Assembly: GCF_026151205.1 (NCBI RefSeq)
Contig: NC_087082.1
Coordinates: 6,331,908 to 6,395,907 of the forward strand
Length of the DNA stretch: 64,000 bases
Direction: 5' to 3'
From: Bolinopsis microptera
Taxonomy: Eukaryota > Ctenophora > Tentaculata > Lobata > Bolinopsidae
The notes under the pieces were generated by a model that worked only from the letters and a program-made list of their open reading frames with translations, was not told the DNA's origin and made no database searches. Shown here in pieces: positions 1 through 64,000 of the stretch. A program made the translations under genes and the position numbers. Position 1 is the first letter of the stretch, and each line of letters starts with the position of its first letter.

Positions 1-925
1 GAGTGCTAGCGTTACAATCTGTTACTTGTCATGCGGAGTGAGAGTGCTAGCGTTACAATCTGCTACTTGTCATGCGGAGTGAAAGTGGTAGCGTTACAAT
101 CTGCTACTTGTCATGCGGAGTGAGAGTGCTAGCGTTACAATCTGTAACTTGTCATGCGGAGTGAGAGTGCTAGCGTTACAATCTGTTGCTTGTCATGCGG
201 AGTGAGAGTGCTAGCGTTACAATCTGTTGCTTGTCATGCGGAGTGAGAGTGCTAGCGTTACAATCTGTTACTTATCATGCGGAGTGAAAGTGGTAGCGTT
301 ACAATCTGGCACTGAAAATGTTTGATTTGACCTATTATGGGCTGAAAAGGTAGTCCGTCTCTCTCCGATACGTCAGACAAATATGCTCCCACAATTTTTA
401 TTACGGTTAACTTTTGAATCATTTAGTAGTACGGTTATATGTGTATAGTAATGAGGAGAGAAGGATAAAGAGCTTGTCATGCGGAGTGAGAGTGCTAGCG
501 TTACAATCTGTTACTTGTCATGCGGAGTGAGAGTGCTAGCGTTACAATCTGTTGCTTGTCATGCGGAGTGAGAGTGCTAGCGTTACAATCTGTTACTTAT
601 CATGCGGAGTGAGAGTGCTAGCGTTACAATCTGTTACTTGTCATGCGGAGTGAGAGTGCTAGCGTTACAATCTGCTACTTGTCATGCGGAGTGAAAGTGG
701 TAGCGTTACAATCTGCTACTTGTCATGCGGAGTGAGAGTGCTAGCGTTACAATCTGTAACTTGTCATGCGGAGTGAGAGTGCTAGCGTTACAATCTGTTG
801 CTTGTCATGCGGAGTGAGAGTGCTAGCGTTACAATCTGTTACTTATCATGCGGAGTGAGAGTGCTAGCGTTACAATATGTTACTTATCATGCGGAGTGAA
901 AGTGGTAGCGTTACAATCTGTTACT
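1..925. repeat. 41-bp tandem repeat array, two blocks
   Basis: A 41-bp unit containing gtgctagcgttacaatct and cttgtcatgcggagtga is repeated head to tail, with small variants such as ttacttg/ttgcttg and gtgctagc/gtggtagc. The array is cut by about 160 bp of unrelated AT-rich DNA at 309-471 and then resumes. The second block repeats the same order of variants as the first, which suggests a larger duplication. The array begins at or before the window edge. No coding potential was seen. The following 930-1110 is low-complexity agtagctgttatt-type sequence. Confidence 0.95.
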
Positions 926-1231
926 AGTACCCTAGCAGTTAGTGCTGTAACTGCTGCTTTAGTAGCTGTTAGTAGATGTTATTAGCTGTTAGTAGCTGTT
1001 ATTACTTATTAGATGTTATTAGTCGGTTAGTGCTGTAACTGCTGTTTTAGTTAAGCTATAGGTAGCTAATACTGGTCAGTTAGTACTCCAAGTAGCTACT
1101 AGTGTTACTGGCAAACGGGAACTTAGATACCTGCCAATTTGAGTATTTTATTGCCCGCGCCGAAACGAATATTGTACGGTTGAACATTTAACTGTTATAT
1201 CGCGTTTATTTTGTAAAAGGTATTTTCTGGT

Positions 1232-1448
1232 TTGCTTTCAGTTTCATGCTATTCTAACATTGTTATATTAATTAATGTTTTGGTTTCAGTTTCATGCTAT
1301 TCTAACATTGTTTTACGTCTACTAATTAATGTTTTGCTTTCAGTTTCATGCTATTCTAACATTGTTATACGTCTACTAATTAATGTTTTGCTTTCAGTTT
1401 CATGCTATTCTAACATTGTTATACGTTTTATAATTAATGTTTTGGTTT
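1232..1448. repeat. 54-bp tandem repeat, four copies
   Basis: Occurrences of tttcatgctattctaacatt start at 1242, 1290, 1344 and 1398, so the period is 54 bp with one 48-bp copy. Because 54 is a multiple of three, a 77-codon open frame runs through it, but the peptide is only the repeat and is not supported as a gene. Each unit carries a ttctaac branch-like motif and ttttgctttcag, which resembles a 3' splice site. Confidence 0.9.
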
Positions 1449-2037
1449 CTGTTCATCTAGGCTAGGAGGATCAAACTCGTACAAGTTTAACAAACTGGCG
1501 TTATTTTAACTTGTTACCGTTAGTTTTACGTCTAAAGAGTAGGCTCAGGGCCGACAATCGAGGGAAACATTTTCTCCATCACTCGATCTGCAGGCCTGGT
1601 CCAACAATTAACATCAAACATGTGCTCCTTCATATTATCACCCGATGGTCGCGCGCGCATCTTACACTGATTTCATGTCAAGGTCGTGTACTCTACTATA
1701 CCACGTTCTGCTTGTATAAAATACCCTCACTAACCCTCAAGATAACGAGCTTACTATATCGGAGAGACACAAACACAGTGCTTTAGTTATTGCTGGATAT
1801 TATTTGAACAATATTGTGTACTCATGTGTATTATAATGAGCAACATATATTTGGTATACGCCTATTTATATTATAAGTATATATACCATGTCTTTTATAT
1901 CTTAGTTCGTATCGTCTCGGCAGAGGAGGAGGAGCCATGAGCGCAGTCATAATCTCCGAACCTTTTCCTCCCGTGTAATATATTTATATTTGCGCTGTCC
2001 GGGCTATAAGTTATTGGTAACTGATATCCTCTTTTCT

Positions 2038-2250
2038 CTCGTATCGTTGTCGTATATAGTTGTCACTATATTGTTGGTTACTAGAGTTATTGGTAACTGA
2101 TATTGTCTCTATACTCGTATATAGTTGTCACTATATTGTTGGTTACTAAAGTTGTTGGTTACTGATATTTTCTCTCAAGCAGTTATCACTAATAGAGTTA
2201 TTGGTAACTGATATTGTCTCTCTACTCGTATATAGTTCTCACTACTTAGT
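2038..2250. repeat. Degenerate tandem repeat of about 65-75 bp
   Basis: Three to four imperfect copies contain ttattggtaactgatatt, tctactcgtatatagtt and cactatattgttggttac. No gene is seen in 1450-2500. A short open frame at 1511-1786 has no recognisable features. Confidence 0.75.
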
Positions 2251-2515
2251 GAGTCTGTTCCGGTACAAACGGTCTTGGAACTCTGTTAGTCTGTAGCAGT
2301 GTCTAGCTTGCTTGGCTTCGTTTAACAATTCCTAGGCTGTGTCAATTTATTTTTTGTCCTTGGAAAACATGGGAGTTGCTTTGTCTTAACCAGTATAATG
2401 GTTTCCCATTTTTACATAAATATGTTAGTCATAAGAATAGGAACCTTATACTTTTATAGCTAACACCTAAGAGCCAAGTAGGTAGATAATTAGCATCACG
2501 GATATGACTGTAGAG

Positions 2516-2604
2516 TAACCTTATATGGTAGTGTTACCTTATATGGTAGTGTTACTGTGGTTACATTAACTTATATGGTAGTGTTACTGTGGTTACATTA
2601 ACTT
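2516..2604. repeat. 32-bp dispersed tandem repeat, small block
   Basis: About three copies of the 32-bp unit ending in tgttactgtggttacatt. The same unit forms the larger block at 2964-3345. Fragments also occur in CaM-B intron 1 (about 39770-39830) and intron 4 (about 40840-40880). Confidence 0.85.
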
Positions 2605-2963
2605 CTATACATGACAGTGCTATGTCTGAACTTTGAAGGACTGAAGAGTAGCCAACTATAACATCTAGTAGCATATAGCTATAAATATATAAGTAGCCAT
2701 TATAATGTGTAAAGAGTTAACCCTTCTCCCCCTAGCTATTAATCACCTTACGTAAACCGAACATATGCGCAACATTTGTAGTCGAATGTAGAGCTATGTT
2801 ATATTTTGTTGTGTTCTGTGTTCATTTTCATGAGGAGAGAGACTGAGAGAGACAGAGAACACTGAACACTGTTGTTTTGTGTTTCGCACACAGAGCACCT
2901 GTTATGTGTTAATTGTTACATTTTGACCTAGTTTATTGTAGTAGTTAACTACACCGTCTAACT

Positions 2964-3345
2964 GGTATTACCTTACATGGTAGTGTTACTGTGGTTACAT
3001 TACCTTACATGGTAGTGTTACTGTGGTTACATTACCTTATATGGTAGTGTTACTGTGGTTACATTACCTTATATGGTAGTGTTACTGTGGTAACATTACC
3101 TTATATGGTAGTGTTACTGTGGTTACATTACCTTATATGGTAGTGTTACTGTGGTTACATTACCTTATATGGTAGTGTTACTGTGGTTACATTACCTTAT
3201 ATGTTAGTGTTACTTTGGTTACATTACCTTATATGGAGGTGTAACTGTGGTTACATTACCTTATATGGAGGTGTTACTGTGGTTACGTCACCTTATATCT
3301 TTATATGGTAGTGTTACTGTGGTTACATTACATCACCTTAAATAT
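2964..3345. repeat. 32-bp tandem repeat, main block
   Basis: About eleven copies of a 32-bp unit beginning accttatatggtagtgttac and ending tgtggttacatt. Spacing is exact, for example 3001 to 3033. Copies diverge towards the 3' end. Nothing else is recognised between 2605 and 3530. Confidence 0.92.
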
Positions 3346-3530
3346 GGAGGTGCCATACTGGTGTGTAAGACCTGATGATACCATGGTGTATAGACTATAG
3401 AGACACCTCTCATTGAACTCTGCACTGGAGGTGCACCTGTTTTTCAGCTTTGTCTCTACACACTATTAACCGTGGAGTACACGTTGCAATGTACTCTACG
3501 GGTATCTCTCGTTTTTTATTCATGACTGTA

Positions 3531-3700
3531 TAAACCTTGTAAACCCTGTAAACCTTGTAAACCTTGTAAACCTTGTAAACCTTGTACAGTTTGTAAACCT
3601 TGTAATCCTTTTAAACCTTGTAAACCTTGTAAACCTTGTAAACCTTGTAAACCTTGTAATCCTTGTAAACTTTGTAAATCTTGTAATCCTTGAAAACTTT
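3531..3700. repeat. 9-bp minisatellite (taaaccttg)n
   Basis: Roughly 18 copies of taaaccttg with scattered substitutions (taatccttg, taaactttg). No gene is supported in 3700-4310; the 63-codon frame at 3749-3940 has no recognisable features. Confidence 0.9.
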
Positions 3701-4317
3701 TTTTACAGTTTTTAACCTGTAGCCAGTCTGTGGCGACTCATATAATCCTCACTGAACAGGTGAGAAACTGTTCACATATTCTGAATAATACATAGTAGGG
3801 AACGTTAAATCCACTAACCGAGCTATTGAATCATCCAGCCTGCCACGGATAGGGTTACCTTTTGAATTAGATTCGTCACGATAATGTTTAGTTGAATGGC
3901 CCGGGATTATCACTAGTTTTATGACTAATACAAAATACAATTAACCCTCAAACTACGGCTGGCAAACTAATCCCATACTAAGCACTCACAATTAAAACTC
4001 AGTTTGTCGCGGAGCAACGACCAATCCATAATAATCCATGATTTCATTGAGTTTATATTAAAAAAGAGTTTTCAATTTACCAGCTAGTTTTATTTTTCTC
4101 TTCATGATTTCATTGAGGTTACATCTTCATAATAGACTATAGAGTAATTGTAAATCTGCCCTAGTTTTCCTTTTCTCTCCCACTACTCAATGTCCAATGT
4201 TTATTTTGCTGACTTCCCGCAGTCAACACATAATATTAAATATATATGTATCTCCGTGCGTATAGCACCCAAGGAGACTCATAAGAAAGACACTGAGCAG
4301 CTATTTTAAATATATTA

Positions 4318-5520
4318 TATCACACGTACAACGTATATATCACACGTACAACGTATATACCACACATATAACGTATATATCACACGTACAACGTATATAT
4401 CACACGTATAACGTATATATCACACGTATAAAGTATATATCACACGTACAACGTATATATCACACGTATAACGTATATACCACACGTACAACGTATATAC
4501 CACACGTATAACGTATATATCACACGTGTAACGTATATATCACACGTACAACGTATATATCACACGTATAAAGTATATATCACACGTACAACGTATATAC
4601 CACACGTATAACGTATATATATATATATCACACGTATAACGTATATATCACACGTACAACGTATATATCACACGTATAACGTATATATCACACGTACAAC
4701 GTATATATCACACGTATAACGCGACGTATATACCACACGTACAACGTACATATCACACGTATAACGTATATATCACACGTATAACGTATATATCACACGT
4801 ATAACGTATATATCACACGTTTAAAGTATATATCACACGTATAACGTATATATCACACGTATAACGTATATATCACACTTATAACGTATATACCACACGT
4901 ATAAAGTATATATCACACGTATAACGTATATATCACACGTATAACGTATATATCACACGTATAACGTATATATCACACGTATAACGTATATATCACACGT
5001 ATAACGTATATATCACACGTATAACGCATATATCACACGTATAACGTATATATATCACACGTGTAACGTATATATCACACGTATAAAGTATATATCACAC
5101 GTATAACGTATATATATATATCACACGTGTAACGTATATATCACACGTATAAAGTATATATCGCACGTATAAAGTTTATATCACACGTATAAAGTATATA
5201 TCACACGTACAACGTATATACCACACGTATTACGTATATATCACACGTATAAAGTATATATCACATGTATAACGTATATATCACACGTGTAACGTATATA
5301 CCATACGTACAACGTATATATCACACGTATAACGTATATATCACACGTACAACGTTTATATCACACGTATAACGTTTATATCACACGTATAACGTATATA
5401 TCACACGTATAAAGTATATATCACACGTATAACGTATATATCACACGTATAACGTATATATCACACGTACAACGTATATATATCACACGTATAAAGTATA
5501 TATCACACGTACAACGTTTA
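4318..5520. repeat. 20-bp satellite (cacacgtataacgtatatat)n
   Basis: About sixty near-identical 20-bp units. Variation is concentrated at two positions (gtataac/gtacaac/gtataaag) plus occasional extra TA dinucleotides. The unit is rich in short palindromes (acgt, tatata). The open frames just downstream (5528-6111) consist of two to three copies of a degenerate repeat around ttttgagagctcc and ttttctctacac and are not called as genes. Confidence 0.95.
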
Positions 5521-6089
5521 TCAGACAATGATTATAATTCTACACGGAGCTACTACAGGTGTAGGAAGAACAAAAGGAACATTAGTAGGAGTAGGTTTCA
5601 CCCTGGCATTTGTCGCTCTGTGCTCCTGCTACGCTCTATACATATATTATAATTCTCAGTCTATTCTATATATTATACACCTGTGTTATGGTGGCTGTTT
5701 TGAGAGCTCCCATGTTTTCTCTACACCTGTGTTTATGGTGGCATGCTGTTTTGCTCCCTTGTTTTCTCTACACTTGTCTTTATGTCACGCTGTTTTGAGA
5801 GCTCCTCTGTTTTCTCTACACGTCTTGTCTTACATGCTAACTCATACCCCAAATTGTTGCCCTATACAGTGTATCATCACAGACGCTCGCATTTCACAGA
5901 GTTCTGTGAATCATTCCTAACACTTACGGTTGATATCTCATATCTTATTGTCCCCCAGATACCCCCTGAACATTCTCTTGTATACACAGAACCAGATTCT
6001 ATTATCAACCCCGATTTGTCCAATTTGGGAGAGAGTTTGGTATTGTTTGAGGAGTACCGCTCTGTAACATTGGAGCTCTGTACCGTTCC

Positions 6090-6563
6090 AGGTAACCAGG
6101 TAACCAGGTAACCAGGTAACCAGGTAACCAGGTAACCAGGTAACCAGGTAACCAGGTAACCAGGTAACCAGGTAACCAGGTAACCAGGTAACCAGGTAAC
6201 CAGGTAACCAGGTAACCAGGTAACCAGGTAACCAGGTAACCAGGTAACCAGGTAACCAGGTAACCAGGTAACCAGGTAACCAGGTAACCAGGTAACCAGG
6301 TAACCAGGTAACCAGGTAACCAGGTAACCAGGTAACCAGGTAACCAGGTAACCAGGTAACCAGGTAACCAGGTAACCAGGTAACCAGGTAACCAGGTAAT
6401 CAGGTCAGGTAGCCAGGTAACCAGTAACCAGGTAAACAGGTAACCAGGTAAACAGGTAACCAGGTAAACAGGTAAACAGGTAACCAGGTAACCAGGTAAC
6501 CAGGTAACCAGGTAACCAGGTAACCAGGTAACCAGGTAACCAGGTAGGTAACCAGGTAACCAG
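6090..6563 (+). repeat. Octamer array (aggtaacc)n
   Basis: About 58 copies of aggtaacc, nearly perfect except between 6395 and 6480, where aatcaggtcaggtagcc and ggtaaacagg variants occur. The 210-residue minus-strand open frame of WLPGYLVT-type repeats is a by-product of an octamer read in three phases and is not a gene. The array is the reverse complement of the one at 6819-7332. Confidence 0.95.
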
Positions 6564-6818
6564 TTTGGTATTGTTTGAGGAGCAGCAACAGTACCGCTCT
6601 GTAACATTGGAGTTCTGTACCGTTCCCTGCGGAGCATATTTGAGGACCCCTACATTAACGTGTTTTATATTTTATAGGGGGAAGTCTTTGAGTGGTACAA
6701 GGTGTTTTCGCACAACATGTCACAAATCTTTGAATTCCCGTCCACTTAGCCTTAAAACAAAGCCTCGGGAAAACTTTGGGGTTGATATTTTTGCTTTTGC
6801 CGAGAAAACTTCGCCACT

Positions 6819-7332
6819 GGTTACCTGATTACCTGGTTACCCGGTTACCTGGTTACCTGGTTACCCGGTTACCTGGTTACCTGGTTACCCGGTTACCTGG
6901 TTACCTGGTTACCTGGTTACCTGGTTACCTGGTTACCTGGTTACCTGGTTACCTGGTTACCTGGTTACCTGGTTACCTGGTTACCTGGTTACCTGGTTAC
7001 CTGGTTACCTGGTTACCTGGTTACCTGGTTACCTGGTTACCTGGTTACCTGGTTACCTGGTTACCTGGTTACCTGGTTACCTGGTTACCTGGTTACCTGG
7101 TTACCTGGTTACCTGGTTACCTGGTTACCTGGTTACCTGGTTACCTGGTTACCTGGTTACCTGGTTACCTGGTTACCTGGTTACCTGGTTACCTGGTTAC
7201 CTGGTTACCTGGTTACCTGGTCACCTGGTCACCTGGTCACCTGGTTACCCGGTTACCCGGTTACCCGGTTACCCGGTTACCCGGTTACCTGGTTACCTGG
7301 TTACCTGGTTACCTGGTTACCTGGTCACCTGT
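6819..7332 (-). repeat. Octamer array (ggttacct)n, inverted relative to the 6090 array
   Basis: About 64 copies of ggttacct. Variant copies (ggttaccc, ggtcacct) cluster at both ends while the centre is homogeneous. Together with 6090-6563 it makes two long inverted arms separated by about 255 bp. The open frame over it is repeat only. The stretch 7340-8040 has no recognisable gene. Confidence 0.95.
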
Positions 7333-8052
7333 TACACTGGTAATCCGATTGCACTCACACTGATTGTGCCCACGTACAGAAGCCATCAAGCCTTATACTT
7401 TAGTAGTAGTACTGGTATACTTATACTTATACTTTAGTCCGAAACATTGAAATAGTGTGCCCTCCGCTTGATCAGCGCTGTTCTCAACCGTTTTCATGAG
7501 ATCGAGTATCCAGTAGATCACTAGGGCAGTGTATAATTAGAGAGACAGCCTCACTTACTTACCGTGTCCGCGTGTTCGCGTGCAATTAGAAAATTATAAT
7601 GCGGCTCTCTTCACATTAAACAGTGAGCAGAACTGATGTTCTGCAGCTTTTGTAAACTGTACTGAGGGTAGATCACAGGACATTCTTTTGTCCTCATTCC
7701 GTCTACCGTGGTATTCTGTTACTGTTCGCACGGTCTTCCGTACTACTCTGTTACACTTTGTCCGGATACTCATTTTTATTATTTACTCGGTTACTTCTTT
7801 GTTACTTTTTGTCGGGCAACTTTTGCCGCGGACCACGGTACAATGTCTCCACATCTAAAAACCGGTTACACTAGTCAAAACATTATGTTCTGAAGAAGAA
7901 TGACGCGTCAGGCACTACATTGCACAGCGCGGCTCACTGTCCATGGCGACACTGAAGACAATGTGGTCCGTGACAAAGTGTGGATACCACTTGTGCGCCT
8001 GCTAATCTGCCTTTGTTTAACGTGCAGCTGGATTGTAGATCAGATTCACCGG

Positions 8053-8140
8053 TAACCATGGCATCTGTACGTGTAACCATGGCATCTGTACGTGTAACCA
8101 TGGCATCTGTACGTGTAACCATGGCATCTGTACGTGGGCT
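8053..8140 (+). repeat. 21-bp repeat with ccatggcatctgtacgt
   Basis: About four copies of gtaaccatggcatctgtacg, containing the palindromes ccatgg and gtac. It is related to the array at 37255-37412. Short open frames on both strands are repeat translations. From 8150 to 8720 nothing coding is recognised; a segment around ccctggaacactcagccac is duplicated (about 8431 and 8559) beside short aggtaacc/ggttacct tracts. Confidence 0.85.
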
Positions 8141-8722
8141 TCATCTACAATATCACGGAGGATGAGCTGCAGAACCAAAACTCGGCTAATGACAGTACGG
8201 CTAATGACAGTTTATTAATGCAGGCTTTCGTTTAAAAATTGTAAACAATAAATGTTGATTGTAATACAATCAACATCTGGACTTGTTTTTTAATTGCTAT
8301 CTGACTAAACATCGTACTCTACGCTTCTGCTTAGTAAGTCAGTACCTATATTAAATCCTGAATCTGATCCGACGGTTCTCTTAATGTATGATTTGTACGT
8401 GTCTCCCTGCTCCAGCCTCGCCATGTCAGACCCTGGAACACTCAGCCACACTGAGTATCGAGACAAGAGTCGCCCAATCCCACTATAAGTAACCACTAAC
8501 CAGGTAACCAGATAACCAGGTTACCAGGTAACCAGGTTACCAGGTAACCATGTCAGACCCTGGAACACTCAGCCACACAGAGTATCGAGACAAGAGTCGC
8601 CCAATACCAATACAATGATCTGTGTTTATATAAACCCGAGCAGCTACTCTGCTACTATTGTATCAGAGCACTGAGCATACAACCCGAGCAGCTACTAATT
8701 AGAGACGCGCGCTGTTTTCTAA

Positions 8723-9101
<379 letters not shown>

Positions 9102-9603
9102 CACTTATTAGTTCATCAGGTGATTAAGTGCTTACCCAGGTGATTATAGAAGAGTGCATGTTTGTGCACTACAGCTGGAAGAGAGAGGGAGTGACTTTAT
9201 CGATCCTAATTAGCTCTCTCTCTCGCTGATCCACAGAGCGCTGGAGGATCTCTAAATATACGTCTCAATTAGTACTTACTACAATTAGTACTTACTACGT
9301 GGGCTGCTTGTTGTTTTATACTTCACCCGGCCACTGTCCAGCTCGGAAATTCGTGTACGGTAGAACAGTTTAGCTTTCTAATGGGGGTAGATATATACAG
9401 ACCAGGTCTCGGATGATATCCGGGTTACAGGTTGAAAATGGTGGTCGTTCGTTTGTTTATATCGCGGAGTTTGGGAGAAAGGAAAAGGCCGCGGTAAATT
9501 TGGGTTTTGGTTGTTTACATTATGTTAAGCCCTATTTGGGGTCGTTCGTTTGTTTTATATCTCGTATCGGGAAATGATCCAACTGAAGGGCTGAGTGTAA
9601 ACA

Positions 9604-9714
9604 CTGGTTACCTGGTTACCTGGTTACCTGGTTACCTGGTTACCTGGTTACCTGGTTACCTGGTTACCTGGTTACCTGGTTACCTGGTTACCTGGAACCT
9701 GGTTACCTGGTTAC
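9604..9714 (-). repeat. Third octamer array (ggttacct)n
   Basis: About 13 copies of ggttacct in the same orientation as 6819-7332, ending near ggttaccatggttaatg. Short degenerate copies of the same motif occur throughout the window, for example at 13320, 16545, 17830, 18930 and 22435. Confidence 0.93.
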
Positions 9715-9771
9715 CATGGTTAATGAAATGGTTAATTTACCTCGTACAAGAGGGTATTCATTAAGGATTTA

Positions 9772-12700
9772 CAGTTACAATTGTAACTTCAAAGTTACAA
9801 TTGTGCTGATAAATAATTGATTGGAGCTGGAGCTTCTTGACACTACTCCATGAATCTTTTGTAAATAAGATACTATCTCATTTAAATACGAACACATGGA
9901 TACGCTTAGTTACACTACAAGTTACAATGGCTTATATGTATAACATAGTCTGTTTTGCTTTCATGGCTCTGGTCGCTGATATTTGTAGCATTATTATTTG
10001 AGGACTGTAGAAATACTCCATACCAAATATGGCTTTATCATTATTTTAGAGTTTCGTCTTCTTTCAAATTAAAAAGACACACGTTTTAGTCTGTAGAACA
10101 CAAGTTTGTGTCCAAAACGGCCGCTTCTTTTTGTTGGACTTATCAAAGCGGTAGGCAGCTTTAAATAAAGTTAAAATACCTGAGGAGTACGTGATGGCCT
10201 CATTTGCAAGCTTACAGTAATTGGGAAAGGCAGCAAGCCACTACTAATGTTAACGCTTAAGTTGGAATCAAGTCACTAATGGTCACTAAAAAAGTCACTA
10301 ATCAAGTCACTAATGGCGACGCTGTATGCATTCCCTTTTACAAAGAGTTGGACTATCAAGAAGGTCTTATACGCCATGTTTTAATGATATGTTAGCTTCA
10401 TATTAAGATATTAGTGCACTGAATAGGCCGAGGCTTCTTTTCTGACCCCTTAAACCAAGGTGAATAAAGGTTTGGTAACCATGGTAACCAGGTAATTTCC
10501 TAGCAACCAGTGTGAACCACTGCACTACTCTGCTTTACACACTTAAAACTAGAGGAGTCTTTACACTTGGCCTTACAGCTTCCAGCATCTCCTAGTAAGC
10601 GCTCTTTAAACTCACCAAAATAGTTATACAGTATTCACAAGCTGGATACACACCACCAGAATATATTATGCAGGCAGCTGTTTTCTAGCGCTGAGCTCTT
10701 TTGCTTGCTGCCTACTCCCTCTCTCTCTCTCTCTCTCTCTTCAGTAAACAGTTATGGCTGCTGTGTTTTAATTGTCAGCTGTGTTTTAATTGTCAGCTGT
10801 GTTTTAATTGTGAGCTGCTACCAAGGTGAATGTGGTCGTCTCTTGTCCTCTGTAATTGTATCTGTGAAGCAATGAATCATGTTGTTGTAGTGTTCCCTCT
10901 CAATGTATAGTTCTATCAGTATATCACGAAGATGATGGTGATGATTCCCTGGAAACCATGGCAACGCACGTACACACTGTGATGTGAATCAATAGCCGTT
11001 CTCATTCAATTCATCACAGCACAACATGCTACTTGACAGAACCAGTAGTGCTGCTCTCTGAAAAGCTCTGTAGCAAGTAATGACACATTAATGAAAAGCA
11101 ACAGCTGTTGAGCTTGCTTCATATATCGGCTCTCTCTCCCTCTCTGCGCTGGCTCGTATAGAGAACTTTAGAACTCTACGACAATAATCAGAGTGGATTA
11201 CTGTTCAGAGAGCATCACAAAACACGAGCGGCCTGTACACGTATACTCACGTAACATGGTCACGTGATCACGTGATGTGACGACACGTGGGCGGTCACGT
11301 GGGCAAGTGAGGAGATCTCCCGCGAAGGCACCTAGAGAATAGAATCATGTCGAGTCTTTCAACTTCGTATGTGGCTCTCAATGTGGCTGATTATTATTAG
11401 CTTTGTCGTTGAGTTCCATATCTCCAGGGTAATCTTTCTTTTTCGTTGCCGTGAAGATCTGTAATAATTAGCAGTGTCATGTCTACTCACCACGACACTC
11501 AGAGGTCTTCAATCGTTAGTTTTCATTTTCTGCCAACTTCTTGCGCTGCAATCAAAACAATGACATTGTTCTGATCTTTTCACTGAAGAAATCCCAGCAA
11601 GCCTCTGTATGCACTATATGTTGAGAGTGGACGTGACCATGGTAACCACGTGACATGCTGTGAGGAAACCTCTTTTAGTTAAACTTGTAAAGACGGCTTC
11701 ATACACCTGAACAACATTCACACCACAATTCACCATTAACATTCCCCCCACATTATTCACAGCCTAAAACACTTTCCTTGGCATTATAAGGGGTTGACGT
11801 CACAAATGTAATATACGTGTATATATTGTACGCCAGAGCAACAAATTCGAGCCATATTTGAAAACCGTTCTTCATAGTTGAGACGTACTTCTCCTCTATA
11901 TATATATTATATATATATATTATATACTGCTCTACAGTTATTGAATAATATTTAGACATGTAGTTGTGTATTACGTCACTTGTTTTACACTATAGTTTCA
12001 TTCCTTCATTATTAAAGACAGGGATTCGGTTTGAAGAAGACGACTAGTTATACTGTTATTTTTGTTAACTTTGCAACGCCCTGTAAATCACGCCCCATTT
12101 TCTCATGTCAGTTGATCGTTTCTTCATAATATACTAATATATATGGGTATTATCTATTTTTACCTATTGTTACCTTTTTATCTGTACTAGTCAATCAGAT
12201 TTTTGGGTACCGGGCCATCCTGGTTACCCTGCTATGGGCCGTTCCCCTGGCTTATGCAGGTCTAGTTTACCCATATATATATATAATACATACATAATAA
12301 ACATATATATGTACTAATAGTAATATTATAGTGGTTTGATATTTCCCTCCATAATAGTAAATCATGATATATACACTGCTGCCCCGTTCTTCGCTGCCCC
12401 GTTCTTCGCTAGATCCTAAGTAATACATGCTGTTGCTAAGATTGCAATATGTGAGCAGAGCTGCATGTGTGGAGAGATACAAGTGAAATAGCGTACATAT
12501 GATAGAGTATGTGATGCCGCTTGTGTAATCTATTAAGTGGTATTATAATGACATCATTTGTAAAGAATATTATTTAACATTTATTATCATATTTACAAAA
12601 ACATGTGCTATAATTATCCTTAAAATGATAATGTATTATTTATTAATGCTTTTCAAACAAAGTTACAACGAATTCTTCATGTTATGCATCCTGGGTTTGG

Positions 12701-12968
12701 ACAGGATATGCCCCTTTAAAATATTTCCATCACGTTACATTACATAATTCTGAAACATATATTATATTTACAATAAATTTAAAATTATGCAATATCACAA
12801 CAGCTGCCTATAATAGTACCTCATGTGACTCATTTCCTAAAACATTGCTAGTGTGAAAGTGTAACTATTGTTTTGAGGATTAATACACATTATCTCCCAT
12901 CATTCCCGACATTATATAGTCGAGCAACTGGTTTATAACCGACAACCTATTTATAGCCTATAGTGAAG
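9772..12968. other. Upstream region of CaM-A, no gene recognised
   Basis: AT-rich DNA with a short CT tract at about 10716-10740, a triplicated tgttttaattgtcagctg segment near 10770-10810 and AT-rich tracts near 11895 and 12280. No open frame here resembles a known protein. The last 100 bp before the CaM-A start contain ttatatag, ttataacc and ttatagcc, which could serve as core promoter elements. I cannot choose among them, and a non-coding first exon further upstream is possible. Confidence 0.5.
11261..11301. promoter_or_regulatory. Cluster of four CACGTG E-boxes
   Basis: CACGTG occurs at 11261, 11269, 11284 and 11296, within 41 bp. CACGTG is the known core site of bHLH-ZIP factors of the MYC/USF/MITF type. 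It lies 1.7 kb upstream of the CaM-A start codon. A similar cluster lies just upstream of the calmodulin-like gene at 55398. The regulatory role is inference. Confidence 0.45.
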
Positions 12969-13044
12969 ATGGCAAACAAACTCTCAGAAGAACAGATCGC
13001 CGAATTCAGGGAAGCATTCAGTCTGTTCGACAAAGATGGCGATG
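12969..13044 (+). CDS. CaM-A exon 1 (start codon, EF1 first half)
   Basis: Starts ATG GCA AAC AAA and encodes [19 protein letters not shown], then FDKDGDG. It differs from typical animal calmodulin at only about four of 26 positions. The exon ends in phase 1 inside the EF1 loop at gatg|gtacgg. The ATG is the only in-frame start that gives the canonical N-terminus. Confidence 0.93.
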
Positions 13045-16000
13045 GTACGGTTATTTCCCGCTATTCTATGAATACCATTACGTTTTAAATCGAAATAGCA
13101 AATAAAAATAAATGTCATTATGGTTATAACATCACTTTATAAAGTATGGAAACTAACATTGCAACGTCTTTTATACCTCCTGATCTGGATTAACGGTAAC
13201 TCTCTCAGGAACTATCACAACAACAGAGTTAGGAACAGTCATGAAGTCCCTTGGACAGAGCCCTTGTGAATCAGACTTGCAGGATATGATCAACGAGGTA
13301 ATTTAACCATTTCATTAACCATGGTAACCAGGTAACCAGGTAACCATGGTAGCCCGGTAAATTAACCATTTCATTTGGTGGTCGGGAATTTGCTTGTTAC
13401 CTGGTGAATTAGCTTCCAATTGGTTCTGTTGTGAATATTATCCAGGACTAACATTAAACCCAGGTTGACGCAGATGGTAATGGAACGATAGACTTCAAAG
13501 AGTTTTTGGAGATGATGACCAAACACATGAAAGAGGCTGACTGCGACCAAGAATTGCGGGAAGCCTTCAAGGTGGGTTTGACTGTTTGATCCGCTGGATA
13601 GTTGTAGCAGTTACTATGGTTACTATAGTTACTATAGTTACCATAGTAACCTAAGCAGTTAGAGTTGTGGGTGTCTTATCTTTAATCGTTTGTACAGATC
13701 CCATCTTTAATCGTATGTACAGATCCTCCAAATTCAGCAGATTTTATTAAAGCTATTAAGCAAGTTTGATTAAATATTGATATTATACCGTGTGTAGTGT
13801 TGAGTGGTGAATATATAATATATTTAATGCTTATATAATAATATATAAATGTCCTATGTAGTGCCACTTCCGCGTGATATTGTGTGTGAAATATTGGCTA
13901 ACAAATTCAAGTTGATGTTTCTGAGTATTCAAGCTATTGTGCGAGAGAGAAAATATGTTTGTTCCAGAAAATCAATGCGGGGTATTATTATATTATTATA
14001 GTGCTATAAAGGATAAATCGCAACACAATATTCGTGAATGTGATGTACACGGAGAAAAGAATGTGATAGAAACACAATCCTCGTAAAGAGCAGATCCTAC
14101 ATCTATAAATATTATAAACTTTTACTACACAGCTTGAAAGCACATGAAATATAATTATTCAAAGTATGAAAATTACAGCATTGATAATTATACAAAAATC
14201 AACAGCAACCACAATTAAAAATTAATTAAAGCTATAGCGTTTATAAATTCCCCTGATTTTGTGATTAATATTTAATTCTCCCGCTGTTACCTGTTGTACT
14301 ATATTACTTTAATGTAATATGTGTCGCTGAAACGTTATTAAACTGCTTGCATCCCTTGCTTGTGTGAATTAGCGTTTTTTGTATTTTTATCACAGCTTTT
14401 TACTTTTACAATGTCCTCTGCTTGTGTCCAGGACGACAACTTCACTACAAGTACAGTTACCATAGCAACACCTACAGCCTGCGTTGCCTTTTTTATAACA
14501 TTTTTTTGTAACAGCACCAATAACATCATGCTTGTGACAATGTGACGATCATGCAGTGGCTAACAGCTCACAGCAAGCATTTACTGAGACGCAGAAGTCA
14601 GCTTGTGTGAGCGAGAAAACACTTGATGTGGTTGTCGTGGCGTGTGTACAGCCAATCACGTGACAGCTTCAAATTCGAATGTAAGATTGTGGAATTTACA
14701 GCACACTCCCGCTAATAACTTGTGGATATTATATGGATATCATGGAACAGCCTTCAATGTGACCACACAAATAGTGGTTCCAGTGGTTTCAGAACCACCA
14801 CAAATGGTGGTTCCAGTAAGTCATGTCCCAGTTGACACAGTGTTCTCTCTCGTGCAGCAGATTGTAAAGCAGCTACATTCCTCCGCATACAATCCTCCAT
14901 GATATCAGTTACCATAGCAACAGTTACCCTCTATCAACACTCCCGTAGGTCTTCGACACCGACGGTAACGGCTTCATCAGCTCCGACGAACTGAAGCAAG
15001 TGATGAAGAACCTGGGAGAGAAGCTGACCGACGAGGAGATTAACGAGATGATAAGGGAAGCTGATGATGACGGCAACGGACAGGTCGATTTTGATGAGTT
15101 CGTTAAGATGATGCAATCGACAAAATGATGGAAATGTTGTGGTCGAGTAAGGGACCTAGGGAAGGTTACTATGGTAACTATAGTAACCATAGTAACTAGG
15201 GCAGGCTCATTTCTCGATCTACGCAGATGACATAATTCCTTATCTTCACACAGTCTAGGCACTCTAGGCACATTTATTAGTTTAATTTAACTTTTAATTT
15301 ATGTATAAAAAAGTGTTTATTACGATACTGTTCAAGAAGTGTAAACCGTTGGAGTTTTAAGCGCAGTTATTTACTTTTGGCGCCTGATTCAGTTGTACCT
15401 TTGAAATTTCCTGTGAAAGAATATTTATAAGTTCAAACGAAGGAATGTATATAATATGCCTGCCCGATCCATATCTCCAGGATTCGAGCAGGATTGTGAA
15501 CTAACTAAAGTATAAGTCTTTTGAAATCCTCAGTTATTATATTAAGATACCATGTGAAGTCCATTTTTTTCCTTATCATTTCAGAATGAAATTCTTATCG
15601 ATTAGTTGTTGTTTTCTTGGAGTTAAAATAAATGTGAAACAAACGTTGAAAAATTATCCAAAAGTTATCAAATGTTCAGCTAATAAACGAAGTCATACTA
15701 TAATTTTGTATGATCACCACACACGTGTTGAAATAAATATATTTCCCTATTTTGCATGATACTCGTCAATGTGCTACTTTCTTGATTCTTGTATAATTGC
15801 CACCAGAAAAACCTATGGTAAATCGTAGTCTTCACGGGGATCTTTGCCATCAAGTAACTTCTTTCTTTCGAAAAATTGAATGTGTGAAAAATTAAATACT
15901 TGCCTCATGACGAGGAAAATTTTCAATATTCTCGCAATTTTGCCATCGAAAAACATCGAATATTTTAGGTTGAAATATGTTTGAGTTTAAGTTTCAGCCA

Positions 16001-19000
16001 AATGAATACGAAAAACTCTAAAACTGGATGGCATCGATCCCCACTTTCCTTTCTGCTCCCGTTAATTCAACATATTCTAATTAGCTCCCCTCAATTAAAA
16101 AGGCAGTACTACCTTAGATCTACTGGTTAATATTTCGGATGACCTTCCAGTAAAATTTCCGAAAACAAGGACACTCAAATAGTACTAGTAGTAGTAGATT
16201 GCATTCCGATGCTGGCCTGAGTGTTTTGGAGCCTGTTAAACTTTTGTTAATACTTTAATAGGTATTTATAACACAACCACATGCATACAAAAATGTTTAA
16301 CGTGATACTGCTACATATTTGTTCAATTTTTCCATGCCATGCACTGTGAGCCTGAATAGCGAAAGCAAATGATAATGTTGACAGTATAACCGTCAGCATT
16401 TAGTCTTGAAATTGTAACAAATGGGGTATCCATAGTAACTGTAAGAAATGGGGTTAAAACCTATACCACATTGAAACTGTAAGAAATGGGGTTAAAACCT
16501 ATACCACATTGAAATATATGAGAAGCTAAATTCAGGATTGCCATGGTTACCTGGTTACCTGGTTACCTGGTTACCAGGGTTGCCACTGCAGCCTTCCTAA
16601 TTCTTGAAGCAGCAGTTTCACATTTGATTTGTACACTAATTAAACGTGTTTTGATTAAAATGTACCGAAGATGAAATGTAAGCTCAAAAAGAAATCAGAA
16701 AGCAGTCAGATCTCTCAATTGCGACCACAAAACGCGACCGGCCTTATTATTTAGGTGTTTGATAAGGACGGAAACGGAAAGATCAGCAAGGAAGAGCTGA
16801 AACTAGTGATGAAGAACCTGGGGGAGAACCTGACGGACGAGGAGATTAGTGAGATGATATTGGAAGCCGATGATAACGGCGATGGTGCCGTAGATTACGA
16901 GGAGTTTGTTAAGATGATGCAAACAAAATGATGCGGTTACTATGGTAACGGTTGTCACGCTAGTTTTAGTTTGCAAGATCAGTTTTCTCTTCCATGGGGT
17001 GGAAATTCTACTGGACGTTCTTCCTTAAGTTCATATTTAATGTTGAGGTTTACTATAAAATTACTTTACTTAACGTTATATATAATGGGGGTAGTTTCGA
17101 TCAGAGCCGTACTGGCTAAAGTGCAGCTGGATGTGTTGAACTTAAAATATGGAATTTTTATTTTTGGGGTAATTCTAGAATAAAATAAAACTAAATATGT
17201 TCATAAATTTGTGATTAAATTTTATAACTTCAATAACCATAATCCTGTGATGGACGAGCCGCTACCTTTAGATTATGTTTAATCTTATACGACAGAAGTG
17301 AAGGAAATTGGACCTTCATGAAATCGTGGCATTTTAACACAAGTACTTTTTCTTTAGATTTATAAACGAATAAACGGACTTAGGACTTAAAGATTAGCGA
17401 TTCTTTTGCGTAAAGGTGAACGTTTTGTTGACGGATTTTCTGATTTGATGAATTTTGTTCGACTAATATGCTCTGTCAATATTGACTTGTTTTTATCAAA
17501 ATTCGACTCGCATCAACAACAGGGACAAAAAAAATCGCGGCATGTGCGGGATCGCGATTTTTCCCTTTCTTTGCGACAAATTTTATGTTTCGTCTGTTTT
17601 GCTTGTCGCGGTATCGCGGTTTGTGGGCAAAATAATCGCGATTTTCTTTTGTCCCTGATCAACAATAAATAAGTATAAACGAAAGGAATCGATGTAGTCC
17701 GAGGAGCCCTAATCCTCCTCGCGTCCTAAGATGGCGTTTCTCTTGTCTCATATACGAGCCATTAATTGAATCATTTAAAAATGAGCTAAAATATATCGCC
17801 AGTCTAATAGGAAGCATTTGAATTCCGGTTACCATGGTTACCATTGGTTACCTTGGTCATCTGAATAAGCCCTCACTTTTGCTGCTGCTAAATGTTTGTT
17901 GATTTTGTTAGCATGTTTTGAGCTACGAGCGTGAATGAATGAATGAAAAAGAAAGCACTGTTGATAGTACTAATTAGCCTCAGCATTTAGCAGAATTTAA
18001 CGTGTAGGAGCATGCAGTGAAGCGAGATAAGATCTTACCACCATGATAGTGGACGAGTCATGAGCGTGTGTGAATGCAAAGTCCGAGCAGAAATCAGGAA
18101 TCAGTCAGATATCTCCCAGATCACAGAACGAGAAAATTAACAGAACCCTCCTAACACGCACGGTCTTCCTCTTAGGTGTTTGATAAGGACGGAAACGGAA
18201 GGATCAGCCAGCAGGAGCTGAAACTGGTTATGAAGAACCTGGGGGAGAACCTGACGGACGAGGAGATTAACGAGATGATAAGGGAAGCTGATGATGACGG
18301 TGACGGACACGTTGATTTTGATGAGTTTGTTAAGATGATGCAAACAAAATGAAGCGGTTGTCACGCTAGTTTTTGTTTGCAAGATCAGTATTCTCTTCCA
18401 TGGGGTGGAAACACTGCTGGACGTCCTACCTTTATATTTAATGTAGAGACCTCTTACGAGCATGCTTTACTTAATATCATAGCGAGTTCAACTTCAATCA
18501 GAGCCCCTTTGGTTAGAGTGCAGCTAAATATAGAATTTGTAACCATGGTTACCAGGCATATAGTATGGAATTTGTATAGGTTGAAGTTGAGATCTCATGT
18601 TGCTATGTTGTTAAAATATGAAACTTTATTTTTGGGGTAATCTAGGAAAAAATGTAGATAAATATGTTTCACCCAAAGTAGTGGTATTCATTAGTTTGAA
18701 ATTGAATGTTATATATTATCTTTGACCTTAATTCCGCGAAGTATGACTAGAGCCCACAAAGTTTAGATAATTGTTTCATTGTGCAATTATTGCACTACAG
18801 AAGTAAAGAATATTGAATCTATAACCTATAACGAAATCTCAGCACTAGAATCCTTCACAGCTAACATTTTTATGACAATAGACTTTTTTCTTCAAATTTA
18901 GAAACGCATATATAATATAGTATACCATGGTAACCATGGTTACCATGGTTACCACGCATATAGTATGGAATACTATATATATACATACTATATTAATATA

Positions 19001-22000
19001 GTATGGAGTTAGAAGCTTCTTTTATATAAGCTTGTAAGGTGAACGTTTTGTTGTCGGATTTCTGATTTAATGAATTATGTTCGAGTATTGTTCTGTAGCA
19101 ATAAGTTATACTAACATATTGTGCTCTGTCAATATTGTATAGAACATATTTTTAGTAAACGGAATTATGAATTGACTTGTTTTTATTCAAATTGGACTCA
19201 CTTAAATAAATGCATATTGCATAATATCCAATGGGTCAGTACAGTTTACCTACAATAGAAATTCAGTTAGGCAGCTTCTAATGAACCAACCCTACAACAC
19301 AACAATTGGAAGAATGTGACTATCCCGATATCAACCCTCGCGTTTGTGTGCTAAACAAACCCTTTACACTAGGGCTTCTCGCTTAAATAGCAAAACCTCG
19401 AGTTTGTGTGCTAAACAAACCCTTAATACTAGGGCTTCTCGCTTAAATAGCAAAACCTCGAGTTTGTGTGCTAAACAAACCCTTAATACTAGGGCTTCTC
19501 GCTTAAATAGCAAAACCTCGAGTTTGAGTGCTAAAGAAACCCTTAATACTAGGGCTTCTCGCTTAAATAGCAAAACCTCGAGTTTGTGTGCTAAACAAAC
19601 CCTTAATACTAGGGCTTCTCGCTTAAATAGCAAAACCTCGAGTTTGAGTGCTAAAGAAACCCTTAATACTAGGGCTTCTCGCTTAAATAGCAAAACCTCG
19701 AGTTTGTGTGCTAAACAAACCCTTAATACTAGGGCTTCTCGCTTAAATAGCAAAACCTCGAGTTTGTGTGCTAAACAAACCCTTAATACTAGGGCTTCTT
19801 GCTTAAATAGCAAAACACGCTCCTGAAAACCGTGTAGCTAAAACGTTTCGTAGCCTGTTTAACTTTTATCAACATGTATTTATCCATTTTGATAAAAGTT
19901 AAAATGTTTATAAACACAACTGCATACAACATACCAACATTTTTAACAAAATCAGATCTAGTCATCCAGGTTATAAACTAGTTGACTGTGAGATTAAGAA
20001 AGGGAAATATGTGAATATTATATGGATATCATTAAAGCACTGTTCACAGAATCTTTAGCATTTACCCTTCTTTCTTAAACTTTAAGAATAGAGGGCAAGA
20101 AGTTTTATCACTTTAAACTGTATGTATCGAAATCAAGAGGTAGAATTGTTGTCACTTTGAAGCAAATCAACAGGTATAATTTCTATCACTTTGAAGGCAA
20201 ATCAACAGGTATAATTGTTATCACTTTGAAGGCAAATCAACAGGTATAATTTCTATCACTTTGAAGGCAAATCAACAGGTATAATTTCTATCACTTTGAA
20301 GGCAAATCAACAGGTATAATTTCTATCGCTTTGAAGGCAAGGCAAATCAACAGGTATAATTTCTATCACTTTGAAGCAAATCAACAGGTATAATTTCTAA
20401 CGCTTTGAAGGCAAATCAACAGGTATAATTTCTATCGCTTTGAAGGCAAATCAACAGGTATAATTGTTATCACTTTGAAGGCAAATCAACAGGTACAATT
20501 TCTATCACTTTGAAGCAAATCAACAGGTATAATTTCTATCACTTTGAAGGCAAATCAACAGGTATGATTTCTATCACTTTGAAGCAAATCAACAGGTATA
20601 ATTTCTATCGCTTTGAAGGCAAATCAACAGGTATAATTTCTATCGCTTTGAAGGCAAATCAACAGGTATAATTTATATCACTTTGAAGGCCAATTAACAG
20701 GTACAATTTCTATCGCTTTGAAGGCAAATCAACAGGTACAATTTCTATCACTTTGAAGGCAAATCAACAGGTACAATTTTTATCCTTTGAAGGCAAATCG
20801 ACAGGTACAATTTCTATCGCTTTGAAGGCAAATCAACAGGTACAATTTCTATCGCTTTGAAGGCAAATCAACAGGTATAATTTCTATCACTTTGAAGCAA
20901 ATCAACAGGTATAATTTCTAACGCTTTGAAGGCAAATCAACAGGTATAATTTCTATCGCTTTGAAGGCAAATCAACAGGTATAATTGTTATCACTTTGAA
21001 GGCAAATCAACAGGTATAATTTCTATCACTTTGAAGGCAAATCAACAGGTATAATTTCTTTCACTTTGAAGGCAAATCAACAGGTATAATTTCTATCACT
21101 TTGAAGCAAATCAACAGGTATAATTTCTATCACTTTGAAGGCAAATCAACAGGTATGATTTCTATCACTTTGAAGCAAATCAACAGGTATAATTTCTATC
21201 GCTTTGAAGGCAAATCAACAGGTATAATTTCTATCGCTTTGAAGGCAAATCAACAGGTATAATTTATATCACTTTGAAGGCCAATTAACAGGTACAATTT
21301 CTATCGCTTTGAAGGCAAATCAACAGGTACAATTTCTATCACTTTGAAGGCAAATCAACAGGTACAATTTTTATCACTTTGAAGGCAAATCGACAGGTAC
21401 AATTTCTATCGCTTTGAAGGCAAATCAACAGGTACAATTTCTATCGCTTTGAAGGCAAATCAACAGGTATAATTTCTATCACTTTGAAGGCAAATCAACA
21501 GGTATAATTTCTATCGCTTTGAAGGCAAATCAACAGGTATAATTTCTATCACTTTGAAGGCAAATCAACAGGTACAATTTCTATCGCTTTGAAGGCAAAT
21601 CAACAGGTATAATTTCTATCACTTTGAAGGCAAATCAACAGGTATAATTTCTTTCACTTTGAAGGCAAATCAACAGGTATAATTTCTATCACTTTGAAGG
21701 CAAATCAACAGGTATAATTTATATCACTTTGAAGGCAAATCAACAGGTACAATTTCTATCACTTTGAAGGCAAATCAACAGGTACAATTTCTATCGCTTT
21801 GAAGGCAAATCAACAGGTATAATTTCTATCACTTTGAAGGCAAATCAACAGGTATAATTTCTTTCACTTTGAAGGCAAATCAACAGGTATAATTTCTATG
21901 ACTTTGAATTTATCATTATTAAAAGGTGCAGGTCAGCACGGTACTTGTGTATCTTTGTGTGTAAGTGTTCAGATTGAAAGCAACCGTTGCTTAGCAACGT

Positions 22001-25000
22001 GAAGCTGAAAGCAGCGTGATGTGATCTTCCAGTGTGATCTTTCTTTGATTATCACATGATAATTGTGACGTGTGTCTTGAATGCGAAGCCCGAATGCAGA
22101 AGCAGAAAGCACTCAGATCTGTCTCTACCAATATCTAAATCACAGAACGAGAAAATTAACAGAAGCTTACCCGCCCGGTCTCCTTCCTTAGGTGTTTGAC
22201 AAGGACGGCAGCGGCAAGATCAGCAAGCAAGAGCTGAAAGAAGTGATGAAGAACCTGGGGGAGATCTTGACGGACCAGGAGATAACAGAGATGATAAGGG
22301 AAGCTGACGATAACGGGGACGGTGAAGTTGATTTCGAGGAGTTCGTTAAGATGATGCAGACCACAAAATGAAGGGAATGGTTTGCAAGGCTGCAGTCCTG
22401 TCTGCTGTGGCTGGAAATATTGCTGGACGTCATAGTTACCATAGTTACCATAGTAACATTCACTTGTTTTAAATCACATATATAAATTATAAGGGTAACT
22501 TTGATCAGAGCCATTGGATTGAGTGCAACTAAATAAAGAATTTGTATAGTTTAACTTTAGAGTTGAAATCATGCTATTAAAAGGATTTTGTTTTTGGGTT
22601 TCATTCATGAATTTGAATTTGTATTTTGTATATCTTCAAATGATCTCGCAAAGACCAAAACCTTTAGAAGTTTAGATAATTGTTCATTTTGCATTACACA
22701 TCTACAAAAGTGGAGGAATTCGTATCTATTACCTCCATAAATTTTAAAATTATGAAATCATGGCTTTGACTCCTTCACAGCTAACAGTACGATTACAATA
22801 ATTATAAACGAATATAATAATATCATGTGGAATTAAGTGTTACCATTGTTACCATGGTCACGATTCTTTTATAGTTCTATATAAAGATAAACGTTTTGTT
22901 GACGGATTTTCTGATTTGATGACGAATTTTCTGATTTGATGAATTTTGTTTACCTTAACAAAAAGTTAAATCTAACATAATATGCTCTGTCAATATTGTA
23001 TAGCAAAACCAAAATGAATTATCTGAATTGACTTGTTTCAATTAAAATTTTACCCATTTAAATAATTTATGATATTCCAGGGGTCAGACGTCAGTGTTTA
23101 AAACTTTAAAACAACAAAACATTACCCAAAATAGATTGTAGGTTGGGCACTGGGCAATTTTAGTTTATGTTAATTAGTATATTGACGAAAATTCTTACTC
23201 TATCATATCTCCGAGATAAGTTTCAAAGTTTTACCCCTCATCCGAACGCTCTGTCGGGAGTTATATAGCTATAATAGTACATCAGAGTTTACCGTGTATT
23301 ATTAATACACGGTACGGGTAAGCTCTGATGTACGAATAAAGTGCCCTAAATTGAGTGAGATAGGTCGGGAGTACTGCACTGTAGACAGTTTTTGTAGAAA
23401 AATATTGCAGTTATATGGCTGCTGCTATCTGAGAACATTCTAGAAGGGTCTTGGGAGCTGTATATCCTCCGGCCCTCCGGTTACTACTTTACTTGGGAGC
23501 TGTATATCCTCTATCTGGCTCTCCAGTTACTACTTTACTTGGGAGCTGTATATCCTCTGGCTCTCCAGTTACCATCGTTGTTAAATACGTCAAAAAATCG
23601 GCTCAAAATACGGCGCATTCAATGTTCGAGAGAAATGCGTAAGAATACGTCAAGTTTCCATTCAAGTTTCCATTCAATAAGCCCCAAAAAATTGAATTGA
23701 GACCCAGTTAAATTTTGTCCGGAATACGTTTAAAATTTGTCCGAAATACACGCGCAGATCAAATTAACGCCGCGCATTTTGAATTCCTTGAATTTTCTGA
23801 GCAAGTAGGCCATAATATATATAAGGCATAACAGGGTCGCGGTCACAAATCAGCGTGGACGGTCCGCGGTCTAAAGTAGCATTAGCGAGTAGCGACCATA
23901 GTCGCTACTTCATGATACTTCTGATCAGTGAGAGTGGTGGCTAGAGTTTGCTTTTCCGGAACTGAGACTCCTCTCCCCATAGTGGAGAGGGCTAGGACCA
24001 TATTAAGGAAGTATGGGCTCTCGACTTTAGAGAAAGGAATAGCTTTTAGTCAGAAATAGTTTCTTTTAGACTATAATTATAAATAATTAGAATTACTATT
24101 AGGTGTAGCTATCCGTGCATCAAAAGCAAAAAGTGAAAAGGCAGTTTATTTAAACACGTGAATCGACCATTCAACAGCTAGCTGACATACTGCCAGACTA
24201 ACTAAAACTTCCTTTTCATTGATCAGGATAGCTGCATCTAAAACCATTATTTAAAGTGTCATATCAACTGGCCCAAAATCTGTGTAACTGGGGATAAAAC
24301 ATAAAACCATTATGTCAGCACGTTGTGTTAATCTTCACCAAAACGTTGTCGTCAGGTATTTGACCAGAATGGGGACGGGTTCATTTCAGCAGAGGAGCTG
24401 AAAACAGTTATGAGGAACCTAGGAGAGACACTTACTGATGACGAAATAGATCAGGTTTGTGAAATATCACGTGTTGTCGTGTTCATATTGAATTTGATAA
24501 GACAAACTAACATTAAACGTAAATTGAAGCGAAAATGCGCATGATGCAGCTGTTATCAAACTTGTGTAATAACTAATATAAAATGGAGGTTAGACTTAGA
24601 AGATGTGACAAACAATTTCACGGGTCTGGTCTCATCTTGAGTGGACCAAATATCCATAAAACAAACATGTTCCATGTCATTTCGTTGGCCATGACTCCGA
24701 AGATGAATATATAGCGATAACCCTACTCAAGATCATAAACAATATCAGGGTAAGGTTTATGTCTATTAGACATAACCCTTAACCTGATCATAACCCAGAA
24801 CCCTAAGCACATATTTCCAATCCACTACCGTTATAGCCATGACAACCATAGCCCTAAACAATTGAATTCAGCAGCTCATCACGTGATCTAAACAGGTTTT
24901 TGCTCATAACTCCATAGTGAAGCGTATTTACCTTTTGATATGGCAAAATAATATTTTGTGTACCCTCGCGAGGCCGGGGCCGTTCATAAATATTTAAAAA

Positions 25001-28000
25001 ATATAATAACGGGCAGCATATTAGTAAATTACATTACCGTTATAATGATATTATGATAATGTTTAGGGCCACAACCTCGGTCGCTCATAGCCTAGCCGTA
25101 GCATGCTGCAAGTGCAATTCTTCATTCTGCGCCCCAATCTCCCGCTCAACCATAAACCACCGATTAATAATTCAAAAGCTTTTCAAACATCATCATTAAT
25201 AATAATAATTATGAACAGTCTTGCGCTAATTCCATTTCGAAAAGATATAAACCGTTGTTGAAGTGTGCGACGTGATATGGATTGGGCAGTATCCATGATC
25301 CAAGAATTCTGATCAGCGGAATTCCGAATTAGGCCTAAACATAATTATTATAACTCAACATAGCCCTAATCGCAACCGTTTTTGAAAACGATATTAACTT
25401 AACCGCTATCTTACTAGCTATATACAGGGTGAGTTGAAAATGCAATGGAAAATAGTGTGTGGAATGTAAAAATCGATAATTTTTTATGAAAGAGCAAATT
25501 TTGAAAGGTGAATTGCTATCAGTTCATAAACTTTACAAATTTCATTCTTGCCTCTCATTAAATTCTAACTTATAATTTGGTTGATTTTTGGCAGTTTTCC
25601 AAAAAATCGTAAATTCGTCCTAATAAGGTTCTCAAATCGCGTGCCCTGAAAATCGAGTCTAAAAATCTATCTTCTCGTACATTTTTTGAGAAAAACTCAT
25701 CAAAAAACGAGGTCCAAGATTTGCAAAATCGGAAAAACAATTTTGAAGGCGTATCTCAAAATTCTGTCCGGATCCGGTTCATCTCTTCTAAATGATCCCT
25801 AGAAGTAGAACATATCCTGAACGTTTCAGGGTGATTGCTCAAAAAATGTAGGACATAGGAGAAAATAGATTTTTAGATTCGATTGTCAGGGCACGCGATC
25901 AAAAATCACCAGGCCACACGCGCTGACCTTTGACCGGCAATAATCAAAAGCATCTGATAAATATTACTCCCCTCTATCAGAAACAACTAAAAAGTAGATT
26001 TTGAGAAAATTTGAAAATTTCCATGAAGACCCCGGCCCCCTTAATACAGTCAAGTCGGCAAATAGACAATTGTCTTAATCGTTGTCGTTATCAACATGTC
26101 CTAGCTAATAAAGGACGATGGGTTGAGCAAATTATTAATTATTAAGTATTTTTATTGTATTATTATAATATTTATATATTTTCATTACCTAAATATGCAA
26201 AAATTAAGTGGAAATTTCATTTTTCAAAAAAATTAGAGCCATTTACATTCCACACACTATTTTCAACTCACCCTGTACCTATTATAAAGCGAGACAATAG
26301 TTATGGATGGATGGATGGATCCGTACCATTTTACTGACACCACGGCATCAACTTTAACGTGAATTTCCGCAAAAACCGTATAGTAAAAGACATACAACTT
26401 AAACTTTTTCGACTGGGTCAAATGCTTTAATGGCCTCCAAATCAGCATGAAAAAAAAATTAGCCAAGAAATAGGAGGTTTAGAGCCCAAAATTTGGACTC
26501 CGGCCCCAAGTGGTGTCAAAAACGCGAATTAAATAGGTAATAATTATTTTAGTCTCTTATTTTAGAGTTATACGGGTTCCTGCTAGTCGGCAATAATAAG
26601 TATAACCGTTTTGAAAACGATAACCGGTTTTGAAATAATATAACGATTATTGTTCCTCAAAACGATCATCGTTTTTCAAAACGATAAAATTGGACCCACC
26701 ATAATTGTCTCACTGTTAAATTATTGTTTCCTGCAAAACTAAAATCTAGGAAACGTTCGCGTTTTACTGATGGATGGATCGATTGAATTAATATGCACTA
26801 ATATGCACTAATATACATTAATATGCACTAATATGCACTAATATACACTAATATGCACTAATATACACTAATATGCACTAATATACACTAATATGCACTA
26901 ATATACACTATTATCACACTTTCGAGCCAAATTTGGCAGGAAAGCAGAATTTATATTCCATGCCCCGATGGGGAGCACTGGCTCTCACCCTGGGGCATGA
27001 AATATCAATCAGTTGCTCAGAGAGTGCTCCATAGAAACTAGGAGCCCGCTCTCAGCAACTGATCTACTACTGTAAGGTACTGATCAAAATACAGATTTAA
27101 ATCAATAACCTGAAGTAGTCTACGACCATAAATGCAATGATCAGATAAACTTTCCAGAATAAGGAAAAATGTATATTTATACTCGGTTTTTAAAACATTT
27201 CCTTGCGTTTGAGATGCGTTAACTTACTTACTTGTAGTTACTTGATTAGGTCTCCTCAATCATTCGAGTGGCCTGCACCAATGAACTCCCGTTTGTGACG
27301 TATCATCTCCCTCCAAAGTTTGCGGTCACTAGCCATCTCGCTCGCTCCTTCTAGATCTATGTCAGTGTTTCCTGTAAACGCTGCAGCATCTTCCAGCAAA
27401 CATTTCCTCCAGTTCTTTCTTGGACGGCCCCTAGATCTTCTCCCATGGGCAGGGGTCCAGTTAAGCAGGTACTTAGGAAGCCTAGTGTCTGGCATTCTGG
27501 TGACATGGCCAAACCAACGCAGGCGGTTTGCTCCTATGTACGTCTCTACTGGATTTATCTTTGCACGCTCCAGCACTTCAGTGTTTCTAACCCGATCGAG
27601 CCATCTTATCCTAAGTATTCTCCTCAAGCAACGCTGATGGAACACCTCAAAGCGATGTAGCTGCTTTTTGGTTGTGTTCCAAACCTCACTACCATATAAC
27701 AATATTGTCAAAACCGCTGCCTTATAAATCCTGATCTTTGTATAAGACTGGATGTTGCGGTTTTTCCATATATTACTCAGTTGATTGAAGGCTCCGGAAG
27801 CTTTCTGAATCCTAGCTGACAACTCACGGTCGATAGTACCGTCGCTGGAAATAATTGTACCTAAGTACGTAAAATCACTAACTTGCTGCACTGGCGTGTC
27901 TTCAACAGTGATGTTCACTGTGGCTTCTTTCGTGTATGGCCGTTGAGAGGTTGCTTTACCAATGACCATAGCCTCAGTCTTTTTACCATTGATTCTAAGA

Positions 28001-31000
28001 CCTCCCTGGGCACCATACATACACAAAAGGTCAGTTGTTTCTTGAAGACCTTCCTCGCTGTTATCCAGTACAGCCATGTCATCTGCATAATCTGTATCTA
28101 ACACAGTGATATCATCAACAAGCGGACTGATAGATCTTTGAAGAACCGCTCCGTGGGACACCACTTTGTTGCTTTCTGTTCTCTCAGCAGCCACATTGAG
28201 GCAGACATTAAAAAGTGGGGGACCCTGAATGTCTCCTTGGCCACTGCCTGAACTTACTTCAAACCATTCTGATAGTTCACCATTGTGTCTAACAGCACTA
28301 ACAGTTCCATTAAAGAATGCCTGTATTATTCGAATGTATCTACATGGCAGGCCATAATGACTGAATGCTTTCCAAATATAATTCCTGTCGATGCGGAATC
28401 AAAAGCTGCCTTGAAGTCCACAAAATTTACATACAGGGGGAGATTATATTCAATGCAGTTATGTATAATAGTGCGGAGTGAATAAATCTGATCAATGCAT
28501 GATCTGTTCTTTCTAAACCCACACTGATTGTCTCGTAGCAAACTTTCTAAACCGTCACTCATGCGTTGTAATATGATGATTTGATACAGTTTAGATGCTG
28601 TAGATCTTAGAGTGATCCCCCTATTATTGGAGCAATGAGAGGTATCACCCTTCTTTGGTACAATTATCACGATGCCTTTCAACCAGTCGTCAGGCACTGT
28701 TTCTGAATTCCAAACTTTAGAGAACAATTTCTCCATCCTATCCACAAGACCACTTGCCCCATACTTTAACTGCTCATTAGAGATTTCGTCGATCCCAGCA
28801 CTTTTGTGGTTCTTCAATTTTTTGAGACAGTTTAAAATCTCAAGTCTAGTGGGGGGACCATCACCATCACCAAGATAAGGAAAGCATGGAACCACTTCAA
28901 GATGGTCCAGGTCAGACAGATCCGCATTCGTGGGAGGAGGGTTTAATAGCTCCGAAAAATGTTCTCCCCATCTCTCTCTCTGAGCAGAAGGATCAGCAAT
29001 CAACTTCCCGGATTTGTCTCTTACAGCAGTTGATTTTCGATTCTTCTTACCGGACAGTGTTTTTATCCGTTGCCAGACTTCCCTTTGCCGGCCATGGACA
29101 GCAGCTGTTTCCAGATCTGCTGCAACTCTAAGAGCCCAATTCTCGTCGTCTTTCCTGCAGCTCTTTTTGACAAGTTTGTTGGCCCGAGAATACTCGCTCC
29201 TATTGTTGTTGTCACTAGGCGCCATCTGTTTAATCTTACTGCGTTCTGCAATAAGGCTTTTTGTCTCCTGAGACAAATGCTGCTGCTTTCTGCGCCGGGG
29301 GCGCTCACCCAGTACCTCCATAGACACTTCTTTAATGGTATCCTTAACTAATGTCCATTCTCCATCAAGATTCTCCTCCATTGGTAGGCAGCTAAAACGA
29401 TTTTGAAGAGCAATGCAGTACTCTTCAACCTTGGACTGATCTCTAAGATTCTCAATTGCTGGAGATATCCTACGAGAAGCGTTCATTTTTTGAACTGCCA
29501 TAAGTTTGACTCTAAATTGACCCCGAACCAAATAATGATCGGAGCCAATGTCTGCACCCCTGCATGATCTTACGTCAAGTAGAGAGTGACTCCACTTGGT
29601 AGAAATACAGACATGGTCAATCTGATTTACTGTGCGGCCATCTGGAGACTTCCAACTTCCTTTATGAATATCACGATGCTGGAAAAGCGTCCCACCGATT
29701 GTCAGCTGATGTAATGCACAGAAATCTAATAGTCGAAGGCCGTTGTCATTTGATGAAACGTGAAGGGAATGCTTACCAATCACACCGGACCAAGCTGAAT
29801 TATCTTGGCCAATGCGAGCATTTAGATCTCCAAGTAAAAACTTCACGTCATGAGCTGGTAGTTCATCAAATGCCCCAGATAGCTGCTGATAAAAGTCATC
29901 GTTTACCCCGAATCCGTTAAGCGAAATACATTTTTTTTTGTACAACCTTTTCAAGCTGTTGCTTTTTTTATTGCACTTCATAGTTCAAAGCTTAATTAGG
30001 CTTCGGATGATGAAACAAAGTAAAAACTCCCTGGCTTGTGCGACTAACCCCATATCGCTACTATTCAAATATAGTGCCAAGTCGGCCAGTCACTAAGCAG
30101 CTAATTAATACAGATTCGGTTGATGATACAAACTCCCTGGCTCGTACGACTAGCTAGTATTCAAGTATAGTGCCTGGCACAGTTCAGAGTGACTTAAGGT
30201 TACTGAAAAGGACATCAAAGTTTACAAGCAGACTTGAAAGTTGCACAAAGTTTTGGTACTTGTCAGCGATACAATCAATCAGGCTAATTAATTTCCTTAA
30301 TCGCTTACTTGAAATTAAAAAGGAAGTGTCAGAACAAACTACAGTCACCCTCACAAAAATAGTAAACACTAAAAGTAAACGATGTTTGATTCATTGATCG
30401 AACGAATAAAACGCACAAAACAAGAATCTTGGTGTCAAGTAGTTATATTTGAAAGAAAATTATTGTCAAGAATTGATAAAGGGCTGGTCAGCAAATCATA
30501 ACGTAATAAATTGTGATACATTACGAATATTAATTTAGCCACATTTCAGCCATTTCAGACCTCACTTTTAACCCCCTCTGATCCCTTCTGTGAGCCATAT
30601 TCCATATAGAAATTGTGCAGAAATTATACTAGGCTTTTCCAAATCGGCTTCCCCTAGAATGGCTTGCGAAATTCGTGGCTGATATACAAAGAGACTTATA
30701 AATTCTGTACAATAAAGAGCGAAAATTCTATCCCTGCACCAGTTTTAACTGAAGTTTAGTTAGTGCAATAAAAAATTCTATAAAATATATTATGCATATA
30801 AAGATATCAAGGGACGAATGGCGTAACTTAATCAGCTAATCCGGTTATAAATTGGTCTGGTCGCTGGGGCAAATTTAGGTCCGATGATTGATATGCTGCC
30901 ATTCTTTAGACCAATTCAATATTGCTAACAGTACGGGTGAACTGCCTGGCAATGACCAGGGTGGTTATAATAGGCTGGTGAAGTGCGTTCTAAAATGGTA

Positions 31001-32530
31001 TTACCAGGCCGATTATCGGGCTATTAAGTCAAGAGTTACTTTCATAAACAATACTAAAGAGTACGGATGTCTGCTCTTGATATTAAAACAATCTAGAGTT
31101 GTATTGAACTTGAAGAGATACATTATATTACGGCTGTTCTGATAATTTCTAGCGAAGCAAATAATGGCAAGATGAATATAAGCTGACTATACTCGATAAA
31201 ATTCAATAAAAGTCAATGATTACAATTAGTTCCAATGATAAATCATTCTGAAATAAGAGACAATCAAGACGGACGATAATATTGTTGATATATGAATTAG
31301 GGCGTGTAGTACAAGTACAACATGAACAGTTGATAATTTGGACTTATAAATAGACAATCATGGCACCACAGCCCTATTCAAATATAACAACCAGGAAATA
31401 CTATCACCTTATTGCAGATACAGATTAGTATTACATGATAAGGACTAGGATGTATAATCTACACTAAAACAGATGTTCTATACATTATACATCTTCAGTT
31501 TTAATGACTCAAAATATATCTAATAGAAATAAAGTATAAGAATCACGTCACACCGATTGATATGCAGGTTATCATTTATGATTAAAAGACGCGCTCGTTG
31601 CGGAATATTCTAGACTGCAATAAGTACAAGACCCATAGGCGAGAAATACATTAATATTCCATGCACTACGTATCAGTAAAAAGCAAATTGGGCGCGGCGG
31701 TTAGCATTCACTGTGTCATAAATGTGAGCACAAAAGATTCTAATTTCACGTATTGTATCTTTAATATCTGAAATACTAACCCATCGAGAGCTATATATAG
31801 TTTGAACATTATAAACATAAATAAGTTCGACATGTCTAGTTTGCTTTGGTGAGATTTATAACTAACGTTTGATCAAATTCTGCTTTCCCGGCCAAATTTG
31901 GCTCCAAAGAAAGTGTGATAAAACATTAATCACATGCCTTCTCATGCGATATCAACATTTTCAAAACTCGGCAAGCCTCGTAATAATTGAAAATGTCGAT
32001 ATAACCCTCGGCAAGCCTCGGGAAATATCGAAACTTTTGCTAACTCGGCAAGCCTCGTGGGCGAAAGTTTTGATATCGCATGAGAAGGCATGTGATAAAT
32101 GTATAATATGCACTAATATGCACAAATATACACTAATATGCACTATTATGCACTAATATGCACTAATATGCACTAATATGCACTAATATGCACTAATATG
32201 CACTAATATGCACTAATATGCACTAATATGCACTAATATGCACTAATATGCACTAATATGCACTAATATACACTAATATGCACTAATATGCACTAATATG
32301 CACTAATATGCATGTTAAATATACCCCAATAAGTGACCTACTCAAGCGTGGTTATCCGCACATGGCAATGATGGTAAAATAGTAAAATCCAAGTTAGGCA
32401 TCCAAAATGGAGTTCCATGGACCGGGATAATATGACTTGAAAACAATTTCAGATGATAAAAGAAGCAGATTCAAATGGTGACGGCTCAGTGGACTACGAG
32501 GAGTTCTGTAAGATGATGACACCCAAATAA
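12969..32530 (+). CDS. CaM-A: calmodulin gene with five alternative terminal C-lobe exons
   Basis: Calmodulin is a cytosolic EF-hand calcium sensor that binds target helices with two lobes. Constant exons at 12969-13044, 13209-13297 and 13464-13571 encode 91 residues: EF1 loop DKDGDGTITTTE, EF2 loop [12 protein letters not shown] and the central linker. Exon 3 ends in phase 0 at a gtgggt donor. Five downstream acceptors in phase 0 (14949, 16755, 18176, 22192, 24356) each open a C-lobe that starts V-F-D. Four of these are single exons with their own stops; the fifth continues in 32453-32530. Predicted isoforms are 149-150 residues, against 149 for animal calmodulin including Met. All ten C-lobe EF loops keep acidic residues at positions 1 and 12 and Gly at 6. 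Exon lengths of the 1-2-3-4e-5e path (76, 89, 108, 99 nt) match CaM-B. That the array is alternatively spliced is inference. The alternative is that 4a-4d are headless duplicates, but all have intact frames and acceptors. Confidence 0.85.
13209..13297 (+). CDS. CaM-A exon 2 (EF1 second half to EF2 helix)
   Basis: The acceptor is ctctcag|ga and the donor is gag|gtaatt. It encodes the rest of the EF1 loop (GTITTTE), the helix [12 protein letters not shown] and LQDMINE. The reading is in phase with exon 1 (GAT G|GA) and ends in phase 0. The proteins encoded by exons 1 and 2 fit calmodulin residue for residue without a gap. Confidence 0.93.
13464..13571 (+). CDS. CaM-A exon 3 (EF2 loop and central linker)
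   Basis: The acceptor is cccag|gttgac and the donor is aag|gtgggt. It encodes [20 protein letters not shown], then [16 protein letters not shown], which is the EF2 loop plus the flexible central helix. It ends in phase 0, exactly where each alternative terminal exon begins with Val-Phe-Asp. The 1.4-kb intron after it (13572-14948) contains no recognised gene; the small open frames in it lack calmodulin features. Confidence 0.93.
14949..15128 (+). CDS. CaM-A alternative terminal exon 4a
   Basis: The acceptor is cccgtag|gtc, followed by 59 codons and TGA. The EF3 loop is [12 protein letters not shown] and the EF4 loop is [12 protein letters not shown]. All lobe methionines expected for target binding are present ([19 protein letters not shown]). 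This is the only alternative with Lys in the LGEKLTD segment, the calmodulin position 115 that is trimethylated in many species. Codons mostly end in G or C, unlike exons 1-3. A candidate aataaa lies at 15627. Confidence 0.88.
15627..15632 (+). terminator. Candidate polyadenylation signal for exon 4a
   Basis: An aataaa hexamer about 500 bp after the 4a stop codon. It is the first canonical hexamer I see downstream. AT-rich DNA gives such hexamers by chance, so this is tentative. Confidence 0.3.
16755..16931 (+). CDS. CaM-A alternative terminal exon 4b
   Basis: The acceptor is tatttag|gtg, followed by 58 codons and TGA. The EF3 loop is [12 protein letters not shown] and the EF4 loop is [12 protein letters not shown]. 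It has Asn where 4a has Lys115 (LGENLTD). It alone has Leu for the near-invariant Arg in MIREAD (EMILEAD), which may alter target contacts. The 3' UTR homologous to 4c follows immediately. Confidence 0.88.
17179..17184 (+). terminator. Candidate polyadenylation signal for exon 4b
   Basis: An aataaa (gaataaaataaaact) about 250 bp after the 4b stop. The homologous place after 4c (near 18650) reads ggaaaaaatg and lacks the hexamer; after 4d a taaataaag is present at 22531. Confidence 0.45.
18088..19150 (+). repeat. Duplicated cassette around exon 4c
   Basis: Homologous to the 4b and 4d cassettes. Upstream it shares cacagaacgagaaaattaac with 4d and agaaatcag with 4b. The 3' UTR has gttgtcacgctagtttt and ttccatggggtggaaa as in 4b. 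Further on are gtgaacgttttgttg and gctctgtcaatattg. A degenerate ggttaccatggttacc cluster lies at about 18925-18955. Confidence 0.75.
18176..18352 (+). CDS. CaM-A alternative terminal exon 4c
   Basis: The acceptor is cctcttag|gtg, followed by 58 codons and TGA. The EF3 loop is [12 protein letters not shown] and the EF4 loop is [19 protein letters not shown] has Asn at the position of Lys115. It is nearly identical to 4b in the helix between EF3 and EF4 and to 4a in [12 protein letters not shown], so it is the most intermediate member of the set. No obvious aataaa follows within 300 bp. Confidence 0.88.
19337..19816. repeat. 60-bp tandem repeat, eight copies
   Basis: Eight exact-length 60-bp units sit in the intron between alternatives 4c and 4d. 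Since 60 is a multiple of three, both strands stay open (160 codons plus, 149 minus), with a 20-residue period such as [19 protein letters not shown]. Two copies (fourth and sixth) carry a linked variant (SAKE), which hints at gene conversion or a two-unit duplication. No start context or homology supports a real protein. Confidence 0.9.
20095..21905 (+). repeat. 35-bp satellite with higher-order structure
   Basis: About 52 copies of a 33-35 bp unit such as ggcaaatcaacaggtataat followed by ttctatcactttgaa. Variants include gaagcaaat (2 bp shorter), gctttgaa and ggtacaat. The same series of rare variants (ttctaacgc, then ggtatgattt) appears twice, about 520-590 bp apart, so large blocks were duplicated. 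It lies between alternative exons 4c and 4d. Confidence 0.93.
22192..22371 (+). CDS. CaM-A alternative terminal exon 4d
   Basis: The acceptor is ttccttag|gtg, with the best pyrimidine tract of the set, followed by 59 codons and TGA. The EF3 loop is [12 protein letters not shown] and the EF4 loop is [12 protein letters not shown]. The inter-EF segment reads [13 protein letters not shown], with Ile at position 115 and Gln for Glu in DEE. The C-terminus is MMQTTK. Confidence 0.88.
22532..22537 (+). terminator. Candidate polyadenylation signal for exon 4d
   Basis: An aataaa within aactaaataaagaat, about 160 bp after the 4d stop. Position and spacing are plausible for a short 3' UTR. Confidence 0.45.
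23277..23333. repeat. Hairpin-forming inverted repeat
   Basis: An imperfect inverted repeat: gtacatcagag and ttaccgtgtatta on the left pair with taatacacggta, gtaa and ctctgatgtac on the right. It lies in the intron between 4d and 4e. It resembles the tip of a foldback element; no gene is implied. Confidence 0.7.
23451..23577 (+). repeat. Short direct repeat, three copies
   Basis: Three copies of ttgggagctgtatatcctc followed by a gcyctccggttactacttta-like segment, 42-46 bp apart. The 63-codon open frame through it is repeat-derived. Confidence 0.8.
24356..24454 (+). CDS. CaM-A alternative exon 4e (EF3, non-terminal)
   Basis: The acceptor is cgtcag|gta and the donor is cag|gtttgt. Its 33 codons include the EF3 loop [12 protein letters not shown] and [12 protein letters not shown], with Thr at position 115. 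Unlike 4a-4d it has no stop; it ends in phase 0 and needs the exon at 32453 for EF4. Its length (99 nt) equals CaM-B exon 4, so it keeps the ancestral split arrangement. Confidence 0.85.
25425..26275. mobile_element. Tc1/mariner-like MITE
   Basis: Terminal inverted repeats start cagggtgagttgaaaa at 25425 and end ttttcaactcaccctg at 26275, each flanked by TA (25423-25424 and 26276-26277), the usual target duplication of Tc1/mariner elements. The matching subterminal tagtgtgtggaatgtaaa follows on both sides. There is no transposase frame. An internal inverted repeat (about 25636-25670 with 25867-25899, core gtgccctga/tcagggcac) suggests a nested or foldback core. It lies in the intron between 4e and 5e. 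Confidence 0.82.
26791..26910 (+). repeat. 10-bp array (atatgcacta)n, left copy
   Basis: Twelve units of atatgcacta with some atatacacta variants, abutting the left terminal repeat of the 26914-31921 element. The same array recurs at 32107-32311. Confidence 0.93.
27218..29945 (-). mobile_element. 5'-truncated RTE-like non-LTR retrotransposon
   Basis: The minus strand encodes an APE-type endonuclease followed by a reverse transcriptase. The 3' end on the minus strand runs into aagtaagtaagt, a short microsatellite tail as in RTE-type elements. The N-terminal part of the endonuclease is missing, so the copy is 5'-truncated. It sits in the 8-kb intron between CaM-A exons 4e and 5e, antisense to the gene. 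Confidence 0.82.
27256..29981 (-). pseudogene. Broken LINE polyprotein: endonuclease plus reverse transcriptase
   Basis: The upstream frame (28326-29981) shows endonuclease motifs GDLNAR, NQIDH and GSDHY, then RT motifs including VPKKGD and FVDFKAAFD. The downstream frame (27256-28194) holds the RT active site YADD, then a C-terminal region ending RPRKNW. The two frames belong to one protein separated by a single frameshift near 28400, just after AAFDSA. Sequence between 28194 and 28400 continues in the downstream frame (SGSGQGD). A copy with one frameshift and few other lesions is fairly young but not mobile by itself. The first 15 or so residues of the upstream frame are host or junction sequence. 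Confidence 0.85.
31929..32096. mobile_element. Small foldback element with three ctcggcaagcctcg motifs
   Basis: Ends atcacatgccttctcatgcg and cgcatgagaaggcatgtgat are perfect inverted repeats, extending through atatcaa/ttgatat. Three copies of ctcggcaagcctcg lie between them. It is 168 bp long and has no coding capacity. It lies directly beside the right end of the TIR element. Confidence 0.8.
32107..32311 (+). repeat. 10-bp array (atatgcacta)n, right copy
   Basis: About twenty units of atatgcacta, more homogeneous than the left copy at 26791-26910 and in the same orientation. Confidence 0.95.
32453..32530 (+). CDS. CaM-A exon 5e (EF4 of the fifth alternative)
   Basis: The acceptor is caatttcag|atg, in phase 0. 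It encodes 25 codons, [20 protein letters not shown] and then MMTPK, followed by TAA. The EF4 loop is [12 protein letters not shown]. It joins exon 4e across an intron of about 8.0 kb (24455-32452). The stop codon overlaps an aataaa (32526-32531). It parallels CaM-B exon 5 (42549-42623) in start, phase and content. Confidence 0.83.
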   Translation: MIKEADSNGDGSVDYEEFCKMMTPK

Positions 32531-34571
32531 AGATATCTCCTTCTTACAGTGGTCAGTCACGCTATACAATCTTCTCAAAAGTAGCTCTATTTAATTGCTC
32601 TGAAGAAGCTTCTAGAAGAGTCAGGAAGTGTGTAGAAGCATGTAGACGATCGATAGAATTAAAATGATTGGTTACAATATTACTACTGATAGTGATAAAC
32701 GGTTCATTCGCAGTTGAGCTCAGCTTCAGTACTATTGGTGGTTTAAAATTCATTTATTCATTTGGTTTCTTACAGTTACACAGTGTTACACAGTGTTGCA
32801 GAGCTCATAGTATTGTACAATGTAGTTGCCATGATTCTCGATGGAGTCTAATTGAAAACTGGAAGACAGGGATTGAGGGATAAGGTGACATGGAGATTCA
32901 TAGCTTAGATTCATCTTTTGAAATCATGTACACACTGGTAGTCACATGATGGTGTCTGCGATAGGATAAAATATTACTCTCTAAAAATGAAATAGACAAA
33001 TATTGGATGCGCTTTGGTCATTATTTTGCAAGAGGATTGTATTTATAAAGGAGTAGTGTTAATCTTCACCAAAACGCCGATTGAACTGATTATCATTACC
33101 TGCTTACGCAATTGGAAAATCGGTAGTTTCTCCATGACAGATGAACTGTTAAGGGTATAAAAAATTCGAAACAAAAGTGAGTTTTATTGGTTTATGCAGA
33201 TGTGGTCTTCACTTTCAAATCGTTCTTTCATGTCAATGACATTGTCGTTATCTCGTAATTTTATATTTGGAATATAGTTATAGTCTAGTTATACGATTTT
33301 ATAATTTCTCGGGGTTAGTCTAAATTACGTTGATTAATCAATTAAGTTATAACTAATGCAAATGTAGAATGTTTATGTTCAACTTGAATATTTTGATTAT
33401 ATATTTCTATCGGCTTAATCATGTTTACTTTCTTATAAAATATATCAATAATAATATGCCTAAAGCTAATAGCTACTAGCTAGGTTGACAAAAGTACTTG
33501 TGTAAATTATAAATTATACTTTTAAAAAATTCAGTCATGGCTGAAATTAAAATCCGTTGCCACTGAATGTTAATTAAATTTTGATCGACTTAATTTTGAA
33601 CTTTGGAGGATAACGTTATATTCTTCATTATTAACTTATTACCACGTCCTTTTCAAGGGTTTCGCTATTATTCAATTTTTCATGAAGTTCGTAAATACTT
33701 TTCTTATCTTGAAAATTGCTTGCAATGACCACATTATTATACAATTACAACATGGGAAGCAAACTATGCCCAAACATGTTTAATTTTCGAGCAATTGGCC
33801 AAAAACTGATTTTTGCCAAACGAGCTGAATCCAATTTAGCTAATTTATGAACTTGAAGCAAATTAAATACTTCTCCGTAGGTGCAATTAAACTAACCGTA
33901 ATGAGTATATTTATGTACAGGTTGCGAAAAAATATATACCATAACATGCTCAATTTTCTGAGTTATTGTCAAAAAACCAATTCCAGGCCATGTAACTTGC
34001 TCATGAATATACAACATACAAACATGGAAACAAATTTTGGTAAGCAGTAAGGAACAAGAAATGTCCGCAAGAGACTTCCAAATTTCTCAAAAATAATGAA
34101 ATAATTAAATAAAACGCAAATTTTTGTTGTAATTGTATCACTATCACGTCGTGACCTTCATTGTCATTTCACTTAGTCGGGGCGAAAGCCACGATACAGC
34201 CGCGCACTCGTGCACAGCGGGCCTATAACATGCAACGTGAGGCAAAATTATTGCTATTTGTGCAGTTAATATTGCAAAATTGTCCCACATTATTTCAACA
34301 ATTCACCGCCAGCTGCTTAATTGCGAGACCTTTGCTTTGGTAAAAGTCGCAAAATGGGCGATTTTTATGACCCAAAATTAGCGACAGGTCTAGTTTTGTA
34401 TGGTTTCGCATGCACCACCATCCCCGCCGGCTACGTTTCAATTTCACCGATGAAATGATTGGTGGCAGGCCTTTCGTTTGAGCGATGTCCTATTGCGTGA
34501 ATTAGCTATACTATAGCTACTACAGGAATCGACCAGATTTTATTAATTGCGGCATCGTAAAATAGTCGGAC
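32531..34571. other. Intergenic, no gene recognised
   Basis: AT-rich sequence between the last CaM-A exon and the next cluster of foldback elements. The short open frames here have no recognisable features. Confidence 0.5.
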
Positions 34572-34647
34572 ATTTATGTTTCTGACCTTGGCCTTTTAAG
34601 TACCGGACCTTTTTGTCTCCAGAAACACCATGGCGCCTAACTAACAG
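34572..34647 (+). repeat. 76-bp dispersed repeat, copy 1
   Basis: A segment from atttatgtttctgaccttgg through ccatggcgcctaactaacag recurs at 35793-35868 with about one mismatch. In the second copy it forms the loop of a foldback structure. Confidence 0.88.
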
Positions 34648-34793
34648 TTTTTATTTGGTCCGGGGATGCTGGATGGTCGTTTCACTAATTTATAAGAGTA
34701 CAGAGCAAAAGTAAACGAATTGATACATTTTATAACTTTATTTCAAACTTTTCTAATCATCTACATTCTACAAGTACAAGTACACGTATATAG

Positions 34794-35385
34794 TCAGTGT
34801 AATAAGGGACAAGCGCGAGCACAGAATTTTTTGTCTCTGATTTTGATAAATTTGGTATCAAAAGTTGCCTCTAAGTGTGAATAATGCAAATTCACCGTGT
34901 AGCACGATAACGTCGAGCTGTATGTGGGCCTCCTGTGCATTGCAAGAATGTAAAAACTAAAAAGGATGAAAAACAGGTAAATTCTTGCTTAAAATGCATA
35001 TACAGATACTTATTATAGCTCCTAAAATATCGAATATTTTGAAATAATTTTTACAGGATCGTAATAAGCTTAGTCAGACGCAAAATTATCAAAAATTTGT
35101 TTACAATTTCACACAAGGGACCCTTGTGTTCAGATTTTAATATTTGAAAATAATGTTCCTGATTACGATGCCATAACAATTATTCCATAATAACCAAAAC
35201 TGTGAAAGTTATAGGCCAAAAACTAAAAATTTGTGCGAAAAAAGCACGGGCGGCGAACAAGCGAAAATTGCTACACGGTGGAATTATTTTATTTACATTT
35301 TTAGACAACTTTTGGTACCAAATTTATCGAAATCGGAGAAACAAAATTCTGTACTCGTGCTTGTCCCTTAATAATAATACACTGA
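34794..35385. mobile_element. Foldback or MITE-like element
   Basis: The left end (tcagtgtaataagggacaag, then cagaatttt, then gataaatttggtatcaaaag) is inverted at the right end (cttttggtaccaaatttatc, then cttgtccctta, then tacactga). Arms are about 85-90 bp with small differences. There is no transposase. The 89-codon open frame at 35202-35471 overlaps the right arm and is not supported. Confidence 0.8.
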
Positions 35386-35656
35386 CTAGTGGTAGTACTG
35401 TAATATCCGATATTACAAAGAAAACAACATATATTAACAACATAAAATTCATAATTAGTATTATCAAATAACATTGTCATTAGTACTACTGTACTAGTAT
35501 TACTCTCAACAGTAACACTCAATACTCGATATATATTACATCGCAGCATGCAGCAGCCGAACGCTAGACGTTTACAGTTACAGTTACCGCAACTTTCGAA
35601 AAACATTCTGTTTGCGCAAAATTTTAACATAAAGCTTTAAGTTTATAGGGTCACGG

Positions 35657-35975
35657 GTACTGGTCATATTTGAAACAAAATCAAAATGTCTTAAATAATT
35701 TTATAGTTCGAACACCAGGGTCCCCCGGCCCTTGTATAAATTTTATATCAATTGTTCAAATTTTCTTACAAATTTTTTCGGAAATATTCAGAAATTTATG
35801 TTTCTGACCTTGGCCTTTTAAGTACCGGACCTTTTTGTCTCCAGAAACGCCATGGCGCCTAACTAACAGTGTTTATCTGGTCAAAAATTTGTAAGAAAAT
35901 TTGCACAATTGATATAAAATTTATACAAGGGGCGATCCTTGTGTTCGAACTATTAAATTATTTAAGACAACATTT
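35657..35975. mobile_element. Foldback structure enclosing the 76-bp repeat
   Basis: The left arm (gtcttaaataattt, gttcgaacacc, tataaattttatatcaattg) is inverted in the right arm (caattgatataaaatttata, gtgttcgaac, attatttaagac). The loop holds the second copy of the 76-bp repeat (35793-35868). No coding sequence. Confidence 0.75.
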
Positions 35976-37254
35976 CTTATGAATTTGTTACTAAATGTTT
36001 CGTCTCGTCAAGCTGATTACGATCCTGTAAATATCATTTCAAAATAACTGTCAATTTTGAAGTTATATGCATTTGAAGCTTTAAATTGGTAATTTTTTGA
36101 TATTTTTTACACGTATTTTGAAACATCTTTGAAATCTATATTTCGCACCTTAAAACTCAAAATTGAGAGAAATCCGGTTCCAAAAACTTGTGTATGATTA
36201 TCAACTACACTCACACGAACTTGTGGAGCGATATCTCAAGAACTGTTTGATTGGTAGCCATGTACAAGTTTGTCGGTGCCCAATATTTTAATTCCGCTTC
36301 GTTCGATACTATTCGGCTCGTAACTTGATTGTCTTTTGCTCGATCAAGTAATCTTTTGGAGAAGTTATTTTAAACGTTACTATAAATATTCAGTAAAAAA
36401 TAGCTTAATACCTTTAAAATGGCTTAGAAATCGATATTACAATAACAAATTAGAAAAGATAAAAGTGAATTTTTCCGAATGAGGGAATATTTCAAAATGA
36501 TTTTGAATGTGCCTAAACTTATTGTTTTTTTCCATACTTTCATAATACGAAATAAAATGTTGGCATCAAAAAAGGTTTTGGTGTATGTCCCCTGGCCTTA
36601 AGCTGGCGATGAGCATAATTGAGGCATAGTATTCGATATTGTAACTTTACAACATTAGATTCCGACACATTTTGTGTATAATTCCTGCAAACTTTAATGA
36701 TACTATTAGTATTATTTAACTATGACTACAACTATAATACATCTAGCCGTGACTAATCACTTAAGTGACTCAGTTTCAATCTGTTCAGGAATTACAATCC
36801 AGCTTGACGAGTTTCAGTTATTCATTTGCCAAGATTTACCTTCTTGTGTTTTTTGTTCTCTATCAAAGTATCAAATGTCGATAATATTAAAAGTCGCTGC
36901 ATCATCAACTTTCCATTTGATAATAACTAATAAGAATAATGAACTTGTTGAACTATATGACTTTTTCCCGATTTCAAAACGTTATTCTTCTCTCCGATGT
37001 AACGTAACCTTAGTTGTGGGCATGTCCATCTTATTTCATTGTACATAGCGGTACCAAGTACACAAATCTAATAAAACGAATAGTGGTCGGTGGTGTGAAA
37101 AAGTGCGGTATTAGGTCAATGAGAATAGTGCGATTCCGCAGTCCGCACCCACCGCACTTATACATGTTGTCTCTGATACTCAATCACAGGTTTGACACAC
37201 ATTTTTCGGATTTGACTTTTCAATACAAATTTAAAAGTACCGACGAATGTAAAC
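35976..37254. other. Intergenic, nothing recognised
   Basis: AT-rich DNA. The open frames at 36722-37048 and 37014-37265 show no motif or domain that I recognise. Confidence 0.45.
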
Positions 37255-37412
37255 GTACGTGGTAACCATGGCAACGTACGTGGTAACCACTAACCATGGC
37301 ATCGTACGTGGTAACCATGGCATCGTACGTGGTAATCATGGTAACGTACGTGGTAACCATGGTAACGTACGTGGTAACCATGGCAACGTACGTGGCAACC
37401 ATGATAACGTAC
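37255..37412 (+). repeat. 21-bp repeat with gtacgtggtaaccatgg
   Basis: About seven copies of a 21-bp unit such as gtacgtggtaaccatggcaa. It is a relative of the 8053-8140 repeat and of single copies near 41036-41060 in CaM-B intron 4. It is rich in ccatgg and gtacgt. Open frames in all phases are repeat translations. 37430-38239 holds nothing recognisable. Confidence 0.88.
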
Positions 37413-38239
37413 GACCACTACCACTTACCAGTCCGAACGTTTCTCATCTTACTTCAAAAATCAAAATTACAGCTGCTCAATACTTCAATAGAGTGATTTC
37501 TTTATTTTGAGTATACGGCACTTGGTACTTTGGTATAGAGCATGAAGTATAATTTAAAACTTGGACAGTCTGTTTTCTGTTTACTTTTGCTAACAATTGA
37601 TAACAATTCAATTGATATGCTTTCAAAAACTGTATAAAAAGCTGTATATATATTTTTTTTATAGCTATACATTTTTATTTCGAGGTCCCATATGCAGCAG
37701 AGGCTTAAAATAGGCACTATTATTATATAACGTGTGTATTTTCATTTTGCTAACTGCATGAACGAGCTTAGTTATACTCTCATAGTTTGTGGGAAATGGT
37801 GTGTTGGCAAATTATGCAGATTCAATACATCCGCATTGAATATCTTCAATAATTTGGTTTTCTGTTTAATGTCTAGGTCCAACGTTTATATGTTTACATG
37901 TTTACATGTTTACATGTTTGTGAATTTATGCAACATAATGTGATTACTGTGCGCAACTTTGTACCTTGAGTACATGAAGTTCACAGTTTTAAAGTTTGTT
38001 GATTTCTCATTTCACCACCCCTGCAAATTTTTGAGCAGAAGTAGTCAGAAAACAACCTTATTTGGCCGGCGGTTAATATCCCACCTTTTTAAAAGTAGCT
38101 TTGATATCAAAAGATATTTAAAGACTTGTTGCCAGTGTTATTTTAATCTAATTTTTCTGCTAGGCAATTCATAAAAAATAATATATTCCTATATCATTCT
38201 ATTATACAAAGTAATTCCTCAATTAATTGGTATTGATAT

Positions 38240-39218
38240 CCTTAATTTGTGGGGGGGGGGGGGGGGGGGTGGGGGGCTCACCCTGATTTTTTTGTGATAA
38301 ACAAACTAGGGCCTATGACCGAACTTTTGAGGGGGTTCCGGACTCCTGGTGCCCACCGGTGCCCGCGAGACAACCACGCCCACTTTTGGTCCAAATTATG
38401 TCAAATCACTTTAACATGCTCAAAATTTAAATTTTAGAAAGATTTTAGAAGGATTTTAGAAAGATTTTAGAAAGATTTTTTAAATGCCTGACAAATTTCA
38501 GAATTTGGCCGCTACATTTTTTTGAAGGCCTAACTCAAAATTCCACTCCAAAACTTAAGTTTATCATGCAATTCTACGTTGATTCTTGAAAATTTCATGA
38601 TCAAATATTGAAACCCTATTGAGTTCTATTGTTTTGAGCGAAATCAGTTTTGCGAATATCGCAAACTAAGATATGAGCGATTTTGTTCATTTTTTGCGAT
38701 TATTTGAACGCAGAATCCACAGTTATAATCTATAGGTAGATATTGAGCTGATAATCAGAGACTGTGCAGTTTAGGCAAACCTTTTATATAAAATTGATTT
38801 CATTCAAAAATGTGTAGTATAGGCTTACCTTCCATATAAAGTTGATATCATTCAAAAATATTGATATTAGACCAATTTATGGGCCAAAATTGATCGAATT
38901 TTTTTGCTTATGTCCAAATATGGGCATATGGTTTTTGGCTCATAACTCAGTCATTTTTTGTCCAATCTTGATGGAAATTCATATACGAATTCAAGGGACC
39001 ACTAGTTACAAGTAGAGAACCTACAATCTGGGTTTTGAGGATGTTAAAGTGATTTGGCATAATTGGGCATAATTGGGACCAAAAGTGGGTGTGGCTGTCC
39101 CGCGGGCACCCGGAGTCCGGAACTCCCTCAAAAGTTTGGTCACAGGCCCTAGTTTGTTGGTCAATTGCTATCTCCAAATCAAATTTCACACAAAAATCGG
39201 GGTGAACCCCCCTTAAGG
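38240..39218. mobile_element. Long-arm foldback element with G-run end, copy 1
   Basis: The left arm starts in a run of about 18 G, then ggctcaccctgatttttttg, acaaactagggcctatgacc, aacttttgagggggttccgg, ending near tcactttaacatgctcaaa. The right arm is its inverse, ending gggtgaaccccccttaagg. Arms are about 160-200 bp. A relative lies at 61527-62103. No transposase frame. Confidence 0.82.
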
Positions 39219-39348
39219 AATTTTGCAGCATTCTTGCCGTGCCGTGCTGAAGGCTCCAGTTTGTTCTCTGTTTTCTTTACTTTGGGTTCCTATAGTCAGG
39301 AATTTAGGTTTAAGCTATTATACTTATAGTTGAGTAGCTGTAAATCTT

Positions 39349-39478
39349 TGATTTAGGATTCTAAAAACTAGTCTGTTATTGCTTAATAAAGTTTCTAAAA
39401 ACTAGTCTGTTATTGCTTAATAAAGTTTCAAAAACTAGTCTGTTATTGCTGAATAAAGTTTCAAACATAGTCAGTTAT
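39349..39478 (+). repeat. 33-bp tandem repeat, four copies
   Basis: Four imperfect copies of aaaaactagtctgttattgc followed by ttaataaagtttc, just upstream of CaM-B. Confidence 0.85.
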
Positions 39479-39664
39479 TGCTTTAGTATGAATTCGATGA
39501 TTTCCGAACAGCCTGTATTTTGCAATCCGAATTAAATATTAATTAAGCCTTCAGTTCAGTACTACAACTTAACCTAATTGGTAATTTCTGCACTTAACAA
39601 TTGATTACCCAGTACCCAGTACCCACCATAAGCACTGTTTGTTTGGTCAAGAGCAGAGGAAGTT

Positions 39665-39740
39665 ATGTCGAAATCTCTGTCAGATACTCAACTAGCTGAT
39701 TTTAAAGAAACGTTTACCCTGTTCGACAAAAACGGAGATG
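39665..39740 (+). CDS. CaM-B exon 1
   Basis: Starts ATG TCG AAA TCT, giving MSKSLSDTQLADFKETFTLF then DKNGDG. It ends in phase 1 at gatg|gtaaga. Intron 1 contains two copies of a segment like the 32-bp satellite (ttatatggtaatgtaacc) at about 39770-39830. Confidence 0.88.
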
Positions 39741-42623
39741 GTAAGACTACCAGTACCAAATAAGGTAATGTAACCATAGTAACATTAACTTATATGGTAA
39801 TGTAACCATAGTAACATTACCTTATATGGTAAGACACCGTAAAAAGATATAATGATGATGATATGTACACGCTGTAAACTAAAGTTGAAAATATTTTTTC
39901 CAGAATTCAAATTTTCCTGGCGAGTATTGTTTTCTCAGCTTACTTAGCTTTTCAGTTACTTTTCAGTACCGGTTGGCTTTTCATCTCTTCGACAAAAATT
40001 ATTGTTTTTTTTTGCGTATTTGAAAAAAAATCATAGCCTTCAGATGATCGATATGAATACAAAAATGGATATAAGAAACCCGACAATCCTCAGGAACTAT
40101 CACAACAGATGAGTTAGAAGTAGTAATGAGGTCGCTAGGACAGGATCCTACTGAAGAATACCTTCAAGCTACCATCGCTAAGGTAAATCACTGTTTACCT
40201 ACAGCTCAGTAAATTTAAATGCAGAAAACTTATCAAAAAAAGCAATTCCATAGTTACACTATTAGTTACCATAGTTACACTACTGCAGTCCAGCCCTATT
40301 GTTACCTCTACCTGCAACCCTCAGGTGGGGGGGGGGGCGTTACCATAGTTACACTATTAGTTACCATAGTTACACTACAGTCCAGGCCTTATGTTACCTC
40401 TACCTGCAACCCTCAGGTGGATGCCAACGGTAATGGATCGATGGAATTTGACGAATTCTTGGAACTAATGACTGAGTACATGGAGGTTGATGAATCTGAA
40501 GAAAACATGCGTGAGACTTTCGACGTGAGTGAAAATTGTAAAAATAAGGGATCACTCCCAAAGTTCCGTATTCAGTATACTCACACTCTTTACTTATTAG
40601 TGAAACATAAAGCCACTCATGTGATTAAACTAATGATGGAGTAACGATTTGTATTGACCTAATCCATAATCTATGATTCTCCTGTCTCCACTAAATTTCC
40701 AATCAGGCATTCGACCTCAACCAAGATGGGAGGATAACAGGGAAAGAGTTGAAGACAGCGATGAAGAACCTAGGCAATGACCTCACTGACGAAGACATCA
40801 CGAAGGTGATACATGTAGCAAGTGGTAACTATGGTTACCTACCTATATATGGCAGTGTTACTGTGGTAACTGGTAACTGGTAACTGGTGAGGTGTTCAAG
40901 ATAGCGCCTGTGAATAACTCCCATCTTGCACATATTATATTGTATCTCTATTTCTTAGATATAAAATTGGTACAGTGAACCGTCAATAAAAATTGTTGTC
41001 ATCATATTGTCGTCATCATATTGTGATCATGGTAACGTACGTGGTAACCATGGTAACATCATGTGATTATGAGACAGAATGTCATATGAAAGTTTAGATA
41101 ATGTCAATTACAACAAGTAAATTACAACAAGACGTGTATGAGCTGCTGCACTGGTACGTGATATACAAGTTACATTATAACATACAAAATAGTATTTATA
41201 AGTAATTAATACAAATTGAAACGACGGGTTAGGTCAAACCTAACCCGTCGTTTCAATTTGTATGTCGTTCTCGGCTTGGCGATTGAGCACTGTCAGCAGA
41301 CGATTCACATAGCCATGTATCTACGCGTACTGCGTGACGCGCTTGTTTCGGCGGTCGCCGCTAGTCCCACAATTAACGCTAATATATTTCAGATGATAAA
41401 GGAAGCAGACCTAGTCCCACAATTAACGCTAACATATTTCAGATGATAAAGGAAGCAGACCTAGTCCCACAATTAACGCTAACATATTTCAGATGATAAA
41501 GGAAGCAGACCTAGTCCCACAATTAACGCTAACATATTTCAGATGATAAAGGAAGCAGACCTAGTCCCACAATTAACGCTAACATATTTCAGATGATAAA
41601 GGAAGCAGACCTAGTCCCACAATTAACGCTAACATATTTCAGATGATAAAGGAAGCAGACCTAGTCCCACAATTAACGCTAACATATTTCAGATGATAAA
41701 GGAAGCAGACCTAGTCCCACAATTAACGCTAACATATTTCAGATGATAAAGGAAGCAGACCTAGTCCCACAATTAACGCTAACATATTTCAGATGATAAA
41801 GGAAGCAGACCTAGTCCCACAATTAACGCTAACATATTTCAGATGATAAAGGAAGCAGACCTAGTCCCACAATTAACGCTAACATATTTCAGATGATAAA
41901 GGAAGCAGACCTAGTCCCACAATTAACGCTAACATATTTCAGATGATAAAGGAAGCAGACCTAGTCCCACAATTAACGCTAACATATTTCAGATGATAAA
42001 GGAAGCAGACCTAGTCCCACAATTAACGCTAACATATTTCAGATGATAAAGGAAGCAGACCTAGTCCCACAATTAACGCTAACATATTTCAGATGATAAA
42101 GGAAGCAGACCTAGTCCCACAATTAACGCTAACATATTTCAGATGATAAAGGAAGCAGACCTAGTCCCACAATTAACGCTAACATATTTCAGATGATAAA
42201 GGAAGCAGACCTAGTCCCACAATTAACGCTAACATATTTCAGATGATAAAGGAAGCAGACCTAGTCCCACAATTAACGCTAACATATTTCAGATGATAAA
42301 GGAAGCAGACCTAGTCCCACAATTAACGCTAACATATTTCAGATGATAAAGGAAGCAGACCTAGTCCCACAATTAACGCTAACATATTTCAGATGATAAA
42401 GGAAGCAGACCTAGTCCCACAATTAACGCTAACATATTTCAGATGATAAAGGAAGCAGACCTAGTCCCACAATTAACGCTAATATATTTCAGATGATAAA
42501 GGAAGCTGAAGCAGACCTAGTCCCACAATTAACGCTAATATATTTCAGATGATAAAGGAAGCAGACCTGGACAATGACGGTTGTGTTGATTATGATGAAT
42601 TTGTCAGGATGATGTCAGATTAA
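39665..42623 (+). CDS. CaM-B: second calmodulin paralogue
   Basis: A predicted 148-residue EF-hand calcium sensor from five exons: 39665-39740, 40094-40182, 40417-40524, 40707-40805 and 42549-42623. Exon lengths of the first four (76, 89, 108, 99 nt) and all intron phases equal those of CaM-A, so the two are duplicates. Loops: EF1 DKNGDGTITTDE, EF2 DANGNGSMEFDE, EF3 DLNQDGRITGKE, EF4 DLDNDGCVDYDE. All have acidic positions 1 and 12; EF2 has Met at position 8 in place of the usual Ile. It is much more diverged from canonical calmodulin than CaM-A, so calling it calmodulin-like is safer. It has no alternative C-lobe exons. Its last intron carries an array of duplicated acceptors. Confidence 0.87.
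40094..40182 (+). CDS. CaM-B exon 2
   Basis: The acceptor is cctcag|ga and the donor is aag|gtaaat. It encodes GTITTDELEVVMRSLGQDPT, then EEYLQATIAK. It ends in phase 0 like CaM-A exon 2, but the last helix (TIAK rather than MINE) has diverged. Confidence 0.87.
40285..40324 (+). repeat. Duplicated acceptor region upstream of CaM-B exon 3
   Basis: The sequence gtccagccctattgttacct ending ccctcag at 40324 repeats the true acceptor region (gtccaggccttatgttacct ending ccctcag at 40416), about 92 bp apart. After the decoy AG comes gtgg and a G-run. Splicing there would read GTG, glycines, then Ala-Leu-Pro and a TAG at 40346. Confidence 0.85.
40417..40524 (+). CDS. CaM-B exon 3
   Basis: The acceptor is ccctcag|gtg and the donor is gac|gtgagt. 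It encodes VDANGNGSMEFDEFLELMTE, then YMEVDESEENMRETFD. The linker is strongly acidic (EVDESEEN), unlike the lysine-containing linker of CaM-A. It ends in phase 0. Confidence 0.88.
40707..40805 (+). CDS. CaM-B exon 4 (EF3)
   Basis: The acceptor is aatcag|gca and the donor is aag|gtgata. Its 33 codons start AFDLNQDGRITGKELKTAMK and end NLGNDLTDEDITK. This is the counterpart of CaM-A exon 4e. Position 115 is Asp (LGNDLTD). Confidence 0.87.
41209..41263. repeat. Perfect 25-bp inverted repeat in CaM-B intron 4
   Basis: The left arm is atacaaattgaaacgacggg then ttagg; the loop is tcaaa; the right arm is cctaacccgtcg then tttcaatttgtat. All 25 pairs match. The centre holds gggttagg facing cctaaccc, reminiscent of the animal telomeric motif. 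It lies about 110 bp before the acceptor array. In RNA it would form a very stable hairpin. Confidence 0.92.
41371..42548 (+). repeat. 50-bp tandem array of the exon 5 splice acceptor
   Basis: Twenty-three upstream copies of a 50-bp unit, each holding ctaac (branch-like), atatttcag and the first 18 nt of exon 5 (atgataaaggaagcagac), followed by ctagtcccacaattaacg. Acceptor AGs fall every 50 bp, with the following base at 41393 through 42493. The true exon starts at 42549 after a 56-bp last step caused by an extra gctgaa. The first copy and the last two acceptors (42493 and 42549) have aatatattt while all internal ones have aacatattt. Fifty is not a multiple of three, and each upstream acceptor reads 17 residues (19 for the last) to a TGA. 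Confidence 0.97.
42549..42623 (+). CDS. CaM-B exon 5 (EF4)
   Basis: The acceptor is atatttcag|atg, the last of 24 such sites. It encodes MIKEADLDNDGCVDYDEFVR, then MMSD and TAA. Only this copy of the exon start is followed by EF4. It matches CaM-A exon 5e in phase and first residues (MIKEAD). Confidence 0.87.
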   Translation: MIKEADLDNDGCVDYDEFVRMMSD

Positions 42624-42887
42624 TAAGAAATTAAATCTTTAAGTGTGATTTATTCCTTTATTCATAGAAAGAGGCAAAAGGTTACCGTTAAATACACTGC
42701 ACGGTTTAATTTGGGAAGTTTTGATAATTGTTGTGATTTGTGCAACAATAACTATAATTGGGACGACTATAAAAAGTAATATTAATGACAGTGTATGATA
42801 TTTCTGATGTCATGATCATCGCCAAAACGAAGTAATTAATTTAGTCTATTTATCACACAAATATTTTGCTTTTTGAGTAGTCATTTT

Positions 42888-43384
42888 ACCAAAACCCATA
42901 TTCATGGGTAGAGTGGACCGCTGCCAGTGTCTCTCTTTCCCAAACAAAAGGAAATGATATTAATTTGATTGACCGTTCTCAAATGCAAAATGATACCGAG
43001 AATGAAATCGGTCGCTCGCTTTTTCCATTCATTCACGGCTATACGAATTGTAATAAATTTCGATTGATTACATCAGTCAGATGCTGTAAAAATCTCTTTG
43101 GGTTGCGTTCGAATCGATACCTAGTATTTCGGGGTAAGGGTAGTAGTTATTGCTTAATGAATTAGCTGAAGTTTATTGAATCTTTATTGCCGAGTACAGC
43201 TGCCTTTGGGTAGATCTTCTTAATCTATTACAATTGTAAATGAATGGGAAAAGCGAGCGACCGATTTCATTCTCGGTATCATTTTGCATTTGAGAACGGT
43301 CAATCAAATTAATATCATTTCCTTTTGTTTGGGAAAGAGAGACACTGGCAGCGGTCCACTCTACCCATGAATATGGGTTTTGGT
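42888..43384. repeat. Unit A hairpin, copy 1
   Basis: The left arm runs from accaaaacccat through agagtggaccgctgccagtg to aatgaaatcggtcgctcgct. The right arm is its near-perfect inverse, ending atgggttttggt. Arms are about 165 bp. Copies at 51171-51520 and 52568-52885 have shorter loops. Confidence 0.9.
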
Positions 43385-44857
43385 AAAATATCATCTCTTT
43401 TTGATTATAATGTCAGGGTACTTTATAAAGTCGAAATATAAACTGATATCTTCATTAATTAATAAGGAGGAAGTTTCAACGATTTCGAAATTTTCCTTTA
43501 AAAACATTTCCTTGTGTTTAGGTAAGCATATCGGTCGATCACTGACTGAATATGCCACCTAATACTCATTCAAGTTGGCATTAAATTCATATATAATGAC
43601 ATTAAACTGTCGTGGCAAAGCAGAATTTGTTGGAAATCACGAATGAGCAAAATTCTCACCTTTCGCACGTGCAAACTTTGAGCGGACGTTGCGTGCGCAT
43701 CCAATATTGAATCGCCGTAAATTTTTTCATGTAATTGTTTTATATATAGCTTGATAAGCATGCAAAGTTTCAAAGTATTTCAAGAAGAACTGTAATCACA
43801 ACGGCACTCTAAAGTTGACAGAAAATGACGAAAACAGCAATTTTCAGTGATTTTAGCACTTTTCTATCAATTTGGGCGTGTCCCCACGTGTGCAACTTTT
43901 CGATTTTCAACTTCAAAACTAGCCTAATGCACAATTTATACCTAAAGGAAGCAGAACTGAGCTCCTCAACTCAAGGCATGGCCCAACACCAGAGAATACT
44001 AAATCGCAAAATTGACGTTTTTATAAAATAATTCTTCAAAAAAGCACAAACTTCAATGACGAATATCTTTATGAAGAAGCAAGCTAGAAAAACTTTCCGG
44101 TAGATTTTCAGAATGCTTGAACAATTATCTAAGATAAAAATCTCCTCAGATTTTGAATAAAATTACTCCTTAATGGTTTAAAATTAATTTTAAAAGTTAT
44201 TACTTTGTCAAAAATCAAGTTTTAAAAACGGTTAACTTTATGACGTCATCAAGGGGTGTTTATGACGTCAAATAATTTTTTATACAATGTAAACTAAAGT
44301 GTAAACAATTATTTGCAAGACCTGTGGTCAGAAATGGCTTTATCTTTTATACTTTTGAATCTATGGACAATTAAATACAGGCTACAATTGACTGGCAAAG
44401 CGTCTATCCCTGAATATGTATGTATCACAATGCTGGCAAGCATTACCGTCGCCCTTATATTCACAACACTATTTACCCCCTATACGATTATATCCCCTTT
44501 ATTGTTTTCCAGGCATTAAGACTCATCGAAAGTAGTTCAGCAGGTACATTTAAGTTCAAAACATTCTAATTCAATGTTGAAGATGACAGGAATAAGAAAT
44601 AGTTATATGGAGGTTTTTAAGAAATTTGCGCAAAATACGCGCCAGCATGTTATACGAAATTAGGTAAAAAACCCAAAATCGCCATATTCAGGTGCCTTAA
44701 AAATCATGTTAAAATTGAGTTAGAGATCTGAAACTTTGCAGGGCGTCTAGACCTTGTCCAAATCGACTGTAAAAAAAATGTCATGTTTCAGGAGTATCGG
44801 GAAGTGGGTTTTCTGGAACCCCTGTTTTACGACAGATTGTCGTGAAGATATATATAT

Positions 44858-45395
44858 CACAGTGCTGGCAAGCACGAGCGGTGTCTTTATTGGGGGTATA
44901 CTATGTACCCCCTTTACTATTGTACCCCTTTACTATTATACCCTCTTTACACCCCCTTTGGTAAACGTCGGAAGCCTCTTTCGTGCACGCGAAGCGTGCA
45001 CTCCGGCCGGAGGCGGCGGCCGAAGGCCGCCGCCTCCGACAGGAGTTTTTCAGGCATTAAGACTCATCGGAAGTCGCTCAGCAGATATATTTTTAGTTCA
45101 AAACATTCTAATTTGATGTCAAAGATGACAGGAATAAAAAATAGTTATGCTGAGATTTTAAAGAAATTTGCATAAAATACTCGCCAGCACTGTTATACGA
45201 AATTCGGTAAAAAACCCAAAATCGCCATATTCAGGTGCCTTAAAAACCATGTTAAAATTGAGTTAGAGATCTGAAATTTTTTAGGGCGTCTAGACGTTGA
45301 CCAAATCGACTGCAAAAAAAGTTTCAAGTTTCAGGAGCATCGGAAAATGGGTTTTCTAGAACCCCTGTTTTACGACAGATTGTCGTGATATATAC
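44858..45395 (+). repeat. Unit C with two GC-rich perfect hairpins
   Basis: Begins tatcacagtgctggcaagca and ends cgacagattgtcgtgatat. It contains gtgcacgc-gaa-gcgtgcac (44983-45001) and, directly after, a 14-bp stem cggaggcggcggcc-gaa-ggccgccgcctccg (45008-45038). The inverted copy at 52903-53448 has the same hairpins at about 53256-53312. Copy 44425-44850 lacks them. Confidence 0.85.
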
Positions 45396-45641
45396 ATACA
45401 TAAACAGGATTAAACAGGATTAAACAGGATTAAACAGGATTAAACATGAAATTACCAGAGAGAACACTAACGGACTCGTCTTGGCTATACAAGGATGAAT
45501 AAATAAATCAATAAATAAAATTATTAAAACTGAATCATTTAAAAATTATTAAAATTTAACCGTTTACAATTTCACGAAAATAAAAGAAGATCGTCTATAA
45601 TAATTTAAGGTAATACAGTAAATAAAGTTCGAGTACGAGGA

Positions 45642-48600
45642 TTAGGACTTATTTTTAGGATTTCGAAGGTTTGAAGAGTCTGTTAGGTATTTCCCGAATT
45701 CTTTTGTGTGACAAGAGTTCATTATGGTCCTATACTCTTTTAGCATTACAAGGCTTTTCAGGTTATCAGAAAGCTTTGAGCGGAGGGAGTGGTATCCAGG
45801 GCATTCAGTTATGACATGATCCTCAGTTTCTAGGATAGGTGTTTCAAAGAAAGGTAGCTCTTCGAAAAAGCGAATGACGTCTGTGTCTGGAGAGCAGCAA
45901 AAACGACACGTTTTCAATGCTGTGTTGTATCGATCACTAGTATATCGACCTTTCTCTACCCTCAGATCGTGACTGCTAGAGCGAAGTTTAGCAATGTTAG
46001 CTCTCTTAAGCCTGCACGGAATCTGTAAGTACTGTTCTTCACCAAACTCAGGTTTGACCGCGGTGTAGAATGACATCTTCGGCTGGTTGTGAAGATCCTT
46101 TTTCCAGTGGTTCACAAAGGTTTCGTGTATGTGCTCACGTGCTGCAAGAGCGGGGTGTAGGTTTGGTTTAGCGGAGGTGCTCATCTTGATGATAGTGGAC
46201 CAAGTGTCATACCAGGTAAGGTTCAGTTGTTTCTGCTCCTGAAATGTATGGTGCAGAAGTGTGTTCACGTTACCTACTACCGCTTGTGATGCTCTATAGA
46301 AGTAGGCAATACATTGAGGGAGGACGGTCACTGTCCAGGGGGTTCTTCCTGTGTCGCCGTAACAGAAGTTGTTATTTGCCTTTTTGTGGACACCCAATAT
46401 CCATTTAAGAATTTTTAGGTGAGTAGATTCGAGAGCATCTTTTGCTGCTGCTTTTGGGAGACTCACTTCTTGGTTTTTTGAGAGAATGGCTTTCGCGATG
46501 TTGGTCGATGGCAGCCAAACAGGGCATCCGTATGTAGCTGCTGGCTTGACTAAGCTATCGATGAGTTTTAGCATCGTGCTAGTGGAGAGTGCTCTCGTGT
46601 CAATAATTCGTCTCATAGAGAAGAACGAGCGTAGAGCTTTTTTCCTAAGCTCGTCGATTGCTTGTTTGAAGGAACCGTTCAGAGAGAATTGGATTCCAAG
46701 GTAGCAGTATTTTCTTACTGGTGCGATGTCCAAGTTTCCTAGTTTAAATCCGTAAGCACATTTGAGTATTCGTGAGCTTGTGTTAAATACCATCACACTG
46801 GTTTTGTTGATGTTCACAGACAACTCCCACTTTACGGCATAGTCATGCAAGCAGTTCAGCAGTTTCTGTAAGCTGTCCGCATCCAGCGCTAAGAGGACCA
46901 GGTCATCTGCCCAAAGGAGGTGGCTTACTTTTAACACCGTTTAGGAGGTACATCCAATTCCTCAATTTGTTCCAGCCTGATGGAGAGCTCGTGGATATAA
47001 AGTTTGAAGAGCTCAGGGGACATTGGATGCCCTTGTTCTGTACCGATCGTAACGTCAATGGCTGCGGAGAGCTTTTGGATCAGCTTGACTCGGGTTGAAG
47101 AGTTGTTGTACATGTGACTGATGCATTCGAAGAATTTGCCTGCTATTCCCATGTTGCTCAACTTGAACAGAAGTGCTTCCCTACATACACTATCGAAAGC
47201 CTTGCGATAGTCAACAAAGCATGCGAATAGTCGCTTCTTCTCTTTCTTGGCGTATTTCTCAATGATTGTATTTAGGGTGAGTATGTGGTCATTACATTGG
47301 GCTCCACTCCTGAATCCAAGTTGATAGGGTCGGTCAGGACAGGCTCTTTCTCTGAATTCGATTAACCGTTTGAGGAGTAGATTCGAAAAGAGTTTACCGA
47401 GACAGCTCCCAATTGTTATGGCCCGATAGTTATCAGGGTTTTGCCGGTCACCCTTCTTATGGAGGGGAGTTGTGATGGAGTTGTTCCAGGGGTAAGTTCC
47501 ATGCTGGAGGCAGGAGTTGAAGAGTTTTACCACGACGAGTTGGAGTTTCTCGTTGGAGTTTTTCAACATTTCGTTGGATATCAGATCATCGGACACACTC
47601 TTATTGTTTTTGAGTTTTTTAGTTGCATCTTTGATTTCCTGTAACGTGAATTCGCGATTCAGTTCATCGACCAGTTCCTTGGTAAGCTGCGGGTTGTTGG
47701 ACAATGGAGTAGAGGTGACATCGTCCCTTGAGTGATCGTTCCTACCACACTTCCGGTTGTAGAGATCATTAAAGAATTTGTGGAAGAGGATGAGATCGTA
47801 AATGTCGAATGGTTCTTCATCTTTGTACTGGTCAGATAGCCGTTTGAGTGCTGCCCAGTTTACATCTCCACTTTCGTTTATCTTCTGGTTCATCTCATAC
47901 AGGAATTTCCCCTTTTTCATCCTCTTAATAGCTCGGTATTCCTTTTTTCTGAGGAAGTGCTGGTCACGAAGGAAGTTGCTGTGTGGGTTACTGTTGGCAT
48001 TTCTGTCGGCTCTGTTGGCCTCCCTTTTAGCATGTCTACAGCTTTGGTCAAACCACTTTTTCTTACTGGTGCGTTTGCCACTTTTGGTCGTAGTAACAAA
48101 ATTCGCAAGATTGTGGTATGTTGCAACCACGTCTTCATTAAGCTGAGCAGCGTCGTTTGCTGTGTTCACTGGTTGATCAAGGAGGCAGTCCATTTTGTCT
48201 TTGAATGACTGATCATTCTGTGCCAGCCGGAACTTAGTTGCTGTGTCTGCAGAGAGGTTCTCTGATAAGTTCCATTTGAAAGCTTTAGGTGCATCTTGGA
48301 TATCTGGCGATTCAAGACTGTTAGAAATCCTTCTTAAAGGGTTTGTCGATATTGACATTGACAGCGCTCTGTGATCGGAATATTGAGAGATGCTCTCAAT
48401 TTTCAGGTGGCGGACTCTGTCATGAAGACTCGTCGAGACGCAAATGTAATCAACTGTGCTGACACCATGCCGCTGAATACAGGTGGGTTCACCGAATATG
48501 TCGCCGAGAGTTCTGCCATTTAGGATGACTAGGCCTGTCATCTGAAGGAGTTCGATGAAGGGTCGCCCATTCGTGTTTAGCTTTGGGTCTGAGTTATTGC

Positions 48601-49234
48601 GTTTAGCCAGCTTTTTAGAGAAATGAGCGTCGAGCTCTGTATCCTTCATTAGACTATGGTCTGATAACATGTCGTCCAGAGTGCCAGTTCTAGCATTGAA
48701 ATCCCCGAGAAGAATGATATCCTCGTTCAGAGGAACTCCAGCCAGGAATTCTTGAAGATCCTCTAGAGTTGACATACTGTCTTTAGTTTCCAAACCTTTT
48801 CTTCGCTTCTTGTAGGATCCATTTTTAGGTGAGTCATAGACATTGATAATATAGGTGTTTCGGTCTAGGTCGAAGTAGTTAGCTTTAAGCTTAACTACAA
48901 CGATATCTTCCGTGGAATTCATACGAACGTTGGTTACACCAGCTTTTAAGCTTTTGTGAACTCCGATACATACTCCGCCTGAATTTGATCCCTTCCTGTT
49001 AGAGTTAAAGCAACAGTAGTTACTTAAGTTGATCTCCCCTTTTGTTTCTTGCAGAGCAAAAATATCGTGGTTTTCAAGTAGTTCACGAATTTCGGTTATA
49101 TCAACCTTGGCTCCTTCAATTTTGTCCCGAGAGTGGTTGATATTCCAGCACAGAAACTTAAGGGAGTGGCGGGACCTCGTTGATGTGAGTTTAGTCATTG
49201 CTAAACCTGTTGGTGCTGCGTCTTGTTTTATCAT
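45642..49234 (-). pseudogene. LINE ORF2: endonuclease and reverse transcriptase, one frameshift
   Basis: The first frame (46931-49234, 767 codons) has the endonuclease motifs FLCWNINH, LQETK, LLGDFNAR and YSDHRA, then RT motifs TTPLHKKGD, YQLGFRSGAQ, CFVDYRKAFD and GTEQGHPMSPELF. The second frame (45642-46937) begins KVSHLLWADDLVLL, which carries the RT active-site Asp pair, and ends with a Cys-His cluster (CRFCCSP, then EDHVITECPGYH). The frames abut at 46931-46937, where one indel separates them. Apart from this, the copy is complete, so it is young. Endonuclease nicks DNA, and reverse transcriptase copies the element RNA at the target. Confidence 0.88.
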
Positions 49235-50123
49235 TGTCGTGGTAGCTTATTCGGGGGAGTCGCAGGGTCTTCCTCAGACCCTCCCGGAGGCGAAGCCAAA
49301 GCATCTTTTGACCTCTCTGCCTTAGCTCGAATCCAGTGTTGAACGAATAAGAATTTTGATCGCCAATTTTATCGTTTGAAAAGGTGAAGATCCTATCTTT
49401 GACATCCGGCCTGTGTTTGTGGAGCCAGCTAACATGGTTTCTGGTCTCCTCATTGACGACTTGTATTTTTTCATTGATGCTAGAGTTGTTGGAGGAGGGT
49501 ATCAGCGCTGAAAAGCATATTTGAGCCTTTGTGGTGTTCAGTAAATGTTCGTAGAGTTCCTTCACATTGCTTACAAGACTTGATTTCTTTTTAAGGAAAT
49601 CATTGCTCCCTGTGTGAATGTAAATGCACTCAGGTCTTAGTCTTTTTATAGTGTTGTTGAGCTTCTTTGATTTTTTCAGCATATCTGAGTAACTATCTGC
49701 TTTAAAACAGTGAACATTAAACTGACTGTTAAAGCGCCTCGGGTCAAACTCGTCAAAGCTCTCATCATGGATGAGAAGAACTGTGTGACGCCTGTAGCTA
49801 ACCTTAGCTTCAGCGGCAGAGTTTGTTTCACTGGAACCCCGATCGGGGGGGTTAGTATGTTCTATTCTGTTTCCGAGGTCATATTGGCGGCTTCTAGTGT
49901 TGAGGTTCTCCCGACTTCGCCTCATTTCGCTAGAGGGTCGATCGCCTCTAGAGCCCCTTTCATTGTGGTTTTTCATGTTCTGCTTGTTTGCCACCGTGAA
50001 TGGCGTCTTGTTGCTTTGATCAACCCTCTCTGCCCAGGACATCTCTGCTTGCTTGAGCTCGCTTTCACCTGAACGTGCTGTGGCATCGCTGGAGCTGTTA
50101 CGGTGTACTCTGCATATATACAT
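49191..50123 (-). CDS. LINE ORF1 with SGNH-hydrolase-like domain
   Basis: 310 codons. The first 100 residues are basic and polar, rich in Ser, Arg and Asn. Residues from about 110 onward resemble the SGNH esterase-like domain known from ORF1 of CR1-type LINEs: a hydrophobic strand with VLLIHDES where the GDS block is expected, then IYIHTGSNDF (GxND block) and CFSALIPSSN. At the last block, where an Asp-x-x-His pair is usual, it reads NTGFELRQRG, so the catalytic Asp and His appear to be lost. It would then act in RNA or membrane binding rather than catalysis, which is inference. The start is the first ATG; a downstream Met is possible. Confidence 0.65.
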   Translation of the reverse strand: MYICRVHRNSSSDATARSGESELKQAEMSWAERVDQSNKTPFTVANKQNMKNHNERGSRGDRPSSEMRRSRENLNTRSRQYDLGNRIEHTNPPDRGSSETNSAAEAKVSYRRHTVLLIHDESFDEFDPRRFNSQFNVHCFKADSYSDMLKKSKKLNNTIKRLRPECIYIHTGSNDFLKKKSSLVSNVKELYEHLLNTTKAQICFSALIPSSNNSSINEKIQVVNEETRNHVSWLHKHRPDVKDRIFTFSNDKIGDQNSYSFNTGFELRQRGQKMLWLRLREGLRKTLRLPRISYHDNDKTRRSTNRFSND

Positions 50124-53100
50124 ATATATATATATATTCAGGGATAGACGCTTTGCCAGTGAATTATAGCCTGTATTTAAGTGTCCGTAAATTCTGAAGT
50201 ATAAAAGATACAGCCATTTCGGACCACAGGTCTTGAAGATAATTGTTTAGACTTCAGTTTAGATTATGTTAAAAAGTAATTCAACGTCATCATCACCACT
50301 TGATGACGTCATCAAGTTAACCATTTTTAAAACTTGATTTTTCACAAAGTAGTCATTTTTCAAATCGATTTTACGCCATTGAGGAGTAATTTTATTCAAA
50401 ATTTGAGGAAATTTTTATCCTAGATAATTGTTTAAGCATTCTCAAAATCTACCGGAAAGTGTTTCTAGCTTGCTCCTTCATAAAGATATTCGCTATTGAA
50501 GTTAGTGCTTTTTTAAAGAATAATTTTATAAAAACGCTAATTTTACGTTCTAGTATTCTCTGGTGTTACACCATCCCTTGGGTTGTGGAGCTCAATTTTG
50601 GTTCCTAAAGGTCTAAATTATGTCATAGGCTAGTTTTAAAGTTGAAAATCGAAAAGTTGCACACGTGGGGCCACGCCCAAATTGATAGAAAATTGCTAAA
50701 ATCACTGAAAATTGCTGTTTTCACCAATTTCTGTCAACTTTGGAGTGCCGTTGTGATAACAGTTCTTCTTGAAATACTTTGAAACTTTTCATGCTTATCA
50801 AACTATATATAAAACACCATCACGCAAAAATTGACGGTGATTCAATATTAGATGCGGACGCAACGTCCGCTCAAGGTTTGCACGTGCGAAAGGTTAAAAT
50901 TTTGCTCATTCGTGATTTTGAACAAATTCTGCTTTGCCACGACAGTTTAATGTCATTATTTATGAATTTAATGCCAACTTGAATGAGTATAAAGTGGCAT
51001 ATTCAGTCAGTGATCGACCGATATGCTTACCTAAACACAAGGAAATGTTTTTAAAGGAAAAATTTCGAAATCGTTGAAATCACCTCCTTATTAATATTAA
51101 TGAAGTTATGAGTTTACATTTCGGCTTTGTAAAGTACCCTGACATTATAATCAAAAAGAGATGATATTTGACCAAAACCCATAATCATGGGTAGAGTGGA
51201 CCGCTGCCAGTGTCTCTCTTTCCCAAACAAAAGGCAATGATATCAATTTGAATGACCGTTATCAAATGCAAAATGATACCGAGAATGAAATCGGTCGCTC
51301 GCTTTTCCCATTCATTTACAATTGAAATAGATTACATGTTATAAATCGAAACTTATTACAATTCGTAAGCCATGAATGAGTGGGAAAAGCGAGCGACCGA
51401 TTTCATTCTCGGTATCATTTTGCATTTGATAACGGTCATTCAAATTGATATCATTGCCTTTTGTTTGGGAAAGAGAGACACTGGCAGCGGTCCACTCTAC
51501 CCATGATTATGGGTTTTGGTCAAATATATAATATATATGTATATATGTATAGACGCTTTTGGCAGTCAATTGTAGCCTACATTTAAGTGTCCGTAGATCC
51601 AAAAGTATAAACGATACAGTCATCTCGAACCACAGGTTTTAAATATAATCGTTTAAGCTTTAGTTTACATTGTATTGAAAAATAATTTAACGTCATCATC
51701 ATCACTTGATGACGTCATCAAATTAAGTGTTTTTAAAACTTAATTTTTGACAAAGTAACAACTTTTCAAATCGATTTTACTCCATTAAGGAGTAATTTTA
51801 TTCAAAATCTGAGGAAATTTTTAGCTTAGATAATTGTTCAAGCATTCCGAAAATCTACCGGAAAAGTTTCCTACCTTGCTCCTTCATAAAGATATTTGCT
51901 ATTGAAGTTAGTGCTTTTTTGAAGAATAATTTTATAAAAACACAAAAGTTGTGAATTAGTATTCTCTGGTGTTGGGCCATCCCTTGGGTTGTGGAGCTCA
52001 ATTTTGCTTCTTAAAGGTCTAAATTGTGTTATAGGCTAGTTTTAAAGTTAAAAATCGAAAAGTTGCACACGTGGGGACACGCCCAAATTGATTTAAAATA
52101 GCTAAAATCACTAAAAATTGTTATTTTCACGATTTTTATCAACTTTGGAGTCCCGTTGTGATCCAAGTTCTTTTTGAAATCTTCTGAAACTTTGCATGCT
52201 TATCAAACTATATATTAAATACCACTATGCAAAAATTTACGGTGATTCAATATTGTATGCGCACGCAACGTCCGCTCAAAGTTTGCACGTGCGAAAGGTG
52301 AGAATTTTGCTCATTCGTGATTTCGAATATATTCTGCTTTCCACGATATTTAAATGGCATTATATATGAATTTAATGCCAACCTAAATGAGTAAAAAGTG
52401 CCATATTCAGTCGGTTATCGACAGATATACCTACCTAAACACAAGGAAAAGTTTTCAAAGGCAGAATATCGAAATCGTTGAAATTATCTCCTTATTTATG
52501 ATTATGTTAATGAAGTTTCGACTGTGTAAATTATCCTGACATTATAATCAAAAAGAGATGATATTTGACCAAAACCCATAATCATGGGTAGAGTGTACCG
52601 CTGCCAGTGTCTCTCTTTTCCAAACAAAAGGAAATGATATTAATTTGAGGAACCGTCCGCTAATGCAAAATGATACCGAGAATGAAATCGGTCGCTCGCT
52701 TTTCCCATTTAATAAGCTTTATTACAATTCGTAAGCCGTGAATGAATGGGAAAAGCGAGCGACCGATTTCATTCTCGGTATCATTTTGCATTAGCGGACG
52801 GTTCCTCAAATTAATATCATTTCCTTTTGTTTGGAAAAGAGAGACACTGGCAGCGGTACACTCTACCCATGATTATGGGTTTTGGTCAAATATATATATA
52901 TATATATCACGACAATCTGTCGTAAAACAGGGGTTCTAGAAAACCCATTTCCCGATACTCCTGAAACCTGAAACTTTTTTTGCAGTCGATTTGATCAACG
53001 TCTAGACGCCCTGAAAAATTTCAGATCTCTAACTCAATTTTAACATGGTTTTTAAGGCACCTGAATATGGCGATTTTGGGTTTTTTACCGAATTTCGTAT

Positions 53101-53448
53101 AACAGTGCTGGCAAGTATTTTATGCAAATTTCTTAAAAATCTCAACATAACTGTTTTTTATTCCTGTCATCTTTGACATCAAATTAGAATGTTTTGAACT
53201 AAAAATAATTCTGCTTAACGACTTCCGATGAGTCTTAATGCCTGGAAAACTCCTGCCGGAGGCGGCGGCCTTCGGCCGCCGCCTCCGGCCGGAGTGCACG
53301 CTTCGCGTGCACAAAAGAGGCTTGTAACGTGTACCAAAGGGGGTATAATAGTAAAGGGGGTATAATAGTAAAGGGGGTATAATAGTAAATGGGGAACATA
53401 GTATACCCACAATAAATGCAACGGTCGTGCTTGCCAGCACTGTGATAT

Positions 53449-55090
53449 AATTATAAGTCAGTAATATTCATTTTGGTTCTTTTACATTTTCAACTTGATT
53501 GTCTGCCAGATAAAATTCAAGGCGATCGATACATCAAAGTTGTTACTATTGCTCTATCGTAATATAATCAACATTTATTTTTAGCTAATGCTCCATTTGA
53601 TATTGTTTTATCAACTTTTAATTTTACCGGGCAAATTTGTGTTTATCATGATATTCGCGAGATTTTTGATTTTTAGCGTGCGTTTCATTTTGTGCTAGCT
53701 TATTATTCTCCGAATTAAGACCTAATATTATGATTAACCTAGGGACATACCTACTGCATGTTCGATATCATGACATGCGCAAAATATTGCAAACAGTCTT
53801 ATAAATAACCGGCCACAATTCTACAACGATACATCCGCTGCCAATAACACTAAGAAAGAGTCTTGTGTGAAGAAATTATAATCTAACACGTCATAGAAAA
53901 ATAAGGTAAAAAACGGATACAATTTTTTCAGAAAAATGTCTTACTTTAAGGTGGTTGTACGGTACGTACTTCTCATCTTAGAGTATCTTGTGTGATTAAA
54001 TTACAATCTTTTTCTTACATTTTCTCTGATCAAGTCCGAACAAGGATTGCTCTATGAACTTGAAGTAGTCAATGTGGTACAAAATGTGGTCATTTTAGAT
54101 TTAACTGACGCAAGAAATTTTGGGAATTCTCTGCGATGATTTCTTGGACCTGTCCTGACCATATTCCGTTGAAATCGCTTTGTTTAAAATTATTACCGAC
54201 AAATACTTACATTTTGACATATTGCACTGGTAAATCTACAAATTATTTTTGGGGTGTTGCTTACCGTAATCGATTTAATTTTAAAAGCATGAGAAAATCT
54301 ATGAAAGTTTAGAAAATATTTCAATTAGCTAAACCTTATTACCTACTACGATGAAATTTGAAACTAGAGAGTGATGAATTCCTCATGAGGTTTTAGCGGA
54401 AAGACACATGATCTTTTTTCGATATATACATTCTCTACAGACCATATAGGTATAGGTATATATGGTCTGTAGAGACTTTAGTCAACTCTTCACAGCTGTC
54501 CATAAAAAATGAATTGTATAATGTATATTGTACTCTTCTCCAATGTATACAAAAATATTGGTTATTGCTTCCAAGTGTCAATCTTGTTCCGTGATCGTAC
54601 ATCACCATTAAACACAGTATAATGTAGGTATAAGAAATAATGACATTAGAGTTTGAAATCCAATATCTTTTTCCAGGCCTCTAACTCAATTTACCTCGCG
54701 GAGATTTATGACTTTAATTTGCACACTCTCGCATACATAATCATGTAATATATGTTGTTGTTGTGCTTATTTTTAGTGATTTGATCGCTGCATGCTGTTC
54801 ATTTGTTTTGTGCATTCTGTAGTAAAATGATTTAAATTATTATATTAATTATCTCCATAATCTCATCAGACTATGAACAACAGCATCATATTTTGCTTTC
54901 ACCTCTGTAAACTTGAATTATTGAATAACATTATCATGATCCTCCCTATAACTAAACACTACAAATTACAATGTAAATATCATGAGCCATCAATTATAGT
55001 GGAGTGTGTAGCTTGAAACACTGTTAAAAGTTCTAGGAAGCCATTTGCTTGCAGCTTTGTTTCGTTTTCGATCCTGTTTCATGTGAAATA
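53449..55090. other. Intergenic, no gene recognised
   Basis: AT-rich sequence. A short perfect hairpin lies at 54432-54475 (17-bp stem around tctctacagaccatata). No open frame of interest. Confidence 0.5.
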
Positions 55091-55278
55091 GTCACGCAGT
55101 CAAGGAAGTCAGAGAAGTCAGGAATCATCTCTCAGTATAAACTTGCAACGTTGGAAACAGACACACATTTGTAAATACTGAATGGAGTTGGGTTAGAAAC
55201 ATATAAGAGATACGATGGTTTAACTTGTAGAAGCTTTCAATAAACATGTGTTAATCGTCGTCAGCATTTGTAAATAGT

Positions 55279-55321
55279 CACGTGATGCCCTAATTTGGTC
55301 ACGTGATCAGGTCACCACGTG
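55279..55321. promoter_or_regulatory. Three CACGTG E-boxes upstream of the calmodulin-like gene
   Basis: CACGTG occurs at 55279, 55300 and 55316. They lie 77-119 bp before the proposed ATG at 55398. A tataaa lies at 55358-55363. A segment containing gaagtcagga, tataaact and gaaac is tandemly duplicated (about 55108-55160 and 55338-55385). Together this looks like a compact promoter. Confidence 0.5.
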
Positions 55322-55397
55322 TCAAAATTACAGAAGGGAAGTCAGGAAATCTCTAAATATAAACTTCAATAGGTTTAGAAACGAAGGACCCAACAAG

Positions 55398-55425
55398 ATG
55401 TTTAATCTGTTTGCCAGACGAACAG
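55398..55425 (+). CDS. Calmodulin-like gene C, proposed first exon
   Basis: ATG TTT AAT CTG TTT GCC AGA CGA ACA G encodes MFNLFARRT plus one base, then cag|gtaaag, a strong donor in phase 1. Phase and sequence join the acceptor tcccag|gc at 55959 (giving T-G-R-S). It sits just downstream of a tataaa and the E-boxes. It is short, so a chance match is possible; the alternative start is the ATG at 55934 in the next exon. Confidence 0.5.
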
Positions 55426-55958
55426 GTAAAGAAGCTAATTTAATCTTATTTTAATGGCAATCTCTTCTGAAGTAATATAGTTTGATAGTTGGGGACGAAG
55501 TTAGAGTCTCCACTCAGTGTTTCAAAACAATTAGTTGCCGACATTTCGGCACAAGCCTTTGTCATAGACAGGACTTTACAATAACTTACATAGCTAATAA
55601 ATGTAATAGATTTTTAGTATTGTAACTAATAAGTTTAAAACTCAAAAGAAGCTGATAATTCGGACCATCATAACTGCACAAAAAGGTATGTTTATCTTTA
55701 TGAATGCACGTGATACACATTCTGAGTTGTTAGATAGCAATCATAATAATGTAATTACAGCACTACAAATCTATTACATTCATTTAGTATTATGTAATGA
55801 GATGGAAACGTTTTTACCATTCCACCCTGGATCCATAATTAAATAAATATGAAGATGTTTTAATTTTTAATGAAAAGCTCGAGTACTATCATTGCGCTTT
55901 GAATCCCTTAGTCTAATAGCTATATTATAAGATATGAAACACAATAATACACTCCCAG

Positions 55959-56161
55959 GCCGTTCCGCGTCCGGCAAGTTCGCGTCCTCTCACTGCCAGC
56001 CCACTGAAACCCGGAAGTGGACTGATGCAGAGTACAAGGCTGCGTTCCGGATGTTTGATCGGGACCGGGACGGGACGATCACAAAGTACGAGCTTCAGAA
56101 GGTCCTGGGAACTCTGGGACAGGAGACTACGGAGGAGGAAATGGATGAGCTCATGGGAGAT
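55959..56161 (+). CDS. Calmodulin-like gene C, EF1 exon
   Basis: The exon encodes a Ser-rich N-terminal extension (RSASGKFASSHCQPTETRKW) and then TDAEYKAAFRMFDRDRDGTI, with EF1 loop DRDRDGTITKYE, all ligands present, then LQKVLGTLGQETTEEEMDEL. It ends in phase 0 at gat|gtgagt. CaM-A has an intron inside EF1; this gene does not, so it belongs to a different calmodulin-like lineage. No EF2-EF4 exons are found downstream in the window, so the gene is incomplete here or broken. Confidence 0.72.
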
Positions 56162-56315
56162 GTGAGTATTTTTTCTATCCACCTTTTTGCAAGATGGTTA
56201 GAAGTGGTAGAAAGTGAGGTAGAAAGTGAGGTAGGAAGTGATGTAGGAAGTGAGGTAGGCTTTTTGTGTCAGGTGTCATAATGATAAAAGAAAACATGTG
56301 CTCCTTCATAAAGAA

Positions 56316-56340
56316 GGAGATGAATGAGCTGATGGGAGAT
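56316..56340 (+). pseudogene. Duplicated fragment of the EF1 exon end and donor
   Basis: The sequence aggagatgaatgagctgatg, followed by ggagat and gtgagtatt, repeats the last part of the exon at 55959-56161 and its donor, about 179 bp downstream. The rest of the exon is absent. It leaves a second gtgagt donor in the intron. Confidence 0.75.
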
Positions 56341-58850
56341 GTGAGTATTCTGTTTTTTAGGTTGAACGTAATTTACTGGTAAAATATTTTTTCCATCGCC
56401 TTAAAAAGGCATTAGATGGTTAGAAGTGGTAGGTCGTAGGATTTGAGGATGGGTATAGTGGGTAGGAATGTTTTTCGTACGGTGTCACAAAGCAAAACAT
56501 GCATAACCCTCCGCATAACCATTTAAATGTATCTTCTCTGCGCGCGGAGCAGTAAAGGTGTAGTCGTCACGGTTACCCTCCGCACACGTTTGCACGATTC
56601 GAAGATTGTATTACACTATCAAATGCGCGGCGCGGCGCCAAGCTGACTGAAGTTTTTATAACAGTTACGGTCATTAAATGGGTCAGCGTACGTATGTAAT
56701 TACAATAATTTATTCTGTTGTTTTAAATGGATTTTAATATAAATAATATTGATCACTGATGCGCTACAAGTACAAGTACAAGTATAACATACTAATTTCC
56801 GTTTTGTTGTGAGTTATTGCAATTGGTGCAACAACCGACTTGGCTCCCGATAATGCTATTAGAAATTAGAAATTAGAAATTAGAAAGATCATTGCAAAAT
56901 TACATGTGTCAGAACTCAGATCCCAATCAGTTAAATGATGATTATTAATTATTATTATTATTAATCAACTATTTACAGCAAACACAAGATAATAGAAATT
57001 AAATCATAAAATCGAGTGGCCGAGTAGTCTCGACTCACCCATAACTTCTCCAAAAACGTCTATCATGAGCTTTGTACACTAAATCGTTGAAATTACTTAA
57101 ACTAAATCTTTTATTTACAATCACAATAATTTGTTTCTATTATTAATAATCCGTTATATTGTTGAACGAGCGTGCTAAATCACTTTACAGTCGATCTTCG
57201 AGATTGTTCTAAAATTGGAATTAATATATCAAATAATAGGGTTAAGGTTTCGAATAGTCGTTCAGGGCCAGCTAGAGAACGGGTTGCAAAAGTTAAATTA
57301 CGTGATAGTCGAGTGCAAAGTGACTAATCATCATGATCATCCTTTGTTGAACAAATTATGATGCTCGATATTATTTTAAACGTGATTTTCGAGTGATTGA
57401 TTTATTATACGAGTGATTGATTTATTATACGAAATTAGTAATCCGTTATTATATTGTTATATAAACCATGATGTTGATTTTATGTTGCCGTTGGACATGA
57501 TACTGATCGAGAAATTGATTTATTATACGGAATGGACGGTAGATTTTGTTATTATTAACATTATAACGGTCGATGGAAATCTAGCGTCCGCTAACCGCGG
57601 CGCAATTCTTGTTAACTTTTAAAGAGTTGTTTAATTGTAATACAGTCGCCTTTTCTTACTGAACAGCTTCAAAGAATAAGTTATTGACTCAATCAGATCC
57701 AAAATATACTGTCATTGAACTATGGCGTGGAATCAAATAAATTCACAACGTTGAAAAGAATCAGATGAACTCGAAAATCTAATCTTATCAATACCTCTAT
57801 AATGTCTATATATAGAGTATATATACTCTATATATATAGTCTATATATACACTATATACATGATATAGAGATGGGTAGTGAGAGATATTATCACTTAACC
57901 CCAGTGCACAAAGCAGTAATATAACTATATAACAACTGCAAAACTCTGAAATATTTACATACTGTCTTTTTATCGAACTGTGGAATTGCAGACGAAATCG
58001 AAAATTGTATCTTATCAACACCTCTACAATTCTATAATTCTATAATATATAGAGCCAAGGATGAAGAGGGAGTGAGATTCTCACTGTTTTACCAGAGTCA
58101 GACCCAATATGACGCACAAAACAGTAATTTAATACCACCACCAGCTCTTACACCTGGTCTATCTGTGTTTCTTAGTCAGCTTTATAGTTAGACTTGCTCA
58201 GATATTTTACATTTTATTATACACTATACAATATTATACATTTCATCTTACTCACTAATCTACTAAATACCAATGAAGGATATCAAGCTATTTTAGGTTC
58301 ATTCAGACTTTGGGCGATCCTGTTGATCTTGAGTTTAAACATCGTGTTTTAAACATCTTTTGAAAATCTTTTAAAGATCATGGGTAAACAATAAGACTAG
58401 AAAATATTTGTTGTAATATGAGATGGTCGAGAAGTTACAGTGCAATGATTCAGAATTGGTGGTTGAGATAGTAATAATAGATGTGTTTCTATTCTATATA
58501 GGAACTCTGAAAATACTTTGCATCGATTAGAATTAGTCTGATAATGATTTTTATATGTATTTTGATTGGCTGCCATTTTACTGCAAAGAGAATTGCTAAA
58601 ACCGCCAATTCTCCATAAGTGCACTATTAAGTATTATAGTATTCGTATTGCTATAACATAACTTAATGATTCAATAAATGAAATATCAATGTAATGACAT
58701 TGTAGTGATAGTGTTATGAAACTTGATTACCGTGATTGTATTAAAAGCTCCTCAGTCCTCAGTGTAGCTGATATAGTGTCTTGTTAACATACCATCACAT
58801 ACCTAGTATAACACTAACGTGTCTAGAACCTTTGTCTTTCCTGTAGGAGT
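56341..58850. other. Intron or intergenic, nothing coding recognised
   Basis: AT-rich sequence. Palindromic TA-rich tracts occur around 57805-57865 (ctatatatagagtatatata). Several short open frames have no recognisable features. No calmodulin-type exon was seen. Confidence 0.45.
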
Positions 58851-59066
58851 TTATTCAGTTTGTTGTTGGGGCCCCGCTGACCCCGCTGTCCGGGTGCCAT
58901 CTTAGGGGGGCGCAAAATCGTCGTTTGAATGTGGGACAATTTTGAAAAACGTAACTGAGGTACTAACAAAACTGCACGTTTTGCTCTAGAAACACACTTT
59001 TTTAGATATTTTACCGGCGTATCCTCTAAGATCACCTAATTTGTTCAATTTTAGGGATAGGCGCCA

Positions 59067-59231
59067 AAACGGGAGGAGGCGCCAACAGGGGGGCGCATTT
59101 TCGGCCCCCCTGTTGGCAACGTTACGCCACTGGTTGGGCGCTTTAAAGTTCATTCTCATACTGCAGTTATTGTAGCTTTGTTTGCTGGTGGGCGCTTTAA
59201 AGTTCATTATCAGACTGCAGTTATTGTAGCT
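59067..59231. repeat. GC-rich hairpin and 54-bp direct repeat
   Basis: gccaacaggggggc is inverted as gcccccctgttggc (about 59080-59117). Next, gggcgctttaaagttcatt followed by actgcagttattgtagcttt occurs twice, 54 bp apart (59136 and 59190), with a third diverged copy at about 59622. It looks like remnants of a transposon end. Confidence 0.7.
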
Positions 59232-59855
59232 TTGTTTGCTGTTGTAACTTCAGGAACTATGGTAAAACGTTTGAGTATATAAGTGGGATTTATACCTTAA
59301 TGACAACGGAAATTTTCTCGCAGAAAGAATTTTCTTTGTCATAGGTAATTGAATAACACATTGCATTGAATAAATGACATCATGTCTGAGACAGAAAGCA
59401 AAACATAATAATACTTATTTGTCATTTATCATTTTCTTTGTCGTAGGTAATCGAATAACACATTATTTTTTTGTAAATACAACCTTATTGTGCTAGAATT
59501 TTTATGAGATCAAAAAAGATTTTTGAAATATCCGAGTTATACTTTTCCAATTTGTTTTCTCGAAAGCGGGTCCGGGAAAGTTATAAAGTTATACTGATAA
59601 TATTTATTAATTTAGACTGCTGGGCGCTTTAAAGTTCATTCTGAGACTGAAATTCTTGTAACTATAAGTACGGCAGGTTTTGTTTTTTGCCATTCACCAT
59701 TTCTTTGGAAGAAACGATTTTTAAAATAGGACATTTTTATAAATTAATTACTCTATAGCTCAAATTAGTAAAGTTCTTACTTAAGTTCTATAACCTGTAT
59801 AAGGCGGTTGTTTTAAAACTCAATGTTGACTGGACTTATGACCTTCTAAAAAAGA

Positions 59856-60150
59856 GTGAATAGCATAATTCCAGTATCGCTCCCTACTTATATAGTCCTA
59901 TGCCGTCCAGAGGGCACCCGATACACTAGGCACAATGCTCAAAGTCAAATAATTGAAAGGTCGGATACTTCAACTTACATGAGTACTACAGCTGTGCCCT
60001 GCTCGGATGCCTTCCGAAATAGCTTCTTTCATAGATGAAGATCTATGCTGAAATGGAATAGTCTACCAGTATATGTATCCGGTAGTCAGAGCGGATTTCT
60101 ACTTTTAAGACCAAACTGATCAAGTACCTCTGGGCTGCCGATATAGTCTG
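59856..60150 (+). pseudogene. 3' remnant of a non-LTR retrotransposon
   Basis: The plus-strand frame ends SDAFRNSFFHR and is followed, after a stop and a frame change, by MLKWNSLPVYVSG. The pattern FFxR...WNSLP is the typical C-terminal end of CR1/Jockey-type reverse transcriptase proteins. No RT domain is present, so it is a short 5'-truncated copy. The T-rich region to about 60470 may be its 3' UTR. Confidence 0.6.
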
Positions 60151-60887
60151 GCCAGATTAGCTCATCAGTCTTCTCATATGATTCCAAGAAATGTTTTTTT
60201 TGTTGGTTATAATTCTGTCCGTCCGATTTCCTGTCCGCTTGTCTCCCCTATTTTTTTTTGTTCTCAGTTGTGATAGAATTGTATTTGTAATGAGCAGAAT
60301 ACTTATAATAATTTATGATATGATTCATGTTTGATGTCTTGTTATTGTTTGTCATGCAAATTTGGTAGACGGCCTCAACGTTAATGTGGCTCTTGCTAAG
60401 TGTTGGTTCAGCCGAATTAATTATTATATAATAATCAAGTTTATTTTTCTTGTTTAGTTAGTTGTCATTCGGCCACACATTAAGCAACTTATATTGCAGT
60501 ACCATTTATCAATTAGTAAATCAAAACATGTCATTGTAATTTTGCATGGCTGAAATGTAACGCTTGATTTATATATATTAATAATTTATATATATGTAAT
60601 AATAATTAATTGAATTTTCAAATAAAAAAGGACTCTTCGTGGAGAAATATGTCTGTCAGTTCGAGGAAGGGGGTACTGAACAAACTTTCCAGGTATCCAT
60701 GCAGACTAGCAATAGATTTAATCATAAATAATTAATATCATCATGATGTTCAAAAATGTTAAAATAATTAACAATATCCATATTATACATATATTAAGAC
60801 ATTCGCTTGCCATTTTAGAACGTTAGACATCTCTTATCTTTCCTGAATTCACGAACCTGCTAATCACCACATCCCAACCGGAAACAG

Positions 60888-61041
60888 CCCAACCGGACTG
60901 ACTGATGGGCAAGTGAAAGCAGCATTTCGCATCTTTGACAAGAGCAAGAAGGGAGTAATAACGCGAGGTGATATTAGGAAGGTGCTGGTGGTGCTGGGTC
61001 AGGAACCAGGGCTGCAGGAAATGGATGTGCTGATGGAAGAG
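60888..61041 (+). CDS. Calmodulin-like gene D, EF1 exon (partial)
   Basis: The frame reads PTGLTDGQVKAAFRIFDKSK, then KGVITRGDIRKVLVVLGQEP, then GLQEMDVLMEE, and ends in phase 0 at gag|gtgaga. The EF1 loop DKSKKGVITRGD has Ser at 3, Lys at 5 and Asp at 12, so it probably binds calcium poorly or not at all, as in many light-chain-like proteins. An in-frame TGA at 60844 means the exon starts later; gaaacag|cc at 60887 is the only AG available and leaves phase 2. I found neither the first exon nor the rest of the gene. Confidence 0.6.
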
Positions 61042-61429
61042 GTGAGAGGATATATCGAGGCGAACGTACTTATTCATAGGGGATCTTTTATTGCTTATAA
61101 ATGTATTAGTATAATTCAAAGTGGACGCTCTGTAGAAAAATCGAAAGCGAGCTCCATGGCATTTTGCAGTTACCACTTACCTTGTGTTCAAGCAGTTACC
61201 ACTTACTCGTGTTTAAGCAGTTACCACTTACCATGTGTTCTAGAATATCCTGCAGACAGTAAATCAGTGGTATTCTACTTCCTAACACTGCTAAAAGTTT
61301 CTCTGTTTGTTTGCGGTTGTATGATTATTTAAAACTACAATTATTATCCTTCATGCTGCTTATAGTTATACTCAGCAATTAAACGGAACTTCAGTTAACG
61401 GACCTTTAAAGATAGTTGAAATTCGAAAT

Positions 61430-61526
61430 CTAGTGTCATCTAGTGTCATCTAGTGTCATCTAGTGTCATCAAGTGTCATCTAGCGTCATCAGGCGTCATT
61501 TCACGCTAGATGACGCTACATGACGC
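61430..61526. repeat. 10-bp repeat (tctagtgtca)n with inverted tail
   Basis: About five copies of tctagtgtca lead into tctagcgtca and gcgtcatttcacgctagatg, after which the inverse form tgacgct occurs three times. The right part can fold back on the left part. It directly abuts the G-run end of the foldback element at 61527. Confidence 0.85.
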
Positions 61527-62103
61527 TAAATTAAGGGGGGGGGGGGGTTCACCCTGATTTTTTTGTAAAACTTGGTTTCGAGATAGCAGTTGACCAACAA
61601 ACTAGGACCAGTGACCAAACTTTTGAGGGGGTCCCGGACCCCAACCGCCAAACGGTGCCCGCGGGGCAGCCACGCCCATATTTGGTCCATAACAGGCCCA
61701 ATTTAGCCAAATACCCTGAACATGCCCAAAACCCAGATTTTAGGTGCTTTACTAGTAGCTAGTGGTCCCTTGAACTCGTATATGAAGTTTCATCAAGATT
61801 GGACAAAAAATGACTGAGTAATGAGCTAAAAACTATATGCCCATATTTGGGCATACGCACTAAATTTGATCGATTTTGGCCCATAAATTGGTCAAATATC
61901 AATATTTTTATGATTATCAGCTCAATATCTACCTAACTGTGGATTCTGTGTTCAAATAATCACAAAAAATGAACAAAATCGCCCATATCTCAGTTCGCGA
62001 TATTTGCAAAACTGACTTTGCTCAAAACAATAGAACTCAATAGGGTTTCAATATTTCTTCATGAAATTTTCAGAATCAACGTAGAATTGTCTCATGACCT
62101 TAA
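61527..62103. mobile_element. G-run foldback element, copy 2
   Basis: Homologous to the 38240-39218 element. It has a G-run then ttcaccctgatttttttg, accaacaaactaggaccagt, ttttgagggggtcccgg and tggacaaaaaatgactgag. The inner part (gtggattctgtgttcaaata, atcgcccatatctcag) matches the inner part of copy 1 in opposite orientation. It seems to lack one arm. Confidence 0.75.
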
Positions 62104-62104
62104 G

Positions 62105-62783
62105 GGGGCAAACACCAAATCTGTCCAGACCAAATGACCTCATAGGCAGTTCAGTGACTTTCTAGCGCACCGTTTCCACACCAAAAAAAATCATTTTGAG
62201 AATACCCATTTTTGTAATCGACAATTTCCTGGTTAAGAGTGCAATTTTCGGAAAAAATAATTTTTTTGGTTGAGACGCTATAATTTAGCTAATTATTGAG
62301 ATAGCGAGCTAAAACTTTTCAAAAAACATGTTTTTGTACTGTTCTACATGGGTGTAAAATTTCATTACCGTATCTCAAAAGGCTGATGTGTTATAACCAT
62401 TTAAAGTCAAAAAAGCTGAAATCGTCCTTTCAGGCTCATTTTGATCATAAGTCAGTCAGGGAACAAGGTCGTTTTTTATGCTTGACATGAAATTGTTCTC
62501 TGAACTCTGGCGCAGTTTTTGATGACCTCAAAAATGTGTTTACTCATTTGTAGTCAGATCTATTGGACCTCAAAGTTACAAGAAAAAAGTTATGATATTT
62601 TTATTTTTGTCAAAAAAATGATTCTGAAACCACAGAAACGAAGCTTGGACTCCAATTTTAGGTGAAAATGGTCCGCTTCAATGTGCTCTAAGACCCTGTA
62701 TTGGTTAGGAAATCATTCTGGCGAACAAAAATCGTGCATTTTTTCCCCTGGGTGATTGTAAGATATTTGGTGTGTTTGCCTCA
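62105..62783. mobile_element. TIR element, non-autonomous
   Basis: Begins gggggcaaacaccaaat and ends atatttggtgtgtttgcct; the ends are inverted over about 17 bp with one insertion. It is about 680 bp long, AT-rich inside, with no transposase. It directly follows the foldback element at a ttaag junction. Confidence 0.6.
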
Positions 62784-62980
62784 AACGTCCAAAGTTACTC
62801 GATTTGGGGCTAATATATTATGCTGGAGTTGTTAACAGATAAGACATGCTTTTAAATTTGTGGACATCAATTTGTAGTCGACATCGAGAGAGAAACTAAG
62901 CTTTGTGCTTTGATTATAAATTATTAAAAATATCAGAACTATAATTGAAATTAAAACTGTACATCATTTTACAATTACAG

Positions 62981-63745
62981 CTAATTGCTTGAAGTCATAT
63001 AATGGCTACGTTTATTTAAGCAAATTTTTATGGACGCTTGACGAACCCCCAGAGCTAAAAACATTTTGGTCACTTCCTCGTCAGTCATACTGAGATACTT
63101 TTCACATGACAATTGTTCTGTCATTTTTAATGCGACAGTATCAGTAATGAGACCCGCTTTTAGCATGGGATTTGTACAACGCTGAATAACGCTCTCTAAA
63201 GAGCGGCAGCTAGAGCTCATAATTTCTAAAGTCACTTTCAAAGTGCTCATTATCTTTGCCAAAGCCTTGCAATCATGAAGAGCATCATGGAGCTGGCTGG
63301 TTTCTTCTACCGAACCCCCACAGGCCACAAAGTTTTTCTCCAAGGTACCGTTCAGTTTTAGCATTCTTAGTATGTCAACTGTGAACAACTTCCGCCGCAC
63401 TATGATGAAAAGTTCTGGGTCGAGTTTGTTTCTCCAATGACTTAGGAGACAATGGTCATCAAAGCTCGAGTTGTTGTAACCAACACAAATGACTTGTGCT
63501 GGCTCCAGCTCCTCCCCACCCTGGAGGTTCAATACCCATCTTGCAAATTTGTCAAAGACAAGACGTGCTGGTGAGGCTGACAATTGTTCCATCACTCCGT
63601 TAGACTGCTTGCAGAGGTTGCCCCCGACCTCAAAAAGTCCATTCACTTTTGAAGCATCGGCCGAAACCGGACCAGTAGGCAATATGTACTCTGAGAACTG
63701 CTCCATGATCGTGCCAGTGGAGGGATCAAAGCGTACAGCAGCAAT
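62981..63745 (-). CDS. DEDDh exonuclease, last exon
   Basis: The minus-strand exon begins after ttctcag with IAAVRFDPSTGTIMEQFSEY and runs 254 codons to a stop at 62981. DEDDh (DnaQ/RNase T-type) enzymes remove nucleotides from 3' ends using two metals held by four acidic residues. Motif II is seen in VGYNNSSFDDHCLLSHW and motif III in SQLHDALHDCKALAKIM (HxAxxD). Motif I (DLET) is in the preceding exon. The C-terminal 90 residues have no motif I recognise. The domain order resembles PML-C/TREX-like exonucleases of animals; the substrate is unknown. The ATG at 63784 lies in the intron and is not the true start. Confidence 0.85.
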   Translation of the reverse strand: MAAVRFDPSTGTIMEQFSEYILPTGPVSADASKVNGLFEVGGNLCKQSNGVMEQLSASPARLVFDKFARWVLNLQGGEELEPAQVICVGYNNSSFDDHCLLSHWRNKLDPELFIIVRRKLFTVDILRMLKLNGTLEKNFVACGGSVEETSQLHDALHDCKALAKIMSTLKVTLEIMSSSCRSLESVIQRCTNPMLKAGLITDTVALKMTEQLSCEKYLSMTDEEVTKMFLALGVRQASIKICLNKRSHYMTSSN

Positions 63746-63931
63746 CTGAGAAATGTTGTCCATCAAAATGAGTTTATTGAACAATGTGTAAAAATGTGCT
63801 ATGTATTCTAAACTAACATACTTTAGATATAATCAATGTGTATGCAGATTTTAGTTTAAGTTATTGTGTAATTTGTCAAGAAGACATACTATAGTGTTTA
63901 CTGTTCAGTATGATATTGCTACAATTCTCAC

Positions 63932-64000
63932 CTGAAGTATGTCATTCTCTCTACGTAACCCGGCTGTCTCTAAATCGTAAACAACCACACTCTTAGCCAA
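63932..64000 (-). CDS. DEDDh exonuclease, upstream exon (partial)
   Basis: The minus strand reads LAKSVVVYDLETAGLRREND, then ILQ, and a cag|gtgaga donor. It holds catalytic motif I (Asp and Glu of DLET). It is in phase 0 with the next exon, joined over a 186-bp intron (63746-63931). The exon continues past the window edge. Confidence 0.85.

Follow-up and report, generated by a model that had tools for sequence, protein, structure and literature searches.

The window, a stretch of 64,000 nucleotides from the ctenophore Bolinopsis microptera, carries a calmodulin-like gene whose five C-lobes probably serve as alternative ends of the protein, each joined in cis from the donor of exon 3. This gene, gene A (12969-32530, + strand), consists of three N-lobe exons, followed by four terminal exons that each encode EF3+EF4 without an intron (4a-4d) and by a fifth C-lobe that is split between two exons (4e and 5). 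Its exons are as follows.

12969..13044, + strand: exon 1, start codon to the first half of the EF1 loop; donor GTACGG, phase 1
13209..13297, + strand: exon 2, remainder of EF1 to the start of EF2; donor GTAATT, phase 0
13464..13571, + strand: exon 3, EF2 and the central linker through AFK; donor GTGGGT, phase 0; candidate common donor for every C-lobe
14949..15128, + strand: exon 4a, fused EF3+EF4 terminal exon; acceptor ...CCCGTAG; 59 codons and stop; first AATAAA at +499 nt from the stop
16755..16931, + strand: exon 4b, fused EF3+EF4 terminal exon; 58 codons and stop; AATAAA at +248 nt from the stop
18176..18352, + strand: exon 4c, fused EF3+EF4 terminal exon; 58 codons and stop; AATATA at +175 nt from the stop, first AATAAA only at +853
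22192..22371, + strand: exon 4d, fused EF3+EF4 terminal exon; 59 codons and stop; AATAAA at +161 nt from the stop
24356..24454, + strand: exon 4e, first part (EF3) of the split C-lobe; donor GTTTGT, phase 0
32453..32530, + strand: exon 5, second part (EF4) of the split C-lobe (MIKEAD...TPK*); ATTAAA at +128 nt from the stop

Exons 1-3, with GT donors and AG acceptors, join in frame to give an N-lobe of 91 amino acids (MANKLSEEQ...ELREAFK). The C-lobe acceptors (14949, 16755, 18176, 22192 and 24356) all possess AG and lie in phase 0, and all five predicted products are 149-150 amino acids in length, having the upstream exon set in common and differing in the C-lobe. Pfam EF-hand_1 (PF00036) matches four stretches in every one of the five isoforms. 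The initial annotation described five phase-0 acceptors, each opening an intact EF3+EF4 frame with its own stop. The acceptors are indeed present in all five cases and 4a-4d are full C-lobes, but 4e encodes EF3 only and needs exon 5 for EF4 and the stop. The 4a-4d frames run from VFD to TK* over 58-59 codons, each with its own stop (ends 15128, 16931, 18352 and 22371); the length differences amount to one whole codon, and the frame is kept in all four. In all five C-lobes the EF3 and EF4 loops exhibit D, N or S at positions 1, 3 and 5, and E at position 12. Gene A shows the arrangement expected of alternative terminal exons, one upstream exon set followed by several homologous, in-phase terminal exons with their own stops. 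The pair 4e and 5 looks weak, with its GTTTGT donor and an 8-kb intron that harbors a LINE-like element:

27256..29984, - strand: reverse-transcriptase frames of the LINE-like element, two overlapping frames with RVT_1 split across both

In each of exons 4a-4d the TAG of the acceptor doubles as an in-frame stop directly before the initial Val, and no ATG occurs in frame until codon 19. The whole C-lobe, including the EF3 loop, is therefore readable only after splicing from an upstream coding exon. The main rival to joining in cis is spliced-leader trans-splicing: 4b-4d, and perhaps 4a, could be separate small transcription units within intron 3, provided with a leader or with unrecognised short first exons, and would then yield C-lobe-only or differently headed proteins. 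Spliced-leader trans-splicing is widespread in ctenophores (PMC8527503), passages of the same paper describe many nested intronic genes in Hormiphora, and a lone acceptor lacking its own donor is compatible with such units. With a leader spliced directly onto these exons, however, codon 19 would become the translation start and the EF3 loop would be lost, although codons 1-18 show constraint in all three comparisons with 4a (see below; the other three pairs are unclear). In addition, the phase of every C-lobe matches exon 3, and no short upstream coding exon was recognised, though short exons are hard to detect. We consider separate units unlikely.

Exons 4a-4d are diverged yet under coding constraint. 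Over their six pairwise comparisons dS is 0.41-1.18 and dN/dS 0.11-0.20, and 9-14 of 58 amino acids differ where neutral means are 15-26. Differences as few as those observed arose in none of 2000 simulations for five pairs and in 7 of 2000 for 4b-4c. For codons 1-18, neutral simulations were as low as observed in 0, 0 and 13 of 3000 for the three pairs with 4a; the closer pairs exhibit no clear constraint there (4b-4c, 680/3000; 4b-4d, 298/3000; 4c-4d, 55/3000). Constraint on these codons counts in favor of an upstream join, because they would be untranslated otherwise. Part of the 4a-4d constraint could predate the last duplications, and gene conversion is possible. For the joined 4e and 5, dS is saturated against all four other C-lobes, so that constraint on this pair rests on protein identity.

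It might also be that only one or two of the C-lobes are in use, the rest being relics of tandem duplication awaiting decay. The tandem duplication is plain and the signals for 3′ ends are uneven: AATAAA or ATTAAA lies within 250 nt past the stop for 4b, 4d and 5, while 4a and 4c have only variant or distant signals. AATAAA is moreover not rare locally (the 20 kb between 13 and 33 kb contain 21 copies); given this frequency, the lack of AATAAA within 850 nt of 4c and its first occurrence at +499 behind 4a, the 3′ ends of the terminal exons are candidate sites only. Against decay stand the synonymous divergence of 0.41-1.18 with frames and acceptors intact in 4/4 and the low dN/dS, even if this constraint may partly predate the last duplications; we regard relics as quite improbable.

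Ctenophore genomes can be highly heterozygous, and the array might in principle be an assembly artefact, for example haplotypes placed in tandem. A passage of PMC8527503 also mentions heterozygosity. Between the copies, however, 31-59% of synonymous sites differ and the introns differ too, which is too much for alleles, and the spacing of the five acceptors is uneven, ranging from 1.4 to 4.0 kb. An artefact is thus extremely improbable.

A tandem array of complete calmodulin-like genes would have N-lobe exons for each C-lobe, and the initial annotation had named independent genes of this kind for 4b-4d as one outcome that would overturn its reading. Nine exon probes (E <= 10) detected no second N-lobe exon in 13572-24355: all matches with E < 0.1 overlap C-lobe exons, and the best remaining match has E 0.13. 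A human calmodulin (CaM) probe likewise found no N-lobe exon between these positions. Exons 4b, 4c and 4d have flanking sequence in common that includes neither an N-lobe nor a start codon, from which it follows that they are tandem copies of a terminal exon. Behind them lies a common element:

17411..17481, + strand: downstream element after 4b, 39 of 182 bases in the genome search
19036..19209, + strand: downstream element after 4c, the same as behind 4b and 4d
22884..23065, + strand: downstream element after 4d, the same as behind 4b and 4c

A genome search located this element at these three places only; it is either left over from the duplicated unit or conserved as an element. A search for pairing of docking/selector type, linking the flanks or the common downstream elements with other parts of the gene, gave only matches of 9-15 nt (E 0.06-5), which we take as chance, and the best candidate is a palindrome pairing with itself. 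Rfam (gathering thresholds) and a tRNA scan over the window returned no matches.

The lack of an extra N-lobe, the acceptor stops, the absence of an early ATG and the constraint make one N-lobe with alternative C-lobes, as originally proposed, the best-supported genomic reading, in which the joins themselves are predicted. The exon 3 donor (13571) would join in cis to 4a, 4b, 4c, 4d or 4e, the last of which would then join exon 5. Every choice would bring a separate stop and 3′ end and yield a four-EF-hand sensor of 149-150 amino acids, with the one N-lobe and one of five C-lobes. The choice may be set by competition among acceptors and by the polyadenylation sites behind each terminal exon, with tissue factors tuning it.

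Among the five C-lobes 22 of 57 aligned positions vary, 12 of them within the two calcium loops. Residues F92, L105, M109, L112, M124, V136, F141, M144 and M145, which we take to be the hydrophobic target-binding residues of the calmodulin C-lobe, are identical in all five. A difference in target anchoring among the C-lobes, the lobe that the initial annotation named as the usual anchor of targets, is for this reason not favored; because these residues are invariant, the choice of C-lobe would be expected to act mainly on calcium affinity or kinetics and on surface properties. If the reading is correct, gene A offers a natural series of five C-lobes on one N-lobe, permitting a clean measure of the C-lobe contribution to the calcium response, and it would show how a lineage that branched off early among animals, and whose nervous system has a separate history, diversified calcium signalling through the choice of terminal exon.

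Gene A was initially called a calmodulin gene. It is 72-74% identical to human CaM (N-lobe 69/91, C-lobes 38-41/58), and near-canonical calmodulin exons exist elsewhere in the same genome (C11:10.968-10.977 Mb), the pieces of which are 84-100% identical to the human protein (tblastn, with run-on intron residues counted). Gene A is therefore calmodulin-like and not the calmodulin gene. It has four EF-hands and a calmodulin-like length without extensions, and falls short of the near-identity seen among other animal calmodulins. In a PDB search with isoform 4c, the best 60 of 626 matches were calmodulins or calmodulin fusions, nearly full length. The genome also encodes a photoprotein that matches berovin and mnemiopsin, as befits a ctenophore. 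The Hormiphora leader, used as a species marker with up to 3 mismatches allowed, gave 203 forward and 173 reverse matches, numbers close to those of its backwards control (144 and 177).

Related EF-hand genes are found nearby and elsewhere in the genome.

39665..42623, + strand: gene B, adjoining calmodulin-like gene of five exons, whose single C-lobe is split where 4e/5 splits

Gene E, at about C11:16.058 Mb, has one C-lobe that we could find, encoded by a fused EF3+EF4 terminal exon beginning with VFD. Its second and third introns match those of gene A (both in phase 0, following HE and AFE), whereas the first differs (after FDK, phase 0). In a C-lobe tree of 12 hand-picked rows, from which several other calmodulin-like loci of the genome were omitted, 4a-4d group together with a support of 0.90; this tree does not settle whether the fused exons derive from gene E or from 4e/5. 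A nearby EF-hand gene, gene F, possesses three EF1 exons for one EF2 exon and one EF3+EF4 exon, possibly a mirror of the gene A design. On the scale of the window, the candidate junctions of gene F run from 56161, 61041 and 68286 to 69138, the values above 64000 lying past the end of the window. Rather tentatively, the cluster may be a modular calcium-sensor locus, with gene A varying the C-lobe (five on one N-lobe) and gene F varying EF1 (three), so that half-sensor repertoires would arise by exon choice instead of gene number.

As a rule the lobes of calmodulin are inherited as a pair within a single protein. Among the open papers listed on calmodulin splicing and gene structure, none deals with a calmodulin with alternative lobes, judged by titles and the beginnings of abstracts. 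The four CaMs of abalone, which have 94-98% similarity to human CaM, are each encoded by one complete gene according to passages of PMC6171432, where the authors state that cDNA could not rule out alternative splicing, and go on to analyse the gene structures. Abalone has several versions of one sensor in one animal, as gene A would provide, but makes them from complete separate genes. Like animal CALM, gene A encodes four EF-hands in 149-150 amino acids, with conserved Met and Phe in the C-lobe; unlike it, gene A has five C-lobes per N-lobe. Compared to the canonical CaM of this genome, its introns are partly at other places. Arrays of alternative terminal or mutually exclusive exons are typified by Dscam, muscle myosin heavy chain and calcitonin/CGRP. 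In these, as in gene A, constant exons are followed by alternatives of the same phase, whereas gene A would swap half of a free calcium sensor.

Gene A, a calmodulin-like gene on the forward strand of the window (C11:6331908-6395907 of G000, the 264.65 Mb genome of 232 contigs that was searched), possesses three N-lobe exons, which join in frame to encode a 91-aa N-lobe with the central linker, and the exons of five C-lobes. The coordinates assigned in the initial annotation are exact. Five EF3+EF4 C-lobes, each with its own stop, had also been described; this holds for 4a-4d, which occupy one exon each, whereas the fifth requires two exons (4e and 5).

Exons of gene A (window coordinates)
12969-13044, +, exon 1, gene start; N-lobe, in-frame join
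13209-13297, +, exon 2, N-lobe, in-frame join
13464-13571, +, exon 3, N-lobe, in-frame join
14949-15128, +, exon 4a, complete EF3+EF4, own stop
16755-16931, +, exon 4b, complete EF3+EF4, own stop
18176-18352, +, exon 4c, complete EF3+EF4, own stop
22192-22371, +, exon 4d, complete EF3+EF4, own stop
24356-24454, +, exon 4e, EF3 of the split fifth C-lobe
32453-32530, +, exon 5, EF4 of the split fifth C-lobe, stop

The intron between 4e and 5 contains LINE-like frames flanked on both sides by the 10-bp repeat TAATATGCAC (26789-26914 and 32104-32312). Long 8-bp arrays of the CCAGGTAA/CTGGTTAC type are found in both orientations at 6088-6563, 6817-7341 and 9604-9722, and GTAACC motifs akin to them are scattered over gene A, in its introns and 3′ flanks. 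A second LINE-like element (45642-50246, minus strand) has long open frames, its endonuclease and reverse transcriptase being judged by the look of the translation.

The locus had been taken for a calmodulin gene. Gene A should rather be called calmodulin-like on sequence grounds, because canonical calmodulin exons lie separately at C11:10.968-10.977 Mb and its predicted products are 72-74% identical overall to human calmodulin (N-lobe 69/91, C-lobes 38-41/58). The canonical pieces, which exclude the start and the last exon, each match the human protein at 84-100%, run-on intron residues included. A 58-aa C-lobe query found at least 47 places in the genome (150 of 182 candidates scored), among which, judged from the place list, only C11:6346856-6354269 shows several C-lobe exons in a row and no N-lobe exons. 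An aequorin query matched 55 places, many of these being tandemly arrayed matches in a single frame. Intronless photoprotein-like frames, repeating about every 0.94-1.03 kb, form large tandem arrays at C5:17012730-17026401, C13:11082451-11094340, C1:21999412-22006929 and C3:3415490-3427363; their copies, with scores often equal, are perhaps near-identical. The 206-aa frame at L043:1417-2037 matches berovin (E 1.2e-121) and mnemiopsin 1 (2.4e-121), the best obelin scoring 2.9e-20, which identifies the genome as that of a ctenophore.

Exons 4a-4d must, from their sequence, be read by splicing, because the triplet before Val is TAG in all four, the acceptor itself read in frame, the first in-frame ATG is codon 19 (as in 5/5 C-lobes), past the EF3 loop, and no N-lobe exon was found between 13572 and 24355, either with a human calmodulin probe or with nine probes made from the N-lobe exons of genes A, B and E (B and E being calmodulin-like genes near gene A and at about C11:16.058 Mb). 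All nine-probe matches with E < 0.1 in this interval overlap C-lobe exons, and the best other match has E 0.13. Such probes could miss exons that are very short or strongly changed, and it is possible that 4b-4d are headed by short first exons of this kind.

The six pairs among 4a-4d have dS of 0.41-1.18, dN of 0.08-0.16 and ratios of 0.11-0.20; synonymous sites between 4e5 and each of them are saturated. That some C-lobes are relic exons fits poorly with these low ratios, and that the array represents alleles or misassembly fits poorly with the divergence among copies. In neutral simulations, matched to each pair in number of nucleotide changes, 33-52% of runs stayed free of stops; intact frames alone therefore prove little, and amino-acid conservation carries the argument. 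The pairs differ by 9-14 amino-acid changes against neutral means of 15-26, values as low arising in 0/2000 runs for five pairs and 7/2000 for 4b-4c. For codons 1-18 alone, runs as low numbered 0, 0 and 13 per 3000 in the three 4a pairs; the closer pairs among 4b-4d (680, 298 and 55 per 3000) are not decisive. These codons bear on another explanation, in which 4b-4d receive a trans-spliced leader directly and are translated from codon 19. Such leaders are frequent on ctenophore mRNAs; in Hormiphora they are present on 56% or more of Iso-Seq reads, and nested intronic genes abound (PMC8527503). The explanation nevertheless fits poorly, as it leaves untranslated codons 1-18, which are constrained in the 4a pairs. 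The constraint on 4a-4d may be partly older than the last duplications.

Local similarity extends over about 110 nt upstream of 4c and 4d and about 170-200 nt after the stops of 4b and 4c, and an element 482-684 nt past the stop recurs behind 4b, 4c and 4d. A genome search with this element found it at three places, once after each of the three exons; behind 4b the copy covers only 39/182 bases. When the three units are force-aligned, the match between the similar stretches is patchy, and the similarity of 4a to other copies is limited to the exon. The shared flanks and element thus indicate that 4b-4d arose by tandem duplication of a terminal exon with its flanks, without an N-lobe or start codon. 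The 4e/5 intron has the same position as that of gene B (DQ/MIKEAD and TK/MIKEAD, phase 0). Canonical calmodulin shares its first intron (after DKDGDG) with gene A, its later introns lying elsewhere; gene E, which lies on the chromosome of gene A, joins a fused terminal exon at a phase-0 AFE/VFD junction and has a first intron unlike that of gene A. A tree of 12 chosen C-lobe rows, from which several other calmodulin-like loci were left out, groups 4a-4d together and is compatible both with their origin by loss of the 4e/5 intron and with descent from a type-E gene.

Most likely, as judged from the sequence, gene A comprises one N-lobe with five alternative last exons. One promoter and one N-lobe would serve all five, and each choice would terminate both transcript and protein. 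AATAAA or ATTAAA occurs within 250 nt past the stops of 4b, 4d and 5; the first AATAAA lies at +499 for 4a and at +853 for 4c, which has AATATA at +175. There are 21 AATAAA in the 20 kb between 13 and 33 kb, and so such signals past the C-lobes prove nothing. Among the aligned C-lobes 22/57 positions vary, 12 of them inside the two calcium loops, and 31 match human calmodulin, including the hydrophobic and Met residues that hold targets. Position 99 carries an aromatic residue in 4a and 4e and a basic one in 4b-4d; the net charge of the C-lobes ranges narrowly, from -8 to -10. Differences among the C-lobes would be expected chiefly in calcium affinity, kinetics and surface properties, and less at the core of target recognition.

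In gene B, a 50-bp minisatellite (41361-42568) repeats the 3′ splice site of the last intron together with the 18 nt that open the last exon, with 23 exact copies of AG/ATGATAAAGGAAGCAGAC. Translated upstream copies read MIKEADLVPQLTLTYFR and then a stop in 6/6, so splicing to one would truncate EF4. Another minisatellite that spans an acceptor lies within 30 kb, in gene F, an EF-hand gene running from the window into L036, whose position 1 is 64001 on the window scale: the EF2 acceptor plus the opening 24 nt of its exon is present seven times, mostly 51 bp apart (L036:4771-5136; 68771-69136 on the window scale).

Exons of gene F
56015-56161 (window), EF1, phase-0 GTGAG donor
60901-61041 (window), EF1, phase-0 GTGAG donor
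L036:4140-4286, EF1, phase-0 GTGAG donor
L036:5138-5251, EF2, one found
L036:5952-6134, fused terminal EF3+EF4, one found

The three EF1 exons, whose 5′ boundaries are provisional, have donors at the same protein position and are 38-53% identical, with pairwise pS of 0.62-0.73 and pN of 0.28-0.38. They are possibly alternative modules, a mirror image of gene A.

Judged by title and the opening of the abstract, no paper listed in a literature search that covered few subscription papers describes alternative lobes in a calmodulin or a relative of the calmodulin-like type. Choosing among terminal exons is an established mode of regulation, and the calmodulin-like genes are an established family; the new part, if the proposal is true, would be their combination at the level of the lobe.
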